Assembly (NCBI RefSeq): GCF_900176385.1
Contig: NZ_FWXN01000006.1
Location: forward strand, 186,001 to 250,000
DNA from: Janibacter indicus
GTDB lineage: Bacteria > Actinomycetota > Actinomycetes > Actinomycetales > Dermatophilaceae
Direction of reading: 5' to 3'
DNA length: 64,000 nucleotides
The number at the start of each line of letters is the position of its first letter. The stretch's first letter is position 1. The position numbers were made by a program, and so were the translations under genes. Under the pieces are notes generated by a model, which worked only from the letters and a program-made list of their open reading frames with translations, did no database searches and was not told where the DNA came from. Below, one piece after another: positions 1 through 64,000 of this stretch.

Positions 1-1020
1 GCGGGCGGGTCGCGCGGCGCCGGCACGGTCGGGAACGGTGCCGGCCAGGACGGCCCGCGGCGCACCTACGACCGCCCGAGCGGCTACGACATCTTCGAGC
101 GTGACCCGGGGTCGATGGGCGTTCGGACCAACCGCGACGAACACGGCAACCTCCACCACTACGACCCGCTCACCGGCCGGACCTGGCAGGAGGGGGCGGA
201 CGGCACCTGGCGCGACAGCCAGGGCATCTTCGGCGACACGCACACCGACATCCGCACGACCGAGCACGACGGCGGGTGGGAGACCACCCGCGAGAGCACG
301 CGGAGCACCGCCGGACGAGGTGAGTGGGGCGAGTCCTGGTCGCACGAGCGCTCCTTCGACCACGAGGGCCTCGCGACCACCCAGGCCGTCCTCGACGAGG
401 TCCAGAGCGAGCCGATCGTCGAGCAGGACCTGTGGGACGCCGGGGTGAGCGACCGGGTCGCCGGTGGGCACGTCGGCGACGACCAGACCGGCGCCAGCGG
501 CGAGGTCCTGTCCTACAACGCCGAGAGCCAGGGCTCGATGGGCGTCGACGCGACCCGCGGTGCCTATGTCGAGGCCAACGCCGAGGCCGGTGCCTACCTG
601 GCCCGTGGCGAGGCCCACTGGGGCAACGACCATGGGACGACGGCCAACGCCGAGGGCTACATCGGCGCGGAGGCCGAGGCCGGCGCCAGCGGGCAGATCG
701 GCCCGGCCGGCGCCCAGGTGGAGGCCGGCTTCGAGGCCTTCGCCGGCGGCAGCATCGAGGGCGGCGTGAGCCAGGACCTCGGTCCCGCCGATGTCGGGGT
801 CTCCGGGTCGCTGTCCTACGGCATCGGCGTCGAGGCCGACGTCGGCGCCGAGGTCTCCATGGAGGAGATCAGCATCTCCGCCGACATCGGCGCGACCCTC
901 GGCGTCGGTGGGTCGCTGTCCTTCGACGTGTCGATCTCCCCCAACGAGATCGTCGACGGCCTGGCCGACGCCGGTCAGGCGCTCGCGGACTCACCGATCA
1001 ACCCCGGCAACTGGTGGTGA
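1..1020 (+). CDS. Gly/Ala-rich protein, 5' end missing (probable T7SS-associated)
   Basis: The frame is open from base 1, so the gene begins before the window; 339 codons are visible and the stop is TGA at 1018-1020. The visible N-terminal part is hydrophilic, with many Tyr, Asp and Gly (HYDPLTGRTW, GTWRDSQGIF). The C-terminal ~170 residues are rich in Ala, Glu and Gly in a short-period pattern (NAEAGAY, GAEAEAGASG, GIGVEADVGAEV, DIGATLGVGGS), which looks like a repetitive beta or solenoid-like domain. No signal peptide or membrane segment is visible in this fragment. It lies directly upstream of the phosphatase/FHA/kinase/EccC genes, so a type VII-exported or envelope protein is a reasonable guess, but no catalytic motif is recognised. 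Confidence 0.6.
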   Translation, partial: AGGSRGAGTVGNGAGQDGPRRTYDRPSGYDIFERDPGSMGVRTNRDEHGNLHHYDPLTGRTWQEGADGTWRDSQGIFGDTHTDIRTTEHDGGWETTRESTRSTAGRGEWGESWSHERSFDHEGLATTQAVLDEVQSEPIVEQDLWDAGVSDRVAGGHVGDDQTGASGEVLSYNAESQGSMGVDATRGAYVEANAEAGAYLARGEAHWGNDHGTTANAEGYIGAEAEAGASGQIGPAGAQVEAGFEAFAGGSIEGGVSQDLGPADVGVSGSLSYGIGVEADVGAEVSMEEISISADIGATLGVGGSLSFDVSISPNEIVDGLADAGQALADSPINPGNWW

Positions 1021-1087
1021 CCCCCCTTCGACCGAGATGGCAGGCTGGGCCGCAGCCCCGCCGCCCTCATGACCACAGGAGAGCAGC

Positions 1088-1564
1088 ATGACCCGCATCA
1101 GCTACCCGAGCGAGGTCGTCCCCGGCCCGCCGCCGGTGAGCCTCGACATGCCCGAGGGATGGACCCAGGTCTGGGCCCCCGACACGCTCATCGCCATCCG
1201 TGACGACGCGCAGGGCGCCGACCACTTCCTGGCCAACGTCGTCGTCCGCTTCTACCAGCGGCTCGCCCCCTTCGGGCCCGACGAGATCCACGCCGAGCTG
1301 ACCCAGTACGCACAGCAGCGTCGCGACGGTCGGGTCGGGGCCCTCAAGCAGCTGTCCGTCGGTGGCCGCGAGTGGCTCGGTGCCGACCTGGCCTTCGTCG
1401 ACGACCAGGCCGGGACCGTCGGCCAGGTCCACTGGTTCACCGCGCAGCAGCACAACGACGTCTTCGACGTCGTCCAGGTGACCGGGTCGTACGCCGGCTC
1501 GCGACGAGAGCAGGACTACGCGACCATTGACGCCATCGTGGACTCCGTCCGCGTCAACCCGTGA
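1088..1564 (+). CDS. LpqN-like small protein, copy 1
   Basis: 158 residues, ATG start after an AGGAGA site at about 1077-1082. It begins ISYPSEVVPGPPPVSLDMPEGW and ends with a DYATIDAIVDSVRV helix. The layout (a Pro-rich opening, then VSLDMPEGW, VVVRFYQR, a HWF strand and a final helix) resembles actinobacterial LpqN/LpqT-type and immunity-like one-domain proteins, but no lipobox or signal peptide is present, so it should be cytosolic. The next gene is a clear paralogue. Position between a putative secreted protein and the signalling genes of the ESX locus suggests a chaperone-like or accessory role; that is inference. Confidence 0.75.
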   Translation: MTRISYPSEVVPGPPPVSLDMPEGWTQVWAPDTLIAIRDDAQGADHFLANVVVRFYQRLAPFGPDEIHAELTQYAQQRRDGRVGALKQLSVGGREWLGADLAFVDDQAGTVGQVHWFTAQQHNDVFDVVQVTGSYAGSRREQDYATIDAIVDSVRVNP

Positions 1565-1580
1565 GGTAGGACTCTTACCC

Positions 1581-2054
1581 ATGCCAGAGCTGAAGTACCC
1601 CAGCGAGGTCTTCCCGGGACCCCCCGGGGTCACCGTCGACGTACCCGAGACCTGGGCGCCCGTGCGCGTCGGAGGGACCCTGCTGTCCTGTCGGCGCATC
1701 GACAGCGACCAGGGCTTCGCACCCAATGTCGTCGTCCGCGGCTTCCAGCGCACCGCCGACTTCACCATGCGGCACGCCCTGCAGGAGCTGCGGGGCTTCG
1801 TCAGCGACCAGCAGGACGGCCACGTCGACGAGCCCTTCGAACTGACCCTCGGTGAGGTCCCCTTCCTCGGCGTCAACGTCTCGTGGACCGACCCCGAGAT
1901 CGGGACGATCGTGCAGATCCACCTCTTCGCCGGGTCGCGCCGGGGTCGGATCGTCGACCTCGTGCAGGCCACGGGGTCGGTGGGGGGCGGCGACGCGCAG
2001 AGCGCCTATGCTGAGGTGCAGCAGATCCTGCAGACCATCCGGGTCACGAAGTGA
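1581..2054 (+). CDS. LpqN-like small protein, copy 2
   Basis: 157 residues. ATG at 1581 (MPELKYPSEVF) is chosen over an in-frame upstream start at 1527 because the family match begins here, as in the upstream copy. The two proteins share the opening YPSEV-PGPP-V--D-PE-W, the VVVRGFQR/VVVRFYQR strand, the Q-DG-V segment, a G-IVQIHLF / GTVGQVHWF strand, V-DLVQATGS and a closing I-Q-IR helix, so this is a tandem duplication. The stop overlaps the GTG of the phosphatase gene (GTGA), giving translational coupling to the signalling operon. Function unknown. Confidence 0.8.
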   Translation: MPELKYPSEVFPGPPGVTVDVPETWAPVRVGGTLLSCRRIDSDQGFAPNVVVRGFQRTADFTMRHALQELRGFVSDQQDGHVDEPFELTLGEVPFLGVNVSWTDPEIGTIVQIHLFAGSRRGRIVDLVQATGSVGGGDAQSAYAEVQQILQTIRVTK

Positions 2055-2890
2055 CTGCGGTGGCGCACCCTGACGAACGCCCCGGCCTGATGCTCCGTGT
2101 GGGAGCCGCGACCGACACCGGGCGGGTCCGTGACCACAACGAGGACTCGGCGCTGGCCGAGGGCGGGATCTTCGTCGTCGCCGACGGCATGGGCGGACAC
2201 GCGGCCGGCGAGGTCGCGAGCGGCATCGCCGTCGAGACGATGCGGGAGCTCGTCACGCGTGGCGAGCTGACCTCCGACGACGTCACCCGCCAGCTGCTCG
2301 TGGCCAACGAGCGCATCCTCGAGGGGGTCGCGTCGCACCCCGAGCAGCGCGGCATGGGCACGACCGCCACCGGGATCGTGCTCGTCACCGCCGGCGGGTC
2401 CGACCACTGGGCCGTCTTCAACGTCGGCGACTCACGGGTCTACCGGTGGATCGACGGGACCCTCAGCCAGGTGACCGTCGACCACTCCGAGGTGCAGGAG
2501 CTCGTCGACGCCGGCGTCATCACCGCCGAGGAGGCCCGGGTGCACCCGGCCCGCAACGTCGTCACCCGCTCCCTGGGCACCGACTACGCCTACCACTCCG
2601 ACGTCTGGGTCCTGCCGCCCTACGCCGGTGAGCGCTTCGTCATCTGCAGCGACGGCCTGACCAACGAGATCACCGACGAGCGGTTGCGTGAGATCCTGCA
2701 GCAGTGCCCCGACCCCCAGGTCGCGGCCGAGGAGCTCGTCCGCGCCGCGGTCGAGGCCGGGGGCAGGGACAATGTGACCGTCGTCGTCGTCAACCTCGAC
2801 GGCGACGTCGGGGACGACCTGTCGGAGACGAGCCCGCGGCAGCCGGGTGACGACACCACCCCGCGAGAGATCGTCAGCGAGGAGAAGTGA
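2051..2890 (+). CDS. PP2C-family Ser/Thr protein phosphatase
   Basis: 279 residues; GTG start overlapping the previous stop. All PP2C metal-site motifs are present: RDHNEDS near residue 30, VADGMGGH near 45, the GDSRVYRW strand near 126, CSDGLTN near 200 and GRDNVTVVVV near 238. It is a Mn/Mg-dependent PstP-type phosphatase predicted to remove phosphates placed by the kinase encoded at 5138. There is no transmembrane segment, unlike the usual membrane-anchored PstP, so it is cytosolic. Its position with two FHA proteins and a kinase makes a local phosphorylation switch for the secretion machine likely. Confidence 0.95.
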   Translation: MTAVAHPDERPGLMLRVGAATDTGRVRDHNEDSALAEGGIFVVADGMGGHAAGEVASGIAVETMRELVTRGELTSDDVTRQLLVANERILEGVASHPEQRGMGTTATGIVLVTAGGSDHWAVFNVGDSRVYRWIDGTLSQVTVDHSEVQELVDAGVITAEEARVHPARNVVTRSLGTDYAYHSDVWVLPPYAGERFVICSDGLTNEITDERLREILQQCPDPQVAAEELVRAAVEAGGRDNVTVVVVNLDGDVGDDLSETSPRQPGDDTTPREIVSEEK

Positions 2891-2892
2891 CC

Positions 2893-5130
2893 ATGCAGAG
2901 CAGGATCGAGGGTCGAGACGGCTGGGTCGAGGTCACCCGCGACGGGGTGGCCGTCCTGGCGAAGGGGGACGACGCCCTCGCCGAGCGCATCGGCGCCGCG
3001 CTCGACGCGGCCGACGGTGACGAGCTCGCCGACGTCGTCACCGATGAGCTGAGCTCCGGCGGGGTCCGACGGACCCCGGACTTCGCCGTCGTCGACCACG
3101 CCTCCGGTCGGGTCCTCGTGCGCGGCACCGCCTCGGTGCAGGTCGTCGCCGCCGACGGCTCGACCCGCGAGTTCCTCGCTCCTGCCCGCGGCCCGTGGGC
3201 CGACGAGGACGCCGTCCTCGACGGCGAGGTCGTGCTCGTCACGGGCGAGCCCGAGCCCGCGGCCGAGTCCGGAGCCGCCGAGCCGGAGGTTGCCGAGGCC
3301 TCGGGGGCCACGGAAGACACCCCCGCCGATCCGATGAGCCCTCAGGTGGCCCACCCCGAGGCCACCGACGCCGAGCCGACGCCGTCTGAGCCGGCGGAGG
3401 CCGGGGCACTCGCGCCCGAGGAGGAGCCGGCCCCGGAGCCGGCCGCCGAGGAGCCCGTCGCCGCGGAGCCGCCGGCTGCCCAGCCGACCGGCTGGGCGGT
3501 GCCCTCGGTCTTCGGCGGCGCCCCTGGCGCCTCGGGGGCGGCGACCGGTCGGCCGCAGCTGTCGGTCGTCCCCGACCCCGCGCCCGGGCCGGACTCCAGT
3601 GGCCAGCCTGCCCGGGACCCGGCACCCACCGCCCCCACCGACCAGCAGCCGGTCGAGGCCGGCGAGGTCGTTGAGACACCCGCACCGCAGGCGCAGGAGA
3701 TCAGCGAGCCGGAGGCTGCGCCGTCCGAACCCGCCCCGGTGGCCGCGACCACCGCGCCCAGTGACACCCCGGCCGGTGACACCCCGGCCGGTGAGGCCCC
3801 GGGAGCACCGGCCCCTGCCGCCGCGCGTGGCGACGACGAGGAGGAGCTGCCGAGCTTCGACTTCCTCTTCGGCAACACCCACAGCCACCGCAGCTCGCTG
3901 CTCGCCGGTCTCGAGGAGGAGGAGGAGGAGGCGCAGGAGTCCATCGACTCCGGTCCCGTGGCGGCCGCCGGTGGCTTCCAGGCGCAGGACAACCCTGCCA
4001 ACGCGACCCTCGCCCCGCCGACGGAGGAGGACGAGGCCCCGGCTCCCGCGCGCCCGCAGGGGCCGACCGTGGGGGCCCTCCCGGGCGGGTTGCCGCCCAT
4101 GCCCGGCAGCGCGCCCGCGCAGCAGGACGACCACGGCGATGCCGGCTGGTCGCCCGAGCAGGCGATGGCGGACGGGCCGGCGGTGCCCCCGCAGGAGCCG
4201 GCTGCTGCGGCCCCCGAGGCCCCGACAGCTGCCGAGGACCCTGCGGTCGACAACCGTCCCGAGGTCGTCGGCGCCTCGACCGGCCGGGGGGACACCCCGG
4301 CCCCGCAGCCCTTCGCCGGGTCCGGCCCCTCGCGGGTCCAGGCGGCCCGCGACGACGCCTCCGGCCACGAGCCCGGCGTCGTGCGTCCGCAGTTCGCCGA
4401 CGGTCACCTCGTCGGCTCGCGCGTGCCGACGAGCACTCCGGCGGCCGCCCCGACGACGGAGGCGGCACCCCCTTCGTCCGCAGCCGAGCCTGCCGCCGAC
4501 GACGGTGGCGTCATCTCCGCCGTCCCGTGGGGTGGCGGGGCCGCAGCCCCCGGCATGCCCGGCGGACTGCCGCCGCTGCCGACCCCCGACCACGGAGCTG
4601 CCGAGCCGGTCCCGGCAGGGGCGGCGCCCGAGGAGGTCGGCGTCGACACCGGTGAGATCCCGAGCGGTCCGATGGTCCTCGCGGTCCGGTGCTCGCTCGG
4701 CCACCACAACGCCCCGCACGCGACCCGCTGCCGCGTGTGCGGCCAGGACCTGCCGTCCCAGACGCCCGAGCAGACGCCTCGCCCCGCGCTCGGCCTGCTG
4801 CGCCTGTCCACCGGAGACGTCGTGACTCTCGACCGCGGGGTGCTCATCGGCCGCGCGCCCCGCGCGTCGGCCGAGGCGAGCGGCGCCCGCGCCCCGCACC
4901 TGGTGCGGATCTCCAGCCCGGACAACGAGATCTCTCGCAACCACGTCGAGATCGTCCTCGACGGCTGGCACGTGCTCGTCCGCGACCTCGGCTCGACCAA
5001 CGGCACGACCGTCGCCCTGCCGGGGTCCTCGCCGGTGCGCGTGCGCCCGGGTGACCAGCAGACGATCGAGCCGGGCACGACGGTCACCCTCGCCGACCAG
5101 GTCTCGATGGTCTTCGAGGTCACGGGATGA
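2893..5130 (+). CDS. Pro/Ala/Glu-rich adaptor with zinc ribbon and C-terminal FHA domain
   Basis: 745 residues from ATG 2893, with GGAG at 2881-2884; a GTG two codons upstream is the alternative start. Residues ~1-115 form a compact domain, then comes a ~480-residue low-complexity linker of Pro, Ala, Glu and Thr. A four-Cys zinc ribbon (C-x-LGHHNAPHATRC-x-VC) lies near residues 599-617. A canonical FHA domain occupies ~635-735, with GRAP, SRNH and GSTNGT phosphopeptide-binding motifs. FHA domains bind phosphothreonine, so it should read phosphorylation by the neighbouring kinase. The disordered linker resembles those of FHA scaffolds that cluster membrane kinases. It lies 2 nt after the phosphatase stop and 7 nt before the kinase start. 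Confidence 0.9.
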   Translation: MQSRIEGRDGWVEVTRDGVAVLAKGDDALAERIGAALDAADGDELADVVTDELSSGGVRRTPDFAVVDHASGRVLVRGTASVQVVAADGSTREFLAPARGPWADEDAVLDGEVVLVTGEPEPAAESGAAEPEVAEASGATEDTPADPMSPQVAHPEATDAEPTPSEPAEAGALAPEEEPAPEPAAEEPVAAEPPAAQPTGWAVPSVFGGAPGASGAATGRPQLSVVPDPAPGPDSSGQPARDPAPTAPTDQQPVEAGEVVETPAPQAQEISEPEAAPSEPAPVAATTAPSDTPAGDTPAGEAPGAPAPAAARGDDEEELPSFDFLFGNTHSHRSSLLAGLEEEEEEAQESIDSGPVAAAGGFQAQDNPANATLAPPTEEDEAPAPARPQGPTVGALPGGLPPMPGSAPAQQDDHGDAGWSPEQAMADGPAVPPQEPAAAAPEAPTAAEDPAVDNRPEVVGASTGRGDTPAPQPFAGSGPSRVQAARDDASGHEPGVVRPQFADGHLVGSRVPTSTPAAAPTTEAAPPSSAAEPAADDGGVISAVPWGGGAAAPGMPGGLPPLPTPDHGAAEPVPAGAAPEEVGVDTGEIPSGPMVLAVRCSLGHHNAPHATRCRVCGQDLPSQTPEQTPRPALGLLRLSTGDVVTLDRGVLIGRAPRASAEASGARAPHLVRISSPDNEISRNHVEIVLDGWHVLVRDLGSTNGTTVALPGSSPVRVRPGDQQTIEPGTTVTLADQVSMVFEVTG

Positions 5131-5137
5131 TGCCTGA

Positions 5138-6835
5138 GTGAGCAGCGCACTTCCTCCGGAGCTGCCCGGGCTGGACTACGTCCAGCCCCTCGGGTCGGGC
5201 GGCTATGCCGACGTCTTCCTCTACGAGCAGCAGATGCCGCGGATGAAGGTCGCGGTCAAGGTGCTCAAGACCGAGGGCCTGACCCAGGCGATCCAGCAGC
5301 AGTTCATCGACGAGGCCAACACCATGGCCCAGCTCGCCGACCACCCCTACATCGTCCAGGTCTTCCGCTCGGACACCAGCGACGACGGCCGGCCGTACCT
5401 CATCATGAAGTACTACCCGCCGCCCAACCTCGCCCAGCGGGCGCGGGCGGCGCGCTTCTCCGTCGAGGAGGTGCTGCGCACCGGGATCCAGCTCTCGAGC
5501 GCTGTCGAGACGGCCCACCGGGCTGGCGTCATCCACCGCGACATCAAGCCGGCCAACGTGCTCGTCAGTCAGTACGGCTCGCCGGGCCTGACCGACTTCG
5601 GCATCGCCGGTCGCGGTGGTGCGCTCGAGGAGCTCGACGACGACATCGGCGTCTCCATCCCGTGGGCCCCGCCGGAGGTGCTCTTCGGGCAGAGCAACGG
5701 CGACGCGCGGGCCGACGTCTACTCGCTCTCGGCCACCCTGTGGCAGCTGCTCGTCGGGCGCTCGCCCTTCGAGGTGCCGGGCGGGGACAACTCCGCCTAT
5801 GCGCTCATGCCACGCATCCGCTCCAACCCGCCGCCGACGACGGGCCGGGCCGACGTGCCGCAGTCGCTCGAGCGACTGCTGGCGCAGGCGATGAGCAAGA
5901 ACCCCCTCGCCCGGCCGGCGAGCGCCATCGAGTTCGCCCGCAGCCTTCAGGCGATCGAGCAGGACGAGCGTTTTTCGCGCACGGCGATCGTCGTCCTCGA
6001 CGAGCTCGGCCACTCCGGGGACTCCGGCGCGAGCCACGCCGACTCACCCGACCGCACCCAGCTGCGCGCGAACTCCGGCTCGGGGTCGGGCGGCGGTCCG
6101 CGACCCGTGCCGGGCGCGCCCCCGCCCCCGCTGGGCCAGCCGGTCATCGGCGGCCAGCTGAGCGGCGGACGCACGATCGGCGGGACCGGCCCGGTGCCCA
6201 TCGCCGAGGGCGTCGCGGCCCGGGCGACGGGCGGCCCGCCGCCTCCCACGGTCTCCGGCCCGCGGCCGTCGCAGCGCAGTGCCCCGCGACCCGGCCACGC
6301 CGGCCCGCCGCAGGCTTCGGGACCGCGCCCGCCGCAGGCCTCCGGGCCCCGGCCGACGCAGTCCCCGGGCCCGCAGCCGCCACCATCCACCCGTCGGCGG
6401 TGGGTGCCGGTGGCGGCCGTGGCGGCCGCCGTCGTCGTGCTCGCCGGCGTCATCGGCACCACGATCGCCGTGACCGGCGACGGTGGTGGGGAGCAGACCA
6501 CCGGTGGCACCTCGGGCAGCACCGGTGACGGGTCCTTCGGGGCGACGGTCCCCACCGCCGACCTGAAGCAGGAGGGGTCCAGCGCCGTCTTCGTCATGTC
6601 GGTCGACGGCTACGAGGACGGCGACAAGTACTTCGTCCGGATGGCGCCCGAACGTGGCGACCTCGACCGGGCGACCGCCTACGGGGTGCAGCAGATCGCG
6701 GACGGAACGGGGACCTTCTCCCAGGAGTTCGGCACGGCCGACCAGCTGTGCGGTCAGGCACAGGCGCGGCGCGGCGAGGAGCCTGACGAGGTGCGGACCC
6801 CGTGGAGCGACGTCAAGTGCGTGGACAAGGAATGA
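5138..6835 (+). CDS. Transmembrane Ser/Thr protein kinase (PknB-like, no PASTA)
   Basis: 565 residues, GTG start. Kinase domain ~15-275: glycine loop GSGGYADV near 20, catalytic Lys in VAVKVL, HRDIKPANV near 132, DFG near 153, and APPE in place of APE. The stretch between DFG and APPE has few Thr/Ser (GRGGALEELDDDIG...), unusual for a kinase activated by loop autophosphorylation. A Pro/Gly-rich linker (~300-415) leads to a single transmembrane helix (~420-442) and an extracellular domain of ~120 residues with two Cys (LCGQ, VKCV). There are no PASTA repeats. The extracellular domain is homologous to the product of the next gene. The stop overlaps the next start (ATGA). Confidence 0.93.
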   Translation: MSSALPPELPGLDYVQPLGSGGYADVFLYEQQMPRMKVAVKVLKTEGLTQAIQQQFIDEANTMAQLADHPYIVQVFRSDTSDDGRPYLIMKYYPPPNLAQRARAARFSVEEVLRTGIQLSSAVETAHRAGVIHRDIKPANVLVSQYGSPGLTDFGIAGRGGALEELDDDIGVSIPWAPPEVLFGQSNGDARADVYSLSATLWQLLVGRSPFEVPGGDNSAYALMPRIRSNPPPTTGRADVPQSLERLLAQAMSKNPLARPASAIEFARSLQAIEQDERFSRTAIVVLDELGHSGDSGASHADSPDRTQLRANSGSGSGGGPRPVPGAPPPPLGQPVIGGQLSGGRTIGGTGPVPIAEGVAARATGGPPPPTVSGPRPSQRSAPRPGHAGPPQASGPRPPQASGPRPTQSPGPQPPPSTRRRWVPVAAVAAAVVVLAGVIGTTIAVTGDGGGEQTTGGTSGSTGDGSFGATVPTADLKQEGSSAVFVMSVDGYEDGDKYFVRMAPERGDLDRATAYGVQQIADGTGTFSQEFGTADQLCGQAQARRGEEPDEVRTPWSDVKCVDKE

Positions 6836-7329
6836 GTGGGATGTCAGGTCGTGTCCCGCCGCCGGGCCAGCCCGCGGCGCCCGAGCCGCCGTCGAAGGGG
6901 ATCGAGGTGGGCTTGATCCCCTTCGTCGCCAGCATCGTCGGGGTGCTCCTCGTCATCGGCATCATCGGGGGCGTCCTGTGGGTCACCCGCGACGGCGAGG
7001 AGGTCAGCTCGTCCACGAGCACCGGGGCCGAGACCCCCGGCGGCGCCCTGTCGGGGCGGCCCACGCTCAAGGTGAGCGTCGAGGGCAACCAGCTCACGTG
7101 GACGATGGACTACGAGGGCCTGCGGGAGGGCGACTACTTCAGGATCAAGACCGGTGGTGCCCCCGACGCCATCACGGGAGATGGGACGCCGGTCCCACGT
7201 GGCCAGACGGAGTACGAGCAGACGATCTCCCCGGGGGTGCGGCAGTGTGGCATGGTGCAGGTCGTCCGGGGTGGCGGGACGCAGACCTCAGGGTGGTCGG
7301 CGGTCCAGTGCGAGGAGGCAGGTAGCTGA
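6832..7329 (+). CDS. Single-pass membrane protein with the kinase-type extracellular domain
   Basis: 165 residues, ATG overlapping the kinase stop. A short Pro-rich cytosolic tail is followed by one transmembrane helix (~32-52) and an extracellular domain of ~100 residues. That domain matches the end of the kinase: a DYEGLREGDYFRI block mirrors DGYEDGDKYFVRM, and both share a late QCG/LCG, a W-x-x-V-x-C near the end, and two Cys at similar spacing. It is effectively the sensor domain without a kinase, so it could compete for the same ligand or dimerise with the kinase. The stop shares 1 nt with the next ATG. Confidence 0.85.
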   Translation: MSGMSGRVPPPGQPAAPEPPSKGIEVGLIPFVASIVGVLLVIGIIGGVLWVTRDGEEVSSSTSTGAETPGGALSGRPTLKVSVEGNQLTWTMDYEGLREGDYFRIKTGGAPDAITGDGTPVPRGQTEYEQTISPGVRQCGMVQVVRGGGTQTSGWSAVQCEEAGS

Positions 7330-8045
7330 TGAGTGACAGCGTCGTGACGGTGGACTTCTGCGGAGAGGTCCACGAGGCACCGCGGGAGGGGACGCTGACG
7401 ATCGGCCGCGAGGGCGACGTCGAGATCGACGACAACCCCTTCCTCCACCGCCACTTCCTGCAGATCACCCACGAGGGCGGCTGGTGGTGGCTGACCAACA
7501 TCGGCTCGACCCTCACGGCGACCGTCGCCGACAAGAAGGGCCTCTTCCAGGCCTGGCTCAACCCCGGCGCCCGCATCCCGCTCGCCTTCGAGCGGGTCAC
7601 CGTGTGGTTCACCGCCGGACCGACGACCTACGACTTCGACGTCCTCGTCGGCAACCCCAGCTTCACGTCCGTCGACCACGAGGTGCTGCTGCCGCAGCAG
7701 GGCGGCGAGACCACCGTGGGGCGAGTCGCCTTCACCCCTGACCAGAAGCTGCTCGTCGTCGCGCTGTGCGAGGACTTCCTGCGTCGTGACGGCGCCGGCC
7801 AGGGGACGATCCCGTCCTCCGCCGTGGCCGCCGAGCGGCTGGGGTGGAAGGTCACGAAGTTCAACCGCAAGCTCGACAACGTCTGCCAGAAGCTCGCCGA
7901 CGCCGGGATCCGCGGCCTGCACGGCGGCCCGGGCAAGCTCGCGAGCAACCGCAAGTCACGGCTCGTCGAGCACGCCCTGTCCACGCGCATGGTGACCGAC
8001 GAGGACCTCGTCCTGCTCGACGACCCCGAGACAGTGGAGGGCTGA
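7329..8045 (+). CDS. FHA-like protein with C-terminal helical (winged-helix-like) region
   Basis: 238 residues. Residues ~15-65 look like a divergent FHA domain: TIGREGDVEID, then LHRHFLQI where SRRHxxI is expected, then NIGSTLTATV where LGSTNGTxV is expected. The canonical Ser and Asn of the phosphothreonine pocket are thus altered, so phosphopeptide binding is uncertain. The C-terminal half (LCEDFLRRD, AAERLGWKVTKFNRKLDNVCQKL) reads like a helix-turn-helix or winged helix followed by a Lys/Arg-rich tail. Cytosolic. It is coupled to the membrane gene upstream and likely links phospho-signalling to another protein or DNA. Confidence 0.8.
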   Translation: MSDSVVTVDFCGEVHEAPREGTLTIGREGDVEIDDNPFLHRHFLQITHEGGWWWLTNIGSTLTATVADKKGLFQAWLNPGARIPLAFERVTVWFTAGPTTYDFDVLVGNPSFTSVDHEVLLPQQGGETTVGRVAFTPDQKLLVVALCEDFLRRDGAGQGTIPSSAVAAERLGWKVTKFNRKLDNVCQKLADAGIRGLHGGPGKLASNRKSRLVEHALSTRMVTDEDLVLLDDPETVEG

Positions 8046-8052
8046 GCGCCGG

Positions 8053-9471
8053 ATGAGCTCGCAGGGGGAGCAGAGCAGGGGCACCGGCAGACGTCGCCGT
8101 CCGGTGTGGCTGCGGGTCGTGTCCGGTGGCATCGTCTCGCTGCTGGTCGTCGTCGCGGCGATCTTCGCCACCCGATCCGACGGTCAGCCGGTGCACGACG
8201 TCGCGCTGACCGACGGTGGTCTGTGGGTCTCCGGCGGTCGGACCGGCTACTGGGGGCGGGTCAACACGGGCGCCCACCAGTTCGACCTCGTGCTGAGCGG
8301 CGCGGGTGACGCCGGGACCGGCGAGGACGTGCTGCGCGCCGACGTGCTCCAGGACGGCCGCAATGCCGTCGGGGTCACCGCCGACCGTCGCCTCATCGCC
8401 TTCGACACGCGGACGGGGGATCGGATCAAGGGCGAGGTGCAGGTGCCCGAACCCACCTCGGTGACCGGAGTCGACATCCACGAGCCCGACCGGGTCGCCC
8501 TCGGTGGTGACACCCTCGCGGTCGTCGACCACGACACCGGCCGGATCTGGGGCAAGCGCCTCGACCCCGCGGGCGGCACCCCGATCGCCGACCTGCTCGA
8601 CACCGGCGAGCTCGACACGGTGGGCAAGCAGGCCGCGGTGACCGTCGACCTCGACGGCGACATCATGGCGGTCTCTGCCGACAGCGGCCGGGTCGTCGAG
8701 ATCCCCGCGGAGGGTGACGGCTTCGGCCAGCCGATCCGCACCGACCTGGACTTCTCGGGCCGCGCTGCCGACATCACCGCCGTCGGCGACGAGTGGGTCG
8801 TCCTCGACCTCGAGACCGGAGAGGTGATGTCCGAGCACCTGCAGGACCCGCAGCCCATCGCGGGCAGCGGCCAGGACAACGCCGGCGAGGACCTGGCCAT
8901 GGTCGCCCTGCAGCAGCCCGGGCCGGCGAGCGACGTCGTCGGCTACCAGACCCTCGAGCGGGCCGGCTACGCGCGCATCACCGAGGACAGCGACCACGAC
9001 GGCGCCGACGTGGGCGTCGTGTCGGGCCTCGACGAGGGCGACGAGCGCCCGCAGGCGCAGTTCAACAAGATCTCCCGCCCGGTGATCAACGGCGACTGCC
9101 TCTACGCCGCGTGGGGGATGGGCGGCACGATCCTGTGGGGTCGAGCGTGCGGCCAGACCCAGGCGCAGACGAGCCAGCTGCCCGTCGCCGGCAACCTCAC
9201 CCGTCGCAACGGCGTCGCCGTGCGGCACGACCGTGGCCAGCTCGTCCTCAACGACCTCGACACCGGCCGGGTCTACGACCTGACCCTGCCCGGTGACCTG
9301 CGCATCGACACCTGGCCCGGAGGCGCCCCGCGTGGCGACCCGGAGCGCTACGACCCCTCCGGGTGGGGCGACGACCCCAGCCCGAGCAGCACGACGAGCA
9401 CCCGGCGACCCGGCAGCAGCCCGAGCACGTCGCGCACGAGCAGCCCCACGACATCGACGAAGACCGGATGA
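8053..9471 (+). CDS. Membrane-anchored beta-propeller-like protein
   Basis: 472 residues. A basic cytosolic start (RGTGRRRRP) is followed by one transmembrane helix at ~17-37. The ~390-residue extracellular part has repeated strand patterns typical of PQQ/YncE-like propellers (GGLWVSGGRTGYWGRVN, RRLIAFDTRTGDRI, DTLAVVDHDTGRIWG, RGQLVLNDLDTGRVYDL). The last ~45 residues are Ser/Thr/Pro-rich (SPSSTTSTRRP). Related clusters in actinobacteria place a fibronectin-type-III propeller protein at this spot before MoxR; no FN3 domain is obvious here. Likely an envelope component of the secretion locus. Confidence 0.8.
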   Translation: MSSQGEQSRGTGRRRRPVWLRVVSGGIVSLLVVVAAIFATRSDGQPVHDVALTDGGLWVSGGRTGYWGRVNTGAHQFDLVLSGAGDAGTGEDVLRADVLQDGRNAVGVTADRRLIAFDTRTGDRIKGEVQVPEPTSVTGVDIHEPDRVALGGDTLAVVDHDTGRIWGKRLDPAGGTPIADLLDTGELDTVGKQAAVTVDLDGDIMAVSADSGRVVEIPAEGDGFGQPIRTDLDFSGRAADITAVGDEWVVLDLETGEVMSEHLQDPQPIAGSGQDNAGEDLAMVALQQPGPASDVVGYQTLERAGYARITEDSDHDGADVGVVSGLDEGDERPQAQFNKISRPVINGDCLYAAWGMGGTILWGRACGQTQAQTSQLPVAGNLTRRNGVAVRHDRGQLVLNDLDTGRVYDLTLPGDLRIDTWPGGAPRGDPERYDPSGWGDDPSPSSTTSTRRPGSSPSTSRTSSPTTSTKTG

Positions 9472-9484
9472 GGAAGCAGGAACG

Positions 9485-10453
9485 ATGAGCGTCTCCCAGG
9501 AGCAGGCCAGCTGGTTCAGCCAGGCCTTCCAGCAGATGGTCGGCAACGTCGACCAGGTCGTCCTCGGCAAGCAGCACACCGTGCGGCTGGCCCTCACCTG
9601 CCTGCTCTCCGAGGGGCACCTGCTCCTCGAGGACTATCCCGGCACGGGCAAGACCCAGCTCGCCCGTGCCGTCGCGGGCACGGTCCAGGGCTCGTCGAGC
9701 CGGATCCAGTTCACCCCGGACCTGCTGCCCAGCGACGTCACCGGCGTGACGATCTACGACCAGCAGACCAAGAAGTTCGACTTCCACCGCGGCCCGGTCT
9801 TCGCGACCATCGTGCTCGCCGACGAGATCAACCGCGCCTCGCCCAAGACGCAGTCCGCGCTCCTCGAGGTCATGGAGGAGGGCCGGGTCACCGTCGACGG
9901 CACGACCCACGAGGTCGGCCGGCCCTTCATGGTCGTCGCCACGCAGAACCCCATCGAGCAGGCCGGGACCTACCGGCTACCCGAGGCGCAGCTCGACCGT
10001 TTCCTCATGAAGACCTCGCTCGGTTACCCCGACCACGAGGCGACCGTCGCGGTCCTCGCCGACGCGGCCCGCCGCGACCGTACCCAGGGTCTGCGGCCCG
10101 TCGTCACGGCCAAGGTCGTGCAGGACATGGCGGGCCTGGCCGACCAGGTGCACATCGACCCGGCGATCCTCGCCTACGTCTCGCGGATCGCCGAGGAGAC
10201 CCGACGACACCGCAACATCCGCCTGGGCCTGTCGGTGCGTGGTTGTCTGGCCTTCGTGCGCTGTGCCAAGACCTGGGCCGCGAGCCAGGGCCGCACCCAC
10301 GTGGTGCCCGACGACATCAAGGTCCTCGCGGAGCCCGTCATGACGCACCGGCTGCTGCTCACCGCCGAGGCCGAGTTCGCAGGCGTGCGCACGAGCGAGG
10401 TCATCGCCCAGATCCTCGGCGAGGTCGCCCCGCCGACCGAGCGGGTCGCCTGA
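9485..10453 (+). CDS. MoxR-family AAA+ ATPase
   Basis: 322 residues from ATG 9485 (MSVSQEQASWF). An upstream in-frame start at 9293 lies in the previous gene and is rejected. Walker A PGTGKTQ near residue 54, Walker B/sensor LADEINRASPK near 110, sensor-1 ATQNPIEQ near 142 and the LPEAQLDRF block near 158 are all canonical for MoxR. These AAA+ proteins act as chaperones, usually beside DUF58 and VWA or transglutaminase proteins, as here. It is the first gene of the MoxR-DUF58-transglutaminase set in the ESX locus. Confidence 0.95.
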   Translation: MSVSQEQASWFSQAFQQMVGNVDQVVLGKQHTVRLALTCLLSEGHLLLEDYPGTGKTQLARAVAGTVQGSSSRIQFTPDLLPSDVTGVTIYDQQTKKFDFHRGPVFATIVLADEINRASPKTQSALLEVMEEGRVTVDGTTHEVGRPFMVVATQNPIEQAGTYRLPEAQLDRFLMKTSLGYPDHEATVAVLADAARRDRTQGLRPVVTAKVVQDMAGLADQVHIDPAILAYVSRIAEETRRHRNIRLGLSVRGCLAFVRCAKTWAASQGRTHVVPDDIKVLAEPVMTHRLLLTAEAEFAGVRTSEVIAQILGEVAPPTERVA

Positions 10454-10472
10454 CCCACGAGGGACACCAGCG

Positions 10473-11891
10473 ATGACGACAGGACTGCCCACACCCCCGC
10501 CGCAGGCCCCGCGCGGGCGCGGCCGGGTGCGCGAGGGCGGTGCCATGCCGGGCGGCACCCGGCAGGAGGACTCCCGTCTGGAGCAGATGGCGACCTCGGC
10601 CCGGCTGCGGTCGACGGGTACCAAGCGCACGGTGACCCTGCCCGGGGCCTCGGTCGTCAACGCCGGTCGCGGCGCGACCCGAGCCGTGCGGCGCGGCGTG
10701 ACGGCGACGGACGAGCGGGTCCGGCGCCAGTGGTTCGGTGGGCGGCTCGACTGGATCACGCCTCTCGGCTGGACCCTCCTGGGCCTGTCCGTCGTGCTGT
10801 GGGTGCTCTCGGCCCTGCTCGGCTGGGCCGAGCCGGCGATCATCGCCGCGACGATGCTCGCGCTCGTCGTCGTGTGCGTCCTGCTGTCGATCGGGAGCCA
10901 CCGGGCCGACGTCGAGCTCGTCGTCGAACCTCTGCGGGCGGAGATCGGGGACCTGGCGCAGGCCCACGTCGTGCTCACCAACTCGACGCGGCGCACGATG
11001 CTCCCTTCGCTCGTGCGGTTGCCCGTCGGTGACCACGAGGAGGTGCTGCCGGTCCCGCTCCTGCGCAAGGGGGCCAGCCACCGCACCGCCTTCCCCATCG
11101 CGACGCCGCGCCGCGGCGTCATCCCCGTCGGTCCGGCGACGACCGTGCAGGGCGACCCGCTGGGGATCACCCGCCGGACCGTGACCTTCGGCGGCGTGCA
11201 GCTCATGCACGTGCACCCGCGTCGGATCGCCCTCGAGTCCGGGGCCCACGGCCTCCTGCGCGACCTCGAGGGCGAGGTCACCCCCGAGCTGTCCATGGCC
11301 GACATCGACTTCCACGCGCTGCGCGAGTACGAGCCCGGCGACGACCGGCGCTACGTGCACTGGCGCTCCTCGGCCAAGCACGACCGTCTCCTCGTGCGCC
11401 AGTTCCAGGAGACCCGGCGCTCGCACCTCGGGATCGTCGTCGACACCGACCCCGCGATGTACCCCGGGGGCGAAGGGGACGTGGAGACGGCCATCGCCGC
11501 GGCGGCCTCGCTCATGGTCCAGTCGATCACCGACGAGCAGGAGGCCTCCGTCGTGTGCAACGACGGCTTCGCCTCCCGCACCACCGTCCCGCTCGTCCTC
11601 GACACGCTGACGACCGCAACCGTCGGCCGGGTCGACCTCGTGCGCTCCGCGCGGCTGCTCGTCCAGCAGGCGCCGGACTCCTCGGTCGCCGTCCTCGTCA
11701 CCGGCCCGGGCCGGGCCTTCCTCGAGATCCAGCAGTGCCTCGGCGAGTTCGAGACCGAGGTGCACAAGGTGGCCGTCATCGTCGACTCCGCGGCCGACGC
11801 GAGCCTGCGACGCCTGCGGGGGCTGAGCATCGTGACCATCGGTGAGCTCACCGACCTGTCCACCGTCTCCGGGGGGCTGGTGCCGGCATGA
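10473..11891 (+). CDS. DUF58 membrane protein
   Basis: 472 residues. A disordered basic N-terminus (~1-90) precedes two transmembrane helices (~93-140). The DUF58 signature lies near 286-302 (YEPGDDRRYVHWRSSAKH), followed by RQFQETRR, and then a VWA-like alpha/beta fold (IVVDTDPAM, VAVLVTG). The partner is the MoxR ATPase 20 nt upstream and the transglutaminase-like protein that overlaps its end by ATGA. The trio is a common actinobacterial module of unknown biochemical function. Confidence 0.92.
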   Translation: MTTGLPTPPPQAPRGRGRVREGGAMPGGTRQEDSRLEQMATSARLRSTGTKRTVTLPGASVVNAGRGATRAVRRGVTATDERVRRQWFGGRLDWITPLGWTLLGLSVVLWVLSALLGWAEPAIIAATMLALVVVCVLLSIGSHRADVELVVEPLRAEIGDLAQAHVVLTNSTRRTMLPSLVRLPVGDHEEVLPVPLLRKGASHRTAFPIATPRRGVIPVGPATTVQGDPLGITRRTVTFGGVQLMHVHPRRIALESGAHGLLRDLEGEVTPELSMADIDFHALREYEPGDDRRYVHWRSSAKHDRLLVRQFQETRRSHLGIVVDTDPAMYPGGEGDVETAIAAAASLMVQSITDEQEASVVCNDGFASRTTVPLVLDTLTTATVGRVDLVRSARLLVQQAPDSSVAVLVTGPGRAFLEIQQCLGEFETEVHKVAVIVDSAADASLRRLRGLSIVTIGELTDLSTVSGGLVPA

Positions 11892-14317
11892 GCGGCGGAC
11901 GGACCACCGACGTCAACGTCATCGGGGCCCCCAAGGAGGGGATGATCAAGCCCCAGCTGACCGCCAAGGAGCAGGTCCGGGCGACGCTCGGCCGGATGCG
12001 TCCGGGGCCGGCGCACTGGGTCGACACCGTCTTCACCATCGCGGTCGTCGCCTGCGGGCTCGTCGGGCTGCGCACCGTCGTCTTCGGGTGGGAGTGGTGG
12101 CGCGCCGCCGCCGTCGGCGTCGTCCTCGGCCTCGTGCTCGGGCACATCCAGGGGACCTACCGCTGGCCGCTCGTCGCGACCACCGCGCTGGGCGCGGTCA
12201 TGTACTTCCTCCTCGGCGGCCTCCTCGCGGTGCGCGACGACGTCAAGTGGGGCGTGCTGCCCACGGGGCAGACCTTCAAGGACCTGGCCGCAGGCCCGAT
12301 CTCCGGCTGGATGGACCTGCTGACGCTCGTGCCACCCGTCGACGCGCGCGGGCACATCCTCGCCGTGCCGCTCTTCATCGCCCTCGTCGCCACGACGCTG
12401 ACGTACGCGACCGCCCGCATCACCCGCTCCCGACTGCGGCTCGTCGCGACCCCCTTCGCCCTGCTCGCCGTGACCACTGCGCTCGGCACGACGGAGCCGG
12501 CCTCACTCCTCGTCCAGGGGCTGCTCCTCGCGCTGCTGCTCATCGGCTGGGTCGTCGCCCGCGACCACCTCGACCCCGACATCGGCATCGCCCGGCCGGG
12601 GATGCGCCGACCGGCTCTCTCGCGGGTCGTCTCCGGCACCCTGATCCTGCTCGTCGCGGCGCTCGTCGGCGGCACGCTCGGGCCCTACCTGCCCGGTCGC
12701 GACCACGAGGACGAGCGTCGGGTCGTGCGCACGGGCGTCGTGCCGGGCCACGACACGACGATCATGGCCTCGCCGCTCAGCCGCTTCCGCAACTTCACCG
12801 AGGACAGCCCCTCGCAGCTCTACAACCGCGAGATCCTCCGCGTCGAGGGGGTGCCCCGCAACACCCCGATGCGCCTGGCGACGCTCGACACCTGGGACGG
12901 CTCGACCTGGGGCATCGCCGGGCGCGGCGACACCCGGGCCGACGCCGGCCGCTCCTTCCAGCAGTTCGGGCGGCGTGTCGGCGTGCTCGCGAGCGGGCGC
13001 CCCACGCAGGTCAAGGTCACCGTGCCCGAGGAGGGCTACACGGGCGGCTGGCTGCTCACCTCGGGCCGGGTCGAGGGCATCGAGTTCCTCGGTGCCGCGC
13101 AGAAGCGCCTGCAGGACAAGGCCTGGCTCAACCTCAGCACCAACACCGTCCTCGTGCCGCCGGGGCTGCGCCCCGGCGACACCTACGAGGTGCGCACCGC
13201 GCTGCCGCCGGAGGGGTCCGGCGCCCTGCCCGAGAGCCTGCCCGTGTCGCGGGGCGACATGCCCATGACCGGCGACACCACCTTCGTCGATGCCCGGATC
13301 CAGGTGTGGAAGGGCGACTCGCAGGACCCGTGGCAGCAGTTCCGCCAGATCGCCACGACGATGCGCGAGGAGGGCACCTACACCGACGGCACCCCGGCCA
13401 CCGGGTCGGAGGCACCGAGCGACAAGGAGCGGGCCGCGACCGCGCGGACCGCCCTGCTCTACCCGGCCGGTCACGGTCAAGGCCGCCTCGACCGCTTCCT
13501 CAACTCCGAGGTGCTCGCCGGCAACGACGAGCAGTACGCCGCGACCCTCGGCATCATCGGCAACCGCCTCGGCATCCCCACCCGCGTCGTCGTCGGCGCC
13601 ACGGCGACCGACGACGGGCTCCTGCGCGGCCGTGACATCCACGCGTGGGTCGAGGTGCGGCTGCGCGACGGCAGCTGGTACCAGGTGCTGCCGCCGACCT
13701 TCGTCCCCGACCGGGCCGAGCAGGCCACCCCCGCCGACAACGAGCCCCAGGAGTGGGACAAGCCGGCGGCCGAGCCCCCGCCGCCCCCGCCGGAGGAGCC
13801 TGCCCCGCCGCCCGAGCCGGTCGTCGACTGGAGCTCGCCGTCGACCTGGCCGCTGTGGGCCCAGCTCCTCGCCGTCTTCGTCCTGCTGCCGCTGCTCGTG
13901 CTGCTGCTCACCCCGGTCGTCACCGCGGTCCGCCGCGCCGTGCGGCTGCGGCGGGGCACGCCGGACCAGCGGGTCGGTCGCGCGTGGAACGACCTGCTCG
14001 AGGAGGCCCGCGTCCTCGGGGTGCCGCTGCCGGCCGGTGGCACCCGCATGGAGCAGGCCCGGGCCCTCGGCCCGCAGGTCGACGCCGCACCCGCCGCGAT
14101 GCGGGCCGACGCGCTCGTCTTCGGCCCCGCCCCAGCGGACCCGACGGCCGTGGGGCACTGGCAGGGTGAGCTGCGGCAGGTGCGGCGACGACTGCGGCGC
14201 ACCGCCCCCTTCGGCAGTCGCGTGCGGGCGACCTTCGACCCCCGCTCCCTGCTGTCCCGCCACGAGGACATCGGGATGTACGACACGACCACCTCCACCC
14301 GTAAGGCGCTGAGATGA
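11888..14317 (+). CDS. TgpA-like transglutaminase-domain membrane protein, catalytic Cys replaced
   Basis: 809 residues: about six N-terminal transmembrane helices (~45-265), a large extracytoplasmic region (~270-650), a Pro/Glu-rich stretch (EPPPPPPEEPAPPPEP) and a further helix at ~657-680, then a cytosolic tail. The transglutaminase core is recognisable near 540-600: GNDEQYAATLGIIGNRLGIPTRVVVGA and DIHAWVEV. In active members the first block reads G-x-C-x-Q-F/Y-A; here Asp occupies the Cys position, and the usual final DP-TP is PPTF. The active-site His remains. It is probably a non-catalytic binding version. ATGA overlaps on both sides. Confidence 0.9.
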   Translation: MSGGRTTDVNVIGAPKEGMIKPQLTAKEQVRATLGRMRPGPAHWVDTVFTIAVVACGLVGLRTVVFGWEWWRAAAVGVVLGLVLGHIQGTYRWPLVATTALGAVMYFLLGGLLAVRDDVKWGVLPTGQTFKDLAAGPISGWMDLLTLVPPVDARGHILAVPLFIALVATTLTYATARITRSRLRLVATPFALLAVTTALGTTEPASLLVQGLLLALLLIGWVVARDHLDPDIGIARPGMRRPALSRVVSGTLILLVAALVGGTLGPYLPGRDHEDERRVVRTGVVPGHDTTIMASPLSRFRNFTEDSPSQLYNREILRVEGVPRNTPMRLATLDTWDGSTWGIAGRGDTRADAGRSFQQFGRRVGVLASGRPTQVKVTVPEEGYTGGWLLTSGRVEGIEFLGAAQKRLQDKAWLNLSTNTVLVPPGLRPGDTYEVRTALPPEGSGALPESLPVSRGDMPMTGDTTFVDARIQVWKGDSQDPWQQFRQIATTMREEGTYTDGTPATGSEAPSDKERAATARTALLYPAGHGQGRLDRFLNSEVLAGNDEQYAATLGIIGNRLGIPTRVVVGATATDDGLLRGRDIHAWVEVRLRDGSWYQVLPPTFVPDRAEQATPADNEPQEWDKPAAEPPPPPPEEPAPPPEPVVDWSSPSTWPLWAQLLAVFVLLPLLVLLLTPVVTAVRRAVRLRRGTPDQRVGRAWNDLLEEARVLGVPLPAGGTRMEQARALGPQVDAAPAAMRADALVFGPAPADPTAVGHWQGELRQVRRRLRRTAPFGSRVRATFDPRSLLSRHEDIGMYDTTTSTRKALR

Positions 14318-17300
14318 AGCTGATGTTCACCCTGCGAGGGTCGGGCAACGAGGACACCGACCTCGTCGCCACGGTCGACGGCCGCACGACCGTCGGCGAC
14401 CTCGCCGAGCACCTGGTCCTGTCCGACCCGGAGCGGCAGCGCAGCGGCGGTGCGGCGCACGAGCGCTCGGACCTCGGCGAGCACACGCTCGCCCTCGTCG
14501 ACGAGAACTACCGCGCGGTCGACCCCAACACCACGGTCCAGGAGTCGGGCCTGCGGTCCGGCGCGCACCTCACCGTCACCCGCCGCTCGTCGGGCTACAA
14601 GGACACCGAGGCCCCGATCGCCGTCGCCAAGGTCGTCGCCGGCCCGGACGCGGGCCGGGAGTACCAGCTGCAGCGAGGGACCTCGCACGTCGGCCGCGGA
14701 CGCGACTGCGAGGTGCAGATCAACGACGCGTCCGTCTCGCGCAAGCACGCCAAGCTCCTCGTGGCCGACGTCGTCGAGGTGACCGACCTCGGCTCGTCCA
14801 ACGGCGTCATCGTGGGTGACGAGCAGGTCGACCGGGCGATCCTGCGCGAGGGCGAGACCTTCACGATCGGCGACACGACCTTCGAGATCTCCGCCAAGAC
14901 GCGGGCCGCAGGCGTGACGACGACCGACTCCGGCGACGTGGCCTTCACCCGGTCGCCGCGCATCGCGCCGATCTACCAGGGGCTGCAGTTCGAGGTGCCC
15001 GAGCTGCCCGAGCGCGGCAAGCCGCAGCGCATCCCGCTGGCGATGATGCTCGTGCCGGTCTTCATGGGCGCGACCCTCTTCGCCATCACCCGCTCGCGCT
15101 TCACGATCATGTTCATGCTCATGATGCCGATGATGATGCTCGCCAACACGTGGGAGTCCAAGCGGCGCGTGCGGCTGGACTTCGAGGAGGCGATGGAGGA
15201 CTTCCGCGAGGACGTGGGCTACCTCGTCGAGGACATCGAGGTCGAGCTCGACCGCGAGCACGACATCCGGCGGCAGGAGCACCCGGCCGTCACCGACTTC
15301 GCCCGGGCGGTCGCCGTCCACCACCCGCTGATGTGGACCCGACGGCCCAACGACCCGGGCTTCCTCGAGTACCGGCTCGGTCTGGGCGTGCGCCCCAGCC
15401 GCAGCGAGATCAAGCTGCCCAAGATGGGACGCACCCGGGCCGAGGCCTGGCTCGAGGTCTCGCAGCTCATGCAGGGCCTGGGCGTCGTCGCCGACGTCCC
15501 GGTCACCGCGCACCCGCTGCTCGACGGCGCGATCGGCGTCTCCGGTCCGCGCGAGGCCGCGCTCGGGCTCGCCCGCTCGCTCGTCGTGCAGACGATGGCC
15601 GCGCACTCGCCGGCCGAGGTGGTCCTGTGCGCCCTGGCGTCGACGACCTCCGCGCGCGACTGGGACTGGCTCAAGTGGTCCCCGCACACCTCGTCCCCGC
15701 AGAGTCCGCTCGACGTGCAGCACACCGCGAGCTCCGGCCCGGGGTGCGCGGCGATCATGGAGCAGCTCGAGGGGCTCGTGGCCGCCGGCTCCGAGCGCGA
15801 CAGCTCGACGCCGACGACCGGCCCGGCCGTCGTCGTGCTCGTCGAGAACGACGCCCCCGTGGAGCGGGCGCGCCTCGTCCAGCTCGCCGAGGCCGGGTGG
15901 CGCCACCGCATCGTCGTCATCTGGGTCGCCCCGGTGACCGAGCAACTGCCCGCCGCGTGCCGCACCTTCGTCGAGGTCGCCGAGGACGGCAGCTGCCAGG
16001 TCGGCTGGGTCGGACCGGCCCAGGTGGCCAGCGGGGTGCAGACCGACCTCATCCGGGTCGAGGATGCCGTCGCGGCAGCCCGCAACCTGGCCCCGATGAC
16101 CGACTCCAGCGCGGTCTCCCAGGACGACTCCGACATCCCGCGCTCGGTCTCCTACCTGGCGCTCGTCGGCACCGAGATCGCCCACTCCGAGATGGCGGTC
16201 ATCGAGCGGTGGAACGAGAACCGCTCGATCCTCACGGGGCGGCACGCTCCGCCCACCCCGAGCCGCAAGCCGGGCTCCCTTCGCGCCGTCATCGGGCAGT
16301 CCGCGATGGGCACGCACAGCGTCGACCTGCGCACCGACGGCCCGCACGCGCTCGTCGGTGGTACCACCGGCGCCGGCAAGTCCGAGCTGCTCCAGGCCTG
16401 GATCCTCGGCATGGCGACGGCCAACAGCCCGCAGCGGGTGACCTTCCTGCTCGTCGACTACAAGGGTGGTTCGGCCTTCCGCGACTGCGTCGAGCTGCCG
16501 CACACCGTCGGCATGGTCACCGACCTGTCGCCGCACCTCGTGCGGCGAGCGCTCGCGTCGCTGTCGGCGGAGCTGCACTACCGAGAGCACCTGCTGGCGC
16601 GCTTCAAGGCCAAGGACCTCGTCGAGCTCGAGCGCCGCGGTGAGGTCGAGGCACCACCGAGCCTGATCATCATCGTCGACGAGTTCGCCGCGCTCGTGCA
16701 GGAGGTGCCCGACTTCGTCGACGGCGTCGTCAACATCGCCCAGCGTGGCCGCTCGCTCGGCATCCACCTGATCCTCGCGACGCAGCGTCCCGCCGGCGTC
16801 ATCAAGGACAACCTGCGCGCCAACACCAACCTGCGCATGGCCCTGCGCATGGCGGACGAGGACGACTCGTCCGACGTGCTCGGCACCAAGGACGCCGCCT
16901 ACTTCGACCCGGGTCTGCCCGGGCGTGCGATGGCCAAGTCCGGTCCCGGACGTCTCGTGCCCTTCCAGACCGGCTACGCCGGTGGCTGGACGAGCAACAC
17001 CCCACCCCCGCCGGACATGCTCGTCTCCACGCTCACCTTCGGTGCGCCCGTCACCTGGGAGCTGCCCGCCAAGCCGAAGGGGGACGAGGACGCCGACCTC
17101 GGCCCGACCGACATCCAGCGCGTCGTCGAGACGGTCGAGAAGGCTCGCGTCGAGTCGGAGATCCCCATCCCGCGCAAGCCGTGGCTGCCCGAGCTCGCCG
17201 AGGTCTACGACCTCGCGAAGCTGCCGACCGAGCGCCGCGACGACGAGCTGGTCATCGGCATCGCCGACAACCCCGAGAACCAGAGCCAGCCGACGATCTC

Positions 17301-18726
17301 CTTCCGCCCGGACGCCGAGGGCAACCTCGCGGTCTTCGGCGCGTCCGGGTCGGGCAAGAGCTCCTTCCTGCGGACGATCGCCATCGCGGCCGGCTTCACC
17401 GTGCGCGGTGGTCCCTGCCACGTCTACGGGCTCGACTTCGGCAACCGCGGTCTGGCCATGCTCGAGGAGCTGCCGCACGTCGGCAGCATCATCTCCGGCC
17501 AGGACGAGGAGCGCGTCAAGCGGCTCATCACGATGCTGCGGGAGATCATCGAGGAGCGGGCCGTGCGCTACTCCAAGGCCAATGCCACGACGATCACCCA
17601 GTACCGCCGGCTCACCGGCAACACCTCCGAGCCGCGGATCTTCGTGCTCGTCGACGGCCTGACCGCCTTCCGCAATGCCTACGAGTCGGCCGGCGCGCTG
17701 ATGAAGTGGCTCGACGCCTTCACCTCGCTGCTCGCGGACGGCCGACCGGTCGGGGTGCACTTCGTCCTGTCGGTCGACGCCCGCAACGGCCTGCCGGTGT
17801 CGATGGGCTCGTCGGTGCAGTCGCGCTTCTCGCTGCGGATGGCGACCGAGGACGACTACTCCTTCCTCGGGCTGCCCACCGACGTGCTCACCCCCGACTC
17901 GCCGCCCGGGCGCGGTCTGTTCAAGAAGCGTGAGGTCCAGGTCGCCGTCCTCGGCGGCACGTCCGACGCGTCGGAGCAGTCCCGCATGGTGCGCGGCTTC
18001 GCCGAGACGATGGCCAAGTCCGGGGTGCCCAGGGCGCCCGAGGTCGCCTCGCTGCCCGAGATCGTGCCGGCGGCGGACCTGCCGGCGCAGGTCGACGAGC
18101 TGCCGGTCATCGCGATGAACTCCGACGACCTCGCACCGATGGCCATCGACCCACGCGGTGGCTTCGTCGTCACGGGTCCGCCCGGGAGCGGGCGGACCAC
18201 GACGATGGTCCAGCTGGCCAAGGCCATCAAGCGGTGGCGGCCCAGCGCCCAGCTGCACCTCATCACGCTGCGGCGCAACTCCGAGCTGACCGCACTGCCG
18301 GAGTTCGATCGCACGGCCACACGCGAGGACGACATCAAGGAGCTGTGCGAGCTGCTCAAGGAGCGGGCGCTCGACGAGAGCTCGCCGCTTCAGGTGCTCA
18401 TGGTCGAAAAGCTCGACGACCTGAACACCTCGCCCTACCAGAGCCCGCTGCAGGACGCGATCAAGCCACTCGTCGACAACGACCACTTCGTCGTGGCCGA
18501 GGCGGACCCGAGCGCCATGACCACGAGCATGGGTCTGCCGGGCCTGGTCAAGGCGGCACGCTCGGGGATGGCGCTGGCCCCCGACGGGTCCGAGTCCTCG
18601 ATGATCTTCAAGACCAACTTCCCGCCGCTCGCGCGGGTCTTCATGCCCGAGGGGCGGGGGGTCCTGGTGCGCAAGGGCAAGGCGGAAATCGTCCAGATCG
18701 CGCGCCCGGAGATGGCCGTTCGATGA
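14314..18726 (+). CDS. eccC: Type VII secretion ATPase, EccC/EssC-type (FtsK/SpoIIIE)
   Basis: 1470 residues. Residues ~1-92 look like a ubiquitin-like (YukD/EccD-type) domain: TTVGDLAEHL, HTLALVDENY, TTVQESGLRSGAHLTV. An FHA domain follows (~105-195; VGRGRD, SVSRKHAKLL, LGSSNGV), then a transmembrane pair (~243-275). Three P-loop domains carry Walker A at ~683 (GGTTGAGKSE), ~1008 (GASGSGKSS) and ~1287 (GPPGSGRTT, Lys replaced by Arg). Walker B is classical only in domain 1 (IIIVDEFAAL). An N-terminal FHA is typical of Firmicutes EssC rather than mycobacterial EccC. It is the motor for exporting WXG100 proteins such as the two encoded just downstream. Confidence 0.93.
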   Translation: MKLMFTLRGSGNEDTDLVATVDGRTTVGDLAEHLVLSDPERQRSGGAAHERSDLGEHTLALVDENYRAVDPNTTVQESGLRSGAHLTVTRRSSGYKDTEAPIAVAKVVAGPDAGREYQLQRGTSHVGRGRDCEVQINDASVSRKHAKLLVADVVEVTDLGSSNGVIVGDEQVDRAILREGETFTIGDTTFEISAKTRAAGVTTTDSGDVAFTRSPRIAPIYQGLQFEVPELPERGKPQRIPLAMMLVPVFMGATLFAITRSRFTIMFMLMMPMMMLANTWESKRRVRLDFEEAMEDFREDVGYLVEDIEVELDREHDIRRQEHPAVTDFARAVAVHHPLMWTRRPNDPGFLEYRLGLGVRPSRSEIKLPKMGRTRAEAWLEVSQLMQGLGVVADVPVTAHPLLDGAIGVSGPREAALGLARSLVVQTMAAHSPAEVVLCALASTTSARDWDWLKWSPHTSSPQSPLDVQHTASSGPGCAAIMEQLEGLVAAGSERDSSTPTTGPAVVVLVENDAPVERARLVQLAEAGWRHRIVVIWVAPVTEQLPAACRTFVEVAEDGSCQVGWVGPAQVASGVQTDLIRVEDAVAAARNLAPMTDSSAVSQDDSDIPRSVSYLALVGTEIAHSEMAVIERWNENRSILTGRHAPPTPSRKPGSLRAVIGQSAMGTHSVDLRTDGPHALVGGTTGAGKSELLQAWILGMATANSPQRVTFLLVDYKGGSAFRDCVELPHTVGMVTDLSPHLVRRALASLSAELHYREHLLARFKAKDLVELERRGEVEAPPSLIIIVDEFAALVQEVPDFVDGVVNIAQRGRSLGIHLILATQRPAGVIKDNLRANTNLRMALRMADEDDSSDVLGTKDAAYFDPGLPGRAMAKSGPGRLVPFQTGYAGGWTSNTPPPPDMLVSTLTFGAPVTWELPAKPKGDEDADLGPTDIQRVVETVEKARVESEIPIPRKPWLPELAEVYDLAKLPTERRDDELVIGIADNPENQSQPTISFRPDAEGNLAVFGASGSGKSSFLRTIAIAAGFTVRGGPCHVYGLDFGNRGLAMLEELPHVGSIISGQDEERVKRLITMLREIIEERAVRYSKANATTITQYRRLTGNTSEPRIFVLVDGLTAFRNAYESAGALMKWLDAFTSLLADGRPVGVHFVLSVDARNGLPVSMGSSVQSRFSLRMATEDDYSFLGLPTDVLTPDSPPGRGLFKKREVQVAVLGGTSDASEQSRMVRGFAETMAKSGVPRAPEVASLPEIVPAADLPAQVDELPVIAMNSDDLAPMAIDPRGGFVVTGPPGSGRTTTMVQLAKAIKRWRPSAQLHLITLRRNSELTALPEFDRTATREDDIKELCELLKERALDESSPLQVLMVEKLDDLNTSPYQSPLQDAIKPLVDNDHFVVAEADPSAMTTSMGLPGLVKAARSGMALAPDGSESSMIFKTNFPPLARVFMPEGRGVLVRKGKAEIVQIARPEMAVR

Positions 18727-18772
18727 CGAATGTCGTTGTGCGACAAGGCAATTGGCTTCTCCTCTGTTAGTT

Positions 18773-18828
18773 GGGGAGTGGGTGGGGAGTCCTCCCCATG
18801 TACCTCGCGGGCACGTTGTCCCTAGTGT
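18773..18828 (+). promoter_or_regulatory. Promoter with GGGGAGTCCTCCCC palindrome (site A)
   Basis: Palindrome GGGGAGTCCTCCCC at 18784-18797, preceded by an extra half-site GGGGAGT at 18773-18779, which is 11 nt (one helical turn) upstream. A -10-like TAGTGT lies at 18823-18828, 25 nt after the palindrome. The same palindrome and spacing occur at 28833 and 35161. Likely an activator site just upstream of -35 for the WXG100 gene pair. Confidence 0.5.
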
Positions 18829-18908
18829 TGACCTCAGTCGGGCAGGGGAACAGCAGCCCGCAGGGAACACAACAGACCAGCAGCAACACCTACACTCAGG
18901 AGGACAAG

Positions 18909-19181
18909 ATGGCTTGGCTCGGAATGAACCTCGAGACCGTCAAGGGCGAGCTGCCGAAGTGGCAGAACCTCGCTGAGGAGCTCAACGGCGTCATCAACAA
19001 CGTCAACACCCAGGTGCAGCAGGCCAACGAGGCCTGGAACGGCCCGGACTCGGAGAAGTTCGTCTCGGAGTGGGAGGGTCAGCACCGCCCGGCGCTCGAG
19101 AAGATCAAGGCCCTCATCGAGCAGCTCTGCGAGCAGCTCCAGAGCGACATCCAGCAGCAGGCCGAGGTCTCCGGCTCCTGA
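18909..19181 (+). CDS. WXG100 family type VII secretion protein (EsxA-like), copy 1
   Basis: 90 residues from ATG 18909, with a perfect AGGAGG at 18898-18903; a longer in-frame start at 18771 has no such site. A helical hairpin with the W-x-G turn at AWNGPDSEKF and long flanking amphipathic helices is the WXG100 signature. There is no signal peptide. It is exported as a folded dimer by the EccC ATPase encoded immediately upstream, probably with the next gene product as partner. The ~180-nt leader with its own promoter implies higher expression than the ATPase. Confidence 0.95.
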   Translation: MAWLGMNLETVKGELPKWQNLAEELNGVINNVNTQVQQANEAWNGPDSEKFVSEWEGQHRPALEKIKALIEQLCEQLQSDIQQQAEVSGS

Positions 19182-19226
19182 GCCGCGACCCAGACGACGA
19201 CACACGAGACTTAAGGAGAGATTGAC

Positions 19227-19505
19227 ATGGGTGCAAACCTGACCGACGGAATGGACACTGGCAGGGTCAAGGAGGTCGCGGGTCAGCTCAACACCGAGGC
19301 CGGCCGCGTGGGCGAGATCAGCTCCAACGGCACCTCGCAGGCGGGCACGCTCAAGGAGAACTGGCTCGGCCCGGACTCCGAGCAGTTCGGTGACGCCTGG
19401 GGCGACGCCGCCAAGGCCCTCCAGCAGGCCCAGGACGCGCTGCAGGCCTACTCCAAGGCCGCCATCCAGCAGGCCGACCAGCAGGAGAAGGGCTCCGGCG
19501 CCTGA
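19227..19505 (+). CDS. WXG100 family type VII secretion protein, copy 2
   Basis: 92 residues, ATG after AAGGAGAG. The turn is W-L-G (NWLGPDSEQF), followed by GDAWGDAAKALQQAQDAL. The GPDSE-F segment is shared with copy 1, so the two are paralogues that probably form a heterodimer. The C-terminus (QQADQQEKGSGA) has no clear Y-x-x-x-D/E export motif, so the signal may be carried by the partner or be composite. The transcript ends at the strong hairpin at 19523-19558. Confidence 0.95.
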   Translation: MGANLTDGMDTGRVKEVAGQLNTEAGRVGEISSNGTSQAGTLKENWLGPDSEQFGDAWGDAAKALQQAQDALQAYSKAAIQQADQQEKGSGA

Positions 19506-19522
19506 TCCGGCTGGCACGTCGA

Positions 19523-19558
19523 GGGGGCGGATCCGACCACACGGTCGGGTCCGCCCCC
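19523..19558. terminator. Bidirectional hairpin terminator after the WXG100 genes
   Basis: 16-bp stem with one G-U pair and loop ACAC: GGGGGCGGATCCGACC pairs with GGTCGGGTCCGCCCCC. It lies between the converging WXG100 and biotin-carrier genes and is followed by CTTCG rather than a T-run, as often seen in high-GC actinobacteria. Confidence 0.75.
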
Positions 19559-19589
19559 TTCGTCATGCCGTGGGGTGCAGCAGCGCAGA

Positions 19590-19808
19590 TCAGTCGTCGA
19601 TGACGACGAGCACCTCGCCCTCCTGGACCACGTCGCCGGCGGCCACCTTGACCTCGAGGACGCGACCGGAGCGGTCCGCCAGGACCGGGATCTCCATCTT
19701 CATCGACTCGAGGAGCACGAGCTCGTCGCCCACGGCGACCTGCTGGTCGGCAGCGACCTGCACGGCGATGACATTGGCGACCAGCTCTGACTCGACTCTG
19801 TGACCCAT
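19590..19808 (-). CDS. Biotin/lipoyl-binding carrier protein
   Basis: 72 residues from ATG 19808 (MGHRVESELV). An in-frame extension to 19883 adds an unlikely Pro-rich leader and is dropped. The biotinyl-attachment motif ESMKMEIPV sits at the centre of a barrel-sandwich hybrid domain, with the modified Lys between the two Met. It is a stand-alone carrier, as found in many actinobacteria, rather than the C-terminus of an acyl-CoA carboxylase alpha subunit. No carboxylase subunit lies nearby, so its partner is encoded elsewhere. Monocistronic, converging on the WXG100 genes. Confidence 0.93.
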   Translation of the reverse strand: MGHRVESELVANVIAVQVAADQQVAVGDELVLLESMKMEIPVLADRSGRVLEVKVAAGDVVQEGEVLVVIDD

Positions 19809-19875
19809 GCCACTGAGGTTAGTCGGGCGGGGGTGTGGTGGACACCGCCGGTCCGTGGGTGGCCATGATGGCGGC

Positions 19876-21070
19876 ATGACCACGGTGGACCTCCTCGACC
19901 CGGCCCTTGTCGACGACCCCTACCCGCTGCTGGCGGGCTGCCGGGCCCGTGCTCCGGGCCACCGACGGGCGCTGGGTGGCGACGACGCACGCGGCGGTGA
20001 GTGCCACCCTTCGGCACCGGGCACTCGGGCGGATCTGGACGGACTGGCAGCCGGCCGAGCAGATGGAGCCCTTCAACACGCTGCACCGCAACCAGCTCAT
20101 GGAGAACGAACCGCCCGAGCACACCCGCATGCGCCGCCTCCTCGCCGGGGCCTTCGCCAAGGGGCACGTCGAGCGGATGCGTCCGCGGATCGAGACCCTC
20201 GCCGACGCGCTCCTCGACGAGCTCGACCCGACCGGCCCCGTCGACGTCCTGGCCGCCTACGCCGAGCCGATGCCCGTCTACGTCATCGCCGACCTGCTCG
20301 GGGTCCCCCGCGAGGACCACGTCCGCCTGCGCGACTGGTCGCAGGCCATCGTGCACATGTACGAGCAGGGCGTCGACGAGGCGATCCGGGAGGCCGCCGT
20401 GTGCGCGAGCGCGGACTTCGCCGACTACGTGCGCGGCGTCGTGGAGCTGCGTCGCGCGCAGCCGGGCGAGGACCTCGTGAGTGACCTCATCGCCGAGCGT
20501 GACGGTGGCAGCGGGTTCAGCGAGGAGGAGCTCGTCGCGACGGTCGTCCTGCTGCTCAACGCCGGCCACGAGGCCTCGGTCAACACCTTCGGCAACGGCC
20601 TCCACGCCCTGCTGCGCCACCCCGACCAGCTGGAGCGCATCACGGGCGGGGAGGTCACGCCCGCGACCGCGCTCGAGGAGCTGATCCGCTTCGACGCGCC
20701 GCTGCAGCTCTTCGAGAGGACCGCCACCGCGCAGGTCGAGATCGCGGGCGCCACGGTGGCGAAGGGGGAGACCGTCGCCTGCCTCATGGGCTCGGCCAAC
20801 CGCGACGCTGCCGTCTTCGGCGCCGACCCGGCGACGGGTGCCGACGCCTTCGACGTCGCGCGCAATCCCAACCCGCACGTCGGCTTCGGCCTCGGTCGCC
20901 ACTTCTGCCTCGGCGCACCGCTCGCCCGGGTCGAGCTCGAGATCACCCTGCGACGGCTGCTCGAGCGATTCCCCGACATCGCCCTCGCTGGCGCCCCGCC
21001 CCGCCGCCCGACCTGGGTCCTGCGGGGTCTGGCCGCGCTGCCGGTCACCGTGGGGCCCGCTGGCCGCTGA
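19876..21070 (+). CDS. Cytochrome P450 with probable N-terminal frameshift
   Basis: The long frame (from TTG 19907) encodes a P450 from GPVLRATDGRWV onward: I-helix LLLNAGHEASVN, ExxR in EELIRF, and the haem loop HVGFGLGRHFCLGAPLAR with its Cys ligand. It lacks the normal start. ATG 19876, one frame away, encodes the missing beginning (MTTVDLLDPALVDDPYPLLAGCRAR), which then runs into nonsense (HRRALGGDD). The frames meet at about 19935-19955 in a GC-rich run. The total from 19876 to 21070 is 1195 nt, i.e. one base over a multiple of three. So either the gene is broken or there is one sequence error. Substrate unknown; no ferredoxin is adjacent. Confidence 0.85.
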
Positions 21071-21074
21071 GCAA

Positions 21075-21127
21075 GACAAACACCCCCTTCGCAAGGGTTT
21101 CAAACCCTTGCGAAGGGGGTGTTTGTC
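21075..21127. terminator. Perfect 26-bp inverted repeat, bidirectional terminator
   Basis: Arms 21075-21100 and 21102-21127 are perfectly complementary over 26 bp around a single C. Each arm contains CCCCCTTCG or its complement. The stem begins GACAAACACC and ends GGGTGTTTGTC. It lies between the converging P450 and ino1 genes. Confidence 0.8.
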
Positions 21128-21169
21128 GGGTGACCCGGAAAACGCGGGGCGGGTGGGTCAGCGCTCTGG

Positions 21170-22264
21170 TCAGCGCTCCTCGGTGCCGGCGATGAAGGCC
21201 TCGAGCTTCGCGCGGCCCTCGGTGTCCTCGCGCTGCTCCGGCGGGGACTTCATGAGGTAGCTGCTCGCGGAGAGCAGGGCGCCGCCGATACCGCGGTCCT
21301 TGGCGATCTTGGCCGCGCGGATCGCGTCGATGATGATGCCCGCCGAGTTGGGCGAGTCCCAGACCTCGAGCTTGTACTCGAGGTTGAGCGGGACGTCGCC
21401 GAAGGCGCGACCCTCGAGGCGCACGTAGGCCCACTTGCGGTCGTCGAGCCAAGCGACGTAGTCCGACGGGCCGATGTGGACATTGCGGTCGTCGGCCCCG
21501 ACCCCGGCGAGCGGGCCGTCGAGGTTGGAGGTCACGGCCTGGGTCTTGGAGATCTTCTTCGACTCCAGGCGCTCGCGCTCGAGCATGTTCTTGAAGTCCA
21601 TGTTGCCGCCGACGTTGAGCTGGTAGGTGCGGTCGAGGACCACGCCGCGCTGCTCGAAGAGCTTGGCCATGACGCGGTGGGTGATCGTCGCGCCGACCTG
21701 GCTCTTGATGTCGTCGCCGATGATCGGGACGCCGGCGTCGGCGAACTTCTGCGCCCACTCCGGGTCGGAGGCGATGAAGACCGGCAGCGCGTTGACGAAG
21801 GCGACGCCCGCGTCGATGGCGCACTGGGCGTAGAACTTGTCGGCCTCCTCCGAACCCACCGGCAGGTAGGAGACGAGGACGTCGACCTCGGCGTCGCGCA
21901 GCGCCTGGACGACGTCGACCGGCTCGGCCGGCGACTCGTCGATCGTCAGGGCGTAGTACTTTCCGATGCCGTCGAGGGTGTGTCCGCGCTGGACCGTCAC
22001 GCCGGTCGTCGGGACCTCGGCGATCTTGATCGTGTTGTTCTCCGAGCTGTTGATCGCCTCGGCGAGGTCCTTGCCGACCTTCTTGTCGTCGACGTCGAAG
22101 GCAGCCACGAACTGCACGTCGGAGACGTGATAGTCGCCGAAGGTCACGTGCATCAGGCCGGGCACGGTGCCCTGCGGGTCGGCGTCCTTGTAGTACTCGA
22201 CTCCCTGGACGAGCGAGCTCGCGCAGTTGCCGACGCCGACGATGGCGACGCGGATGGCGGTCAT
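21170..22264 (-). CDS. ino1: myo-inositol-1-phosphate synthase
   Basis: 364 residues from ATG 22264, preceded by AAGGAGAACCC; the longer frame to 22429 runs into padR. The start [17 protein letters not shown] is the NAD-binding signature of the short actinobacterial/archaeal synthase. [23 protein letters not shown] and GGNMDFKNM are conserved active-site blocks. It converts glucose-6-phosphate to inositol-1-phosphate, the precursor of phosphatidylinositol and mycothiol. The ATG overlaps the stop of the PadR gene (ATGA). This places inositol synthesis in the same window as a complete inositol catabolic cluster. Confidence 0.96.
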
Positions 22265-22869
22265 GGGTTCTCCTTGGTGGGGGGCGGGTTGAAGGCGGGA
22301 TGGGCGGGGTCGCTCAGCGAGCCCGGTCGCACCTGGGGTGCGCGACGCTCGGCGTCGATGAGCTCGTCGAGCCAGGCGACGGCACGCTCGGTCGCGTCCT
22401 CGCCGTGGCTGTGGAGTGCGGCGGTCCACCGGTCGAGGCGCTCGCCCTGCTCGGCGGCGCGCATCGCGCCCAGCTGCTCGGCCAGGCGGGCGCGGCGACC
22501 CTCGAGGATGCGCAGGCGCACCTCGCGCTCGGTGCGGGCGAAGAAGGCCAGGCGCACGTCGAAGGCGTCGTCGGCCCAGCTGCTCGGGTCGGTGCGCCCG
22601 GCGATCGCGGCGAAGGCCTCACGGCCGGCATCGGTGATCGTGTAGGTGATCCGCTGCCGGCGGCTGCCCGCGGCGCGCGGCTCGTCACGGTCGACGCTCA
22701 CCAGCTCCTGCCCCTGCAGGCTCGCGAGGCAGGGGTAGAGCGTGCCGAAGGACAGCGCGCGGAAGGCGCCGAGCCGGGTGTTGAGCCGACGCCGCAGCTC
22801 GTAGCCGTGCAGCGGGCTCTCGTGGAGCAGGCCGAGGACGGCGAACTCGAGCATCTCTCGACGGCGCAC
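22261..22869 (-). CDS. PadR-family transcriptional regulator
   Basis: 202 residues. GTG 22869 follows AAGGGAG at good spacing; ATG 22854 is an alternative. The PadR winged helix is clear ([35 protein letters not shown]), followed by a helical PadR C-terminal domain ([18 protein letters not shown]). The order padR-ino1 beside a class A PBP matches Rv0047c-Rv0046c in M. tuberculosis. It likely controls ino1 and itself through the palindrome at 22954-22980. Confidence 0.93.
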
Positions 22870-22953
22870 GTCAGCTCCCTTCGCTCCATCGGTGGACCCG
22901 GCCGAAGGGGGCAGCCCGGGTCGGGCGTCGATCGGCGCGGTGTTCGAAGGTTA

Positions 22954-22980
22954 CCCGATGTATCGGACGGATACATCGGG
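22954..22980. promoter_or_regulatory. Palindromic operator in the padR/ponA divergent region
   Basis: CCCGATGTATC (22954-22964), spacer GGACG, GATACATCGGG (22970-22980): perfect 11-bp arms. The ATGT...ACAT core is the type of sequence PadR proteins bind. It lies 85 nt before the padR start and about 75 nt before the PBP start, so it could control both directions. Confidence 0.65.
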
Positions 22981-23011
22981 TTGGCGTTGGAGCGGCGCGT
23001 CGCCGTGCCCC

Positions 23012-23017
23012 CATACT
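23012..23017 (+). promoter_or_regulatory. Possible -10 element of the PBP gene
   Basis: CATACT lies 38 nt before the ATG at 23055; a TTGGAG at 22987-22992 with a 19-nt spacer is the best -35 candidate. Weak evidence. Confidence 0.3.
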
Positions 23018-23054
23018 GGAAGGAGCCGTACCGACCCGTCCCACCGAGGTGCTC

Positions 23055-25430
23055 ATGTCCAACGCCCCCCGCTCGCGCGCCGAGGCGCGCTCTCGCCGCA
23101 CGCGCTCTCGCGGCCGCGGTCGACGTGGGCGCCGCGGCATCCTGCGCAAGCTCCTGCTGGGTCTGGCGGCCCTCGTCGCCCTGGGGATCGCTGCCATCGT
23201 GGCGGCCTACCTGCTCATCGACATCCCGAAGCCCAACGACCGGGCGGTCTCGCAGGCCTCGGTCCTCTACTACTCCGACGGCAAGACCGAGATGGACCGC
23301 ATCGCCACGGTCAACCGTGAGTCGGTGGAGCTCGAGGAGGTGCCCGAGGGGGTGCAGCACGCCTTCATCGCCGCCGAGGACCGCAGCTTCTACGACAACC
23401 GGGGCATCTCGCCCAAGGGCATCTTCCGCGCCGTGAGCGGCGCGGTCGCCGGCGAGGACCGCGGGGGTGGCTCGACGATCACCCAGCAGTACGTCAAGAA
23501 CTACTTCCTCACCCAGGACCAGACCCTCGAGCGCAAGGGCCGCGAGATCCTGCTGTCGATCAAGATCGACGGCGAGCTGAGCAAGGACGAGATCCTCGCC
23601 AACTACCTCAACACCATCTACTTCGGCCGCGGCGCCGACGGCATCCAGACCGCCTCCAAGGCCTACTTCGGCAAGGACGTCAGCAAGCTGACCCCGTCGG
23701 AGGGTGCCCTGCTCGCCAGCGTCATCCGCGGACCCTCGCTCTACGACCCCGCTCTCGGCGAGCAGCAGACCCAGTCGGCCAAGGACCGCTGGGCCTACGT
23801 CCTCGACGGCATGGTCGCCGAGGGGTGGATGACCCCCGCAGAGCGGGAGAAGCAGGCCTTCCCCAAGACGATCGCCCCCAAGCAGCGCTCGCAGGCCGGG
23901 TCCGACGACATCGGCTTCATCACCGAGGAGGTGCGCGAGGAGCTGCGCAACCGCCTCAAGCTGTCCGACGCCGACATCGACCGCGGCGGCTTCAAGATCG
24001 TCACGACGATCGACCGCAAGGCGCAGCGCTCCGCGGCCGAGGCGGTCGAGGAGTCGCGACCGACCGGTGAGGGAACCTCCGACCTGCACATCGGTCTGGC
24101 CTCGATCCAGCCCGGCGACGGCGCGATCCGGGCGATGTACGGCGGACCGAAGTACGGCAAGGGCCGCTACGGGTACTTCAACTCCGCGGTCGACGGCAAG
24201 ATGCAGGCCGGCTCGACGATGAAGCCCTTCACGATGATCGCTGCTCTGCGCAAGGGGATCCCGCTGTCGACGACCTACAGCGGGGCGAGCCCCTACTACA
24301 ACCGTGCCTTCATCTACGACGGTGCCGATGCCTCGGACATCCAGCGCCAGGGTGGCATCGTCAACTTCGGCAACAGCTCCTACGGCCCGGTCAACATGCG
24401 CACGGCGACCCAGAAGTCGGTCAACACCTACTACGCGCAGCTCAATCTGGCCGCCAAGCCCAAGGCCACGGCCGAGTCGGCCAAGGACGCCGGCGTCGTC
24501 GCCTACGACGGCGACAAGCGCACCGGCCTGTCGACCGGTCCGGGCAATGTCTTCGGCACCGACGCGGTCCGGGTCATCGACATGGCCAACGCCTACGCGA
24601 CGATCGCCGCCGAGGGGCGGCGGGCCACGCCCTACTACATCTCCACGGTGACGAGCACCGGCGAGCACGACCTCGAGTACGAGGTGAAGAAGGACGTGCG
24701 CCGCGCCTTCCCGCAGGACGTCGCGCGCGACGCCATCCAGGCCATGAGCCTCGTGGGTCAGCCCGGCGGCACCGGGTACCCGACGGTCGCCGACCTCGGT
24801 CGGCCGGTGGGAGGCAAGACCGGCACGACCTCCAACAACTACGCGGCGTGGTTCGACGGCTTCACGCCGGGACAGCTGGCGACCGCGGTCGGCATGTACA
24901 AGGGCGACGGTCGTCTCGTCGAGAAGAACCAGCTGAAGAACATCGGCGGCTTCGCCGAGGTCACCGGCGGCACGATCCCGGCCCGGATCTGGACGGACTA
25001 CATGATCGGGGCACTCGAGGGCGAGCCGGTCAAGAAGCTCCCCCCGGCCGGCAATGTCACCTACCGCCCGCAGACGGACAACACCACCGCGCCGGCGCCG
25101 ATCACGACGACGCAGACGCCCGTCCCGGAGCCGACGACGACCCGGTCGACGACCCAGGAGCCGGAGCCCACGTCGACCTCCTCCTCCTCGTCGACGTCGT
25201 CCAGCTCCAGCAGCTCGAGCTCGTCGTCCACCTCCTCGACGACGAGCAGCACGACCCGGACCACGCCGCCGACGAGGACGACGCCGCCGACGAGGACCAC
25301 GACGTCCACGCCTCGGCCCACGACGGAGGAGCCACCGCCGCCGACGACGACATCGGAGCCGACGCTCCCGACGTCGCCGGTGCCGAGCTTCACCCCCAAC
25401 GGCGGTGCCACCACCGGGCAGCGTGACTAG
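23055..25430 (+). CDS. ponA: Class A penicillin-binding protein (transglycosylase/transpeptidase)
   Basis: 791 residues; ATG 23055 has GAGG at 23046-23049, and GTG 23049 is an alternative. A very basic cytosolic start is followed by a transmembrane helix (~33-56). The GT51 domain shows EDRSFYDNRG, GGSTITQQYVKN and the KILLSIKI-like helix. The transpeptidase shows STMK (in AGSTMKPF), SVN and KTGTTS. The last ~110 residues are an extracellular Ser/Thr/Pro tail with long Ser runs and two TRTTPP units. It polymerises and cross-links peptidoglycan. Synteny with Rv0050 supports PonA1 equivalence. The stop shares one base with the next start. Confidence 0.95.
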   Translation: MSNAPRSRAEARSRRTRSRGRGRRGRRGILRKLLLGLAALVALGIAAIVAAYLLIDIPKPNDRAVSQASVLYYSDGKTEMDRIATVNRESVELEEVPEGVQHAFIAAEDRSFYDNRGISPKGIFRAVSGAVAGEDRGGGSTITQQYVKNYFLTQDQTLERKGREILLSIKIDGELSKDEILANYLNTIYFGRGADGIQTASKAYFGKDVSKLTPSEGALLASVIRGPSLYDPALGEQQTQSAKDRWAYVLDGMVAEGWMTPAEREKQAFPKTIAPKQRSQAGSDDIGFITEEVREELRNRLKLSDADIDRGGFKIVTTIDRKAQRSAAEAVEESRPTGEGTSDLHIGLASIQPGDGAIRAMYGGPKYGKGRYGYFNSAVDGKMQAGSTMKPFTMIAALRKGIPLSTTYSGASPYYNRAFIYDGADASDIQRQGGIVNFGNSSYGPVNMRTATQKSVNTYYAQLNLAAKPKATAESAKDAGVVAYDGDKRTGLSTGPGNVFGTDAVRVIDMANAYATIAAEGRRATPYYISTVTSTGEHDLEYEVKKDVRRAFPQDVARDAIQAMSLVGQPGGTGYPTVADLGRPVGGKTGTTSNNYAAWFDGFTPGQLATAVGMYKGDGRLVEKNQLKNIGGFAEVTGGTIPARIWTDYMIGALEGEPVKKLPPAGNVTYRPQTDNTTAPAPITTTQTPVPEPTTTRSTTQEPEPTSTSSSSSTSSSSSSSSSSSTSSTTSSTTRTTPPTRTTPPTRTTTSTPRPTTEEPPPPTTTSEPTLPTSPVPSFTPNGGATTGQRD

Positions 25431-26770
25431 TGCCTCGTGAGTGGACGGCGCGCGACCTGCTGCCGCCGGAGTCGAGCGCGGTCCTGGGCGGGCCCCTGGG
25501 TCGCCGGGCGTCGAGTCGTGAGCGCTCGCTGCCCCGGCTGCTGCCCCTCGTCGTCGCCCTCGTCGTGCTGCCGATGGCCGGCGCCTTCCTGCGTCAGGGG
25601 CACTGCGTCGTCAACGGCTGGAACGGCAACGACCAGTTCTGGCGCGGGTGCTTCTCCGACCTGCCGGCGCAGTACCAGCTCGCCGGGCTCGACCGTGGAC
25701 TCGGCGGCTGGCTCACCGGCGAGGCCCGCCTCGACCAGATGCCCCTGCTGTCGGGTCTGATGGCCTTCGTCGGTGGTCTGGTCCCCGATGCCGGGTGGCT
25801 CGACGAGTCGCGGTGGTACCTCACCCTGTGGACGGTGATCATCGCGCTGTGCCTCGTCGTCGCGGTGTGGTGCGTCGCCCTGCTGCGGCCCGAGCGACTC
25901 GACCTGGCGACCCAGCTGGCCCTGTCGCCGGTCCACGTCGTCGCCGCGCTGCTGTCTCCCGACCTCGTCGTCGTCACCCTCCTCGTCGCCGCGATGCTGG
26001 CCGACACCCGACGTCGCCCGGTCCTCGCCGGGGTGCTCCTCGGCCTCGCGCTGCTCGGTCATGCCTGGGTGGGGCTGGCCGCCGTCGCCCTGGTCATCGC
26101 CGCCCGTCGGGTCGGGCACGAGGCCGCGGCGGTGCGGACCGTCCTCGTCGCGCTCGGGACCGCGGTCTCGCTCGCGGTCGTGCTCGCGCTCTCCGCCCCC
26201 GCGATCGTCACCGGCCCGTTGCGGGCGTGGTGGGGTGAGAAGCCGGGCTACGGGTCGGTCCTGCTCATCCCCGAGCTCGCCGGTCACCCGCTGCCGGACC
26301 GGGTCGCCCCGCTCGTCTCGCTCCTCGGTGTCGCCGTCGCGGTGTGGGCCTGCGTCGTCATGGCCCGACGGGCGTGGCGACCGGCCACGTGGGCGCAGGT
26401 CGCGGCCTTCGGGGTGCCGGTCATGGCCCTCACGAGCACCTCGGTGCCGGTCCAGGCTGCCCTGTGGGTCCTGCCGCTGGCGATCCTCGCCGGGATCTCC
26501 TGGCGCACCCACCTGGGTTTCGCCGCGGTGGAGGCCGCGCACGCGACCGCACTGTGGCTGCACATCGGTGCGGCCGCGGACCCCGACAAGGGACTGCCGG
26601 CCCAGTGGTACGCGGTCGTCGTCCTCGGCCGGGCCATCGCGTGGGGCTTCCTGCTGTGGTCCGTCTGGTACACCCCCGTCGACAACCCGGTCGGGCGGCC
26701 GGCGCCCGCCGACCGTCCCCAGACGCCGCGGGCCCGACCCCACGATCCACAGCACGCGGCCATGGTCTGA
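25430..26770 (+). CDS. Polytopic membrane protein, probable GT87-type mannosyltransferase
   Basis: 446 residues, GTG 25430 overlapping the PBP stop by one base. About ten hydrophobic helices; the first extracytoplasmic loop carries the DQ-W-containing [15 protein letters not shown]. The layout and its place between ponA and rpsF equal Rv0051, annotated as a conserved transmembrane protein of the GT87/DUF2029 type (polyprenyl-phosphate-mannose-dependent mannosyltransferases such as PimE). Specific substrate unknown. The cytosolic tail is Pro/Arg-rich. Confidence 0.8.
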
Positions 26771-26777
26771 GGCGCCC

Positions 26778-26808
26778 CCCTTCGTCCGGCACGCTTTGGT
26801 GCGAAGGG
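26778..26808. terminator. Weak hairpin before the rpsF operon
   Basis: CCCTTCG (26778-26784) pairs with CGAAGGG (26802-26808), with an inner CAC/GTG pair. Probably ends the ponA transcript. Confidence 0.4.
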
Positions 26809-26882
26809 AGTGCAGCCGATACCCTGAACCGTCCCCCCTCCAGGTCGTCACCCGACGACGTGTCGGGGGGTACCGATGCACC

Positions 26883-26934
26883 AACCCTCCTGTCACGGAG
26901 AGACCGTGACCGCACAGACCGAAGGAGGCGGGTT
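26883..26934 (+). promoter_or_regulatory. Probable S6:S18 ribosomal-protein leader (autoregulatory RNA)
   Basis: Inner hairpin GTCACGG-AGAGA-CCGTGAC (26892-26910, 7 perfect pairs). Outer stem AACCCTCC (26883-26890) pairs with GGAG and GGTT around a GCG bulge (26924-26934). The conserved-looking ACCGAAGGAGG lies on the 3' side, and the GGAGG Shine-Dalgarno of rpsF is inside the outer stem. This fits the known r-protein leader that S6:S18 binds to repress its own operon. Confidence 0.5.
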
Positions 26935-26940
26935 ATCAGC

Positions 26941-27228
26941 ATGCGTCAGTACGAGCTCATGGTCATCTTCGACCCCGAGACCGACGAGCGGGCCGTTCAG
27001 CCGCTGTTCGACAAGTTCCTCACCGTCGTCACCAAGGACGGCGGTAGCGTGGACAAGATCGACCACTGGGGCCGTCGTCGTCTCGCCTACGAGATCAACA
27101 AGAAGGCCGAGGGCCTCTACGCCGTCGCCAACCTGACCTGCACGCCGGCCACGAGCAAGGAGCTCGACCGCCAGCTGGGTCTCTCCGAGCAGGTCCTGCG
27201 GACCAAGCTCATGCGCGTCGACGCCTGA
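26941..27228 (+). CDS. rpsF: 30S ribosomal protein S6
   Basis: 95 residues, ATG 26941; longer in-frame starts lie in the previous gene and leader. [36 protein letters not shown] and LRTKLMRVD are diagnostic for bS6. First gene of rpsF-ssb-rpsR-rplI. The nearest GGAGG is 12 nt upstream of the start, a long spacing that fits the leader structure. Confidence 0.98.
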
Positions 27229-27301
27229 GGCGTCCACTTCCAGCCTGTCGGTCCCGGCTGACAGGCTCACCTGAGAGATCACCGATCGACAAGGAATCCC
27301 C

Positions 27302-27922
27302 ATGGCAGGCGAGACCCCCATCACCGTAATCGGCAACCTCACGGCGGACCCGGAGCTGCGGTTCACGCCGAGCGGCGCGGCCGTGGCCAACTTCACCGTG
27401 GCCTCGACCCCGCGCACCTTCGACCGTCAGACCAACGAGTGGAAGGACGCGGAGACGCTCTTCATGCGCTGCTCCGTGTGGCGTGAGGCCGCCGAAAACG
27501 TGGCGGAGTCGCTCACCCGCGGGACCCGCGTCGTCGTCACCGGTCGTCTCGTCTCCCGCTCGTGGGAGGACAAGGAGACCGGGCAGAAGCGCTCCGTCAT
27601 GGAGATGCAGGTCGACGAGGTCGGCCCCTCGCTGCGCTACGCCACGGCCAAGGTCACCAAGACCCAGCGTGGCGGCGGTGGCGGCGGTCAGGGCGGCGGC
27701 TCCTGGGGCGGCGGCGGTGGCCAGGGTGGTTCCGGTGGCGGCTTCGGCGGCCAGCAGGACGACCCGTGGGCGACCGGCGGCGGCCAGGGTGGCGGCCAGC
27801 AGGGTGGCGGCGCGTGGGGCGGTGGCCAGCAGGCCCCGGCCCAGGGTGGCGCTCCCCAGGGCGGCGGCCAGGGCGGCGGTGGCTGGGGCAATGCCCCGAG
27901 CTACGACGAGCCCCCCTTCTGA
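27302..27922 (+). CDS. ssb: Single-stranded DNA-binding protein
   Basis: 206 residues. The OB fold (~1-115) begins [18 protein letters not shown] and includes the [21 protein letters not shown] block. The linker (~118-195) is almost entirely Gly, Gln, Trp and Ser in GGGQGG-type repeats, and the acidic tip is DEPPF, the conserved site that recruits repair and replication proteins. It lies in the classical rpsF-ssb-rpsR order. Confidence 0.98.
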
Positions 27923-28017
27923 TCGATCTCTGACGCCTGACCCCGGTCGGGCACTGACACCACTTCCATCCCGAGGACCAACCTCGGGCTCTCATTGACA
28001 CGAAGGAGAGCACCACG

Positions 28018-28254
28018 ATGGCCAAGCCCGTAGTGCGCAAGCCCAAGAAGAAGGCCAACCCGCTCAAGGCGGCGAAGGTCGAGAACATCGACTACAAGGA
28101 CGCGAACCTGCTGCGCAAGTTCATCTCCGACCGCGGGAAGATCCGTGCGCGTCGCGTCACCGGCGTCTCCGTCCAGGAGCAGCGTCGCATCGCGACCGCC
28201 GTCAAGAACGCCCGGGAGATGGCGCTGCTGCCCTACTCCTCGTCCAACCGCTGA
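28018..28254 (+). CDS. rpsR: 30S ribosomal protein S18
   Basis: 78 residues, ATG after [50 protein letters not shown] is the bS18 signature. No Cys, so it is the zinc-independent form. It is the partner of S6 in the 30S platform and in the S6:S18 leader complex. Confidence 0.98.
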
Positions 28255-28281
28255 TCCGCGGCCGAGAAGCAAGGAGCAGAC

Positions 28282-28728
28282 ATGAAGGTCATCCTCACCC
28301 ACGAGGTCACCGGCCTCGGTACCGCCGGTGACGTCGTCGACGTCAAGCCGGGCTACGCCCGCAACTTCCTCTTCCGCCGTGGCCTGGCCACCGCGTGGAC
28401 CAAGGGTGCGCAGAAGCAGGTCGAGGCGATCGCCGCCGGCCGCGCCGCTCGCGCCGTGAAGTCCCTGGAGGAGGCCCAGTCGATCAAGGGCAACCTCGAG
28501 GCCCAGCAGGTCACGATCAGCGCCCACGCCGGTGACTCCGGTCGCCTCTTCGGCGCCGTGACCAGCCGCGAGGTCGCCGAGGCCGTCAAGGCCGGCGGTG
28601 GCCCCGAGCTCGACCGCCGCACCATCGAGATCCCGACGCCGATCAAGTCGGTCGGCCCGGCCCAGGCGCTCGTGCATCTGCACCCCGAGGTGCAGGCCAC
28701 GGTCGCTCTCGAGGTCGTCGCCGGCTGA
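28282..28728 (+). CDS. rplI: 50S ribosomal protein L9
   Basis: 148 residues, ATG after [42 protein letters not shown] is the N-domain of bL9, followed by the long connecting helix and the RNA-binding C-domain ending VALEVVAG. Last gene of the operon, followed by a strong terminator. Confidence 0.98.
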
Positions 28729-28770
28729 GTCCGCGAGATCTCGGGTCGCGCCCTCGGGCGTGATCAGGCC

Positions 28771-28808
28771 GAAGGGGGGCGCCCACCGCACGGTGGGCGC
28801 CCCCCTTC
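28771..28808. terminator. Strong hairpin terminator of the rpsF operon
   Basis: Perfect 18-bp stem: GAAGGGGGGCGCCCACCG (28771-28788), CA, and its complement (28791-28808). It starts and ends with the recurring CGAAGGGG/CCCCTTCG word. Confidence 0.85.
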
Positions 28809-28832
28809 GTCATGCCCTCCCGGGGTGCTGAT

Positions 28833-28877
28833 GGGTAGTCCTCCCCATGGTCTGCGCAGCCCCGTCGACCGTAAGGT
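28833..28877 (+). promoter_or_regulatory. Promoter with GGGTAGTCCTCCCC palindrome (site B)
   Basis: GGGTAGTCCTCCCC at 28833-28846; -10-like TAAGGT at 28872-28877, 25 nt downstream, and ~30 nt from there to the DUF3352 start. It shares AGTCCTCCCCATG exactly with the WXG100 promoter site. Confidence 0.5.
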
Positions 28878-28913
28878 TCCGGTAAGGACACCACGAGCAC
28901 GGGGAGACCCACC

Positions 28914-30566
28914 ATGTCGCAGCCACCCTTCGGTCAGCAGCCGCCCACGCCCGGGCCCGGTCAGCCGCCGCCCCCGCCCGGCTACGGGCCGGCCCAAGGC
29001 CAGCAGCCCCCGCCGCCTGCCGGTTACGGGCAGCCCGGTGGGCAGTACCAGCAGGGCTACGCCCAGCAGGGGTACCAGCCCGGTCACCCGCAGCAGCCCG
29101 GCCAGTGGGGCCAGGCGCCGGTGCAGCCGCCGGCCCCGAAGTCCACCAAGGCCCTCAAGTGGGGGGCCTTCGGCGTGGCGGGCGTCGTCGCCCTCGGCGT
29201 CGTCGGTGGTGGCGCGGTCTTCGCCTACAGCAAGCTCAACGGTGGCGGGGCCCAGCCGGAGGAGGCCCTGCCGGCCACCTCGGTCGCCTTCGCCAAGATC
29301 GACCTCGACCCCTCGGCGAACCAGAAGGTCGACGCCTTCCGCTTCGCCCGCAAGTTCCCCGGCATGCGCGACTCCCTCGAGGGCGTCGACGAGAACGGCG
29401 ACCTGCGCAAGGAGATCTTCGACGCGATCAAGGAGGACGGCGGGCTTGAGGGCGTCGACTACGCCCAGGACGTCGAGCCGTGGCTCGGCCAGCGCTTCGG
29501 TGTCGCGCTCCTGCCCGCAGCCGACGGTGGCACCGAGCCCGAGGTCGTCGTCGCCCTCGCGAGCACCGACCAGGACGCCGCCAAGGAGGGCCTGTCCAAG
29601 GTCACCAACGGCGAGGGTGGCTACTGCTCGGTCCAGGCCGACTTCGCGATCTGCGGCGAGGAGCAGTCGGTCGTCGACAAGGCGGTCAACGACGCCGCGG
29701 GCGCCAACCTCGCCGACAGCGACACCTTCCGGCAGGACATGGACGACCTCGGCGAGGACGGCATGATGACCGGCTGGATGGACGCCAGCCGGGTGAGCGA
29801 GCTCGGGCTCTCGACGGGCACCGTCCAGGCCGACCAGCAGGGCCGGATCGCCGCGGCCGTCCGCTTCGACGGGCCGACCCTCGAGGTCGCCGGTCGGGTC
29901 AACGGCCTGCCGGCGGGCAGCGTCCCGTCGGGCGAGGGCACGATGGTCGGCGACCTGCCGGCCGACACCCTCGGGGTCTTCGCCGTCACCGGTCTCGACG
30001 AGTCGCTGCGCAAGGCCTGGCCCGAGCTCGACAAGAACGCCAAGAGCATCCTCGGTGACGACTGGCAGGAGGGTCTGGACTCCTTCACCAACGAGACCGG
30101 CGTCTCGGTGCCGGACGACCTCGCCAAGGCCGTCGGCAGCGACACCGCGATCACCGTCGGCGCGTCGGCCGACGAGCCCAAGGTCGCGCTCGTCACCAAC
30201 GGCGACCGCGGCATCATCGACAAGCTCACCGGCGCGGTCGACTCCGGGGGCACCTCCGGCGCCCCGCAGATTACGGTCAAGGACGCCGGTGACAACCGCA
30301 CCGTCGTCGCCACGCCGGCCGGCTACGCCGACGAGGTCGCTCGCGGCTCCGGCCTCGGTGACAGCGATGCCTTCAAGGACGCCGTGCCCGAGGCCGACGA
30401 CGCGAGCAGCGTGCTCTACGTCGACATCAGCAAGGCTGTCGAGCTCTTCGGCGACGAGCTCGACGACGAGGAGCGGGCCAACATCGAGCCGCTCTCGGCG
30501 CTGGGCTTCTCGATGACCGGCGAGGACGACCACGCCGAGTTCGCGCTGCGCCTGACGACGAAGTGA
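28914..30566 (+). CDS. DUF3352 membrane-anchored protein
   Basis: 550 residues. A cytosolic Pro/Gln/Gly/Tyr-rich N-terminus (~1-78; repeated PPPPGYG, QQGYQPG) is followed by one transmembrane helix (~83-103). The ~445-residue extracellular part starts PATSVAFAKIDLDPSANQKVDAFRFARKFP, which is the DUF3352 signature. Two Cys (GYCSV, ICGEE) may form a disulfide. Function is unknown; the low-complexity tail resembles those of actinobacterial divisome and envelope proteins. It has its own promoter sharing the palindrome of the ESX promoter. Confidence 0.88.
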   Translation: MSQPPFGQQPPTPGPGQPPPPPGYGPAQGQQPPPPAGYGQPGGQYQQGYAQQGYQPGHPQQPGQWGQAPVQPPAPKSTKALKWGAFGVAGVVALGVVGGGAVFAYSKLNGGGAQPEEALPATSVAFAKIDLDPSANQKVDAFRFARKFPGMRDSLEGVDENGDLRKEIFDAIKEDGGLEGVDYAQDVEPWLGQRFGVALLPAADGGTEPEVVVALASTDQDAAKEGLSKVTNGEGGYCSVQADFAICGEEQSVVDKAVNDAAGANLADSDTFRQDMDDLGEDGMMTGWMDASRVSELGLSTGTVQADQQGRIAAAVRFDGPTLEVAGRVNGLPAGSVPSGEGTMVGDLPADTLGVFAVTGLDESLRKAWPELDKNAKSILGDDWQEGLDSFTNETGVSVPDDLAKAVGSDTAITVGASADEPKVALVTNGDRGIIDKLTGAVDSGGTSGAPQITVKDAGDNRTVVATPAGYADEVARGSGLGDSDAFKDAVPEADDASSVLYVDISKAVELFGDELDDEERANIEPLSALGFSMTGEDDHAEFALRLTTK

Positions 30567-30571
30567 CCCGC

Positions 30572-30606
30572 CTGCCCGGCACCGGACTTTCGCCGGTGCC
30601 GGGCAG
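30572..30606 (+). terminator. Hairpin terminator after the DUF3352 gene
   Basis: 14-bp perfect stem CTGCCCGGCACCGG / CCGGTGCCGGGCAG with a 7-nt loop ACTTTCG. It sits 26 nt before the proposed start of the next gene. Confidence 0.75.
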
Positions 30607-30631
30607 CAGGCAGGATGCAGGGGTGACTTCC

Positions 30632-31243
30632 ATGGGGCAGACGGACGGCAGCACGCGCGAGGACTACTGGCGCACGGTCGGGCAGGTCGGCGCGCAGCGT
30701 CGGCCGCTCGGTGACACCGACGAGCCGGCGCAGTGGCCGGGCGGGTCGTCGACCTACCGGCACGTGACGACCCCGCACTCGGGGATCATCGCGACCGACG
30801 GGCTGTCCGACGGCGCCGGCGACTCGCTGGGCCTCGAGATCTACGTCGAGGGCCGCGAGCTCGTGCAGGACCCCGACGGCGAGGGCCGCTGGCTCGTCGC
30901 GGCGCTCGAGGAGGCCGCTGGTGCGCTCGCCGCTGCGGGGGCCGAGCAGGTCGACGCCGCGCTGCGCGACCACACCCTGCTCTCGCTCGAGATCTCCGCC
31001 GGCGAGGCGCCGTCCGACTGGGCCGACGCCGGGCGCTTGGGTGTGCTCGTGGGCGTCGAGCTGCCGGGGCGCCCCCAGTCCATCGGTTCCGACGTGCGGG
31101 TCCTGGCGATCACGCCGCTGCGCCCGAGCGAGCTGGCCGTGGTGACCAGCGAGGGCCCCGGTGGGCGTCGCCGCATCGCCGAGGCCCTGGCGGGCCAGGG
31201 GTGGTACTCCTACGCCGACAGCACCCGCCCGCCCGTCGCCTGA
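30632..31243 (+). CDS. Hypothetical protein, suppressor-of-fused-like
   Basis: 203 residues from ATG 30632; GTG 30623 is possible, and the longest frame (30563) overlaps the terminator hairpin. Soluble alpha/beta protein with SGIIATDGLSDGAGDSLGLEIYVEG, DHTLLSLEISAGE and a closing RRRIAEALAGQGW helix. The ATDGLS / LEIYVE pattern recalls bacterial suppressor-of-fused (SUFU) domain proteins, but this is only a resemblance. No membrane segment. It follows the DUF3352 gene and converges on the MATE gene. Confidence 0.7.
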   Translation: MGQTDGSTREDYWRTVGQVGAQRRPLGDTDEPAQWPGGSSTYRHVTTPHSGIIATDGLSDGAGDSLGLEIYVEGRELVQDPDGEGRWLVAALEEAAGALAAAGAEQVDAALRDHTLLSLEISAGEAPSDWADAGRLGVLVGVELPGRPQSIGSDVRVLAITPLRPSELAVVTSEGPGGRRRIAEALAGQGWYSYADSTRPPVA

Positions 31244-31280
31244 CGTCGTCGGCACACGTCGCCGGACCGCCCGACCGGAG

Positions 31281-31319
31281 CGAGGTACCCCCCACCGGAT
31301 AGGCGGTCGCGACCACCTC
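31281..31319. repeat. Dispersed palindromic repeat between convergent genes, copy 1
   Basis: CGAGGT (31281-31286) pairs with ACCTCG (31314-31319), with ACCG/CGGT inside. The 17-mer ACCGGATAGGCGGTCGC at 31294-31310 recurs, reverse-complemented, at 53708-53724, also between convergent genes. Probably a bidirectional terminator. Confidence 0.6.
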
Positions 31320-31329
31320 GACCCGTGGA

Positions 31330-32673
31330 TCAGCGGGTCGCGCCGGTGACCGCCCACGCGTCGCCCCGGATGCGCCAGGCCATGCAGGCCCCGCGCAGCA
31401 CCATGAAGGCCGTGAAGGCCAACCACAGCGTCACCACGGCCGCCTCGGGACCGTGGTCGCCGCCGACGACCCGGGCCAGGAGCACGACGGGGACGTAGGC
31501 GAGCAGCACGAGGCTCATCGACCCGGCGAGCCAGCGACCGTCGCCGGCCCCGATGAGCACCCCGTCGACGACGAAGACGTAGCCGGACAGCGGCTGGCAC
31601 AGGGCGACGACGACCAGACCCGCGGCGATCGCGCTGCGCACGGCGGGGTCGTCGGTGAAGAGCGCGGGCAGGACCCGGTGCAGCGAGAGCAGCCCGACAC
31701 CGAGCACGACGCCACCCCAGATGCCCCACCGGACCATGAGCGCCGTCGCGGCGCGGGCACCGGCCGCGTCACCACTGCCGAGCTGGGCTCCGGTGAGGGC
31801 CTGGCCGGCGATGGCGAGGGCGTCGAGGGCGAAGACGAGCAGTGACCAGATCGTCGTCGTCACCTGGTAGGCGGCGAGCGGCACGTCGCCGAAGGCCGCG
31901 GCGGTCGCCACGGTGAGCAGGATGATCGCGCGCAGCGCGAGCGTGCGCACGAGGAGGGGGACCCCGTCGAGGGCCGCGGACACCACCCGTCCGACGTGCG
32001 GGCGAAGGGAGGCCCCCGCGCCTCGTCCCTGCCGCAGGATGACCGCGAGCAGCGCGAACGCCATGCCGCACTGGGCGATGACCGTGCCCCACGCGGCACC
32101 GCCGATGCCCATCCCCGCCCCGAGGACGAGGGCGATCGACAGCACGGCATTGGCACCGAAGCCGATCGCGGAGACGACGAGCGGGGTGCGGGTGTCCTGC
32201 AGGCCGCGCAGGATCCCGGTCGCGGCGAGCACGAGGAGCATTGCGGGCAGACCGAGGGCGCTGATCCGCAGGTAGACGACGGCCTCGTCGAGGGCGGCCG
32301 GGGAGGAGCCGAAGGCCTGGGCGAGCGGCCGGGCCCCCAGCCCGACGACGATCGCCGCAAGCGCCCCGAGGCCCGCAGCGAGCCAGATCCCCCCGACCCC
32401 GACCTCGATCGCACCGCGCCATGAACCGGCGCCGAACTGCCGGGCGACGACGCTCGTCGTGCCGTAGGCGAGGAAGACGAAGACCCCGGCTGCGGTGAGC
32501 AGCACCGAGCTCGCCGCCCCCAGGCCGGCGAGCGGGACGACGCCGAGCCGGCCGACGACAGCAGCGTCGACCATGAGGAAAAGCGGCTCGGCGACGAGCG
32601 CGAGGAAGGCGGGGACGGCGAGCGAGAGGATCTGCCGCGGCCCGACCTGGGCTGCGGGTGCGGGTGAGGTCAC
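31330..32673 (-). CDS. MATE-family efflux transporter (DinF-type)
   Basis: 447 residues, about 12 transmembrane helices in two six-helix halves. The start (ILSLAVPAFLALVAEPLFLMVDAAVVGRLGVVPLAGLGAAS) is the DinF/MATE signature, with a related pattern at the start of the second half (LRAIILLTVATAAAFGDVPLAAYQV). It exports drugs or metabolites using Na+ or H+. Two identical palindromes lie upstream of its start, so a repressor likely controls it, but no regulator gene is adjacent. Confidence 0.93.
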   Translation of the reverse strand: MTSPAPAAQVGPRQILSLAVPAFLALVAEPLFLMVDAAVVGRLGVVPLAGLGAASSVLLTAAGVFVFLAYGTTSVVARQFGAGSWRGAIEVGVGGIWLAAGLGALAAIVVGLGARPLAQAFGSSPAALDEAVVYLRISALGLPAMLLVLAATGILRGLQDTRTPLVVSAIGFGANAVLSIALVLGAGMGIGGAAWGTVIAQCGMAFALLAVILRQGRGAGASLRPHVGRVVSAALDGVPLLVRTLALRAIILLTVATAAAFGDVPLAAYQVTTTIWSLLVFALDALAIAGQALTGAQLGSGDAAGARAATALMVRWGIWGGVVLGVGLLSLHRVLPALFTDDPAVRSAIAAGLVVVALCQPLSGYVFVVDGVLIGAGDGRWLAGSMSLVLLAYVPVVLLARVVGGDHGPEAAVVTLWLAFTAFMVLRGACMAWRIRGDAWAVTGATR

Positions 32674-32735
32674 CCCCGCACCCTACGAGCGCCCCGCCGG
32701 CCCGGGTTTCGCGCCCGCGCGACCCCGCCCGAACC

Positions 32736-32757
32736 TGCATTGCCGTAGGGCAATGCA
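32736..32757. promoter_or_regulatory. Palindromic operator 1 of the MATE gene
   Basis: TGCATTGCC-GTAG-GGCAATGCA, 9-bp arms, ending 63 nt before the MATE start (minus strand). It is repeated at 32778 with a 41-nt period, about four helical turns. The form fits a TetR- or MarR-type repressor. Confidence 0.6.
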
Positions 32758-32777
32758 GATTAAGGTGGCATGAGGGC

Positions 32778-32797
32778 GCATTGCCGTAGGGCAATGC
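32778..32797. promoter_or_regulatory. Palindromic operator 2 of the MATE gene
   Basis: GCATTGCCGTAGGGCAATGC, identical over 20 nt to the first site, 41 nt away. Same helical face, so cooperative binding is plausible. Confidence 0.6.
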
Positions 32798-32839
32798 GGG
32801 TTCAGGTGGGCTCGGGTTGGGTCAGGGGGGTCGGGTGGA

Positions 32840-32914
32840 TCAGGCGGTCCAGGCGGCCCAGAGGCGGGCGTAGCGGCCGCCGGCGGCGACGAGTTCGTCG
32901 TGGGTGCCGGCGGA
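32840..32914 (-). pseudogene. C-terminal remnant of an ABC transporter ATP-binding protein
   Basis: The minus strand encodes AGTHDELVAAGGRYARLWAAWTA followed by a stop. This is the characteristic end of exporter-type ABC proteins (GTHDEL follows the D-loop/H-loop region). Nothing upstream in any frame matches the rest of such a protein (no Walker, signature or H-loop), so about 24 codons survive of a gene deleted in this lineage. Confidence 0.7.
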
Positions 32915-33032
32915 GCGGTACCCCCGCCGTCGCGGGAGGGGCCGGCTGCTCGATCGCCGCCCCATGAGAGCGCATCGGCGCTCGGCCGCCATCACGGGCG
33001 AGGGAGCGCTATTGTCGGTCAAGCGTCCCAGT

Positions 33033-33044
33033 TACTCGCGAGTA
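33033..33044. promoter_or_regulatory. Palindrome TACTCGCGAGTA upstream of the amidohydrolase gene
   Basis: Perfect 12-bp palindrome whose right end runs into the Shine-Dalgarno AGGAG (33044-33048), so a bound repressor would block transcription or initiation. Form typical of TetR-type sites. Confidence 0.5.
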
Positions 33045-33054
33045 GGAGCTTGGC

Positions 33055-35133
33055 ATGACCGCACCGCACCGCCGCACGAGGCGAGGGTTGATCCCCTTCG
33101 TCCTGCTCCTGCTCGTCGCCCTGCTCGGCGGCAGCGCCAGGGGGGCGGGAGCGGACCCGCAGCCCTGGTACGAGCAGAGCGACCCGCTGCCGGAGGACTC
33201 CGAGCTCGGCGTCACCGGGGCGCCGTTCACGGGGACCGGGCCGAAGGAAGAGGTGCGTGGCCTCATCGACGCGCACACGCACCTGATGTCCGACGAGGGC
33301 TTCGGCGGCGACATCGTCTGCGGCAAGACCTTCAGCGAGCTCGGCATCGAGGACGCCCTCACCGACTGCCACAGCCACGGCAGCGACGGCCGCACCGGCC
33401 TCATCGAGAACGTCACCCACCTCGAGGGCAAGGGGCCGCTCGACCCGCACGACACCGATCTCTACCCGACCTTCAAGGACGCCCCGAAGTGGTCCTCCCT
33501 CACCCACCAGCAGATGTACTACCGGTGGGTGGAGCGGGCCTGGCGCGGTGGCCAGCGGATCATGGTCGCCGACACGGTCAACAACTCCGTCCTGTGCTCG
33601 CTGCCGACCCAGGTCAACACCAGCTCGTGCAACGACATGGACGTCGTGCGTCGCCAGGTGAAGAAGACCAAGGAGCTCGAGGCCTTCGTCGACGCGCGCC
33701 ACGGCGGCCCGGGCAAGGGCTGGTTCCGCATCGCCTACTCGCCGGAGGAGGCCCGGCGCTATGTCGAGCAGGGCAAGATGGCCGTCATCCTCGGCATGGA
33801 GGTCTCCGCTCCCTTCGGCTGCGGCATGACCCTGGGCGTCTCGCACTGCTCCAAGGCCAAGATCGACGCCGGTCTCGACGAGGCCAAGAAGCTCGGGATC
33901 CGCTCGATGTACCTGTGCCACAAGTTCGACAACGCGCTGTGCGGGGTGCGCTTCGACTCCGGGACCCAGGGCATCGTCGTCAACGTCGGCAACTTCCTGA
34001 CGACCGGGCAGTTCTGGCAGGTGGAGCGGTGCCGGACGCAGCTGCACGACAACACCGTCGAGGGCGGGGTCATCCCGCCCAAGGTCGCCGAGCTCGTCCC
34101 CGGACAGGTGCTGCCGATCTACCCGGAGGGGCCGCACTGCAACCGGCGCGGGCTGACCTCGCTGGGCGAGTACGCCCTGCGCGGGATGATGGACCGCGAC
34201 CTCATGGTCGAGATCGACCACCAGAGCGTCAAGGCGGCCTCGCGGACGATGGAGATCCTCGAGTCCGAGGCCTACCCCGGCGTCATCTCGAGCCACTCGT
34301 GGATGGACAAGCACTTCACCGAGCGGGTCTACCGGCTCGGCGGGTTCATCACCCAGTACGGCCACGGTGCCGAGGAGTTCGTCGAGGAGGGGCACGCCGA
34401 GCGGCCGGTCCGGCAGAAGTACGACGTCGGCTACGGCTTCGGCATGGACATGAACGGCTTCGGCGGGACGCCGCCGCCCCGTGACGACGCGGCCGACACA
34501 CCGCTCGTCTACCCCTTCGCCCCCGTGACGGGCTCCGGGAGCGTCGACCGGCAGGTGACCGGTCAGCGGATCTGGGACTACAACCGGGACGGCGTCGCCC
34601 ACTACGGGATGGTCCCTGACTGGGTCGAGGACATGCGCAGCAACCACGGCACGGAGGGCCGGCAGGTCGTCGACGACCTGCTGCGCGGTCCCGAGTCCTA
34701 CCTGCGCACCTGGGCGGCGACGACCGGCTGGGAGCAGGGTGCCGACCTGACGAAGGGAGCGGTCGCCACCGCGAGCAGCACGGAGTGGAGCCTCACCGGC
34801 AAGCTGCGCCCCGGCAGTGCCATCGACGACGACGCCGCGACTCGCTGGTCGAGCCGGTGGGGCGACGACGCCTGGTGGGCGGTCGACCTCGGCACCCCGC
34901 GGATCGTGCGCCGGGTGAGCCTGGACCAGGAGGCCGCCCACGCCTCGCGCTACCGCGTGCAGACCAGCCTCGACGGGCAGTCGTGGACGACCGTGGCGAC
35001 GGTGACCGACGGCGACGGCGGGCTCGACACCCACACCATCGGCCCGACGTCCGCGCGGCACGTGCGGGTGGTCACCGACGAGCGGGCCACGACGTACGGC
35101 GTCTCGCTGCACGAGGTGCGGGTGACGAGCTAG
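33055..35133 (+). CDS. Secreted amidohydrolase/dipeptidase-like protein with C-terminal discoidin (F5/8C) domain
   Basis: 692 residues. A signal peptide (~1-31: RRTRRG, then a Leu-rich core ending GGSARGAGA) directs export. The catalytic part (~65-540) starts with LIDAHTHLMSDEG, a metal-binding HxH of the amidohydrolase TIM-barrel superfamily; EIDHQSVKAA and VISSHSWMDKHF are later candidate ligand strands, as in renal-dipeptidase-like enzymes. Several Cys suggest extracellular disulfides. Residues ~560-692 (GAVATASST, AIDDDAATRWSS, WWAVDLGTPRIVRRVSL, RVQTSLDGQSW) form an F5/8 type C / CBM32-like binding domain, so it likely binds a surface glycan. Substrate unknown. Confidence 0.85.
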   Translation: MTAPHRRTRRGLIPFVLLLLVALLGGSARGAGADPQPWYEQSDPLPEDSELGVTGAPFTGTGPKEEVRGLIDAHTHLMSDEGFGGDIVCGKTFSELGIEDALTDCHSHGSDGRTGLIENVTHLEGKGPLDPHDTDLYPTFKDAPKWSSLTHQQMYYRWVERAWRGGQRIMVADTVNNSVLCSLPTQVNTSSCNDMDVVRRQVKKTKELEAFVDARHGGPGKGWFRIAYSPEEARRYVEQGKMAVILGMEVSAPFGCGMTLGVSHCSKAKIDAGLDEAKKLGIRSMYLCHKFDNALCGVRFDSGTQGIVVNVGNFLTTGQFWQVERCRTQLHDNTVEGGVIPPKVAELVPGQVLPIYPEGPHCNRRGLTSLGEYALRGMMDRDLMVEIDHQSVKAASRTMEILESEAYPGVISSHSWMDKHFTERVYRLGGFITQYGHGAEEFVEEGHAERPVRQKYDVGYGFGMDMNGFGGTPPPRDDAADTPLVYPFAPVTGSGSVDRQVTGQRIWDYNRDGVAHYGMVPDWVEDMRSNHGTEGRQVVDDLLRGPESYLRTWAATTGWEQGADLTKGAVATASSTEWSLTGKLRPGSAIDDDAATRWSSRWGDDAWWAVDLGTPRIVRRVSLDQEAAHASRYRVQTSLDGQSWTTVATVTDGDGGLDTHTIGPTSARHVRVVTDERATTYGVSLHEVRVTS

Positions 35134-35155
35134 GTCGCCGGGTCTCGACCACCGT

Positions 35156-35186
35156 GGCCGGGGGAGTGCTCCCCAGTGCCCCGGCC
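35156..35186. terminator. GC hairpin overlapping promoter site C
   Basis: GGCCGGGG (35156-35163) pairs with CCCCGGCC (35179-35186), and GGAG/CTCC lies inside. May end the amidohydrolase transcript; it overlaps the GGGGAGTGCTCCCC palindrome, so the two roles cannot be separated by eye. Confidence 0.4.
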
Positions 35187-35204
35187 CCGGTGACTCCGTA
35201 GAGT
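35161..35204 (+). promoter_or_regulatory. Promoter with GGGGAGTGCTCCCC palindrome (site C)
   Basis: GGGGAGTGCTCCCC at 35161-35174; -10-like TAGAGT at 35199-35204, 24 nt later; start of the MoxR gene 40 nt further on. Same layout as sites at 18784 and 28833. Confidence 0.5.
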
Positions 35205-35243
35205 GGCGCCGTCACCACGGACACCACAGCGAAGGGGAGCGAC

Positions 35244-36236
35244 GTGCCGCCCACGAGCAGGATCAGCAAGGACCAGCTGGAGCGGGCCCGGAGCCTCGTC
35301 GCCTCGGTCGACAAGGGCTTCGAGTCCAAGGTCGTCGGCCAGCGACGGCTGCGCGAGACCCTCCTCATCGGTCTGCTCACAGGCGGTCACGTGCTGCTGG
35401 AGTCGGTGCCCGGCCTGGCCAAGACGACGGCCGCGCACGCGCTCGCGACGGCCATCGGTGGCTCCTTCAAGCGAATCCAGTGCACCCCCGACCTGCTGCC
35501 GAGCGACATCGTCGGCACCCAGGTCTACGACGCCAGCCAGGGCAAGTTCGTCACCCAGCTCGGCCCCGTGCACGCCAACTTCGTCCTGCTCGACGAGATC
35601 AACCGCAGCTCGGCCAAGACGCAGTCGGCGATGCTCGAGGCGATGCAGGAGCGGCAGACCTCCATCGGCGGCCAGGTCTTCAAGGTGCCCGAGCCCTTCC
35701 TCGTCCTCGCGACGCAGAACCCCATCGAGCAGGAGGGCACCTACGTCCTGCCCGAGGCCCAGCTCGACCGCTTCATGCTCAAGGACCTGCTCGACTACCC
35801 CAGCCCGGCCGAGGAGGCCGAGGTCGTGCGCCGCATCGACGCCGGCGTCTTCGAGCAGCCCGAGCGGGCGATGATCGACATCGCCGACGCCCGCGAGCTG
35901 CAGCGTCTGGCGGGGTCGGTCTACCTCGACAAGGCGATCCTCGACTACATCACCTTCCTCGTGGCGGCGACCCGCACCCCGCACAAGGTCATGCCCCCGG
36001 AGCTGGCCCGCTACGTCGAGATCGGCGCCAGCCCGCGAGCCTCGATCGCCTTCGCCAAGGCCGCCCGGGCCGCCGCGCTCCTCCAGGCGCGCGACCACGT
36101 CATCCCCGAGGACGTGCGCCACCTGGCCCATCGCGTCCTGCGCCACCGCGTGCTCCTCACCTACGAGGCCACCGCCGACGACGTGCGCGTCGAGACGATC
36201 ATCGACGCCATCGTGCGCTCCGTGCGCACCCCGTAA
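35244..36236 (+). CDS. MoxR-family AAA+ ATPase (second copy)
   Basis: 330 residues, GTG after GAAGGGGAG. Walker A in SVPGLAKTT (the GLAKT variant usual in MoxR proper), LLDEINRSSAKTQSA, LATQNPIEQEGTY and LPEAQLDRF. It heads a tight operon MoxR-DUF58-(DUF4381-like)-VWA-VWA-small membrane protein, the classical arrangement in which MoxR acts as a chaperone for VWA metal-binding proteins. It shares the family but only moderate similarity with the MoxR encoded at 9485, which belongs to the transglutaminase type of module. Confidence 0.95.
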   Translation: MPPTSRISKDQLERARSLVASVDKGFESKVVGQRRLRETLLIGLLTGGHVLLESVPGLAKTTAAHALATAIGGSFKRIQCTPDLLPSDIVGTQVYDASQGKFVTQLGPVHANFVLLDEINRSSAKTQSAMLEAMQERQTSIGGQVFKVPEPFLVLATQNPIEQEGTYVLPEAQLDRFMLKDLLDYPSPAEEAEVVRRIDAGVFEQPERAMIDIADARELQRLAGSVYLDKAILDYITFLVAATRTPHKVMPPELARYVEIGASPRASIAFAKAARAAALLQARDHVIPEDVRHLAHRVLRHRVLLTYEATADDVRVETIIDAIVRSVRTP

Positions 36237-36243
36237 GGACGTC

Positions 36244-37125
36244 ATGACGCGTCTGGTCCACAAGGTCAAGGGCAAGCTGTCGATCCACGTCCGACGCCGG
36301 TCGGTCGCGCTGCTCGACGGCGGCTACGCCTCTGTCCACAAGGGCCGCTCGATGGACTTCGACGACCTGCGCGAGTACGCGGTCGGCGACGACATCCGGG
36401 ACATCGACTGGAAGGCATCGGCCCGGCACGGCTCGATGCTCATCAAGCGTTATGTCGCCGAACGCCACTTCTCGCTCATCATCGTCATGCCCGCCGGCCG
36501 GGAGATGGCCGCGACGGCCGCCGGTGGTGAGCCCAAGCGCGACATCGCCGTCCTCGCCGCCGGGGTCCTGGGCTGGCTCGCGATCCGGCACGGCGACGAC
36601 GTCGCGATGATCAGCGGTGCCCCCGGACGCATCCACGCGACCCGCGCCCGCAGCTCCGAGGGTCACCTCGAGCACCTGCTGCAGGAGACCCTGGCGCGCT
36701 CGCAACCGGACTCGCCCTCCTCGGACCTGCCCGGGCTCCTGCGGCACATCACCCGCAACGTCAAGGGCCGCAAGGTGCTGCTCGTCGTCGCCGACGACGG
36801 CGTCGAGCCCGCCGAGGTCGAGGACACGCTGCGCTCCCTTCGCCTGCGGCACGAGGTGATCTGGGTCGACGTCGCCGACCTCGACCCGCTCGGGGTCGAC
36901 CCCGAGACCCTCGTGCGCGATGTGGCCGTCGACCACCCGCTGCCCGACCTGCTGCTCTCCGACCGGGAGCTCGCGGCCGCCTTCACCCGGTCCGAGAGCA
37001 CCCGCCGCCACGACATCGAGGCGATGCTGCGGCGCACCGACGTCTCGTCGGCCCGCGCCGGTCACACCGACGAGGTCGTCCCGATGATCGTCAAGATGCT
37101 CGAGAGGAGGCGTCGTGGACGCTGA
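36244..37125 (+). CDS. DUF58 protein (BatA-operon type)
   Basis: 293 residues. DFDDLREYAVGDDIRDIDWKASARHGSMLIKRY is the DUF58 core, followed by a VWA-like fold (SLIIVMPAGREM, KVLLVVADDGVEPAEVED). No transmembrane helices, unlike the DUF58 protein of the ESX locus. It starts 8 nt after the MoxR stop and overlaps the next gene by 11 nt. Confidence 0.92.
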   Translation: MTRLVHKVKGKLSIHVRRRSVALLDGGYASVHKGRSMDFDDLREYAVGDDIRDIDWKASARHGSMLIKRYVAERHFSLIIVMPAGREMAATAAGGEPKRDIAVLAAGVLGWLAIRHGDDVAMISGAPGRIHATRARSSEGHLEHLLQETLARSQPDSPSSDLPGLLRHITRNVKGRKVLLVVADDGVEPAEVEDTLRSLRLRHEVIWVDVADLDPLGVDPETLVRDVAVDHPLPDLLLSDRELAAAFTRSESTRRHDIEAMLRRTDVSSARAGHTDEVVPMIVKMLERRRRGR

Positions 37126-37588
37126 CCCGATCTACCTCGAGCCGCAGGGCTACTCGGTCATCTGGCCCGTGCTCGGCTTCTTCATCATCTTCGGGCTGCT
37201 CGTGTGGGCCGTGTGGATCTGGCTGCTCACCCGCGCCCCCGAGTCCGAGGGAGGCTCCGGCTCGCTGCCGCCCGCCGCGCTGCTCAAGCTGCGCCGCGAC
37301 GCCCTCGCCCGGATCGACAAGGTCGAGGCGGCGGTCGCCGCCAAGAAGACCTCGCCGCGCGCCGGTCACCACGAGCTGTCGCAGATCGTGCGCGGCTTCG
37401 TCAGCAAGGCGAGCGGGCTCAAGGCCGAGACGATGACCGCCGCCGACCTGCGTGAGCGAGGTCCGGCGCACCTGGCCCAGCTCATCGAGGAGTACTACCC
37501 GCGGCAGTTCGGTCAGGCCGAGGCCGACCCGCCGAGCTTCGCCCGCTCCGCCAAGGCCGCGCGTGACGTCGTCGGGGGGTGGTCGTGA
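37115..37588 (+). CDS. Single-pass membrane protein, DUF4381-like
   Basis: 157 residues, GTG start inside the end of the DUF58 gene, after GAGGAGGCG. One transmembrane helix (~14-38: VIWPVLGFFIIFGLLVWAVWIW) is followed by a cytosolic helical region (ALLKLRRDALARIDKVEAAV, HHELSQIVRGFV). Its position between DUF58 and VWA genes and the short anchor-plus-helix architecture match DUF4381/BatD-associated proteins. The stop overlaps the next ATG by one base. Confidence 0.8.
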   Translation: MDADPIYLEPQGYSVIWPVLGFFIIFGLLVWAVWIWLLTRAPESEGGSGSLPPAALLKLRRDALARIDKVEAAVAAKKTSPRAGHHELSQIVRGFVSKASGLKAETMTAADLRERGPAHLAQLIEEYYPRQFGQAEADPPSFARSAKAARDVVGGWS

Positions 37589-38571
37589 TGGGTCTGGCCT
37601 TCTGGTGGCTCACCCTGCTCCTGGTCCTCGCCGTCCTCGCGGTTGCCGGCCTCGGCTGGTGGCGCGCCGGGCGCGACACCGCCGCCCGCGACGCGGTGCT
37701 CGTCGCCCACTCACGGCGACTGACCCGGCTGCCGGCCTACCGCGCCGCGATCGGGCGGCAGAAGGTGCGCCTCGCGAGCATCGCCGCGCTGCTGGCCGTC
37801 GTGCTCCTGCCGCTCGCCGTCGCCGCCGGTCGCCCCGGTACGACCGAGACGATCGACCCGGAGAAGAACAACCGCGACATCATGCTCTGCCTCGACGTCT
37901 CCGGCTCGATGTACTCGACCGACCGGGCCGTGCTCGAGAACTTCTCCGAGATCGTCAAGAGCTTCCGTGGCGAGCGGATCGGGCTGGTGCTCTTCAACAA
38001 CCAGGCCGTCACCGCCTTCCCGCTCACCGACGACTACGACCTCGTCTCGGAGCAGCTGGCCGGCTACGCCGAGGGCTTCACGCTCTTCGGCGGCAGCGAG
38101 TACGACCCGACCTCGGGCACCTTCAACGAGCGCATCCTCGCCAGCTCGCTCGTGCCCGATGGACTCGCCAGCTGTGTGCAGAACTTCGACCACGCCGAGG
38201 AGGACCGCCCTCGCGCGATCATCCTCGGCACCGACAACGACGTGCACGGCGACGGGGTCTACACCCTCGACGAGGCGACCGAGCTGGCCAAGGAGCGCAA
38301 GATCCGCGTTTACGCGCTCAACCCGCTCGCCATCGGCAGCGACCACACCGAGCTCTCGGCCGCGACCGAGGAGACCGGGGGCCGGACCTGGGGGCTCGAC
38401 CAGCCCGGGGCGACCGAAGAGGTGACCAAGAACATCGAGAAGCTCGAGGCCGCCCGGCTGCCCGATGTCGCGCCGGTCCATGTCCGCACCGACCTGCCGC
38501 GGGTGTGGCTCGTGCTCAGCCTCATCGGCCTGGTCGTGCTCTACCCGCTGCTGTGGAGGTGGCGCCGATGA
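37588..38571 (+). CDS. VWA-domain membrane protein (BatA-like)
   Basis: 327 residues. ATG 37588 overlaps the upstream stop; GTG 37579 or 37585 is less likely. Two N-terminal helices (~5-24 and ~63-82) flank a short loop, the VWA domain (~95-285) has an intact MIDAS (LCLDVSGSM, then a later Thr and Asp), and a C-terminal helix (~308-325) ends in WRWRR. This helix-helix-VWA-helix form is typical of BatA. The end overlaps the start of the second VWA gene (ATGA). Confidence 0.92.
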   Translation: MGLAFWWLTLLLVLAVLAVAGLGWWRAGRDTAARDAVLVAHSRRLTRLPAYRAAIGRQKVRLASIAALLAVVLLPLAVAAGRPGTTETIDPEKNNRDIMLCLDVSGSMYSTDRAVLENFSEIVKSFRGERIGLVLFNNQAVTAFPLTDDYDLVSEQLAGYAEGFTLFGGSEYDPTSGTFNERILASSLVPDGLASCVQNFDHAEEDRPRAIILGTDNDVHGDGVYTLDEATELAKERKIRVYALNPLAIGSDHTELSAATEETGGRTWGLDQPGATEEVTKNIEKLEAARLPDVAPVHVRTDLPRVWLVLSLIGLVVLYPLLWRWRR

Positions 38572-39551
38572 GCTGGCACCCTGTCCTGCCCTGGCCAATC
38601 GTCGTCGTCCTCGGGCTGCTCCTCGTCGGCTTCACCCTGTGGCGCCTGCTCGTCGACTCCCACCACCGGGTGCGCTGGGGGCTGCGGCTCGCGACCGCCG
38701 TGGCGATGGTCGTCGCCCTCATGGGCCCGGCCGTCAACGGCGCGATCGCCCGTCAGGCCGCCTCCGACGTCAGCGTCTTCTTCGTCGTCGACACGACGAC
38801 CTCGGCGATGGCGCGCGACCACAACGGTGACAAGACCCGCCTCGAGGGCTATCGCGAGGACATGGCCAAGATCCAGGAGGAGATGCCCGGGGCACGCTTC
38901 GCCATCATCACCTTCGACTACACCGCCCGCGTGACGATGCCGCTCACGACCGACACCAATGCGCTGAAGACGGCCGCCAACAACCTCCGGGCCGAGAACA
39001 GCCTCTACTCCGGCGGGTCGTCGGTGACCGTCGCCCAGGAGCGGCTGAAGCTCACCCTCGAGGGGGCCAAGGAGCGCCAGCCCGAGCGCTCGCGCGTCGT
39101 CTTCTACCTCGGCGACGGCGAGCAGACCGCGAGCGAGGAGCCGACCCCCTTCGACCTGGGTGACCTCGTCGACGGTGGCGCCGTCCTCGGCTACGGGACC
39201 GAGGCGGGCGGCCGGATGGCGTCGACCTCGGCGGACGGCACGACCGGTGAGGACATCAAGGACAGCCAGGGCAACCCCGGCGTCAGCAAGATCGACGAGA
39301 AGCAGCTCGAGGAGATCGCCGACCAGCTCGGCGTGCCCTACACCCACCGCGCCGGCGGCGACATCGCCCCGGCCCTCGAGGACGCCGACCCCGGCACGAC
39401 GGTCGAAGGGGAGGGCGCGGCCATCGAGACCTACACCTCGCTCATCTGGGTCTTCGCCCTGCTCATGTCGCTGCTGCTGCTCATCGACCTCTTCGTCACC
39501 ACGCGCGAGATCGGCCGACTGCGGCGGGTCGAGGCAGGAGGCACGCCATGA
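38568..39551 (+). CDS. VWA-domain membrane protein (BatB-like)
   Basis: 327 residues, ATG 38568 overlapping the upstream stop. Two N-terminal helices, then a VWA domain whose MIDAS reads VVDTTTSAM (D-x-T-x-S, Thr in place of the first Ser). VVFYLGDGEQT is a later MIDAS strand. A final helix (~292-312) ends the protein. It forms a pair with the VWA protein encoded upstream. It ends with an ATGA overlap to the next gene. Confidence 0.9.
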   Translation: MSWHPVLPWPIVVVLGLLLVGFTLWRLLVDSHHRVRWGLRLATAVAMVVALMGPAVNGAIARQAASDVSVFFVVDTTTSAMARDHNGDKTRLEGYREDMAKIQEEMPGARFAIITFDYTARVTMPLTTDTNALKTAANNLRAENSLYSGGSSVTVAQERLKLTLEGAKERQPERSRVVFYLGDGEQTASEEPTPFDLGDLVDGGAVLGYGTEAGGRMASTSADGTTGEDIKDSQGNPGVSKIDEKQLEEIADQLGVPYTHRAGGDIAPALEDADPGTTVEGEGAAIETYTSLIWVFALLMSLLLLIDLFVTTREIGRLRRVEAGGTP

Positions 39552-40288
39552 CGGCACCCATCGAGCCGCGGCTGCGGCGCCGCCGCCGGATGATCCTCGC
39601 GACCATCCTCCCGGCGATCGTCCTGGTCGTCCTGGCCATCCGCTTCCTCACCCTGCCCGTCTTCATCGGGCAGGCGCAGGACGCCCACGGCGGCGACGAC
39701 GGCCCCGGCATGGTCAAGGCGGCCGACCGCCTCCACCCGCTCAACATCGTCGAGCGGTGGCGGGCGCCCTTCGTCGAGGGGACCGGCAAGTCGATCGACG
39801 GTGACCTCGAGGGCGGCCGGGCCGACCTCGAGACCGCGCTGGATCGCACCAAGAACCCGCAGGACGACTGCACGGTGCGCACCAACCTCGTCATCACGAT
39901 CTCCCAGCAGGCCGATGCCGCCAAGGAGGCCGGTGACGAGGACGAGGAGAAGTCGCTGGCCGAGGAAGCCCTGAAGCTCATCGAGGAGGGCCCCGAGGGC
40001 TGTCTCGACGGCAGCGACGACGGCAACGGCGGTGAGGCCGGCCGCAAGCAGCAGGAGCAGAAGGACAAGCTCGAGGAGCAGACCGGCAGGTCCCAGCCCG
40101 AGGAGCCGCAGGAGCCCGAGGACAAGGGCGACGACGGCGAGGGCGAGGACGAGGAGAAGAAGGACCCGAAGCAGAAGGAGCTCGAGGAGCGCAACCAGCA
40201 GGGTCAGCGCCAGTCCGAGACCGACCGCCGCGAGGAAGAGGGCGAGGAGAAGGGCAGCTCCGGCGCCGGCGTCGATAAGCCCTGGTGA
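39548..40288 (+). CDS. Membrane-anchored acidic helical protein (last gene of the MoxR/VWA operon)
   Basis: 246 residues. A basic start (RLRRRRR) and one transmembrane helix (~15-37), then a compact domain of ~90 residues (GKSIDGDLEGGRADLETALDRT, two Cys) and a highly charged Glu/Lys/Gln tail of ~100 residues, probably coiled or disordered (EEKKDPKQKELEERNQQ). Position corresponds to the TPR protein BatC/BatE of other operons, but no clear TPR repeat is seen. The last codons lie in an 18-bp tandem duplication (40277-40312). Confidence 0.8.
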   Translation: MTAPIEPRLRRRRRMILATILPAIVLVVLAIRFLTLPVFIGQAQDAHGGDDGPGMVKAADRLHPLNIVERWRAPFVEGTGKSIDGDLEGGRADLETALDRTKNPQDDCTVRTNLVITISQQADAAKEAGDEDEEKSLAEEALKLIEEGPEGCLDGSDDGNGGEAGRKQQEQKDKLEEQTGRSQPEEPQEPEDKGDDGEGEDEEKKDPKQKELEERNQQGQRQSETDRREEEGEEKGSSGAGVDKPW

Positions 40289-40312
40289 CTCAGCAAGCCC
40301 TGGTGACTCAGC
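40277..40312. repeat. 18-bp exact tandem duplication at a convergent gene junction
   Basis: AAGCCCTGGTGACTCAGC occurs twice head to tail (40277-40294, 40295-40312). The first copy carries the TGA of the plus gene and the second carries the stop of the minus-strand GntR gene. A very similar 20-bp duplication around TGACTCAG is at 58315. Confidence 0.9.
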
Positions 40313-41048
40313 GCTCGTCGAGCATGAGGTCGATGGTGTAGTCCTCGGCGCGGTAGGCGTGGTCGCCGAACTCGATGGCGGCCCCCGAGGCGTCGAAGGC
40401 CATGCGGGTCATCGTCAGCACCGGCTGGCCGGAGCGCAGCCCGAGCGCCCGCCGCTCGGCGGCCGTCGGCATGCGCGCACCGATCGACTGGCGCGCGACG
40501 ACCGGCTTGACCCCCCGCTTGCGCAGCAGCGCGTAGAGCCCCTGGGCCTCGAGGCTCTCGAGGGTGATCTCGGCGTGGGCCGGCGGCAGCCAGTTGTGCA
40601 TGATCGCCAGCGGCTGGTCGCCGGCGGAGCGCACCCGCACCACCGAGAGCATCTCGGTGTCGGCCGCGAGGTCGAGTGCCGCGGCGGCCCGCTCGTCGGT
40701 GCGCATCTCCATCTCGATGACGCTCGTGCGCGGCTCGCGCCCCTCGGCCTCGAGGTCGTCGAAGAGCGAGGACAGCCGGGCCTTGCGGTGCACCTTGCGG
40801 TTGGCGACGGTCGTGCCCAGCCCCCGGCGGCGCACGAGCAGCCCCTGGTCGACCATCTCCTGGATCGCCCGGCGGACGGTCGGCCGGGAGAGCGAGAGGC
40901 GCCCCGCGAGGGCGACCTCGTTTTCGAAAGGGTCGCCGGGCTCGAGGCGTCCGTCGTCGATCGCGGCGGTCAGCTGCTCGGCGAGCTGGTGGTACAGCGG
41001 CACCGGGGACTCCCGGTCGATGACCACCTCGAGCTGCATCGCTGACAT
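40308..41048 (-). CDS. iolR: GntR/HutC-family regulator, probable inositol regulator (IolR-like)
   Basis: 246 residues from ATG 41048 (MSAMQLEV); starts at 41039 and 41084 are also possible. N-terminal GntR winged helix (PVPLYHQLAEQLTAAIDDGRLEPGDPF, LSRPTVRRAIQEMVDQGLLVRR) and C-terminal UTRA ligand domain (MLSVVRVRSAGDQPLAIMHNWLPP, RAEDYTIDLML). It is divergent from the inositol catabolic operon, and a site matching the published Corynebacterium GntR-type IolR motif lies between them, so inositol-responsive repression is inferred. The symbol is by analogy. Confidence 0.85.
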   Translation of the reverse strand: MSAMQLEVVIDRESPVPLYHQLAEQLTAAIDDGRLEPGDPFENEVALAGRLSLSRPTVRRAIQEMVDQGLLVRRRGLGTTVANRKVHRKARLSSLFDDLEAEGREPRTSVIEMEMRTDERAAAALDLAADTEMLSVVRVRSAGDQPLAIMHNWLPPAHAEITLESLEAQGLYALLRKRGVKPVVARQSIGARMPTAAERRALGLRSGQPVLTMTRMAFDASGAAIEFGDHAYRAEDYTIDLMLDER

Positions 41049-41089
41049 GGTCGGAGCATACGCGGCGGGGTGCATGACAGCCATACGTC

Positions 41090-41115
41090 AGTATGTCCTG
41101 ACAAACTGTTGACAG
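41090..41115. promoter_or_regulatory. IolR-like operator of the inositol operon
   Basis: TGTCCTGACA at 41094-41103 within AGTATGTCCTGACAAA; CTGTTGACAG (41106-41115) is a second short palindrome. It matches KGWCHTRACA, which I recall as the C. glutamicum IolR consensus. The same frame AGTATGTnnnGACAAA recurs before iolA at 52130. Confidence 0.55.
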
Positions 41116-41180
41116 GCGTGTGGGCGTGGGGAAGAGTGACCCGCACACCCCGCACGAACCACGCAAAGGAGCGTCCCCGG

Positions 41181-42215
41181 ATGCGGATCGGACTCGTCGG
41201 CCTCGGCCGGATCGGCGCCTTCCACGCCGAGACCCTCGTCGGGCTGCCGGAGGTCGACACCCTCGTCATCACCGACGCCCGCGACGGCATCGCCGACGAG
41301 GTCGCCTCCCGGCTGCGGGCGGCCGGCTCGGGGGCGCAGGTCGAGGTCGTCGATCCTGACGCGCTGCTCGCCGCGAACCTCGACGGCCTCGTCGTCGCCA
41401 CCGCCACCAATGGTCACGCCGAGTGGATCCGCCGCGGTGTCGAAGGGGGCGTCCCCACCTTCTGCGAGAAGCCCGCTGCCGGCAGCCTCGACGAGACGAT
41501 CGAGCTGGCCCGTCTCGAGGCGAGCAGCGGGGTCCCGGTGCACATCGGGCACCAGCGGCGCTTCGACGTCGGCTTCCGCCGGGCGCAGGAGGCCGTCGCC
41601 TCCGGCGAGCTCGGCTTCGTCCACACGATCCGGGCCAACACCCACGACCAGGCGCCCCCGCCGGCGGAGTTCATCCCGACCTCGGGCGGCATCTTCCGCG
41701 ACTGCGGGGTCCACGACTTCGACGCGGTCCGCTTCGTCACCGGCCGCGAGATCGCGAGCGTCTACGCGGTGGGCGCCAACAAGGGCGCCAACAAGGGCGC
41801 CGACTTCTTCGCCGAGGCCGGCGACGTCGACACCGGGGCGGCGGTGCTCACCCTCGACGACGACACCCTCGTCCTGATGTCGACGACCCGCTACAACGGC
41901 GGCGGCCACGACGTGCGCATGGAGGTCATGGGCGAGCGCGGCACGATCACCGCCGGCCTCGACCACTCGCTGGCCATGGTGAGCGCCGAGCCGGACGTCG
42001 ACTTCCCCCGCGGCCCGCAGCGCTGGTCCTTCATGGAGCGCTTCCTGCCGGCCTACCGGGCCGAGCTCACCGCCTTCTTCGAGGTGGCCGCCGGCCGCCG
42101 CGAGAGCCCCTGCACGATCGCCGACGCGCTCGAGGCCTATCGCACCGCCGAGGCGTGCGAGCTCTCGCGCGCCGAGCGCCGCCCCGTCGCCATGACCGAG
42201 ATCCGAGGACTGTGA
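41181..42215 (+). CDS. iolG: Gfo/Idh/MocA oxidoreductase, inositol 2-dehydrogenase-like
   Basis: 344 residues from ATG 41181 with AAGGAGC upstream. RIGLVGLGRIGAFHAETL is the NAD-binding Rossmann motif, EKPAAG the conserved Lys-Pro, and GGIFRDCGVHDFDAVRF the catalytic D-x-x-x-H region. It should oxidise myo-inositol or a stereoisomer to an inosose. A 12-bp tandem repeat encodes GANKGANKGAD. It is close to the dehydrogenase at 58350 (RIGLIGLGRIGAFHADTL). First gene of the operon. Confidence 0.9.
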   Translation: MRIGLVGLGRIGAFHAETLVGLPEVDTLVITDARDGIADEVASRLRAAGSGAQVEVVDPDALLAANLDGLVVATATNGHAEWIRRGVEGGVPTFCEKPAAGSLDETIELARLEASSGVPVHIGHQRRFDVGFRRAQEAVASGELGFVHTIRANTHDQAPPPAEFIPTSGGIFRDCGVHDFDAVRFVTGREIASVYAVGANKGANKGADFFAEAGDVDTGAAVLTLDDDTLVLMSTTRYNGGGHDVRMEVMGERGTITAGLDHSLAMVSAEPDVDFPRGPQRWSFMERFLPAYRAELTAFFEVAAGRRESPCTIADALEAYRTAEACELSRAERRPVAMTEIRGL

Positions 42216-42217
42216 CC

Positions 42218-43201
42218 ATGATCGCCGCCACCACGCGCCCCCCGCTCACCGAGCGCATCGCCGCCGCCCCGATCTCCTGGGGCGTGTGCGAGGTCCCCGG
42301 CTGGGGCTGGCAGCACGAGCCGCCGACCGTGCTGACCCAGATGCGTGACCTCGGCATCGCGGCGACCGAGTTCGGGCCCGACGGGTTCCTCCCCGACGAC
42401 CCGCAGGCCAAGGCTGACACGCTGGCCGACTACGGACTGGCGGCGGTCGGGCAGTTCGTGCCGGTGGTCCTGCACGACCCGGCGATCGACCCCCTTCGCA
42501 CCGTCGAGACCGCGATGGCCGGCCTCGTCGCGGCCCGGGCGACCACGGTCGTCATCGCCGCCGCGACCGGCGCGGAGGGCTACGACGCCCGCCCCGAGCT
42601 CGACGAGCAGGGCTGGACCACGCTCTTGGCCAACCTCGACCGGATCGCCGATGCCGCTGCGGCGCAAGGCCTCACGGCCACGCTGCACCCGCACGTGGGG
42701 ACGATGGTCGAGTCCGGCGAGGAGACCGACCGGGTGCTCGCCGGCTCCCGCATCGGGCTCTGCCTCGACACCGGTCACCTGCTCATCGGCGGGGGTGACC
42801 CAGTGCGAGTCGCCCGGGAGCACCCGCAACGGATCGCCCACATGCACCTCAAGGACGTCGACCTCGCCTGGGCCCGCAAGGTGCAGGACGGCTCGGCCAG
42901 CTACACCGATGCCGTCGCGGCCGGCATGTACGTCGCCCTCGGTCGCGGTGACGTCGACATCGCCGCCATCGTCGCCTCCCTCGAGACCGCCGGCTACGGC
43001 GGCTGGTACGTCCTCGAGCAGGACACCGTCCTGGCCGGTGACCCCGCCGACCCCGTCACGCCGCAGGGGGCCGCGGACCCGGTCGCCGACGTGCGCGAGT
43101 CGGTGGGGTACCTGAGTGAGGTCGCGCGGGTGGTCGAGGGGTCTCGAGGCTCGTCGCAGAGCTCCTCGCACCTCGACCAGCGAGAGGGGGGGCTGGCCTG
43201 A
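42218..43201 (+). CDS. iolE: Inosose dehydratase-like TIM-barrel protein
   Basis: 327 residues, ATG 42218. The start APISWGVCEVPGWGWQ is the IolE signature; xylose-isomerase-type metal ligands appear in TEFGP, TLHPHVG, LCLDTGHLLIGG and the final LEQD. It dehydrates 2-keto-myo-inositol. The last ~20 residues (VVEGSRGSSQSSSHLDQREGGLA) are not family-like and are encoded by the palindromic repeat at 43131-43179, so the C-terminus was extended by a repeat insertion. The stop overlaps the next ATG by one base. Confidence 0.9.
   Translation: MIAATTRPPLTERIAAAPISWGVCEVPGWGWQHEPPTVLTQMRDLGIAATEFGPDGFLPDDPQAKADTLADYGLAAVGQFVPVVLHDPAIDPLRTVETAMAGLVAARATTVVIAAATGAEGYDARPELDEQGWTTLLANLDRIADAAAAQGLTATLHPHVGTMVESGEETDRVLAGSRIGLCLDTGHLLIGGGDPVRVAREHPQRIAHMHLKDVDLAWARKVQDGSASYTDAVAAGMYVALGRGDVDIAAIVASLETAGYGGWYVLEQDTVLAGDPADPVTPQGAADPVADVRESVGYLSEVARVVEGSRGSSQSSSHLDQREGGLA
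43131..43179. repeat. REP-like palindromic element inside the 3' end of iolE
   Basis: TGGTCGAGG (43131-43139) pairs with CCTCGACCA (43171-43179), with CGAGG/CCTCG inside. The sequence resembles intergenic palindromes I know from related actinobacteria. Here it is translated as the tail of the iolE product. Confidence 0.7.
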
Positions 43202-44163
43202 TGCACGACCTCATCACCATGGGCCGGACGGGGGTGGACATCTACCCCCTCGACCACGGGGTCCCGCTGGAGGAGGTGCGCACCTTCGAGAAGTTCCTCG
43301 GCGGGTCGGCGACCAATGTCGCCGTCGCCGCCGCGCGCCACGGCCGGTCGGCCGCCCTCATCACCAAGACGGGGGCCGACGCCTTCGGCCGCTACGTGCG
43401 CGCCGAGGCCGAGCGCCTCGGTGTCGCCGGTGACTTCATCACCCCGATCACTGGGGACGGGCCACCGACCCCGGTGACCTTCTGCGAGGTGCACCCGCCC
43501 GACGACTTCCCGCTGTACTTCTACCGCTACCCGACCGCGCCCGACCTCATGCTCACCGAGGAGGACCTGCCGCTCGAGGCGATCCGCGGCGCGCGGGTCT
43601 TCTGGACCACGGTCACCGGGCTGAGCGCCGAGCCCTCGCGGGCGACCCACCACGTGGCCTACGCCGCGCGTGGCCGGGCCGAGCACACCGTCCTCGACCT
43701 CGACTACCGGCCGATGTTCTGGGCCGATCCGAGCGAGGCGACCCACGAGGTCGGCCGCGCCCTGGAGCACGCGACCATCGCCGTCGGCAACCGCGAGGAG
43801 TGCTTGGTCGCCGTCGGCGAGACCGACCCCCAGCGCGCTGCCGACGCCCTGCTCGAGCGCGGACTCGAGCTGGCGATCGTCAAGCAGGGCCCCCGCGGGG
43901 TGCTCGCCGCGACCGCCGACGAGCGGGTGGAGTTTCCCCCCTTCGCCGTCGAGGTGGTCAACGGACTGGGTGCCGGTGACGCCTTCGGCGGGGCCCTCGT
44001 CCACGGGCTGCTCGAGGGCTGGGACCTGCGGCGGATCCTCGAGTTCGCCAACGTCGCGGGAGCGATCGTCGCCTCCCGGCTCGAGTGCAGCACCGCGATG
44101 CCCACGGTCGCCGAGGTCGAGGCCGGCCTGGCGACGTGGGCCACGAAGGGAGCCCGGGCATGA
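43201..44163 (+). CDS. iolC: 5-dehydro-2-deoxygluconokinase (PfkB family)
   Basis: 320 residues. LITMGRTGVDIYPLDHGVPLEEV is the IolC-specific start, GGSATNVAVAAARHG is PfkB motif 1, and VEVVNGLGAGDAFGGALVHGL is motif 2 with the catalytic Asp. It phosphorylates 2-deoxy-5-keto-gluconate to the substrate of the aldolase encoded next. ATGA overlap with the next gene and one-base overlap with the previous one. Confidence 0.95.
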   Translation: MHDLITMGRTGVDIYPLDHGVPLEEVRTFEKFLGGSATNVAVAAARHGRSAALITKTGADAFGRYVRAEAERLGVAGDFITPITGDGPPTPVTFCEVHPPDDFPLYFYRYPTAPDLMLTEEDLPLEAIRGARVFWTTVTGLSAEPSRATHHVAYAARGRAEHTVLDLDYRPMFWADPSEATHEVGRALEHATIAVGNREECLVAVGETDPQRAADALLERGLELAIVKQGPRGVLAATADERVEFPPFAVEVVNGLGAGDAFGGALVHGLLEGWDLRRILEFANVAGAIVASRLECSTAMPTVAEVEAGLATWATKGARA

Positions 44164-45080
44164 GCACGCAGCCGGTCACCGGGGCGACGCGCCCCGTCGC
44201 GGTCGACATCGCCGACATCACCGGCACCCGGGCCACCGACCCCGGCGCGATCGCCCGCGGCTGGGCCGCCCGCACCCGACGCCCGCTCCTCGCCGACGAC
44301 GGCCGGATGCTCCTCGTCGCCGCCGACCACCCGGCCCGCGGCGCCCTGGGCGTGCGGGGTCAGGCGATGGCCATGGCCTCGCGCTCGGACCTGCTGCGCC
44401 GCCTGGCCACCGCGCTGTCGCGGCCGGGCGTCGACGGGGTGCTGGGCACCCCCGACGTCCTCGACGACCTGCTGCTCATGGGGGCGCTCGAGGGCAAGGT
44501 CGCCATCGGGTCGATGAACCGCGGTGGCCTGCAGGGCTCCTCCTTCGAGTTCGACGACCGCTTCACCGGCCACACGGCCGCCGAGATCGTCGCCCGCGGC
44601 ATCGACGGCGGCAAGATGCTCACCCGCATCGACCTCGACGACCCGGCGAGCGTCGCCACCCTCGAGGCGAGTGCCCGGGCGGTCACCGAGCTCGCCGCGC
44701 ACTCGACCATGGCGATGGTCGAGCCCTTCTGGTCGACCCGTCGCGACGGCAAGGTCGTCAACCTCCTCGACCCCGACTCGACGATCCGCTCGATCACCGT
44801 CGCCTCCGGGCTCGGCGCCACGAGCGCGTACACCTGGCTCAAGCTGCCCGTCGTCGACGAGCTGGAGCGGGTCATGGACGCCACGACCCTGCCCTCGCTG
44901 CTCCTCGGCGGCGACCCCCAGGGCGACCCCCGCGACACCTACGCCTCATGGGGCCGCTCGCTGACCCTCCCGCAGGTGCGCGGGCTCGTCGTCGGGCGCG
45001 CCCTGCTCTACCCGCCCGACGGCGACGTCGCGACCGCCGTCGACATCGCCGCCGACCTCGTCCACGGAGGCGCCGCATGA
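44160..45080 (+). CDS. Cgl0159-type (beta/alpha)8 aldolase, probable IolJ function
   Basis: 306 residues from ATG 44160. MLLVAADHPARGALGV opens a class I aldolase-like barrel; LLLMGALEGKVAIGSMNRGGL, KMLTRIDLDD and ASGLGATSAYTWLKLPVV (Lys candidate for the Schiff base) follow. The family is common in actinobacterial inositol clusters. In this pathway, cleavage of 5-keto-2-deoxygluconate-6-phosphate into DHAP and malonate semialdehyde is otherwise missing from the cluster, so it is the best aldolase candidate. Confidence 0.85.
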   Translation: MSTQPVTGATRPVAVDIADITGTRATDPGAIARGWAARTRRPLLADDGRMLLVAADHPARGALGVRGQAMAMASRSDLLRRLATALSRPGVDGVLGTPDVLDDLLLMGALEGKVAIGSMNRGGLQGSSFEFDDRFTGHTAAEIVARGIDGGKMLTRIDLDDPASVATLEASARAVTELAAHSTMAMVEPFWSTRRDGKVVNLLDPDSTIRSITVASGLGATSAYTWLKLPVVDELERVMDATTLPSLLLGGDPQGDPRDTYASWGRSLTLPQVRGLVVGRALLYPPDGDVATAVDIAADLVHGGAA

Positions 45081-46051
45081 GCCACGCCCCTCGCACCGGA
45101 GCCGACAACGACCGGTGGTACCTCCCCTTCGCGCCGAAGGGAGGTGCCTGGGCCGTCGAGGTCACCGACGAGATCGACGGCTGGCAGCACACCAGCCTGC
45201 GGGTGGCCGTGCTCGCGCCGGGTGCGTCCGTCGGCCACCGGCTCGACGGTCAGGAGGCGCTCGTCGTGCCGCTCGTCGGCGGGGTGAGCGTGACCGTTGA
45301 CGGCGCCGAGCACGTGCTGGCCGGTCGCCCGAGCGTCTTCGCTGGCCCCACCGACGTGCTCTACGCCCCTGCGGGGACAGCCCTGGAGCTGACCAACACC
45401 GGCGCCGCAGAGGCGCGCGTCGCGGTCTGCGGCGCCCGGGTCGACGACCCGAGCGGTGGGGGCCGCGAGGTCGCCGTGCTCGGCGCCGACGGGGTGCCCG
45501 TCGAGCAGCGCGGAGCGGGGGCGTGCCGCCGCGAGGTGCGCGGTCTCGGCATGCTCGACACGCTGCCGGGCGCCGAGCAGATCCTCGTCTGCGAGGTCGT
45601 GACGCCTGCCGCCGGCTGGTCCTCCTACCCGCCGCACAAGCACGACACCGACCGGCCCGGTCAGGAGAGCGAGCTGGAGGAGATCTACTACTTCGAGACC
45701 CAGTCCGTCGGTGACGCCGACGCTGGGCGGGCGCCGCTCACCCGGGGCACCGACCGCGAGGACGGCCGCCAGCCCGTCGGCTACCAGCAGGTCTACGGAG
45801 CGGAGGGGCGACCCATCGACGTGCTCGTCGAGGTGGCCACCGGTGACACCGTGCTCGTCCCGCACGGCTGGCACGGCCCTGCGATGGCCGCGCCCGACGC
45901 CGACCTCTACTACCTCAACGTCATGGCCGGCCCCGGCCCCGAGCGGGCCTGGCTGATCTGCGACGACCCGGCGCACGGCGCGATCCGGGAGACCTGGGCC
46001 CTTCGAGACAGTCGCTGCGCGACTTCCTCAGGAACCGAGGAGGCGCGATGA
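45077..46051 (+). CDS. iolB: 5-deoxy-glucuronate isomerase
   Basis: 324 residues, ATG overlapping the aldolase stop. Bicupin fold with metal ligands in YPPHKHD, ELEEIYYFE and VPHGWHGP, as in KduI/IolB. It converts 5-deoxy-glucuronate to 2-deoxy-5-keto-gluconate. The last ~15 residues (LRDSRCATSSGTEEAR) come from the repeat at 45997-46036 rather than the family. ATGA overlap with iolD. Confidence 0.93.
   Translation: MSHAPRTGADNDRWYLPFAPKGGAWAVEVTDEIDGWQHTSLRVAVLAPGASVGHRLDGQEALVVPLVGGVSVTVDGAEHVLAGRPSVFAGPTDVLYAPAGTALELTNTGAAEARVAVCGARVDDPSGGGREVAVLGADGVPVEQRGAGACRREVRGLGMLDTLPGAEQILVCEVVTPAAGWSSYPPHKHDTDRPGQESELEEIYYFETQSVGDADAGRAPLTRGTDREDGRQPVGYQQVYGAEGRPIDVLVEVATGDTVLVPHGWHGPAMAAPDADLYYLNVMAGPGPERAWLICDDPAHGAIRETWALRDSRCATSSGTEEAR
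45997..46036. repeat. REP-like palindromic element inside the 3' end of iolB
   Basis: Begins GGCCCTTCGAG and ends TCCTCAGGAACC, with a perfect central hairpin GTCGC-TGC-GCGAC (46011-46023). It matches a widespread actinobacterial intergenic palindrome form (CCCTTCGAGAC...CTCAGGGACC). Translated as the iolB tail. Confidence 0.7.
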
Positions 46052-48012
46052 CGACCGTGCGGTTGACCGTGGCGCAGGCGGTGGTGCGCTTCCTCGGCGC
46101 GCAGTGGAGCGAGCGCGACGGGGAGCGCCAGCGCCTCTTCGCCGGGGTGCTCGGCATCTTCGGCCACGGCAACGTGGCCGGCGTCGGCCAGGCCCTGCTC
46201 CAGGAGGAGCTCGCCGCCGGCGAGGGCGGGCCCGCGCTGCCCTACGTGCTCGCCCGCAACGAGCAGGCGATGGTCCACACCTCCGTCGCCTACGCCAAGC
46301 AGCGCGACCGGCTCCAGACCTGGGCGTGCACCGCCTCGGTCGGCCCCGGCAGCACCAACATGCTCACCGGAGCCGCGCTCGCGACGATCAACCGGCTGCC
46401 GGTGCTCCTCCTGCCGAGCTCGACCTTCGCCACCCGGGCCGCGGGGCCGCTGCTGCAGGAGCTCGAGCAGCCGCACGGCGGCGACCTCACCGTCAACGAC
46501 GCCTTCCGCCCGCTCTCGCGCTTCTACGACGAGGTGCGCCGGCCCGAGCAGCTGCCGGCGATCCTCCTCGCCGCGATGCGGGTGCTCACCGACCCAGCCG
46601 AGACCGGCGCGGTGACGGTCTCGCTGCCGCAGGACGTGCAGGCCGAGGCCTTCGACTGGCCGGTCGAGCTCTTCGCCGAGCGCACCCACCACATCGCCCG
46701 GCCGCCGGCCGAGGCCTCGCGGATCGCGGCCGCCGCCGAGATCATCCGCTCGGCGCAGCGCCCGATGATCGTCGCCGGCGGTGGGGTGCACTACTCCGGC
46801 GCAGAGGACGCCCTCGCCGCGCTGTGCGAGGCGACCGGGATTCCCGTCGGCGAGACGCAGGCGGGCAAGGGGTCGCTCCTCCACGGCCACCCGCAGCTCC
46901 TCGGAGCGGTCGGGTCGACCGGCACGACGGCCGCCAATGCCGTTGCGGCGCAGGCCGATGTCGTCATCGGCATCGGCACCCGCTACCAGGACTTCACGAC
47001 GGCGAGCCGGACCGCCTTCGCCGCCGACGGGGTGCGCTTCGTCAACCTCAACATCACCCCCTTCGACGCGGTGAAGCACTCCGGCCTGACCGTCGTCGGT
47101 GACGCCCGCGAGGCGATCACGGCCCTGACCGCCGCCCTCGACGGCTGGTCCGTCGCCGACGACCACCGGCAGGAGCAGGCCCGGCTGTGGGCGGAGTGGG
47201 ACGCGCAGGTCGAGGCGGCGCACCACCCGTCGCCCGAGGTCACCGATGCGCTCGCCGACGGGCTGCTCACCCAGGGCGAGGTGCTGGGACTGGTCAACGA
47301 GCTCTCCGACGCGCGCGACGTCGTGCTCTGCGCGGCCGGGTCGATGCCCGGCGACCTGCACAAGACGTGGCGGGTGCGCGACCGGCGCGGCTACCACGTC
47401 GAGTACGGCTACTCCTGCATGGGCTACGAGGTGCCCGCCTCCATCGGCATCCGGTGGGCCGACCCGACCCGTGAGGTCTGGGCGATGGTCGGCGACGGCG
47501 GCTACCTGATGATGCCGACCGAGCTCGTCACGGCCGTGCAGGAGCGGACCAAGGTCATCGTCGTGCTCGTGCAGAACCACGGCTTCCACTCCATCGGGTC
47601 GCTGTCGGCCTCGCTCGGCAGCCAGCGCTACGGCACCGCCTACCGGGCCCGGGGCGACGGGGGCCGCCTCGACGGCGACCGGCTGCCCGTCGACCTCGCC
47701 GCCAATGCCCGCTCGCTCGGCGCGCACGTCATCGAGGTGCACGACCGGGCGGGCCTCGAGGCCGCCATCCGCGAGGCCAAGGCGGCCCCGGCCGACGGCG
47801 GACCCGTCGTCATCCACGTCGAGACCGACCCCATGGTCTTCGGGCCCGACTCGCGCTCGTGGTGGGACGTGCCCGTCGGCGAGGTGAGCGAGCTCGAGAG
47901 CACCCGCGCCGCGCGGGCCGAGTACGAGCAGGCGAAGTCCCGGCAACGAACGCATCTCGCCCCGGCGGATCTCCCGCCGTCCGGCACACCGGACAGCGAC
48001 ACTCACAACTGA
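46048..48012 (+). CDS. iolD: 3D-(3,5/4)-trihydroxycyclohexane-1,2-dione hydrolase
   Basis: 654 residues. Thiamine-diphosphate enzyme: the N-terminal Pyr domain has the catalytic Glu region (ALPYVLARNEQAMVHTSVAYAKQ), and the C-terminal PP domain has EYGYSCMGYEVPASIG and the GDG...N-type cofactor motif (MVGDGGYLMMPTELVTAVQERTKVIVVLVQNHGFHSI). Length equals the family. It opens the inositol ring to 5-deoxy-glucuronate. A hairpin follows at 48021-48039 before the transporter genes. Confidence 0.96.
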   Translation: MTTVRLTVAQAVVRFLGAQWSERDGERQRLFAGVLGIFGHGNVAGVGQALLQEELAAGEGGPALPYVLARNEQAMVHTSVAYAKQRDRLQTWACTASVGPGSTNMLTGAALATINRLPVLLLPSSTFATRAAGPLLQELEQPHGGDLTVNDAFRPLSRFYDEVRRPEQLPAILLAAMRVLTDPAETGAVTVSLPQDVQAEAFDWPVELFAERTHHIARPPAEASRIAAAAEIIRSAQRPMIVAGGGVHYSGAEDALAALCEATGIPVGETQAGKGSLLHGHPQLLGAVGSTGTTAANAVAAQADVVIGIGTRYQDFTTASRTAFAADGVRFVNLNITPFDAVKHSGLTVVGDAREAITALTAALDGWSVADDHRQEQARLWAEWDAQVEAAHHPSPEVTDALADGLLTQGEVLGLVNELSDARDVVLCAAGSMPGDLHKTWRVRDRRGYHVEYGYSCMGYEVPASIGIRWADPTREVWAMVGDGGYLMMPTELVTAVQERTKVIVVLVQNHGFHSIGSLSASLGSQRYGTAYRARGDGGRLDGDRLPVDLAANARSLGAHVIEVHDRAGLEAAIREAKAAPADGGPVVIHVETDPMVFGPDSRSWWDVPVGEVSELESTRAARAEYEQAKSRQRTHLAPADLPPSGTPDSDTHN

Positions 48013-48020
48013 ATCGAAGC

Positions 48021-48039
48021 CGGCGCCACCCGGGCGCCG
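48021..48039 (+). terminator. Intra-operon hairpin between iolD and the transporter genes
   Basis: CGGCGCC-ACCCG-GGCGCCG, 7-bp stem and 5-nt loop; an alternative CCGCTCC/GGAGCGG pairing overlaps it (48037-48067). It could attenuate transcription or protect the upstream mRNA. Confidence 0.4.
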
Positions 48040-48091
48040 CTCCCCGACGTCCCCCGCAACGGAGCGGGAGAGATGAAGAAAGGCTGGACCC

Positions 48092-49066
48092 ATGTCCCGT
48101 ATCACCCGCGTCAGCGTCGTCGCGACATCGGCCGTGGCCGCTCTCGCCCTGGCTGCCTGCTCCTCCTCCTCCGGGGGCAAGCAGACGGACGAGGGAGGCG
48201 GCGGTGGCGGTGGCGGCGTCGACACCCCTGAGATGACGGTCGCCTTCATCACCCACGCCGAGCCCGGAGACACCTTCTGGGACCAGGTCCGTGCGGGGGC
48301 CGAGGACGCCGCGAAGAAGAACAACGTCAAGCTCGAGTACACCGCCAACCCCGAGGGGGCCGGGCAGTCCAACCTCGTCCAGCAGGCCACGGACAAGAAG
48401 GTCGACGGCATCGCCGTCACCCTCGCCAAGCCCGAGGCGATGAAGGGCAATGTCGAGAAGGCCGTCGCCGCCGACATCCCCGTCGTCGCGCTCAACGCGG
48501 GCATGGACGACTGGAAGGAGATGGGCGCGCTGTCCTTCTTCGGCCAGGACGACGAGCTCGCCGGCGAGGCCGCCGGTGAGCGGCTCACGGAGGAAAAGGC
48601 GGGCACGACCCTCTGCGTCATCCAGGAGCAGGGCCACGTCGGCCTCGAGTCCCGGTGCAAGGGCGTCGCCGCGACCTTCGACAAGTCGGAGAAGATCTAC
48701 GTCAAGGGCACCGACACCGCCAACGTCCAGTCGACGATCACCGCCAAGCTGCAGCAGGACAAGGACATCACCCACGTCCTGACGCTCGGGGCCCCCTTCG
48801 CCCTCATCGCCCAGAAGTCCGTCGACGAGGCCGGCAGCAAGGCCAAGGTCGCGACCTTCGACCTCAACGACGAGGCGCTGCAGCAGATCAAGGACGGCAA
48901 CATCGAGTGGGCCGTCGACCAGCAGCCCTACGTCCAGGGCTACCAGGCCGTCGACTCGCTGTGGCTGCGCGTCAACAAGGGCGCGTCCGTCGGCGGTGGC
49001 GAGCCGAGCTTCACCGGCCCCGCCTTCGTCGATGACAAGAACGTCGATCTGCTGCTCGAGGACTGA
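48092..49066 (+). CDS. Sugar (inositol) ABC transporter substrate-binding lipoprotein
   Basis: 324 residues. Signal peptide with lipobox ALAAC (Cys ~23) and a Gly-rich linker, then a type I periplasmic-binding fold (MTVAFITHAEPGDTFWDQVRAGAEDAAKK, VDGIAVTLAKPEAM, VVALNAG, FDLNDEALQQIKDG, QQPYVQGYQAVDSLWL), as in ribose/inositol binding proteins. Position inside the inositol regulon makes inositol the likely ligand. Confidence 0.92.
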   Translation: MSRITRVSVVATSAVAALALAACSSSSGGKQTDEGGGGGGGGVDTPEMTVAFITHAEPGDTFWDQVRAGAEDAAKKNNVKLEYTANPEGAGQSNLVQQATDKKVDGIAVTLAKPEAMKGNVEKAVAADIPVVALNAGMDDWKEMGALSFFGQDDELAGEAAGERLTEEKAGTTLCVIQEQGHVGLESRCKGVAATFDKSEKIYVKGTDTANVQSTITAKLQQDKDITHVLTLGAPFALIAQKSVDEAGSKAKVATFDLNDEALQQIKDGNIEWAVDQQPYVQGYQAVDSLWLRVNKGASVGGGEPSFTGPAFVDDKNVDLLLED

Positions 49067-49073
49067 TCCACCG

Positions 49074-50114
49074 ATGACCGCACCTTCGATCGCCCCCGAG
49101 GCCGATGACCGGGTCGTGGCGAAGGGGAGGATGGGCCTCCTCTTCGCCCGACCGGAGGTCGGGGCCCTCATCGGGGCCCTGGCCGTCATGGCCCTCTTCC
49201 TCGCCGTCGCCCCGTCCTTCCGCAGCCTGGGCAACACCGGCACGATCCTCTACGAGGCCTCGGCCATCGGGATCATGGCCGTCGGCGTCTCGCTGCTCAT
49301 GGTCGGTGGCGAGTTCGACCTGTCGACCGGTGTCGCCGCCACCGCGTCGGGCATCTGCGCGGCCCTCACGGCGTGGAACTTCGGGCTCAACGTCTGGATG
49401 GGGGTGATCGCGGCCCTCGTCTTCTCGCTCGCCGTCGGTGCCTTCAACGGCTGGCTGCTCATGCGCACCGGGCTGCCGAGCTTCCTCGTGACGCTCGGGA
49501 CCTTCTTCGTCCTCCAGGGCGCCAACCTCGCGGTCACCCGACTCGTCGGTGGGACCGTCTCGACGCCGACGATCTCGGACATGGACGGCTTCGAGTCGGC
49601 CCAGCGGGTCTTCGCGTGGAGCGTGTCGATCGGGCCGGTCAACATCAAGGCCCTCGTCGTCTACTGGCTCGTCATGGTCGTCATCGGCGCCCTCGTCCTG
49701 CAGCGCACGCGCATCGGCAACTGGATCTTCGCCGTCGGTGGTGACGCCGACGCCGCCCGCGCCGTCGGTGTCCCCGTCAAGGCGGTGAAGATCGGGCTCT
49801 TCATGACCGTCGGCTTCTGCGCGTGGATGCTCGGCATGCACCTGCTCTTCAACTACCAGGTGATGCAGTCCGGCGAGGGTGTCGGCAACGAGTTCATCTA
49901 CATCATCGCCGCGGTGGTCGGTGGCTGCCTGCTCACCGGTGGCTACGGCTCGGTCGTCGGTGCGGCCCTCGGCGCGCTGATCTTCGGCATGACCCGCCTG
50001 GGCATCAACTACGCGGGGTGGAACGTCGACTGGTTCTACACCTTCCTCGGCGCGATGCTCCTGCTCGCCACCCTGGTCAACCTCTACGTCAAGAAGAAGG
50101 CGGATGCGCGATGA
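49074..50114 (+). CDS. Sugar (inositol) ABC transporter permease
   Basis: 346 residues from ATG 49074. About ten transmembrane helices of the RbsC/BPD_transp_2 type, with GVSLLMVGGEFDLSTGVAATASG and VVGGCLLTGGYGSVVGAALGALIFG as family motifs. One permease gene only, so a homodimer is expected. ATGA overlap to the ATPase gene. Confidence 0.94.
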   Translation: MTAPSIAPEADDRVVAKGRMGLLFARPEVGALIGALAVMALFLAVAPSFRSLGNTGTILYEASAIGIMAVGVSLLMVGGEFDLSTGVAATASGICAALTAWNFGLNVWMGVIAALVFSLAVGAFNGWLLMRTGLPSFLVTLGTFFVLQGANLAVTRLVGGTVSTPTISDMDGFESAQRVFAWSVSIGPVNIKALVVYWLVMVVIGALVLQRTRIGNWIFAVGGDADAARAVGVPVKAVKIGLFMTVGFCAWMLGMHLLFNYQVMQSGEGVGNEFIYIIAAVVGGCLLTGGYGSVVGAALGALIFGMTRLGINYAGWNVDWFYTFLGAMLLLATLVNLYVKKKADAR

Positions 50115-50995
50115 GCACGCAGACCGGGCCGCGGCGCGCGGCCGACGTCCAGCCCCTCGTCGTCATGCAGGACGTCGGCAAGTCCTACGGCAACGTCAAC
50201 GCACTGCAGGGCGTCAACCTCGAGGTCTACCCGGGTGAGGTGACCTGCGTTCTCGGCGACAACGGCGCGGGCAAGTCGACGCTCATCAAGATCATGGCCG
50301 GCCTGCACGAGCACACCGCGGGCACCTTCGAGATCAACGGGGTGAGCCGAAACCTCGCCTCGCCGCGCGCGGCGCAGGCCCTGGGCATCGCGACGGTCTA
50401 CCAGGACCTCGCCCTGGCGCCGCTCATGTCGGTGTGGCGCAACTTCTTCATGGGCAACGAGATCCGCAAGGGTCCCTTCCTCGACTCGCGGGCGATGCGA
50501 CGCATCGCCGACGAGGAGCTGCAGAAGATGGGGATCCACATCGGGGACCTCGACCGGCCCGTCGGTGGCCTCTCGGGTGGGCAGAAGCAGTGCATCGCCA
50601 TCGCCCGCGCGATCTACTTCGGCGCCAAGGTCATCATCCTCGACGAGCCGACCGCGGCCCTGGGCGTCAAGCAGTCGGGGGTGGTCCTCAAGTACATCGC
50701 CAAGGCTCGCGATGCCGGCCTCGGGGTCGTCTTCATCACCCACAACCCGCACCACGCCTACCTCGTCGGCAACCACTTCATCATCCTCAAGCTCGGTCGG
50801 CTCACCCTCGACGCGCACCGCGACGAGCTGACGCTCGACCAGCTGACCGCGGAGATGGCCGGTGGCCAGGAGCTCGACGCGCTCAAGCACGAGCTCGGCG
50901 ACGTCGACCCCGGCAAGACCGTCGACCCGGACAACCCGGAGGTCCAGCTCGCCGGACCGGGCAAGCCCCAGGTGCAGGAGGAGGAGCCGCAGTGA
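50111..50995 (+). CDS. Sugar (inositol) ABC transporter ATP-binding protein, single domain
   Basis: 294 residues from ATG 50111. Walker A GDNGAGKST, signature LSGGQKQ, Walker B VIILDEPTAALG and switch His in FITHNPHHAY. Ribose-type importers normally have a double-length ATPase (~500 residues); this has one nucleotide-binding domain plus a ~45-residue acidic/Pro tail, as in FrcA-like systems, so it should dimerise. The stop lies in the first copy of a 15-bp direct repeat (50992-51006). Confidence 0.93.
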   Translation: MSTQTGPRRAADVQPLVVMQDVGKSYGNVNALQGVNLEVYPGEVTCVLGDNGAGKSTLIKIMAGLHEHTAGTFEINGVSRNLASPRAAQALGIATVYQDLALAPLMSVWRNFFMGNEIRKGPFLDSRAMRRIADEELQKMGIHIGDLDRPVGGLSGGQKQCIAIARAIYFGAKVIILDEPTAALGVKQSGVVLKYIAKARDAGLGVVFITHNPHHAYLVGNHFIILKLGRLTLDAHRDELTLDQLTAEMAGGQELDALKHELGDVDPGKTVDPDNPEVQLAGPGKPQVQEEEPQ

Positions 50996-51068
50996 CCTCT
51001 CTTCGCCCACCGGTCCCTGAGGTGCGACGAAGCAGCCTCGAAGGGAGCCTGCGGTGACCTCTCTTCGC
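50992..51068. repeat. REP-like element flanked by a 15-bp direct repeat
   Basis: GTGACCTCTCTTCGC occurs at 50992-51006 and 51054-51068. Between them lies a palindromic element (51012-51049) starting GGTCCCTGAGG and ending CCTCGAAGGGAGCC. The first copy contains the ABC stop, the second the GTG start of the next gene. It looks like a target-site duplication around an inserted element. Confidence 0.7.
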
Positions 51069-52079
51069 GTCGGGGTCGTCGGCGTCGGCCTCATGGGGGC
51101 CGACCACGCCCGCCGCCTGGCCACCCGCATCGCCGGCGCGAGCCTGGTGGCGCTCGCCGACCCCGACGTCGAGCGGGCGCAGGCGCTCGCCGACGAGCTC
51201 GGCGGGGCCGGCGGCCCGGTGCGGGTGCACGCCGACCCGCTCGACCTCGTCGCCGACGAGGGTGTCGACGCGGTGCTGCTCGCCTCGCCCGGGTCAGTCC
51301 ACGAGGAGCAGCTCCTCGCGTGCATCGAGCGCGGGGTCCACGTCCTGTGCGAGAAGCCGCTCACCATGGACGGCGACTCGTCGCGGCGGGTCGTCGAGGC
51401 CGAGCGCGCCGGTGGACGTGACCTGGTGCAGGTGGGCTTCATGCGGCGCTTCGACCCGGAGTACGTGCGGCTGCACGAGATGCTCGCGGACGGGCGCTTC
51501 GGTCGCCCGCTCGTGCTGCACCAGACGCACCGCAACCTGTCCGTGCCCAACCCCGACTTCCGCTCCGAGATGATCGTGCGCGACTCCCTCGTGCACGAGG
51601 TCGACTGCGCGCGCTGGCTGCTCGGCGAGGAGATCGCCTCGGTCCAGGTCATCGGCCCGACGCCGACGCGGCACGCCCTCGACGGGGTGGTCGACCCGCA
51701 GATCTCGATCTTCCGGATGGCGTCGGGCGCGGTGGTGACCAACGAGGTCTTCGTCAACAGCCGCACCGGCTACGAGGTCCGCGTCGAGGCCGTCGGTGAG
51801 GACGGCAGCGCGATCATCGGCCGCCCGTGGGGCGAGGTCTACACGACGACCGCGGGCCACGACGGCGCGGCCGGCACGTGGGGTGGGCCGATCGTGCCCG
51901 ACTACCGCGTGCGCTTCGAGCGGGCGTACGACCTCGAGGTCCAGGCCTGGATCGACGCGAGCCTGCGTGGCGAGGTCGTGGGTGCCACGAGCCGGGACGG
52001 GTGGATCTCGACGCTCGTCTGCTCCGCCGGCATGGAGTCCCTGGCGAGCGGACGACCGGTCGACGTCGCCCTGCCCTGA
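51054..52079 (+). CDS. iolG: Gfo/Idh/MocA oxidoreductase, second inositol dehydrogenase-like
   Basis: 341 residues, GTG 51054. RVGVVGVGLMGADHARRL, CEKPLTMDG (conserved Lys-Pro), QVGFMRRFDPEY and IVRDSLVHEVDCARWLLG (catalytic Asp/His). Distinct from the other two dehydrogenases here and closer to the IolG form that takes myo-inositol or scyllo-inositol. Its Shine-Dalgarno GAAGGGAG lies in the inserted repeat at 51012-51049. Ends at the hairpin at 52084. Confidence 0.9.
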   Translation: MTSLRVGVVGVGLMGADHARRLATRIAGASLVALADPDVERAQALADELGGAGGPVRVHADPLDLVADEGVDAVLLASPGSVHEEQLLACIERGVHVLCEKPLTMDGDSSRRVVEAERAGGRDLVQVGFMRRFDPEYVRLHEMLADGRFGRPLVLHQTHRNLSVPNPDFRSEMIVRDSLVHEVDCARWLLGEEIASVQVIGPTPTRHALDGVVDPQISIFRMASGAVVTNEVFVNSRTGYEVRVEAVGEDGSAIIGRPWGEVYTTTAGHDGAAGTWGGPIVPDYRVRFERAYDLEVQAWIDASLRGEVVGATSRDGWISTLVCSAGMESLASGRPVDVALP

Positions 52080-52083
52080 GGCT

Positions 52084-52104
52084 CCCCTTCGCCCGACGAA
52101 GGGG
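52084..52104 (+). terminator. Hairpin after the inositol transporter/iolG transcript
   Basis: CCCCTTCG-CCCGA-CGAAGGGG, 8-bp stem and 5-nt loop, 5 nt after the iolG stop. Separates the operon from iolA. Confidence 0.6.
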
Positions 52105-52129
52105 GGTGACGCCCCCTTCGGTAGTTGTT

Positions 52130-52145
52130 AGTATGTAAGGACAAA
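52130..52145. promoter_or_regulatory. IolR-like operator before iolA
   Basis: AGTATGTAAGGACAAA shares AGTATGTnnnGACAAA with 41090-41105. The complement TGTCCTTACA differs by one base from the IolR-type motif. It lies 29 nt before the iolA start. Confidence 0.5.
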
Positions 52146-52173
52146 GTCCGCCGTTGCCCAAAGGAGGGCACAG

Positions 52174-53682
52174 ATGAGCGCCACCACGACCGCGCCCGGT
52201 CGCATCACCCACCTCGTCGGTCACCAGTCGTGGCAGGGGGAGCCCGGCCGCACCAGCGAGGTCTACAACCCCGCGACCGGTGAGGTCACCGGCACCCTCG
52301 ACCTGGCCAGCGCCGACACGGTCGACGAGGTCGTGGCCAAGGCCAAGGCGGCGGCACAGGAGTGGGGCCACGTCTCGCTCGCCCGTCGCGTCCGGGCGCT
52401 CTTCGCCTTCCGGCAGCTGCTCGAGGAGCGCAAGGACGAGATCGCCAAGGCGATCACCGCGGAGCACGGCAAGACCTATGAGGACGCCAAGGCGGAGATC
52501 TCGCGCGGCCAGGAGGTCGTCGAGTTCGCCTGCGGCATCCCGCAGCTGCTCAAGGGCGGCTTCTCCGAAAACGTCTCGACGAGCATTGACGCCTACTCGA
52601 TCCTGCAGCCGCTCGGGGTCGTCGCGATCATCTCGCCCTTCAACTTCCCGGCCATGGTGCCGCTCTGGTTCGTCCCCGTGGCTGTCGCGACGGGCAACAC
52701 CGTCGTCATCAAGCCGAGCGAGAAGGACCCGACCGCGGTCAACCTCATCGCCGACCTGTGGCGCGAGGCCGGGGTCCCCGACGGCGTGGTCAATGTCGTC
52801 CACGGCGACAAGGAGGCGGTCGACGCGCTGCTCGACCACACCGACGTCAAGGCGGTCTCCTTCGTCGGGTCGACGCCGATCGCCCGCTACGTCTACGAGC
52901 GCGGGGTCGCCGCCGGCAAGCGCGTCCAGGCGCTCGGCGGCGCGAAGAACCACATGCTCGTGCTGCCCGACGCCGACCTCGACCTGGCCGCCGACGCCGC
53001 GGTCAACGCCGGCTACGGTGCGGCGGGAGAGCGGTGCATGGCCATCTCGGTCGTGCTCGCGACCGACGCGATCGCCGACGAGCTCGTCGCCAAGATCGCC
53101 GAGCGCACCCGCACCCTGCGCACCGGTGACGGCATGGGCGAGTCCGACATGGGCCCGCTCGTCACCCGCGCGCACCTGGACAAGGTCACCGGCTACGTCG
53201 AGGAGGGGGTCGCCGCCGGCGCGGAGCTCGTCATCGACGGGCGCGAGGGTGCGGGGGACCTGGGTGGGGGCTTCTTCCTGAAGCCGACGCTCTTCGACCG
53301 GGTGACGCCGGAGATGTCGATCTACACCGACGAGATCTTCGGCCCGGTGCTCTCGGTCGTGCGGGTGGGCTCCTACGACGATGGCCTGCAGCTGATCAAC
53401 GACAACCCCTACGGCAACGGCACGACGATCTTCACCAACGACGGTGGTGCCGCCCGGCGCTTCCAGCACGAGGTCGAGGTCGGCATGGTCGGCATCAACG
53501 TGCCGATCCCCACGCCGATGGCCTACTACTCCTTCGGCGGGTGGAAGAACTCCCTCTTCGGCGACACCCACGCCCACGGCATCGAGGGCGTGCACTTCTT
53601 CACCCGGACCAAGGCGGTCACCCAGCGCTGGCTCGACCCGAGCCACGGGGGCCTCAACCTCGGGTTCCCGCAGAACGACTGA
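52174..53682 (+). CDS. iolA: CoA-acylating methylmalonate-semialdehyde dehydrogenase
   Basis: 502 residues, ATG after AAAGGAGGG. Aldehyde dehydrogenase fold: PFNFPAMVPLWFVPVAVATGNTVVIKPSEKDP, GSTPIARYVYERG, the MmsA-specific ALGGAKNHMLVLPDAD, and catalytic Cys in AGERCMAISV. It turns malonate semialdehyde into acetyl-CoA and CO2, the last step of inositol breakdown. Separate promoter with an IolR-like box. Confidence 0.95.
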   Translation: MSATTTAPGRITHLVGHQSWQGEPGRTSEVYNPATGEVTGTLDLASADTVDEVVAKAKAAAQEWGHVSLARRVRALFAFRQLLEERKDEIAKAITAEHGKTYEDAKAEISRGQEVVEFACGIPQLLKGGFSENVSTSIDAYSILQPLGVVAIISPFNFPAMVPLWFVPVAVATGNTVVIKPSEKDPTAVNLIADLWREAGVPDGVVNVVHGDKEAVDALLDHTDVKAVSFVGSTPIARYVYERGVAAGKRVQALGGAKNHMLVLPDADLDLAADAAVNAGYGAAGERCMAISVVLATDAIADELVAKIAERTRTLRTGDGMGESDMGPLVTRAHLDKVTGYVEEGVAAGAELVIDGREGAGDLGGGFFLKPTLFDRVTPEMSIYTDEIFGPVLSVVRVGSYDDGLQLINDNPYGNGTTIFTNDGGAARRFQHEVEVGMVGINVPIPTPMAYYSFGGWKNSLFGDTHAHGIEGVHFFTRTKAVTQRWLDPSHGGLNLGFPQND

Positions 53683-53693
53683 CGACCCTCCGC

Positions 53694-53741
53694 GGGTGGA
53701 GGTATGAGCGACCGCCTATCCGGTCGCGGATACCTCCACCC
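53694..53741. terminator. Long hairpin and dispersed repeat copy 2 after iolA
   Basis: GGGTGGAGGTAT (53694-53705) pairs with ATACCTCCACCC (53730-53741); GCGACCG/CGGTCGC is the inner stem. Contains the 17-mer GCGACCGCCTATCCGGT shared (reverse complement) with 31294-31310. Confidence 0.75.
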
Positions 53742-53786
53742 GGACGAAGGGGGTGCCTGGCCGGCGGCGTTGGCGCCACCTGGCGT

Positions 53787-53836
53787 CGTTGGTGTCACCT
53801 GGTAGCCCCTCTCCGGGGGACCAGGTGACATCAACG
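53787..53836. terminator. Second long hairpin between convergent genes
   Basis: 17-bp arms with one G-T mismatch: CGTTGGTGTCACCTGGT (53787-53803) and ACCAGGTGACATCAACG (53820-53836), with CCCC/GGGG in the loop. Likely terminator for the minus-strand hydrolase. Confidence 0.6.
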
Positions 53837-54009
53837 CCGTTCAGGCCGCCAGCCGCTCGAGCAGGCCGGCGGTTCCCCCTTCGAGCGGAGGGCCGGGAAG
53901 AGCTGAGACGGCCGGGATGTCGGACAATGACCGCGCAATTGCTCGGCCATCTCCGGATATCCCGGCCATCCGCGGGTATCCCGGCCGCCCGCCTCGCCGG
54001 GAACCCCGA

Positions 54010-54819
54010 TCAGCCGATGTGCTCGTGCACGAAGGCGAGGACGTCGTCGAGGACCTCTTCGCGGTTGGTCTCGTTGAAGATCTCGTGGCGGGCGCCGGGG
54101 TAGCGCTTCGAGAGGGCGCCGTCAGGGGCGATGTGCGCCCAGCCCTCGTCGGAGCGGTCGATCGGCACGAGCTGGTCGTCGGCGCCGTGCAGCCAGATCG
54201 TCGGGACCGTGAGGCGCCCACCGCGGGTGATCGCCTCGAGGCAGGCGCGCAGCGCGAGCAGGGTCGGGCGCTTGAAGTCGCCGTGCCAGACGAGCTCGTC
54301 GGCCTCGTAAGCGCGGCCGACGTCGGGTTCGCGGCTGAGGGTGGTGATGTCGATCGGCGTCGGCGGGATCTCGTCGAGGTCGGCCAGGGCGGTCGGCTCC
54401 CAGGAGCCGAGCACCGGGCCGGAGAGCACCGTTGCCGTGAGCGTCTCGGGGTGGCGCTGGGTGTAGCGGGCGGCGATCATGCCGCCCATCGAGTGCCCGA
54501 TGAGCACGAGCGGCAGGTCGGGCTGCTCCTCGTGCGCGCGCTGCACGAGCAGGTGCAGGTCGTCGACGACACCCTCGAAGTCGTCGACGAGCACTCGCTC
54601 GCCCTCGCTGCGTCCGTGGCCGATGTGGTCGTGCGCGTAGACGACTGCGCCGTCGGCGGTGAGCCGCTCGGCCACCCACTGGTAGCGCCCGACGTGCTCG
54701 CCGTAGCCGTGGGCGATGACAGCCACCCACGTCGGATCGGCAGGGGGGCTCCACTGCGAGCCGATGAGCAGGCCGGCGTGGCCCTGGGTCTCGATGTCCT
54801 CGGGCGGGATGGAGCTCAC
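54010..54819 (-). CDS. Alpha/beta hydrolase, monoacylglycerol lipase-like
   Basis: 269 residues from GTG 54819, which follows CAGGAGG; the frame extends to 54906 without a ribosome site. Oxyanion region VIAHGYGEHVGRYQ, HDHIGHGRSEG, nucleophile elbow GHSMGG, acid in HGADDQLVP and His in GARHEIFNE: the full catalytic triad of monoglyceride-lipase-type hydrolases. No signal peptide, so cytosolic. Stands alone. Confidence 0.92.
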   Translation of the reverse strand: MSSIPPEDIETQGHAGLLIGSQWSPPADPTWVAVIAHGYGEHVGRYQWVAERLTADGAVVYAHDHIGHGRSEGERVLVDDFEGVVDDLHLLVQRAHEEQPDLPLVLIGHSMGGMIAARYTQRHPETLTATVLSGPVLGSWEPTALADLDEIPPTPIDITTLSREPDVGRAYEADELVWHGDFKRPTLLALRACLEAITRGGRLTVPTIWLHGADDQLVPIDRSDEGWAHIAPDGALSKRYPGARHEIFNETNREEVLDDVLAFVHEHIG

Positions 54820-54982
54820 GGGGTCCTCCTGGGTGACGTCGGTGTCCGGCTCCAGTCTGTCAGCGGACCCGCTCGAAGGGGGACGACGTCCTGTCCGCGG
54901 GAACACATCCCTGTCCCGGGTGCGTTGGACAGGGCCGCACTCGACGACGGGGGACCGCGTGACCGCAGGCAGGACCGACCAG

Positions 54983-57073
54983 ATGACCGGGCAGGACGCG
55001 ATCGGTGAGGAGCAGGAGGCACTCGACGCGGCACACGTGCGCCGCCTCGAGATCCAGGCAGAGCTCGAGCAGCGGTTGAGGGGCAGCGCCGAGGAGGGCT
55101 CGGTGGTCGCGGCGGCGATGCGCTCGACGCAGACCCGGCTGCACGAGCTGACGCAGGCCGAGCAGGGACTGGTCTTCGGGCGGCTCGACAGCCGCGACGG
55201 CGACGTGCTGCGGGTCGGCCGGGTCGGTGTGCCGTCGGCCGACGACGACGCGGACCCCCTCGTCGTCGACTGGCGGGCCGAGGCATCCCGCCCCTTCTAC
55301 ACCGCGACCGCCGTTGCGCCGCAGGGGCAGTCGCGGCGCAGGCACATCCGCAGCGAAGGCAGCACGGTCGTTGGCGTCGACGACGAGCTCCTCGACGGGT
55401 CGACCGACGGTGACCTCGTCGGTGAGGGCGCGCTGCTCGCAGCGCTCGACGAGCGCCGCACCGGCCGGATGGGCACGGCGGTCGCCACGCTCCAGCGCGA
55501 GCAGGACGACATCGTGCGGGCCGACGCGCGAGGCGCTCTCGTCGTCCAGGGTGGTCCGGGCACGGGCAAGACCGTCGTCGCGCTGCACCGCGTCGCCTAC
55601 CTGCTCTTCGCGCACCCTCAGCTCGCCCGCTCGGGTGTCCTCGTCCTCGGGCCGTCCCAGCGGTTCCTCGACTACATCGGCCAGGTGCTTCCCGCCCTCG
55701 GCGAGACCGCGGTCGTCGCCGCGACCTGCGAGAGTCTCGTCCCCGGTGTCCGACCGGAGCGAAGGGAGAGTCGCACCCTCGCGGAGATCAAGGGCCGGGC
55801 GCTGTGGCAGCGCGCGCTCGCCGACCACGTGGCCGGGCTGGTGCCGCCCCCTTCGGACCTGACGCTCCACTGGGACGGCGAGGACCACGTCGTGCCGGCC
55901 GAGGGGATCGAGCGGCTGCAGCGCGGCGCGCTGTCGGGACGCTCCTACCACCACGCCCGGCGGGTGCTCACCGCTCAGCTCGTCGACGTGCTCACCGAGC
56001 TCGTCGCCGACCGCGCGGTCGAGCTGTTGGCCTCGGCGGAGGAGGGCTTCGAGGAGATCCTTGACCGCGTGGACAAGAGCCTGGCCCGCCAGGACGACCG
56101 CGGCGCGCGGACCCAGGGCTCGAGCGGCTCGGTCGACGGCGAGCTCAGCGAGGACGAGGTCGAGGGGCTGCGGCAGCGGATCGAGGCCGATCCCGGCATC
56201 GCCGCCCGGCTGGCGCTCCGCTGGCCGGACCGGGACCCGGCCGACGAGCTGCGCGGGCTGCTCGCGGACCGTGCCGCCCTCGCCGGGGCACCGGGCCTGA
56301 CCGATGCCGAGCGCGACCTCGTGGCCGCCGAGCCGGCCCCCTTCGCCCCCAGCGACATCGCGCTCCTCGACGCGCTCGCCGACCTCCTCGGTGAGGCGGA
56401 GCAGCGCGAGCGGCAGGGCGAGTTCACCGCCGATCGTGCTGCGGCACAGCGGGACTGGGTCTACGGGCATGTCGTCGTCGACGAGGCGCAGGAGCTCTCC
56501 GCGATGGAGTGGCAGATGGTCGCGCGCCGCTGCCCTGCCTACTCGATCACCGCCGTGGGCGACATCGACCAGACCGAGGCGCCGCACGCCCACACGACCT
56601 GGGAGGGCGCCGTCGGCGAGGTGCTCACCGACCGGTGGCGTCGCGCCGACCTGACGATCTGCTACCGCACCCCGCGCGAGGTCATGGAGCTCACCGGGCC
56701 GGTCCTCGAAGCCGCCGGCAGCACCAACGAGCCGCCGCGGGCGGTGCGCAGCAGCGGGGTCGAGCCGTGGCTGCGCAGCGTGCCTGCGGACGACCTCGCC
56801 GCCACCGTCGCGACCGAGCACGCCGCGCTCCTCGAGCGCTGGGCAGGCGGCTCGGTCGGCGTCGTCGCGCCGGTCGAGCAGGTCGCCGACCTCGCCGCAG
56901 CGCTCGGCCCCGACGCGATCGTCATGTCCGCCACCCAGGCCAAGGGGCTGGAGTGGGACGCCGCCCTCGTCGTCGACCCCGACGGCATCGTCGCCGAGCC
57001 GCGCGGGTGGAATGGCCTCTACGTCGCCCTCACCCGCTGCACCCAGGAGCTCGGCCGGGTGAAGATCGCGTGA
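54983..57073 (+). CDS. HelD/HelR-like UvrD-type helicase (RNA polymerase-associated)
   Basis: 696 residues from ATG 54983; GTG 54959 with a better GGGGGA site would give 704. An N-terminal coiled helical arm (EEQEALDAAHVRRLEIQAELEQRL) precedes Walker A GGPGTGKTVVALHRVAYLLF. Later motifs are VVDEAQELSAMEWQM, GDIDQTEAPHAHTTW, YRTPREVM and ATQAKGLEWDAALVVDP. The arm plus superfamily-1 core is typical of HelD, which recycles stalled RNA polymerase; actinobacterial HelR forms confer rifamycin tolerance. No accessory DNA-repair gene is nearby. Confidence 0.88.
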   Translation: MTGQDAIGEEQEALDAAHVRRLEIQAELEQRLRGSAEEGSVVAAAMRSTQTRLHELTQAEQGLVFGRLDSRDGDVLRVGRVGVPSADDDADPLVVDWRAEASRPFYTATAVAPQGQSRRRHIRSEGSTVVGVDDELLDGSTDGDLVGEGALLAALDERRTGRMGTAVATLQREQDDIVRADARGALVVQGGPGTGKTVVALHRVAYLLFAHPQLARSGVLVLGPSQRFLDYIGQVLPALGETAVVAATCESLVPGVRPERRESRTLAEIKGRALWQRALADHVAGLVPPPSDLTLHWDGEDHVVPAEGIERLQRGALSGRSYHHARRVLTAQLVDVLTELVADRAVELLASAEEGFEEILDRVDKSLARQDDRGARTQGSSGSVDGELSEDEVEGLRQRIEADPGIAARLALRWPDRDPADELRGLLADRAALAGAPGLTDAERDLVAAEPAPFAPSDIALLDALADLLGEAEQRERQGEFTADRAAAQRDWVYGHVVVDEAQELSAMEWQMVARRCPAYSITAVGDIDQTEAPHAHTTWEGAVGEVLTDRWRRADLTICYRTPREVMELTGPVLEAAGSTNEPPRAVRSSGVEPWLRSVPADDLAATVATEHAALLERWAGGSVGVVAPVEQVADLAAALGPDAIVMSATQAKGLEWDAALVVDPDGIVAEPRGWNGLYVALTRCTQELGRVKIA

Positions 57074-57104
57074 CCGCCGCCGGGCCCTGTGCGAAGGTCG
57101 GGAC

Positions 57105-58328
57105 ATGAGCGAGAGCACGCGCGGGCCGGAGCAGGTCGTCGTCGTCGGGGCCGGCGAGTGCGGCACCCGGGCGGCGATGGCGCTGCGCGAGCGCGGCTTC
57201 ACCGGCGAGATCACCCTGCTCGGCCGCGAGGAGGTCATCGCCTACGAGCGCCCGCCGCTGTCCAAGGCAGCCCTCGCCGCCGACGACCCCGAGCTCGTCC
57301 ACCCGTGGACCGAGGAGGCGCTCGCGGAGGCGGGGATCTCCCTTCGTCTCGGGGTGGAGGTCACCGCCATCGACCGCGAGGGGCGGACCGTCGAGACGAC
57401 CGACGGCCCCGTGCCCTACGACCGGCTCGTGCTCGCGACCGGCGCCGGGCCCCGCCGGCTGGGCCTGGACCACGTGCACTACCTGCGCACCCACGCCGAT
57501 GCCGCGACGCTGCGCGACCTCGTGCGCCGAGGGGGTCGGCTCCTCGTCGTCGGGGCCGGCTTCATCGGGCTCGAGATCGCTGCGGGTGCCCGGGAGCGGG
57601 GCATGGAGGTCGTCGTCGTCGAGGCCGCCGACCGGGCCCTGGCCCGGATGGTGCCGCCGGTCGTCGCCGACAGGGTCGTCGCCCTCCACGCCGAGCACGG
57701 GGTGACGGTGCGCACGGGTACGACCGTGACCTCGGTGGAGCGGCACGCCGAGGGTCTGCGCGCAGCCCTGTCCACCGGCGAGGGCCTCGAGGTGGACGCC
57801 GTCGTCGCCGGGGTCGGTGCCGCACCGCACACCGAGATCGCCTCTGCCGCAGGGCTGCTCGTCGAGGACGGCATCGTCGTCGACGAGCAGCTGCGGACGA
57901 GCGACCCGCGGATCTGGGCGGCCGGCGACTGCGCGGCCTTCCCCGACGCCCGCAGCGGTCACCGTGTGCGCGTCGAGTCCTGGCGCAGCGCCCACGACCA
58001 GGCGGTCACCGTCGCCGCCTCGATGACCGGCGGGCAGGAGCCGCACGTCGCCGTCCCGTGGTTCTGGTCCGACCAGTACGACGAGATGCTCCAGACGGCC
58101 GGCCTGCCGACGACCGCTGTCACCGAGGTCGTGCGCGAGCGCGCTGACGGCTCGCTGATCCACTTCGGGCTCGATGCCGGTGGGCGGCTCGTCGCGGCCA
58201 CCTCGCTCGGCCGCGGCCCGGTCGTCGCCAAGGACATCCGCGTCGCCGAGCAGCTCATCGCGACGCGAGCGACCCCCGACCCCGCGGCACTCGCGGACCC
58301 GGGGGTCGCCCTTCGCTCCCTGCGGTGA
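57105..58328 (+). CDS. NAD(P)H-dependent ferredoxin reductase-like flavoprotein
   Basis: 407 residues. FAD motif VVVVGAGECGTRAAMALRERG, LGREEVIAYERPPLSKAAL, NAD motif LLVVGAGFIGLEIAAGARERG, and IWAAGDCAAF for FAD binding, followed by a C-terminal domain with PWFWSDQYD: the rhodocoxin/putidaredoxin-reductase family. It passes electrons to a [2Fe-2S] ferredoxin, possibly serving P450s such as the one at 19876, though not adjacent. The terminal LRSLR is encoded at the edge of a tandem duplication. Confidence 0.93.
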   Translation: MSESTRGPEQVVVVGAGECGTRAAMALRERGFTGEITLLGREEVIAYERPPLSKAALAADDPELVHPWTEEALAEAGISLRLGVEVTAIDREGRTVETTDGPVPYDRLVLATGAGPRRLGLDHVHYLRTHADAATLRDLVRRGGRLLVVGAGFIGLEIAAGARERGMEVVVVEAADRALARMVPPVVADRVVALHAEHGVTVRTGTTVTSVERHAEGLRAALSTGEGLEVDAVVAGVGAAPHTEIASAAGLLVEDGIVVDEQLRTSDPRIWAAGDCAAFPDARSGHRVRVESWRSAHDQAVTVAASMTGGQEPHVAVPWFWSDQYDEMLQTAGLPTTAVTEVVRERADGSLIHFGLDAGGRLVAATSLGRGPVVAKDIRVAEQLIATRATPDPAALADPGVALRSLR

Positions 58329-58354
58329 CTCAGGGCTCGCTGCGGTGACTCAGG
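58315..58354. repeat. 20-bp tandem duplication at a convergent gene junction
   Basis: GCTCCCTGCGGTGACTCAGG (58315-58334) and GCTCGCTGCGGTGACTCAGG (58335-58354), one mismatch. Each copy holds TGACTCA, so each carries a stop usable by either gene: plus-gene TGA in copy 1, minus-gene stop in copy 2. Confidence 0.9.
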
Positions 58355-59375
58355 CGCCGGCGGCGGCGCGCGCCTCGTCGATCGTCACGGGCCGGTGCTC
58401 GGCCAGCGACAGCGTCGCGGCCTCGGCGGCCCAAGCGGTGCCCATGGCGTCGGTGACGGTGCAGGGGTTGTCGACCTCTCCGGCGGCGACGCGGGTGAAG
58501 ACGCCGAGCTCGATGCGGAAGGCCTCGGCAAGCCGGTCCATGAAGAACCCGTGGGCCGGGCCCGCGGGCCAGGTCGCGCCCGGCGTCGTCGAGCGAAGGG
58601 GGAGCCCCTCGTCGAGTCCCGCGGCGACGGCATCGGCCACGCCGTGGACCTCCAACCTCACGTCGTAGCCGCGGCCATTGGTGCGGGTGTTGGACACGAC
58701 GCCGATGGTGCTGTCGGAGAGGGTGAGCAGCGCCGAGACGGTGGAGTGGTCGCCGTGGGCGGCGTACATCTGCGCCGGGGCATCGGGGTCGACCGCGCCG
58801 GTGGCGTAGACCTCGACGACCTCCTGGCCGGTCACCCAGCGCACCGCGTCGAGGTCGTGCACGGAGCAGTCGCGGAAGATGCCACCGCTCACCGCGAGGT
58901 AGGCGGCCGGTGGCGGGGCCGGGTCGAGAGTCGTCGAGCGGACCGTCGTCACCCGCCCGAGCTCGCCGGAGCGCACCGCGTCACGCGCGGCGACGAAGGC
59001 CGGGTCGAAGCGGCGCGGGTAGCCGATCTGGACCGGCACGTCGCTGCCTGCGACGGCGGCCTCGACGGCGAGCGACTCGGCGATCGTGCCGGCGACCGGC
59101 TTCTCGCAGAAGGTCGGGACCCCCTTCGCCACGGCCGCGCGGATGAGGTCGGCGTGGGCATTGGTGGCCGCCGCGATGACGACGCCGTCGACGCCCGACG
59201 CGAGCAGGGCGTCGGGGTCGACGACCGCGGTGGCCTTGCCGATCCGGCCGGTGACGGCCTCGACGGCCGCGGCGACCGGGTCGGTGACGACGAGCTCGTC
59301 GACGTGGTCGAGCCCCGCGAGGGTGTCGGCGTGGAAGGCGCCGATGCGCCCGAGTCCGATGAGTCCGATGCGCAT
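58350..59375 (-). CDS. iolG: Inositol 2-dehydrogenase-like oxidoreductase (third copy)
   Basis: 341 residues. RIGLIGLGRIGAFHADTL, EKPVAGTIAES and GGIFRDCSVHDLDAVRWV match the dehydrogenase at 41181 closely. Last gene of a minus-strand operon PhyH-SDR-iolG; it begins 1 nt after the SDR stop. Probably oxidises an inositol isomer produced or modified by its operon partners. Confidence 0.92.
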   Translation of the reverse strand: MRIGLIGLGRIGAFHADTLAGLDHVDELVVTDPVAAAVEAVTGRIGKATAVVDPDALLASGVDGVVIAAATNAHADLIRAAVAKGVPTFCEKPVAGTIAESLAVEAAVAGSDVPVQIGYPRRFDPAFVAARDAVRSGELGRVTTVRSTTLDPAPPPAAYLAVSGGIFRDCSVHDLDAVRWVTGQEVVEVYATGAVDPDAPAQMYAAHGDHSTVSALLTLSDSTIGVVSNTRTNGRGYDVRLEVHGVADAVAAGLDEGLPLRSTTPGATWPAGPAHGFFMDRLAEAFRIELGVFTRVAAGEVDNPCTVTDAMGTAWAAEAATLSLAEHRPVTIDEARAAAGA

Positions 59376-59376
59376 C

Positions 59377-60147
59377 TCAGTCCTGTCCTCCGATGACCTG
59401 CTGGTCCCAGTCGATGACGGAGCCGGTGACGACTCCGCTGCGGTCCGAGAGCAGGAAGACGACCGCGTCCGCGATCTCGTCGACCTGCCCGAGCTTGCCC
59501 ATGGGCAGGCGGGCGTTGGCCTGCTCCACCCAGTCGTCGCCGGCGTCGTGGAACCGGCGCTGCGTCGCGTCCTCGCCCGCGGTCTGCGTCCACCCGATGT
59601 TGAGCGCGTTGACCCGGATGCGGTCGAAGCGGTGGGCGTGGGCGACGTTCTTCGTCAGGCCGAGCAGGCCGGCCTTTGCGGCGACATAGGGCGCGAGATA
59701 GGGCTGGCCGCCCTGGGCGCTGATGCTCGCGATGTTGACGATCGTGCCCGGCGCCGAGCGTGCGGTCATGTCGGCGATCGCGGCCTGCATGGTGAAGAAG
59801 GGGCCGCGCAGGTTGGTCGCGATGTGCGCGTCGAAGAGCTCGGGCGTGGTGTCGAGGACCGAGCCGCGGTCGGTGAGTCCGGCGCAGTTGACGAGGCAGT
59901 CGACGCGGCCGTGCCGCTCGATGGTCGCGGCGACGACTCCCTTCGCCTGCTCGGGGTCGGAGACGTCGCCGGTCACGGCGCTCGCGCGCTCGCCCAGCTC
60001 GGCCGCCAGGGCCTCGCCCGGCTCCGGTCGGCGCCCGGAGACGACGACGGTCGCGCCCTCGCGGACGGCGGCGCGGGCGATGCCGGCGCCGACGCCGGAC
60101 GTGCCTCCCGCGACGAGGACGATCTTGTCGGTGAGCAGCTGCTGCAT
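59377..60147 (-). CDS. Short-chain dehydrogenase/reductase
   Basis: 256 residues, ATG after GAAGGAG. Cofactor motif GGTSGVGAGIA, NNAG equivalent NCAG, catalytic Ser in IASISAQGG and Y-x-x-x-K in YVAAKAG. Classical SDR, soluble. Lies between the PhyH-type dioxygenase and an inositol dehydrogenase, so a polyol or inosose substrate is plausible. Confidence 0.93.
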   Translation of the reverse strand: MQQLLTDKIVLVAGGTSGVGAGIARAAVREGATVVVSGRRPEPGEALAAELGERASAVTGDVSDPEQAKGVVAATIERHGRVDCLVNCAGLTDRGSVLDTTPELFDAHIATNLRGPFFTMQAAIADMTARSAPGTIVNIASISAQGGQPYLAPYVAAKAGLLGLTKNVAHAHRFDRIRVNALNIGWTQTAGEDATQRRFHDAGDDWVEQANARLPMGKLGQVDEIADAVVFLLSDRSGVVTGSVIDWDQQVIGGQD

Positions 60148-60156
60148 CGGGCTCCT

Positions 60157-61323
60157 TCAGGAGGTGCGGCGGGCGGCGGCATGCCCGGCGAGTCGGGTGG
60201 TGAGGTCGGCGGGCGAGGCGCCGTCGGCCAGAGCCTGCCGCACGATGTCGGCCTGCGAAGGGGGCGACATGCCGTCGACCGGCTGGTCCAGGTCGAGGTT
60301 GGTCGGGAAGGCGTAGCCCTCCGCGCTCGCGCTCACCGCGTGGTCGACGTCGTGCCCAGCAGCCTTGCGGGACAGGAGCGTCGGGTAGATCGCGGTGACC
60401 ACGCGCTCGCGGTCCACAGCCTCCATGGCGCGGCCGAAGGCCGAGCTGATCTGCAGCAGGTTGGCCACGCGGCGCACGTCGCTCGTCGTGTTGGACCCGG
60501 CGGCGTGGAAGAGCGCGGGGTTGAAGAAGACGGCATCCCCCTTCGCCAGCGGCAGCTGCACGTGGTGCCGGGTGAAGTACTCCTGGAACTCGTCGAGCCA
60601 GTAGGCGAGGTAACCGTGCGGGTACTTCTGCGAGTGCGGCAGGTAGAGGGTCGGCCCGGTCTCGATCGGCATGTCGCAGTGGGCGATCGCGCCCTGGAGG
60701 GTGAGCACGGAGGAGAGGGCGTGCACGTGCGCGGGGTAGCGCTCGGTGACCTCCGGCGAGGCGAAGCCGAGGTGGTAGTCGCGGTGCACGGTCTGCCCGA
60801 CACCACCGGGGTTGACGACGTTGACCTGACTGGTCACCTGGTATCCGGGGCCGAGCCAGGCGCGGGCGGCGAGGGCGATGAGGTCGTCGCTGTAGTAGTC
60901 GACGAAGTCCTCGGGGTGGTCGACCGCGAGCTTCTCGAGGGCATTCCAGATGCGGTCGTTGACGCCGCCGGCGGCGAAGTGGTCGCCGACCTCGCCCCCC
61001 TTCGCCCGCTCGGTGGTGATGATCTCCTCGAAGGCCGCGGACACGCGGTCGACGACGGGGTGGGCCAGCGCGCCGGTCATGACGAAGATGCCGGGTCCGT
61101 CGGCGAGGACGTGCGCCAGCTCGGACTCGACTGCGGCACAACCCTCCTCGGTGCCGATGGCCGCCCGCAGGGTGGCCGCGTCGTAGACCGGCACCTGCTG
61201 CTCGATGCGATCGGTGAAGGCCAGCTGCGGGTCGGGCTGGGTCTCGAGGAGCTCACGCAGGTCCTCGACCCGGCAGTCGGCCTGCCGCAGCCGTCCGGCG
61301 AAGGGGGTGGACGTCGGTGTCAT
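60157..61323 (-). CDS. Phytanoyl-CoA dioxygenase (PhyH)-family Fe(II)/2-oxoglutarate oxygenase
   Basis: 388 residues, ATG 61323. The facial triad is visible as H-x-D in TVHRDYHLGF and the distal His in LFHAAGSNTTSDVRRVANL, whose Arg should bind 2-oxoglutarate. Iron enzyme hydroxylating or demethylating small molecules. First gene of the operon with an SDR and an inositol dehydrogenase; a modified inositol (for example an O-methyl inositol) as substrate is a hypothesis only. Confidence 0.88.
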   Translation of the reverse strand: MTPTSTPFAGRLRQADCRVEDLRELLETQPDPQLAFTDRIEQQVPVYDAATLRAAIGTEEGCAAVESELAHVLADGPGIFVMTGALAHPVVDRVSAAFEEIITTERAKGGEVGDHFAAGGVNDRIWNALEKLAVDHPEDFVDYYSDDLIALAARAWLGPGYQVTSQVNVVNPGGVGQTVHRDYHLGFASPEVTERYPAHVHALSSVLTLQGAIAHCDMPIETGPTLYLPHSQKYPHGYLAYWLDEFQEYFTRHHVQLPLAKGDAVFFNPALFHAAGSNTTSDVRRVANLLQISSAFGRAMEAVDRERVVTAIYPTLLSRKAAGHDVDHAVSASAEGYAFPTNLDLDQPVDGMSPPSQADIVRQALADGASPADLTTRLAGHAAARRTS

Positions 61324-61460
61324 GCGCTCCAGCCTTCACTGTCCGGCCGGGCCGCGTAAGGGTCAAAAGACCTCAAAAACCCCTCAGAAGGCCCCGGGTG
61401 AGTGCGGTCGCACGACACCGCGGGTAGATTGGTGGACCTGAGGGTAGAAGGGAGTCGACG
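61324..61460. other. Divergent promoter region of the PhyH operon and vapBC
   Basis: 137 nt, locally AT-richer (GGTCAAAAGACCTCAAAAAC around 61361-61380), which suits two divergent promoters. TAGATT at about 61426-61431 is a -10 candidate for vapB. No convincing palindrome for autoregulation was found. Confidence 0.4.
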
Positions 61461-61724
61461 ATGGGTCTGAACATCAAGAACCAGCGTGTCCATGACCTCG
61501 CGAGGGAGGTCGCGCAGCGCACGGGCACCACGCAGACGAGCGCGATCGAGGAGGCTCTGCAGCGCAGGCTGGAGGCGCTGCGGGCGGCCGATGACGACGA
61601 CGCCCGCCGCCGGCGGCTGCTGCGTCTCATGGACGAGATCGAGTCCGACACGACGGACGCGGACCGTGCCCGGACCGCGCAGATCCAGGAGGAGCTCTAC
61701 GACGACCGTGGGCTGCCGGCGTGA
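61461..61724 (+). CDS. vapB: VapB-type antitoxin
   Basis: 87 residues, ATG after GAAGGGAG. GLNIKNQRVHDLAREVAQRTGTTQTSAIEEALQRRLEAL is the Rv0623-like (PSK) antitoxin pattern: short DNA-binding N-terminus, then a helical acidic tail that wraps the toxin (RARTAQIQEELYDDRGLPA). GTGA overlap with the toxin gene. Confidence 0.92.
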   Translation: MGLNIKNQRVHDLAREVAQRTGTTQTSAIEEALQRRLEALRAADDDDARRRRLLRLMDEIESDTTDADRARTAQIQEELYDDRGLPA

Positions 61725-62113
61725 TCGTCGATACGTCGGTGCTCGTCTGCATCCACGACGGTGAGCCCGAGGCCCGCCGCTACCTGGAGGTGCTGCTCGA
61801 CGAGCCCTCGCCACGCATCTCCGCCGGGTCGCTCCTCGAGGCCTCGATCGTCCTCGACGCGCGCCAGCCCCTGCGGACCTCTCGACGCCTCGACCGACTC
61901 GTGGCCGACCTGCGCCTCGACGTGGTGCCGGTGGACGAGCAGCAGGTCAGCGCTGCGCGAGCGGCCTACCGCGACTACGGCAAGGGGTCCGGGCACGCGG
62001 CCGGGCTCAACTTCGGCGACTGCTTCGCCTATGCCCTGGCCGCCACGACGGGAGAGCCCCTGCTCTTCAAGGGAGACGACTTCACCCACACGGACGTGCT
62101 GCCCGTGGTGTGA
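61721..62113 (+). CDS. vapC: VapC-type PIN-domain ribonuclease toxin
   Basis: 130 residues, GTG 61721. PIN acidic residues: Asp in IVDTSV, Glu in GSLLEASIVL, Asp in NFGDCFAYALA and Asp in FKGDDF. RNase that cleaves tRNA or rRNA when released. Complete, coupled pair with vapB, so it looks functional. Confidence 0.94.
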   Translation: MIVDTSVLVCIHDGEPEARRYLEVLLDEPSPRISAGSLLEASIVLDARQPLRTSRRLDRLVADLRLDVVPVDEQQVSAARAAYRDYGKGSGHAAGLNFGDCFAYALAATTGEPLLFKGDDFTHTDVLPVV

Positions 62114-62122
62114 CGCAGGGCC

Positions 62123-63643
62123 TCACACCACCGAAAAATCGGCCATCATCATCCGGTCCTCGTGCTCGAGGTTGTGACAGTGCAGGACGTAGCGCCCGCG
62201 ATAGCCCTCGATCGGCACGAGCACCTCGGCGCGCGAGGTCGGGCCGACGTCGATCGTGTCCTTCCAGACCGGCGCGCCGTCCTGCTCGACCTGGAAGCCC
62301 ACGAGGTGCGCGTGCACCGGGTGGTGCACGTCGGTCGTGAAGCGCCACCTCTCGAGGGTCCCGAGGCGGGGTCGGGCGATGTCGACCCCCGGCCGGTAGG
62401 GCTGGTCGTTGACCGTCCACATCGCGAGGTTGCCGCCGCCGCTGCCGTCGCGACCCCCGCCGCTGCTGCCACTGCCCGTGCTGCCACCGCTCGACCCGTG
62501 CGACCCGTGCCCCTGACCACGCGCGCCGAGCGAGAGCTTGAAGTCGCGCGTGACGACGACGTCGGCCGGGTCGAGCCGCTCGATGCTCGCCAGCCGTGAG
62601 GGCACGCGCGAGTCGTCCTTCGCCCGGCGCGCCACGTCGAAGCGCAGGACCTCACCCATCGCCCCGTCGTCGAGACGGTTGACGAGGGTCACCTGAGAGC
62701 CGACCTCGTGGTCCGAGAAGTCGACGACGACGTCCGCGCGCTCGGCCGGTGCGAGCGTGAGGGTGGAGCGTCGGTGCGGACGGGTCATCAGGCCGAGGTC
62801 GGTGGCGACCTGGACGAGGTCACCGCCGGGGTCGAGGGCCAGCTCGAGCCGACGGGCGTTGCAGGCGTTGAGGATCCGCAGTCGGTAGCGGGCGGCGTCG
62901 ACGTCGGTCCGCGGCCAGGGCGCTCCGTTGACGAGCATGACGTCGCCGAGCAGGCCGCCGTGGTAGCGCGAGTCGATGACGCCGTCGGTCACCGGGTAGA
63001 CCAGCTCCGCGTCGTCACCGAAGCTCCGGTCGGTGATCACGAGGGTCAGCTCGCGCTCCTCTCGCGGCAGTCCGACGTCCTCCTCGGCCGGGTCGCGCAG
63101 CACGAAGGCCCCGGCCATGCCGGCGTAGACATTCGGTCCCGTGAGGTCCATCGCGTGGTCGTGGTACCAGAGTGTCGCCGCGCGCTGGTCGAGCGGGTAC
63201 TCGTAGACCCGCGAGGCGCTCGGCTGGACGAAGTCCGTCGGATAGCCGTCGTGCTCCGGCGGCACGACGCCGCCGTGCAGGTGGTTGACGATCGGGACGT
63301 CGAGCTCGTTGGCCACGGTCAGGTGCAGCGGGGCCCCCTTCGTCGCCTCGATGGTGGGTCCGGGGAAGAGGCCGTCGTAGCCGGCGATCTCCGTCGTGCG
63401 CCCGGGCAGGATCTCGACTCCCTTGCGCCGCACCGTCACTCGCGCCCGACCGTCACGATCAGGACGAAGGGGGGTCAGCCGCGGCAGGTCCGTGCTGAAG
63501 GGTCGCGGCAGGGGGACCGAGCTCGTGAGGAGGGTCCCGGTGGACCCGCCCGGCGAGGTCATCGCGATGCCGCAGGCGGTGAGGGCGACGCCAGAGACGA
63601 TGCCGCCGGAGAGGCCGAAGAGCTGGCGACGGGACAGGCTCAT
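62123..63643 (-). CDS. Multicopper oxidase, Tat-exported lipoprotein
   Basis: 506 residues from ATG 63643; the frame runs on to the window edge but the Tat signal fixes the start: SRRQLFG twin-arginine motif, hydrophobic core and lipobox-like LTAC (~24). Copper ligands are NHLHGG, LWYHDHAMD, HPVHAHLVGF and HCHNLEHEDRMM (type 1 Cys). A His/Gly/Ser-rich insert (GQGHGSHGSSGGS) near ~405 may bind copper. CueO/spore-coat-like oxidase for copper or phenol oxidation. Overlaps the upstream gene by ATGA. Confidence 0.93.
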   Translation of the reverse strand: MSLSRRQLFGLSGGIVSGVALTACGIAMTSPGGSTGTLLTSSVPLPRPFSTDLPRLTPLRPDRDGRARVTVRRKGVEILPGRTTEIAGYDGLFPGPTIEATKGAPLHLTVANELDVPIVNHLHGGVVPPEHDGYPTDFVQPSASRVYEYPLDQRAATLWYHDHAMDLTGPNVYAGMAGAFVLRDPAEEDVGLPREERELTLVITDRSFGDDAELVYPVTDGVIDSRYHGGLLGDVMLVNGAPWPRTDVDAARYRLRILNACNARRLELALDPGGDLVQVATDLGLMTRPHRRSTLTLAPAERADVVVDFSDHEVGSQVTLVNRLDDGAMGEVLRFDVARRAKDDSRVPSRLASIERLDPADVVVTRDFKLSLGARGQGHGSHGSSGGSTGSGSSGGGRDGSGGGNLAMWTVNDQPYRPGVDIARPRLGTLERWRFTTDVHHPVHAHLVGFQVEQDGAPVWKDTIDVGPTSRAEVLVPIEGYRGRYVLHCHNLEHEDRMMMADFSVV

Positions 63644-64000
63644 CGTCGCACCCCCCTCGCGCCGCGGGTCCACGGCCAGATCGCCAGCCACAGGGCGAGC
63701 GCCACGAGGGCGACGCCGAGCGGGACGTGCAGGACGAGGAGGCGGGTCGAGCCGAGCGCCACCTGCATCGTCGTGAGGAACCCGAGGGCCACCGAGGCCG
63801 CGACCAGCCACCAGTGCCGACCGACGACTCCGAGGGCCAGGCCGCACACCCCCGTCATCCACGTGACGACGACGAGGATCCCGCCGGTGATGAGGTGCAC
63901 GTCGAGCGCCGCCCACGTCCCCTGGAGGAAGGAGCCGATCGAGATCGGTTGCAGCACAAAGGCGATCGCCTGCGGCAGCATGACCAGTCGGGTCAGCCAC
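63640..64000 (-). CDS. Membrane protein, 5' end beyond the window
   Basis: At least 119 codons; the frame is open to the window edge (WLTRLVMLPQAI...). Met at 63981 could be an internal start. Four hydrophobic helices (SFLQGTWAALDVHLITGGILVVVTWM, CGLALGVV, WLVAASVALGFLTTMQVAL, LLVLHVPLGVALVALALWLAIW) and a His in each half (DVHLITG, LHVPLGV), reminiscent of small haem- or quinone-linked membrane proteins. Precedes the multicopper oxidase in one operon. Family not identified. Confidence 0.75.
   Translation of the reverse strand, partial: WLTRLVMLPQAIAFVLQPISIGSFLQGTWAALDVHLITGGILVVVTWMTGVCGLALGVVGRHWWLVAASVALGFLTTMQVALGSTRLLVLHVPLGVALVALALWLAIWPWTRGARGVRR

What the first reader, a model, noticed from the sequence alone, without database searches (positions are those of the whole stretch)
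14314..15140. EccC/EssC ATPase with an apparent ubiquitin-like domain fused before FHA
The first ~92 residues (TTVGDLAEHL ... TTVQESGLRSGAHLTV) read like the YukD/EccD ubiquitin-like fold, followed by a canonical FHA and the membrane pair. In mycobacteria the ubiquitin-like domain belongs to EccD and FHA is not on EccC; in Firmicutes YukD is a separate protein and EssC has FHA. A fused Ubl-FHA-FtsK protein would merge three parts of the secretion core.
Basis: partly seen in the sequence, partly recalled or inferred. Interest (0 to 1): 0.6.

Follow-up and report, generated by a model that had tools for sequence, protein, structure and literature searches.

The report
Secretion motor with built-in ubiquitin-like domain
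A protein-export motor of a Janibacter-like bacterium carries, fused to its front end, the small ubiquitin-like part that related bacteria make as a separate protein or attach to a different subunit; the same fusion recurs in other actinobacteria and gives a direct way to ask what that puzzling part does.

Summary
The 1470-aa gene at 14314-18726 (nearest relatives Janibacter) starts with a 92-residue domain, then an FHA domain, a membrane segment and an FtsK/EssC-type ATPase with three P-loops. Modelled alone, residues 1-92 fold as a ubiquitin-like beta-grasp (pLDDT 85); by TM-score the closest PDB rows listed are EccD chains of T7SS. Profile-profile comparison links the domain to EccD Ubl domains (95.6%, P 1e-8; FHA control 4%; 50 shuffles at most 1.2%). 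Pfam's YukD model sees it only below threshold. In the window genome EccB, EccD, EssB, EsaA and any YukD match over cut-off were not found, so the Ubl seems to be supplied in cis; some genomes with divergent fusions do also have EccD. The gene ends a kinase/PP2C/FHA/MoxR/DUF58/transglutaminase gene run and precedes two WXG100-like genes. I call it a new variant of T7SS that my literature searches did not find described. The mechanism is inferred.

The parts
14314..14589 (+). Ubiquitin-like (EccD/YukD-type beta-grasp) domain, residues 1-92
   Evidence: AF2 pLDDT 85.2; Foldseek/VIA to Ubl folds including EccD; hhalign to EccD Ubl 95.6%
14608..14904 (+). FHA domain, residues 99-197; R128, S142, H145, N163, G164 (recalled as the phosphothreonine-contact set) invariant in 24 of 24
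   Evidence: Pfam; VIA Z 18.3 to GarA/OdhI entries; alignment A1
15031..15156 (+). membrane hairpin, two hydrophobic stretches (about residues 240-281)
   Evidence: hydropathy, one window over cut-off, second by eye
14314..18726 (+). whole Ubl-FHA-FtsK/EssC-type ATPase, 1470 aa; P-loops at residues 683, 1009, 1288; Walker-B-like VDE after the first, VDG and VEK after the others
2051..2890 (+). PP2C-type protein phosphatase
   Evidence: Pfam PF13672 E 1.9e-16
2887..5130 (+). C-terminal FHA protein (Pro-rich; cysteine-rich stretch before the FHA read by eye)
   Evidence: Pfam FHA E 2e-8; sequence
5138..6835 (+). membrane Ser/Thr protein kinase
   Evidence: Pfam Pkinase E 6.5e-37; hydrophobic segment 425-443
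6802..7329 (+). small single-pass membrane protein
   Evidence: hydropathy 41-59
7329..8045 (+). protein with FHA-like N-terminus (by eye); no Pfam family at E 0.1
8053..9471 (+). signal-anchored propeller-like protein (weak); lies before moxR, as fn3 does in bifidobacteria
   Evidence: Pfam PQQ_2 E 5.6e-4, below cut-off; hydrophobic 22-40; PFNA gene order
9293..10453 (+). MoxR-type AAA ATPase (start uncertain; overlaps the previous ORF)
   Evidence: Pfam AAA_3 E 2.8e-62
10473..11891 (+). DUF58 membrane protein
   Evidence: Pfam E 3.5e-9
11888..14317 (+). TgpA-type membrane transglutaminase-like protein, stop overlaps the ATPase start
   Evidence: Pfam TgpA_N E 4.6e-16, Transglut_core E 2e-11
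18771..19181 (+). WXG100-like protein (probable start inside this ORF)
   Evidence: TIGR03930 E 2.9e-7, below cut-off; W-x-G at residue 89 of the ORF
19227..19505 (+). second WXG100-like protein
   Evidence: Pfam WXG100 E 2.1e-5, just below cut-off; W-x-G at residue 46

Best explanation
A type VII secretion ATPase of a separate actinobacterial lineage in which the T7SS ubiquitin-like scaffold domain (EccD N-terminus in T7SSa, free YukD/EsaB in T7SSb) is fused in cis to the ATPase, in front of a probably phosphothreonine-competent FHA domain. Likely working: the Ubl domains dimerise or dock on the stalk/DUF region of the ATPase ring, as the EccD Ubl does on EccC in ESX-5, holding the cytosolic gate in register without EccD. 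The FHA binds a partner phosphorylated by the neighbouring kinase and released by its PP2C, so that assembly or activity is switched by phosphorylation. The first NBD drives export of the two neighbouring WXG100-like proteins. SHOWN (by computation): domain order and folds, kinship of the Ubl to EccD Ubl, separate branch, gene context, no EccB/EccD/EssB/EsaA found in the genome. INFERRED: docking, phospho-switch, substrates, secretion itself.
For: Ubl: AF2 of residues 1-92. Among the 50 Foldseek rows listed (of 1368 with E up to 10) the ESX-5 chains have the highest query TM-score (0.67 for 7b9f_X and 7b9s_5, 0.66 for 7np7_D1, 0.62 for 7npt_D8; the rest 0.59 or less); that these chains are EccD I infer from residue numbers shared with the entry titled EccD5 Ubl (7b7j). 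VIA Z 9.2 for ESX-3 6umm_B, 8.9 for 7npt, 8.5 for EccD1 Ubl, 8.4 for EccD5 Ubl. hhalign to EccD 95.6; to one free YukD (L. fermentum) 82.6. A second sub-clade, 13 of 14 rows independent of the first profile, gives 96.3 to EccD and 98.2 to domain 1, shuffles at most 0.5. PF08817 over 198 genomes gives, besides EccD, sub-threshold hits on the N-termini of 1472-1686-aa frames in ten genomes (G013, G023, G063, G065, G091, G101, G107, G149, G161, G189). Breadth: at least 82 of 297 genomes. Separate branch: 50 rows against 9 references, support 100; domain-1 model at or above 15 bits in 35 of 49 locus rows inside, 0 of 9 outside. cis supply: no PF08817 match over cut-off in the own genome, no EccB or EccD while the same searches find both in G017 and G135. 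Context: MoxR, DUF58, TgpA and a WXG100-like match in 15 of 18 loci with 9.7 kb or more upstream. Docking precedent: EccD5 Ubl contacts the EccC5 DUF (PMC8232910, passages).
Against: No experiment; no model of the Ubl docked on the ATPase. In B. subtilis, YukD showed no direct contact with the ATPase in a two-hybrid test (PMC9600267, passages), and most substitutions in the EccD3 Ubl are tolerated (PMC11370616, passages). Structure does not single out EccD: TmoB-type chains tie at Z 9.2, and talin and plexin rows lie within 1; Pfam TmoB matches 7 of 24 members against 6 of 24 for YukD. Pfam's YukD threshold is not reached. A second free YukD (A. rectalis) gives 1.8 (and only 1.4 against EccD). 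In 14 of the 49 locus rows of the branch the domain-1 model scores under 15 bits or not at all, and the five-row sub-clade A gives only 18% to domain 1 and 1.1% to EccD. cis supply as a replacement for EccD is not general: of the ten genomes with sub-threshold hits just named, eight also have a PF08817 match over cut-off in another gene (all but G023 and G101), and G017 has both EccB/EccD and a fusion ATPase. The gene run is not general either: in four same-branch loci outside the window's sub-clade (L147, L151, L158, L163) none of its genes was found. Both WXG100 calls lie below curated cut-offs.
Confidence: 0.6

Rival explanations
1. Residues 1-92 are a degenerate first FHA domain, as in EssC, whose N-terminus has two FHA domains in tandem.
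Against: The model has a central helix packed with strands and its PDB rows are ubiquitin-like; hhalign to the FHA of the same proteins 4.1%. Two EssC-type N-termini give 0.1% to domain 1, but as single sequences they also fail against the FHA profile (0.5, 0.2), so that test is weak.
Confidence: 0.03
2. A generic beta-grasp adaptor (TmoB-like or other) recruited independently, not descended from the T7SS Ubl.
For: TmoB-type chains and EccD tie in VIA (Z 9.2); Pfam TmoB matches as many members as YukD; the beta-grasp fold was recruited repeatedly (PMC1949818, passages).
Against: Highest listed TM-scores are ESX-5 chains; nearly full-length profile match to EccD and to one YukD; the domain sits in a T7SS-type ATPase. 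I had no TmoB profile for the same test.
Confidence: 0.2
3. This is T7SSd (TsdC) as published for Olsenella and Bifidobacterium, and the fused Ubl is the 'missing' TsdB of that type.
For: T7SSd is actinobacterial, has a kinase, a TsxC with an intact phosphothreonine signature, and no separate Ubl (PMC11217815, sections 9 and 16). Bifidobacterial PFNA operons share kinase, MoxR, DUF58 and transglutaminase (PMC6803598, passages).
Against: Published TsdC is said to cluster with EssC rather than EccC and to have FHA domains. An EssC-like protein of an unnamed 2.2-Mb genome, 64% GC in the stretch held (L153; that it is coriobacterial is my guess), groups with EssC and shows no domain-1 match. No large Ig-domain protein like TsdI was recognised in this gene run.
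Confidence: 0.15
4. The ATPase and Ubl do not run a secretion system but a phosphorylation-regulated envelope machine (MoxR, DUF58, TgpA).
For: The gene run is dominated by kinase, phosphatase, FHA and MoxR-DUF58-TgpA genes; the other T7SS membrane parts searched are not in the genome.
Against: Two WXG100-like genes directly downstream, with a WXG100-like match also in 15 of 18 loci; a relative on a plasmid sits beside annotated WXG100 and 'putative T7SS-secreted protein' genes.
Confidence: 0.15

Closest known systems
EccC (T7SSa ATPase)
   Same: FtsK-type, membrane pair, several NBDs; actinobacterial
   Different: Papers seen give EccC no FHA; TIGR03924 score 360.7 under cut-off 509; separate branch; EccB and EccD not found here
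EssC/YukB (T7SSb ATPase)
   Same: N-terminal regulatory domains before the membrane pair; best NCBIfam match TIGR03928
   Different: EssC has FHA1-FHA2 and a separate YukD; score 550 under cut-off 778; EssB and EsaA not found; separate branch
EccD N-terminal Ubl / YukD-EsaB
   Same: beta-grasp Ubl without a C-terminal Gly-Gly, in T7SS; profile match 95.6% to EccD
   Different: EccD: fused to a 12-TM membrane domain; YukD: free. Here fused to FHA and the ATPase
T7SSd (TsdC, Garrett et al. 2024)
   Same: Actinomycetota, kinase-linked, phosphothreonine signature on the ATPase FHA, no separate Ubl
   Different: TsdC described with FHA domains and no Ubl; groups nearer EssC according to the paper; its sequence could not be fetched
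Bifidobacterial PFNA operon
   Same: kinase, MoxR (aaa-atp), DUF58, transglutaminase in one operon
   Different: the word FtsK does not occur in the main text of the paper searched; fn3 in place of the propeller-like gene

Membership tests
EccD/YukD ubiquitin-like domain | beta-grasp ubiquitin fold | tested here: met
   AF2 pLDDT 85.2; listed PDB rows are ubiquitin, SUMO, EccD or domains I recognise as ubiquitin-like
EccD/YukD ubiquitin-like domain | sequence-profile kinship to EccD Ubl | tested here: met
   hhalign 95.6%, P 1.2e-8, shuffles at most 1.2%
EccD/YukD ubiquitin-like domain | profile kinship to free YukD | tested here: inconclusive
   82.6% with one YukD, 1.8% with another
EccD/YukD ubiquitin-like domain | Pfam PF08817 gathering score | tested here: not met
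   14.6-14.8 bits against 27; best relative seen 26.3 bits (G101)
EccD/YukD ubiquitin-like domain | no C-terminal Gly-Gly | tested here: met
   domain ends LTVTRRSSGY and runs into a linker
FHA domain | fold and phosphothreonine signature | tested here: met
   Pfam over cut-off, VIA Z 18.3, invariant R128/S142/H145/N163/G164 (which residues count is recalled)
T7SSa EccC | curated EccCa score and clade | tested here: not met
   360.7 under 509; outside the six EccC-type rows
T7SSa | EccB and EccD in the genome | tested here: not met
   no match at E 1 in the own genome; both found over cut-off in G017 and G135 by the same searches
T7SSa | EccE in the genome | tested here: inconclusive
   three short sub-threshold matches (best 20.8 bits, cut-off 108), but the model also finds nothing over cut-off in G017 and G135
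T7SSb EssC | FHA1-FHA2 N-terminus, curated EssC score | tested here: not met
   first domain is Ubl; 550 under 778
T7SSb | EssB/YukC and EsaA | tested here: not met
   no PF10140 and no TIGR03929 match in the own genome; each model is over cut-off in one of the 14 control genomes. EssA not searched
T7SSd | TsdC kinship | tested here: inconclusive
   O. uli and bifidobacterial TsdC could not be fetched; a guessed stand-in, L153, lies outside the branch
type VII secretion system | FtsK-type ATPase plus WXG100 gene | tested here: met
   the WXG100 scores are below curated cut-offs
type VII secretion system | ATPase-dependent export of WXG100 | not testable with these tools
   needs experiment

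The most novel reading that the evidence does not exclude
A third great lineage of T7SS ATPases, widespread in Actinomycetota and outside the published T7SSa-T7SSj scheme, that in organisms such as this one works without EccB/EccD or EssB/EsaA because the universal Ubl scaffold is built into the motor, with an active FHA making it a phosphorylation-gated minimal T7SS. It would show that the Ubl acts on the ATPase itself. (Lowered from 0.45 on checking, because divergent fusions often occur in genomes that also have EccD.)
Probability: 0.4. Interest if true: 0.78.

Novelty: new variant of a known kind. Interest (0 to 1): 0.62.

Why it matters
What the small ubiquitin-like part of T7SS does is an open question: the role of EsaB is called unclear (PMC5845737, passages), and reported contacts differ between systems. 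A natural fusion to the ATPase suggests with which partner it works, and turns the question into a simple domain deletion in a harmless organism. It also suggests that ATPases annotated only as 'FtsK/SpoIIIE domain-containing protein' have a recognisable T7SS architecture.

Tried and rejected
Second-FHA reading: rejected. Fusion by frameshift, assembly or wrong start: rejected, because the ORF is open, the start overlaps the upstream stop, and the arrangement recurs. The 82 of 297 were picked by hand from the printed part of the list (match from query residue 20 or lower to about 190, open frame of 1300 aa or more); three shorter frames (G206, G030, G200) and matches starting later (such as G067) were dropped, the list is cut, and that each frame is an ATPase was not checked one by one.

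EccD and the fusion: over 198 genomes (assumed to be handles G000-G197) I counted 3 with both, 49 fusion only, 38 EccD/YukD only, 108 neither (Fisher p 0.0013). I do not use this as support: the hand count sees only fusions close to the window, and eight of the ten genomes with more divergent or weakly hit fusions do have EccD/YukD over cut-off. Relatedness of genomes was ignored as well.

Searching the 206-residue model in the PDB was uninformative for domain 1, because FHA filled both lists; hence the separate model. PDB sequence search with the domain profile gave only weak hits, among them a redesigned ubiquitin (E 0.073), SAMP1 and OTU1, but also SmtB and an unrelated membrane protein. 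YukD itself is not among the rows shown; that is no exclusion.

The idea that the fused Ubl is simply the missing TsdB of published T7SSd is not shown. In eight family f4 genomes (bifidobacterial is only my guess) the best match lies in a 645-761-aa frame; in the two frames I read (L071, L072) a membrane segment comes without an FHA or Ubl before it.

In the tree I labelled N-termini of the large branch 'Ubl-FHA' partly by eye, and called six reference rows EccC, of which only L162 and L164 are annotated so. With an objective label (domain-1 model at or above 15 bits) the label needs 8 changes on the tree. The branch statement therefore rests on the ATPase cores. Of the 14 hits at or above 15 bits that were not used to build the model, four (L042, L048, L052, L063) are close relatives of sequences that were. 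L145 was cut short by my extraction. Twenty rows were dropped before the tree as near-copies, second fetches or fragments (scripts).

Literature: the statement that I found no description rests on search listings and passages of papers. Iyer et al. [quoted passage not shown] Of PMC11217815 I read sections 7, 9 and 16, the abstract and passages; no paper was read whole and no supplement was seen.
Full report
WHAT IS THERE. The window comes from a 3.42-Mb genome whose nearest named relatives for this gene are Janibacter (87-90% identity in seven loci). The gene at 14314-18726 (+) is a single open frame of 1470 aa starting at an ATG that overlaps the stop of the preceding gene. Pfam finds FHA at 106-194 and FtsK_SpoIIIE, best stretch 668-827. 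NCBIfam finds EssC (550 bits, cut-off 778), EccCa (361, cut-off 509) and EccCb (314, cut-off 347), all below threshold. P-loops lie at 683, 1009 and 1288; the first is followed by a VDE Walker B, the others by VDG and VEK.

THE FIRST 92 RESIDUES. By themselves they hit Pfam YukD at E 0.057 and NCBIfam EccD at E 0.22. Over 24 relatives, TmoB matches 7, YukD 6 (best E 0.0033) and OTU1_UBXL 3, with eight further families matching one or two each, some of them not ubiquitin-like. AlphaFold2 with an alignment of 24 gave pLDDT 85.2 and the order strand-strand-helix-strand-(short)-strand. The 50 Foldseek rows shown, of 1368, are ubiquitin, SUMO, T7SS chains or proteins holding domains that I recognise as ubiquitin-like; the highest query TM-scores are ESX-5 chains (0.67). 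VIA: toluene monooxygenase chain C (TmoB type) 9.2 (rmsd 2.5, 81 aligned), ESX-3 6umm_B 9.2 (2.6, 79), ESX-5 7npt 8.9 (3.3, 79), EccD1 Ubl 8.5 (3.8, 82), EccD5 Ubl 8.4 (3.6, 80). Rows within 1 are ties, and talin and plexin rows are among them, so structure says 'Ubl', not which one.

KINSHIP BY SEQUENCE. I built a profile of domain 1 from 49 non-redundant proteins and one of EccD Ubl from 30 loci found by PF08817. hhalign gave 95.6% and P 1.2e-8 over 76 columns; control FHA profile 4.1%; 50 column-shuffled profiles at most 1.2%. A free YukD (L. fermentum) gave 82.6% to domain 1; a second (A. rectalis) 1.8%, but it also fails against EccD (1.4%). Two N-termini of EssC type gave 0.1%, a weak control because they also fail against FHA. 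A distant sub-clade of 14 (13 outside the profile) gave 96.3% to EccD; another of five gave no support.

THE FHA. Residues 99-197 match GarA/OdhI-type FHA domains (Z 18.3). R128, S142, H145, N163 and G164, which I recall as the phosphothreonine-contacting set, are invariant in 24 of 24 sequences. EssC FHA domains are reported to lack this site (PMC11217815, section 9).

HOW COMMON. In 297 genomes of the same order at least 82 have a match that spans Ubl and FHA in a frame of 1300 aa or more (counted by hand). A PF08817 scan of 198 genomes finds a match over cut-off in 41; of the 52 with a close fusion 3 are among them. But sub-threshold hits of that scan fall on the N-termini of long ATPase-like frames in ten genomes (G013, G023, G063, G065, G091, G101, G107, G149, G161, G189; eight fetched, G023 and G161 by overlap), and eight of these ten also have a match over cut-off elsewhere, so fusion and EccD can live in one genome. 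The other sub-threshold rows printed were not examined. The own genome has no PF08817 match over cut-off (best E 0.0126), no EccB or EccD match at E 1 while G017 and G135 show both, and no YukC or EsaA match. EccE is inconclusive: three short sub-threshold matches, and the model fails in the positive genomes too. EssA and MycP were not searched. A second ATPase of this kind lies on contig C28 (L147): its FHA is over cut-off, its first domain scores 9.5 bits with the domain-1 model and is supported only as part of the 14-row profile.

TREE. 59 ATPase cores (1054 columns, quick IQ-TREE): 50 actinobacterial rows including the window form one side with support 100 against six EccC-type rows, two Bacillota EssC and L153. 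The domain-1 model scores 15 bits or more in 35 of 49 locus rows inside (14 of 27 that were not used to build it, four of these close relatives of used ones) and 0 of 9 outside. This is a quick tree without bootstrap; the root is unknown, so 'clade' assumes that the root lies outside.

NEIGHBOURS. In order: PP2C, FHA protein, membrane kinase, small membrane protein, FHA-like protein, propeller-like anchored protein, MoxR, DUF58, TgpA, the ATPase, two WXG100-like proteins. Of 30 loci compared, 18 relatives have at least 9.7 kb upstream; MoxR, DUF58, TgpA and a WXG100-like match are found in 15 of these (not in L056, L061, L062). A kinase match is found in 7 of the 18, one of them on the other strand and weaker (L062; the others L041, L042, L043, L046, L052, L058). 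In L147, L151, L158 and L163, same branch but other sub-clades, none of the genes is found; L159 shows a kinase and a weak WXG100-like match. Bifidobacterial PFNA operons share kinase, MoxR, DUF58 and transglutaminase (PMC6803598, passages).

MECHANISM. In ESX-5 the EccD Ubl domains dimerise and touch the EccC DUF beyond the stalk (PMC8232910, passages); the hydrophobic core of EccD3's Ubl is needed for ESX-3 function though most substitutions are tolerated (PMC11370616, passages); EsaB is needed for secretion with unclear role (PMC5845737, passages); YukD did not bind the ATPase in a two-hybrid test (PMC9600267, passages). A fusion to the ATPase is what one expects if the Ubl's essential partner is the ATPase. 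I infer that here the Ubl scaffolds the ATPase ring in cis, that the FHA couples it to the neighbouring kinase and phosphatase, and that WXG100 proteins are exported. None of these three is shown.

KNOWN OR NEW. A 2024 survey lists T7SSa-T7SSj; it found no Ubl for T7SSd and describes FHA domains on TsdC. My literature searches turned up no Ubl-FHA-ATPase fusion. I could not place the true TsdC. I therefore call it a new variant of a known kind. On checking I lowered two odds slightly (best explanation 0.62 to 0.60, novel case 0.45 to 0.40), because fusion and EccD co-occur in genomes that my first count had missed.

Noticed in passing
L147:5780-9928 (-), own genome contig C28: Second EssC-like ATPase of the same genome with FHA and a divergent Ubl-looking first domain; none of the window's operon genes found around it.
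   Followed up: partly
L154 (G491:C22), frame of 1556 aa: A 1.8-Mb genome of the same phylum (36% GC in the stretch) has an ATPase of this branch with a clear domain-1 match (40.6 bits) but no FHA found by the family model.
   Followed up: no
L070-L077: Family f4 genomes carry short (645-761 aa) EssC-like frames; in L071 and L072, the two read, no FHA or Ubl precedes the membrane segment.
   Followed up: no
MT835585.1 24002-25193: A 28.8-kb record named 'Bacteriophage sp.' from faeces holds a 75.9% identical piece of the ATPase gene; perhaps a mislabelled bacterial contig.
   Followed up: no
H1 NZ_AP024648.1; H6, H10 Streptomyces plasmids: Relatives of the ATPase lie on large plasmids, one (H10) beside annotated WXG100 and 'putative T7SS-secreted protein' genes.
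   Followed up: partly
14914-14934: A Thr-rich stretch VTTTDSG follows the FHA; VTTT[DE][SA] recurs in L038, L040, L042 and L043, not in L041, L044, L045 or L052. A possible kinase target for the protein's own FHA.
   Followed up: no
35244-36236: A second MoxR-type ATPase gene in the window, away from the T7SS genes.
   Followed up: no
1088-1564 and 1527-2054: Two tandem, similar-looking genes upstream of PP2C, the first with a weak LpqN-like hit.
   Followed up: no
G017:C2:347709-348116: A genome of the same family has an EsaA-like match (55.7 bits, below the cut-off of 122) besides EccB and EccD.
   Followed up: no
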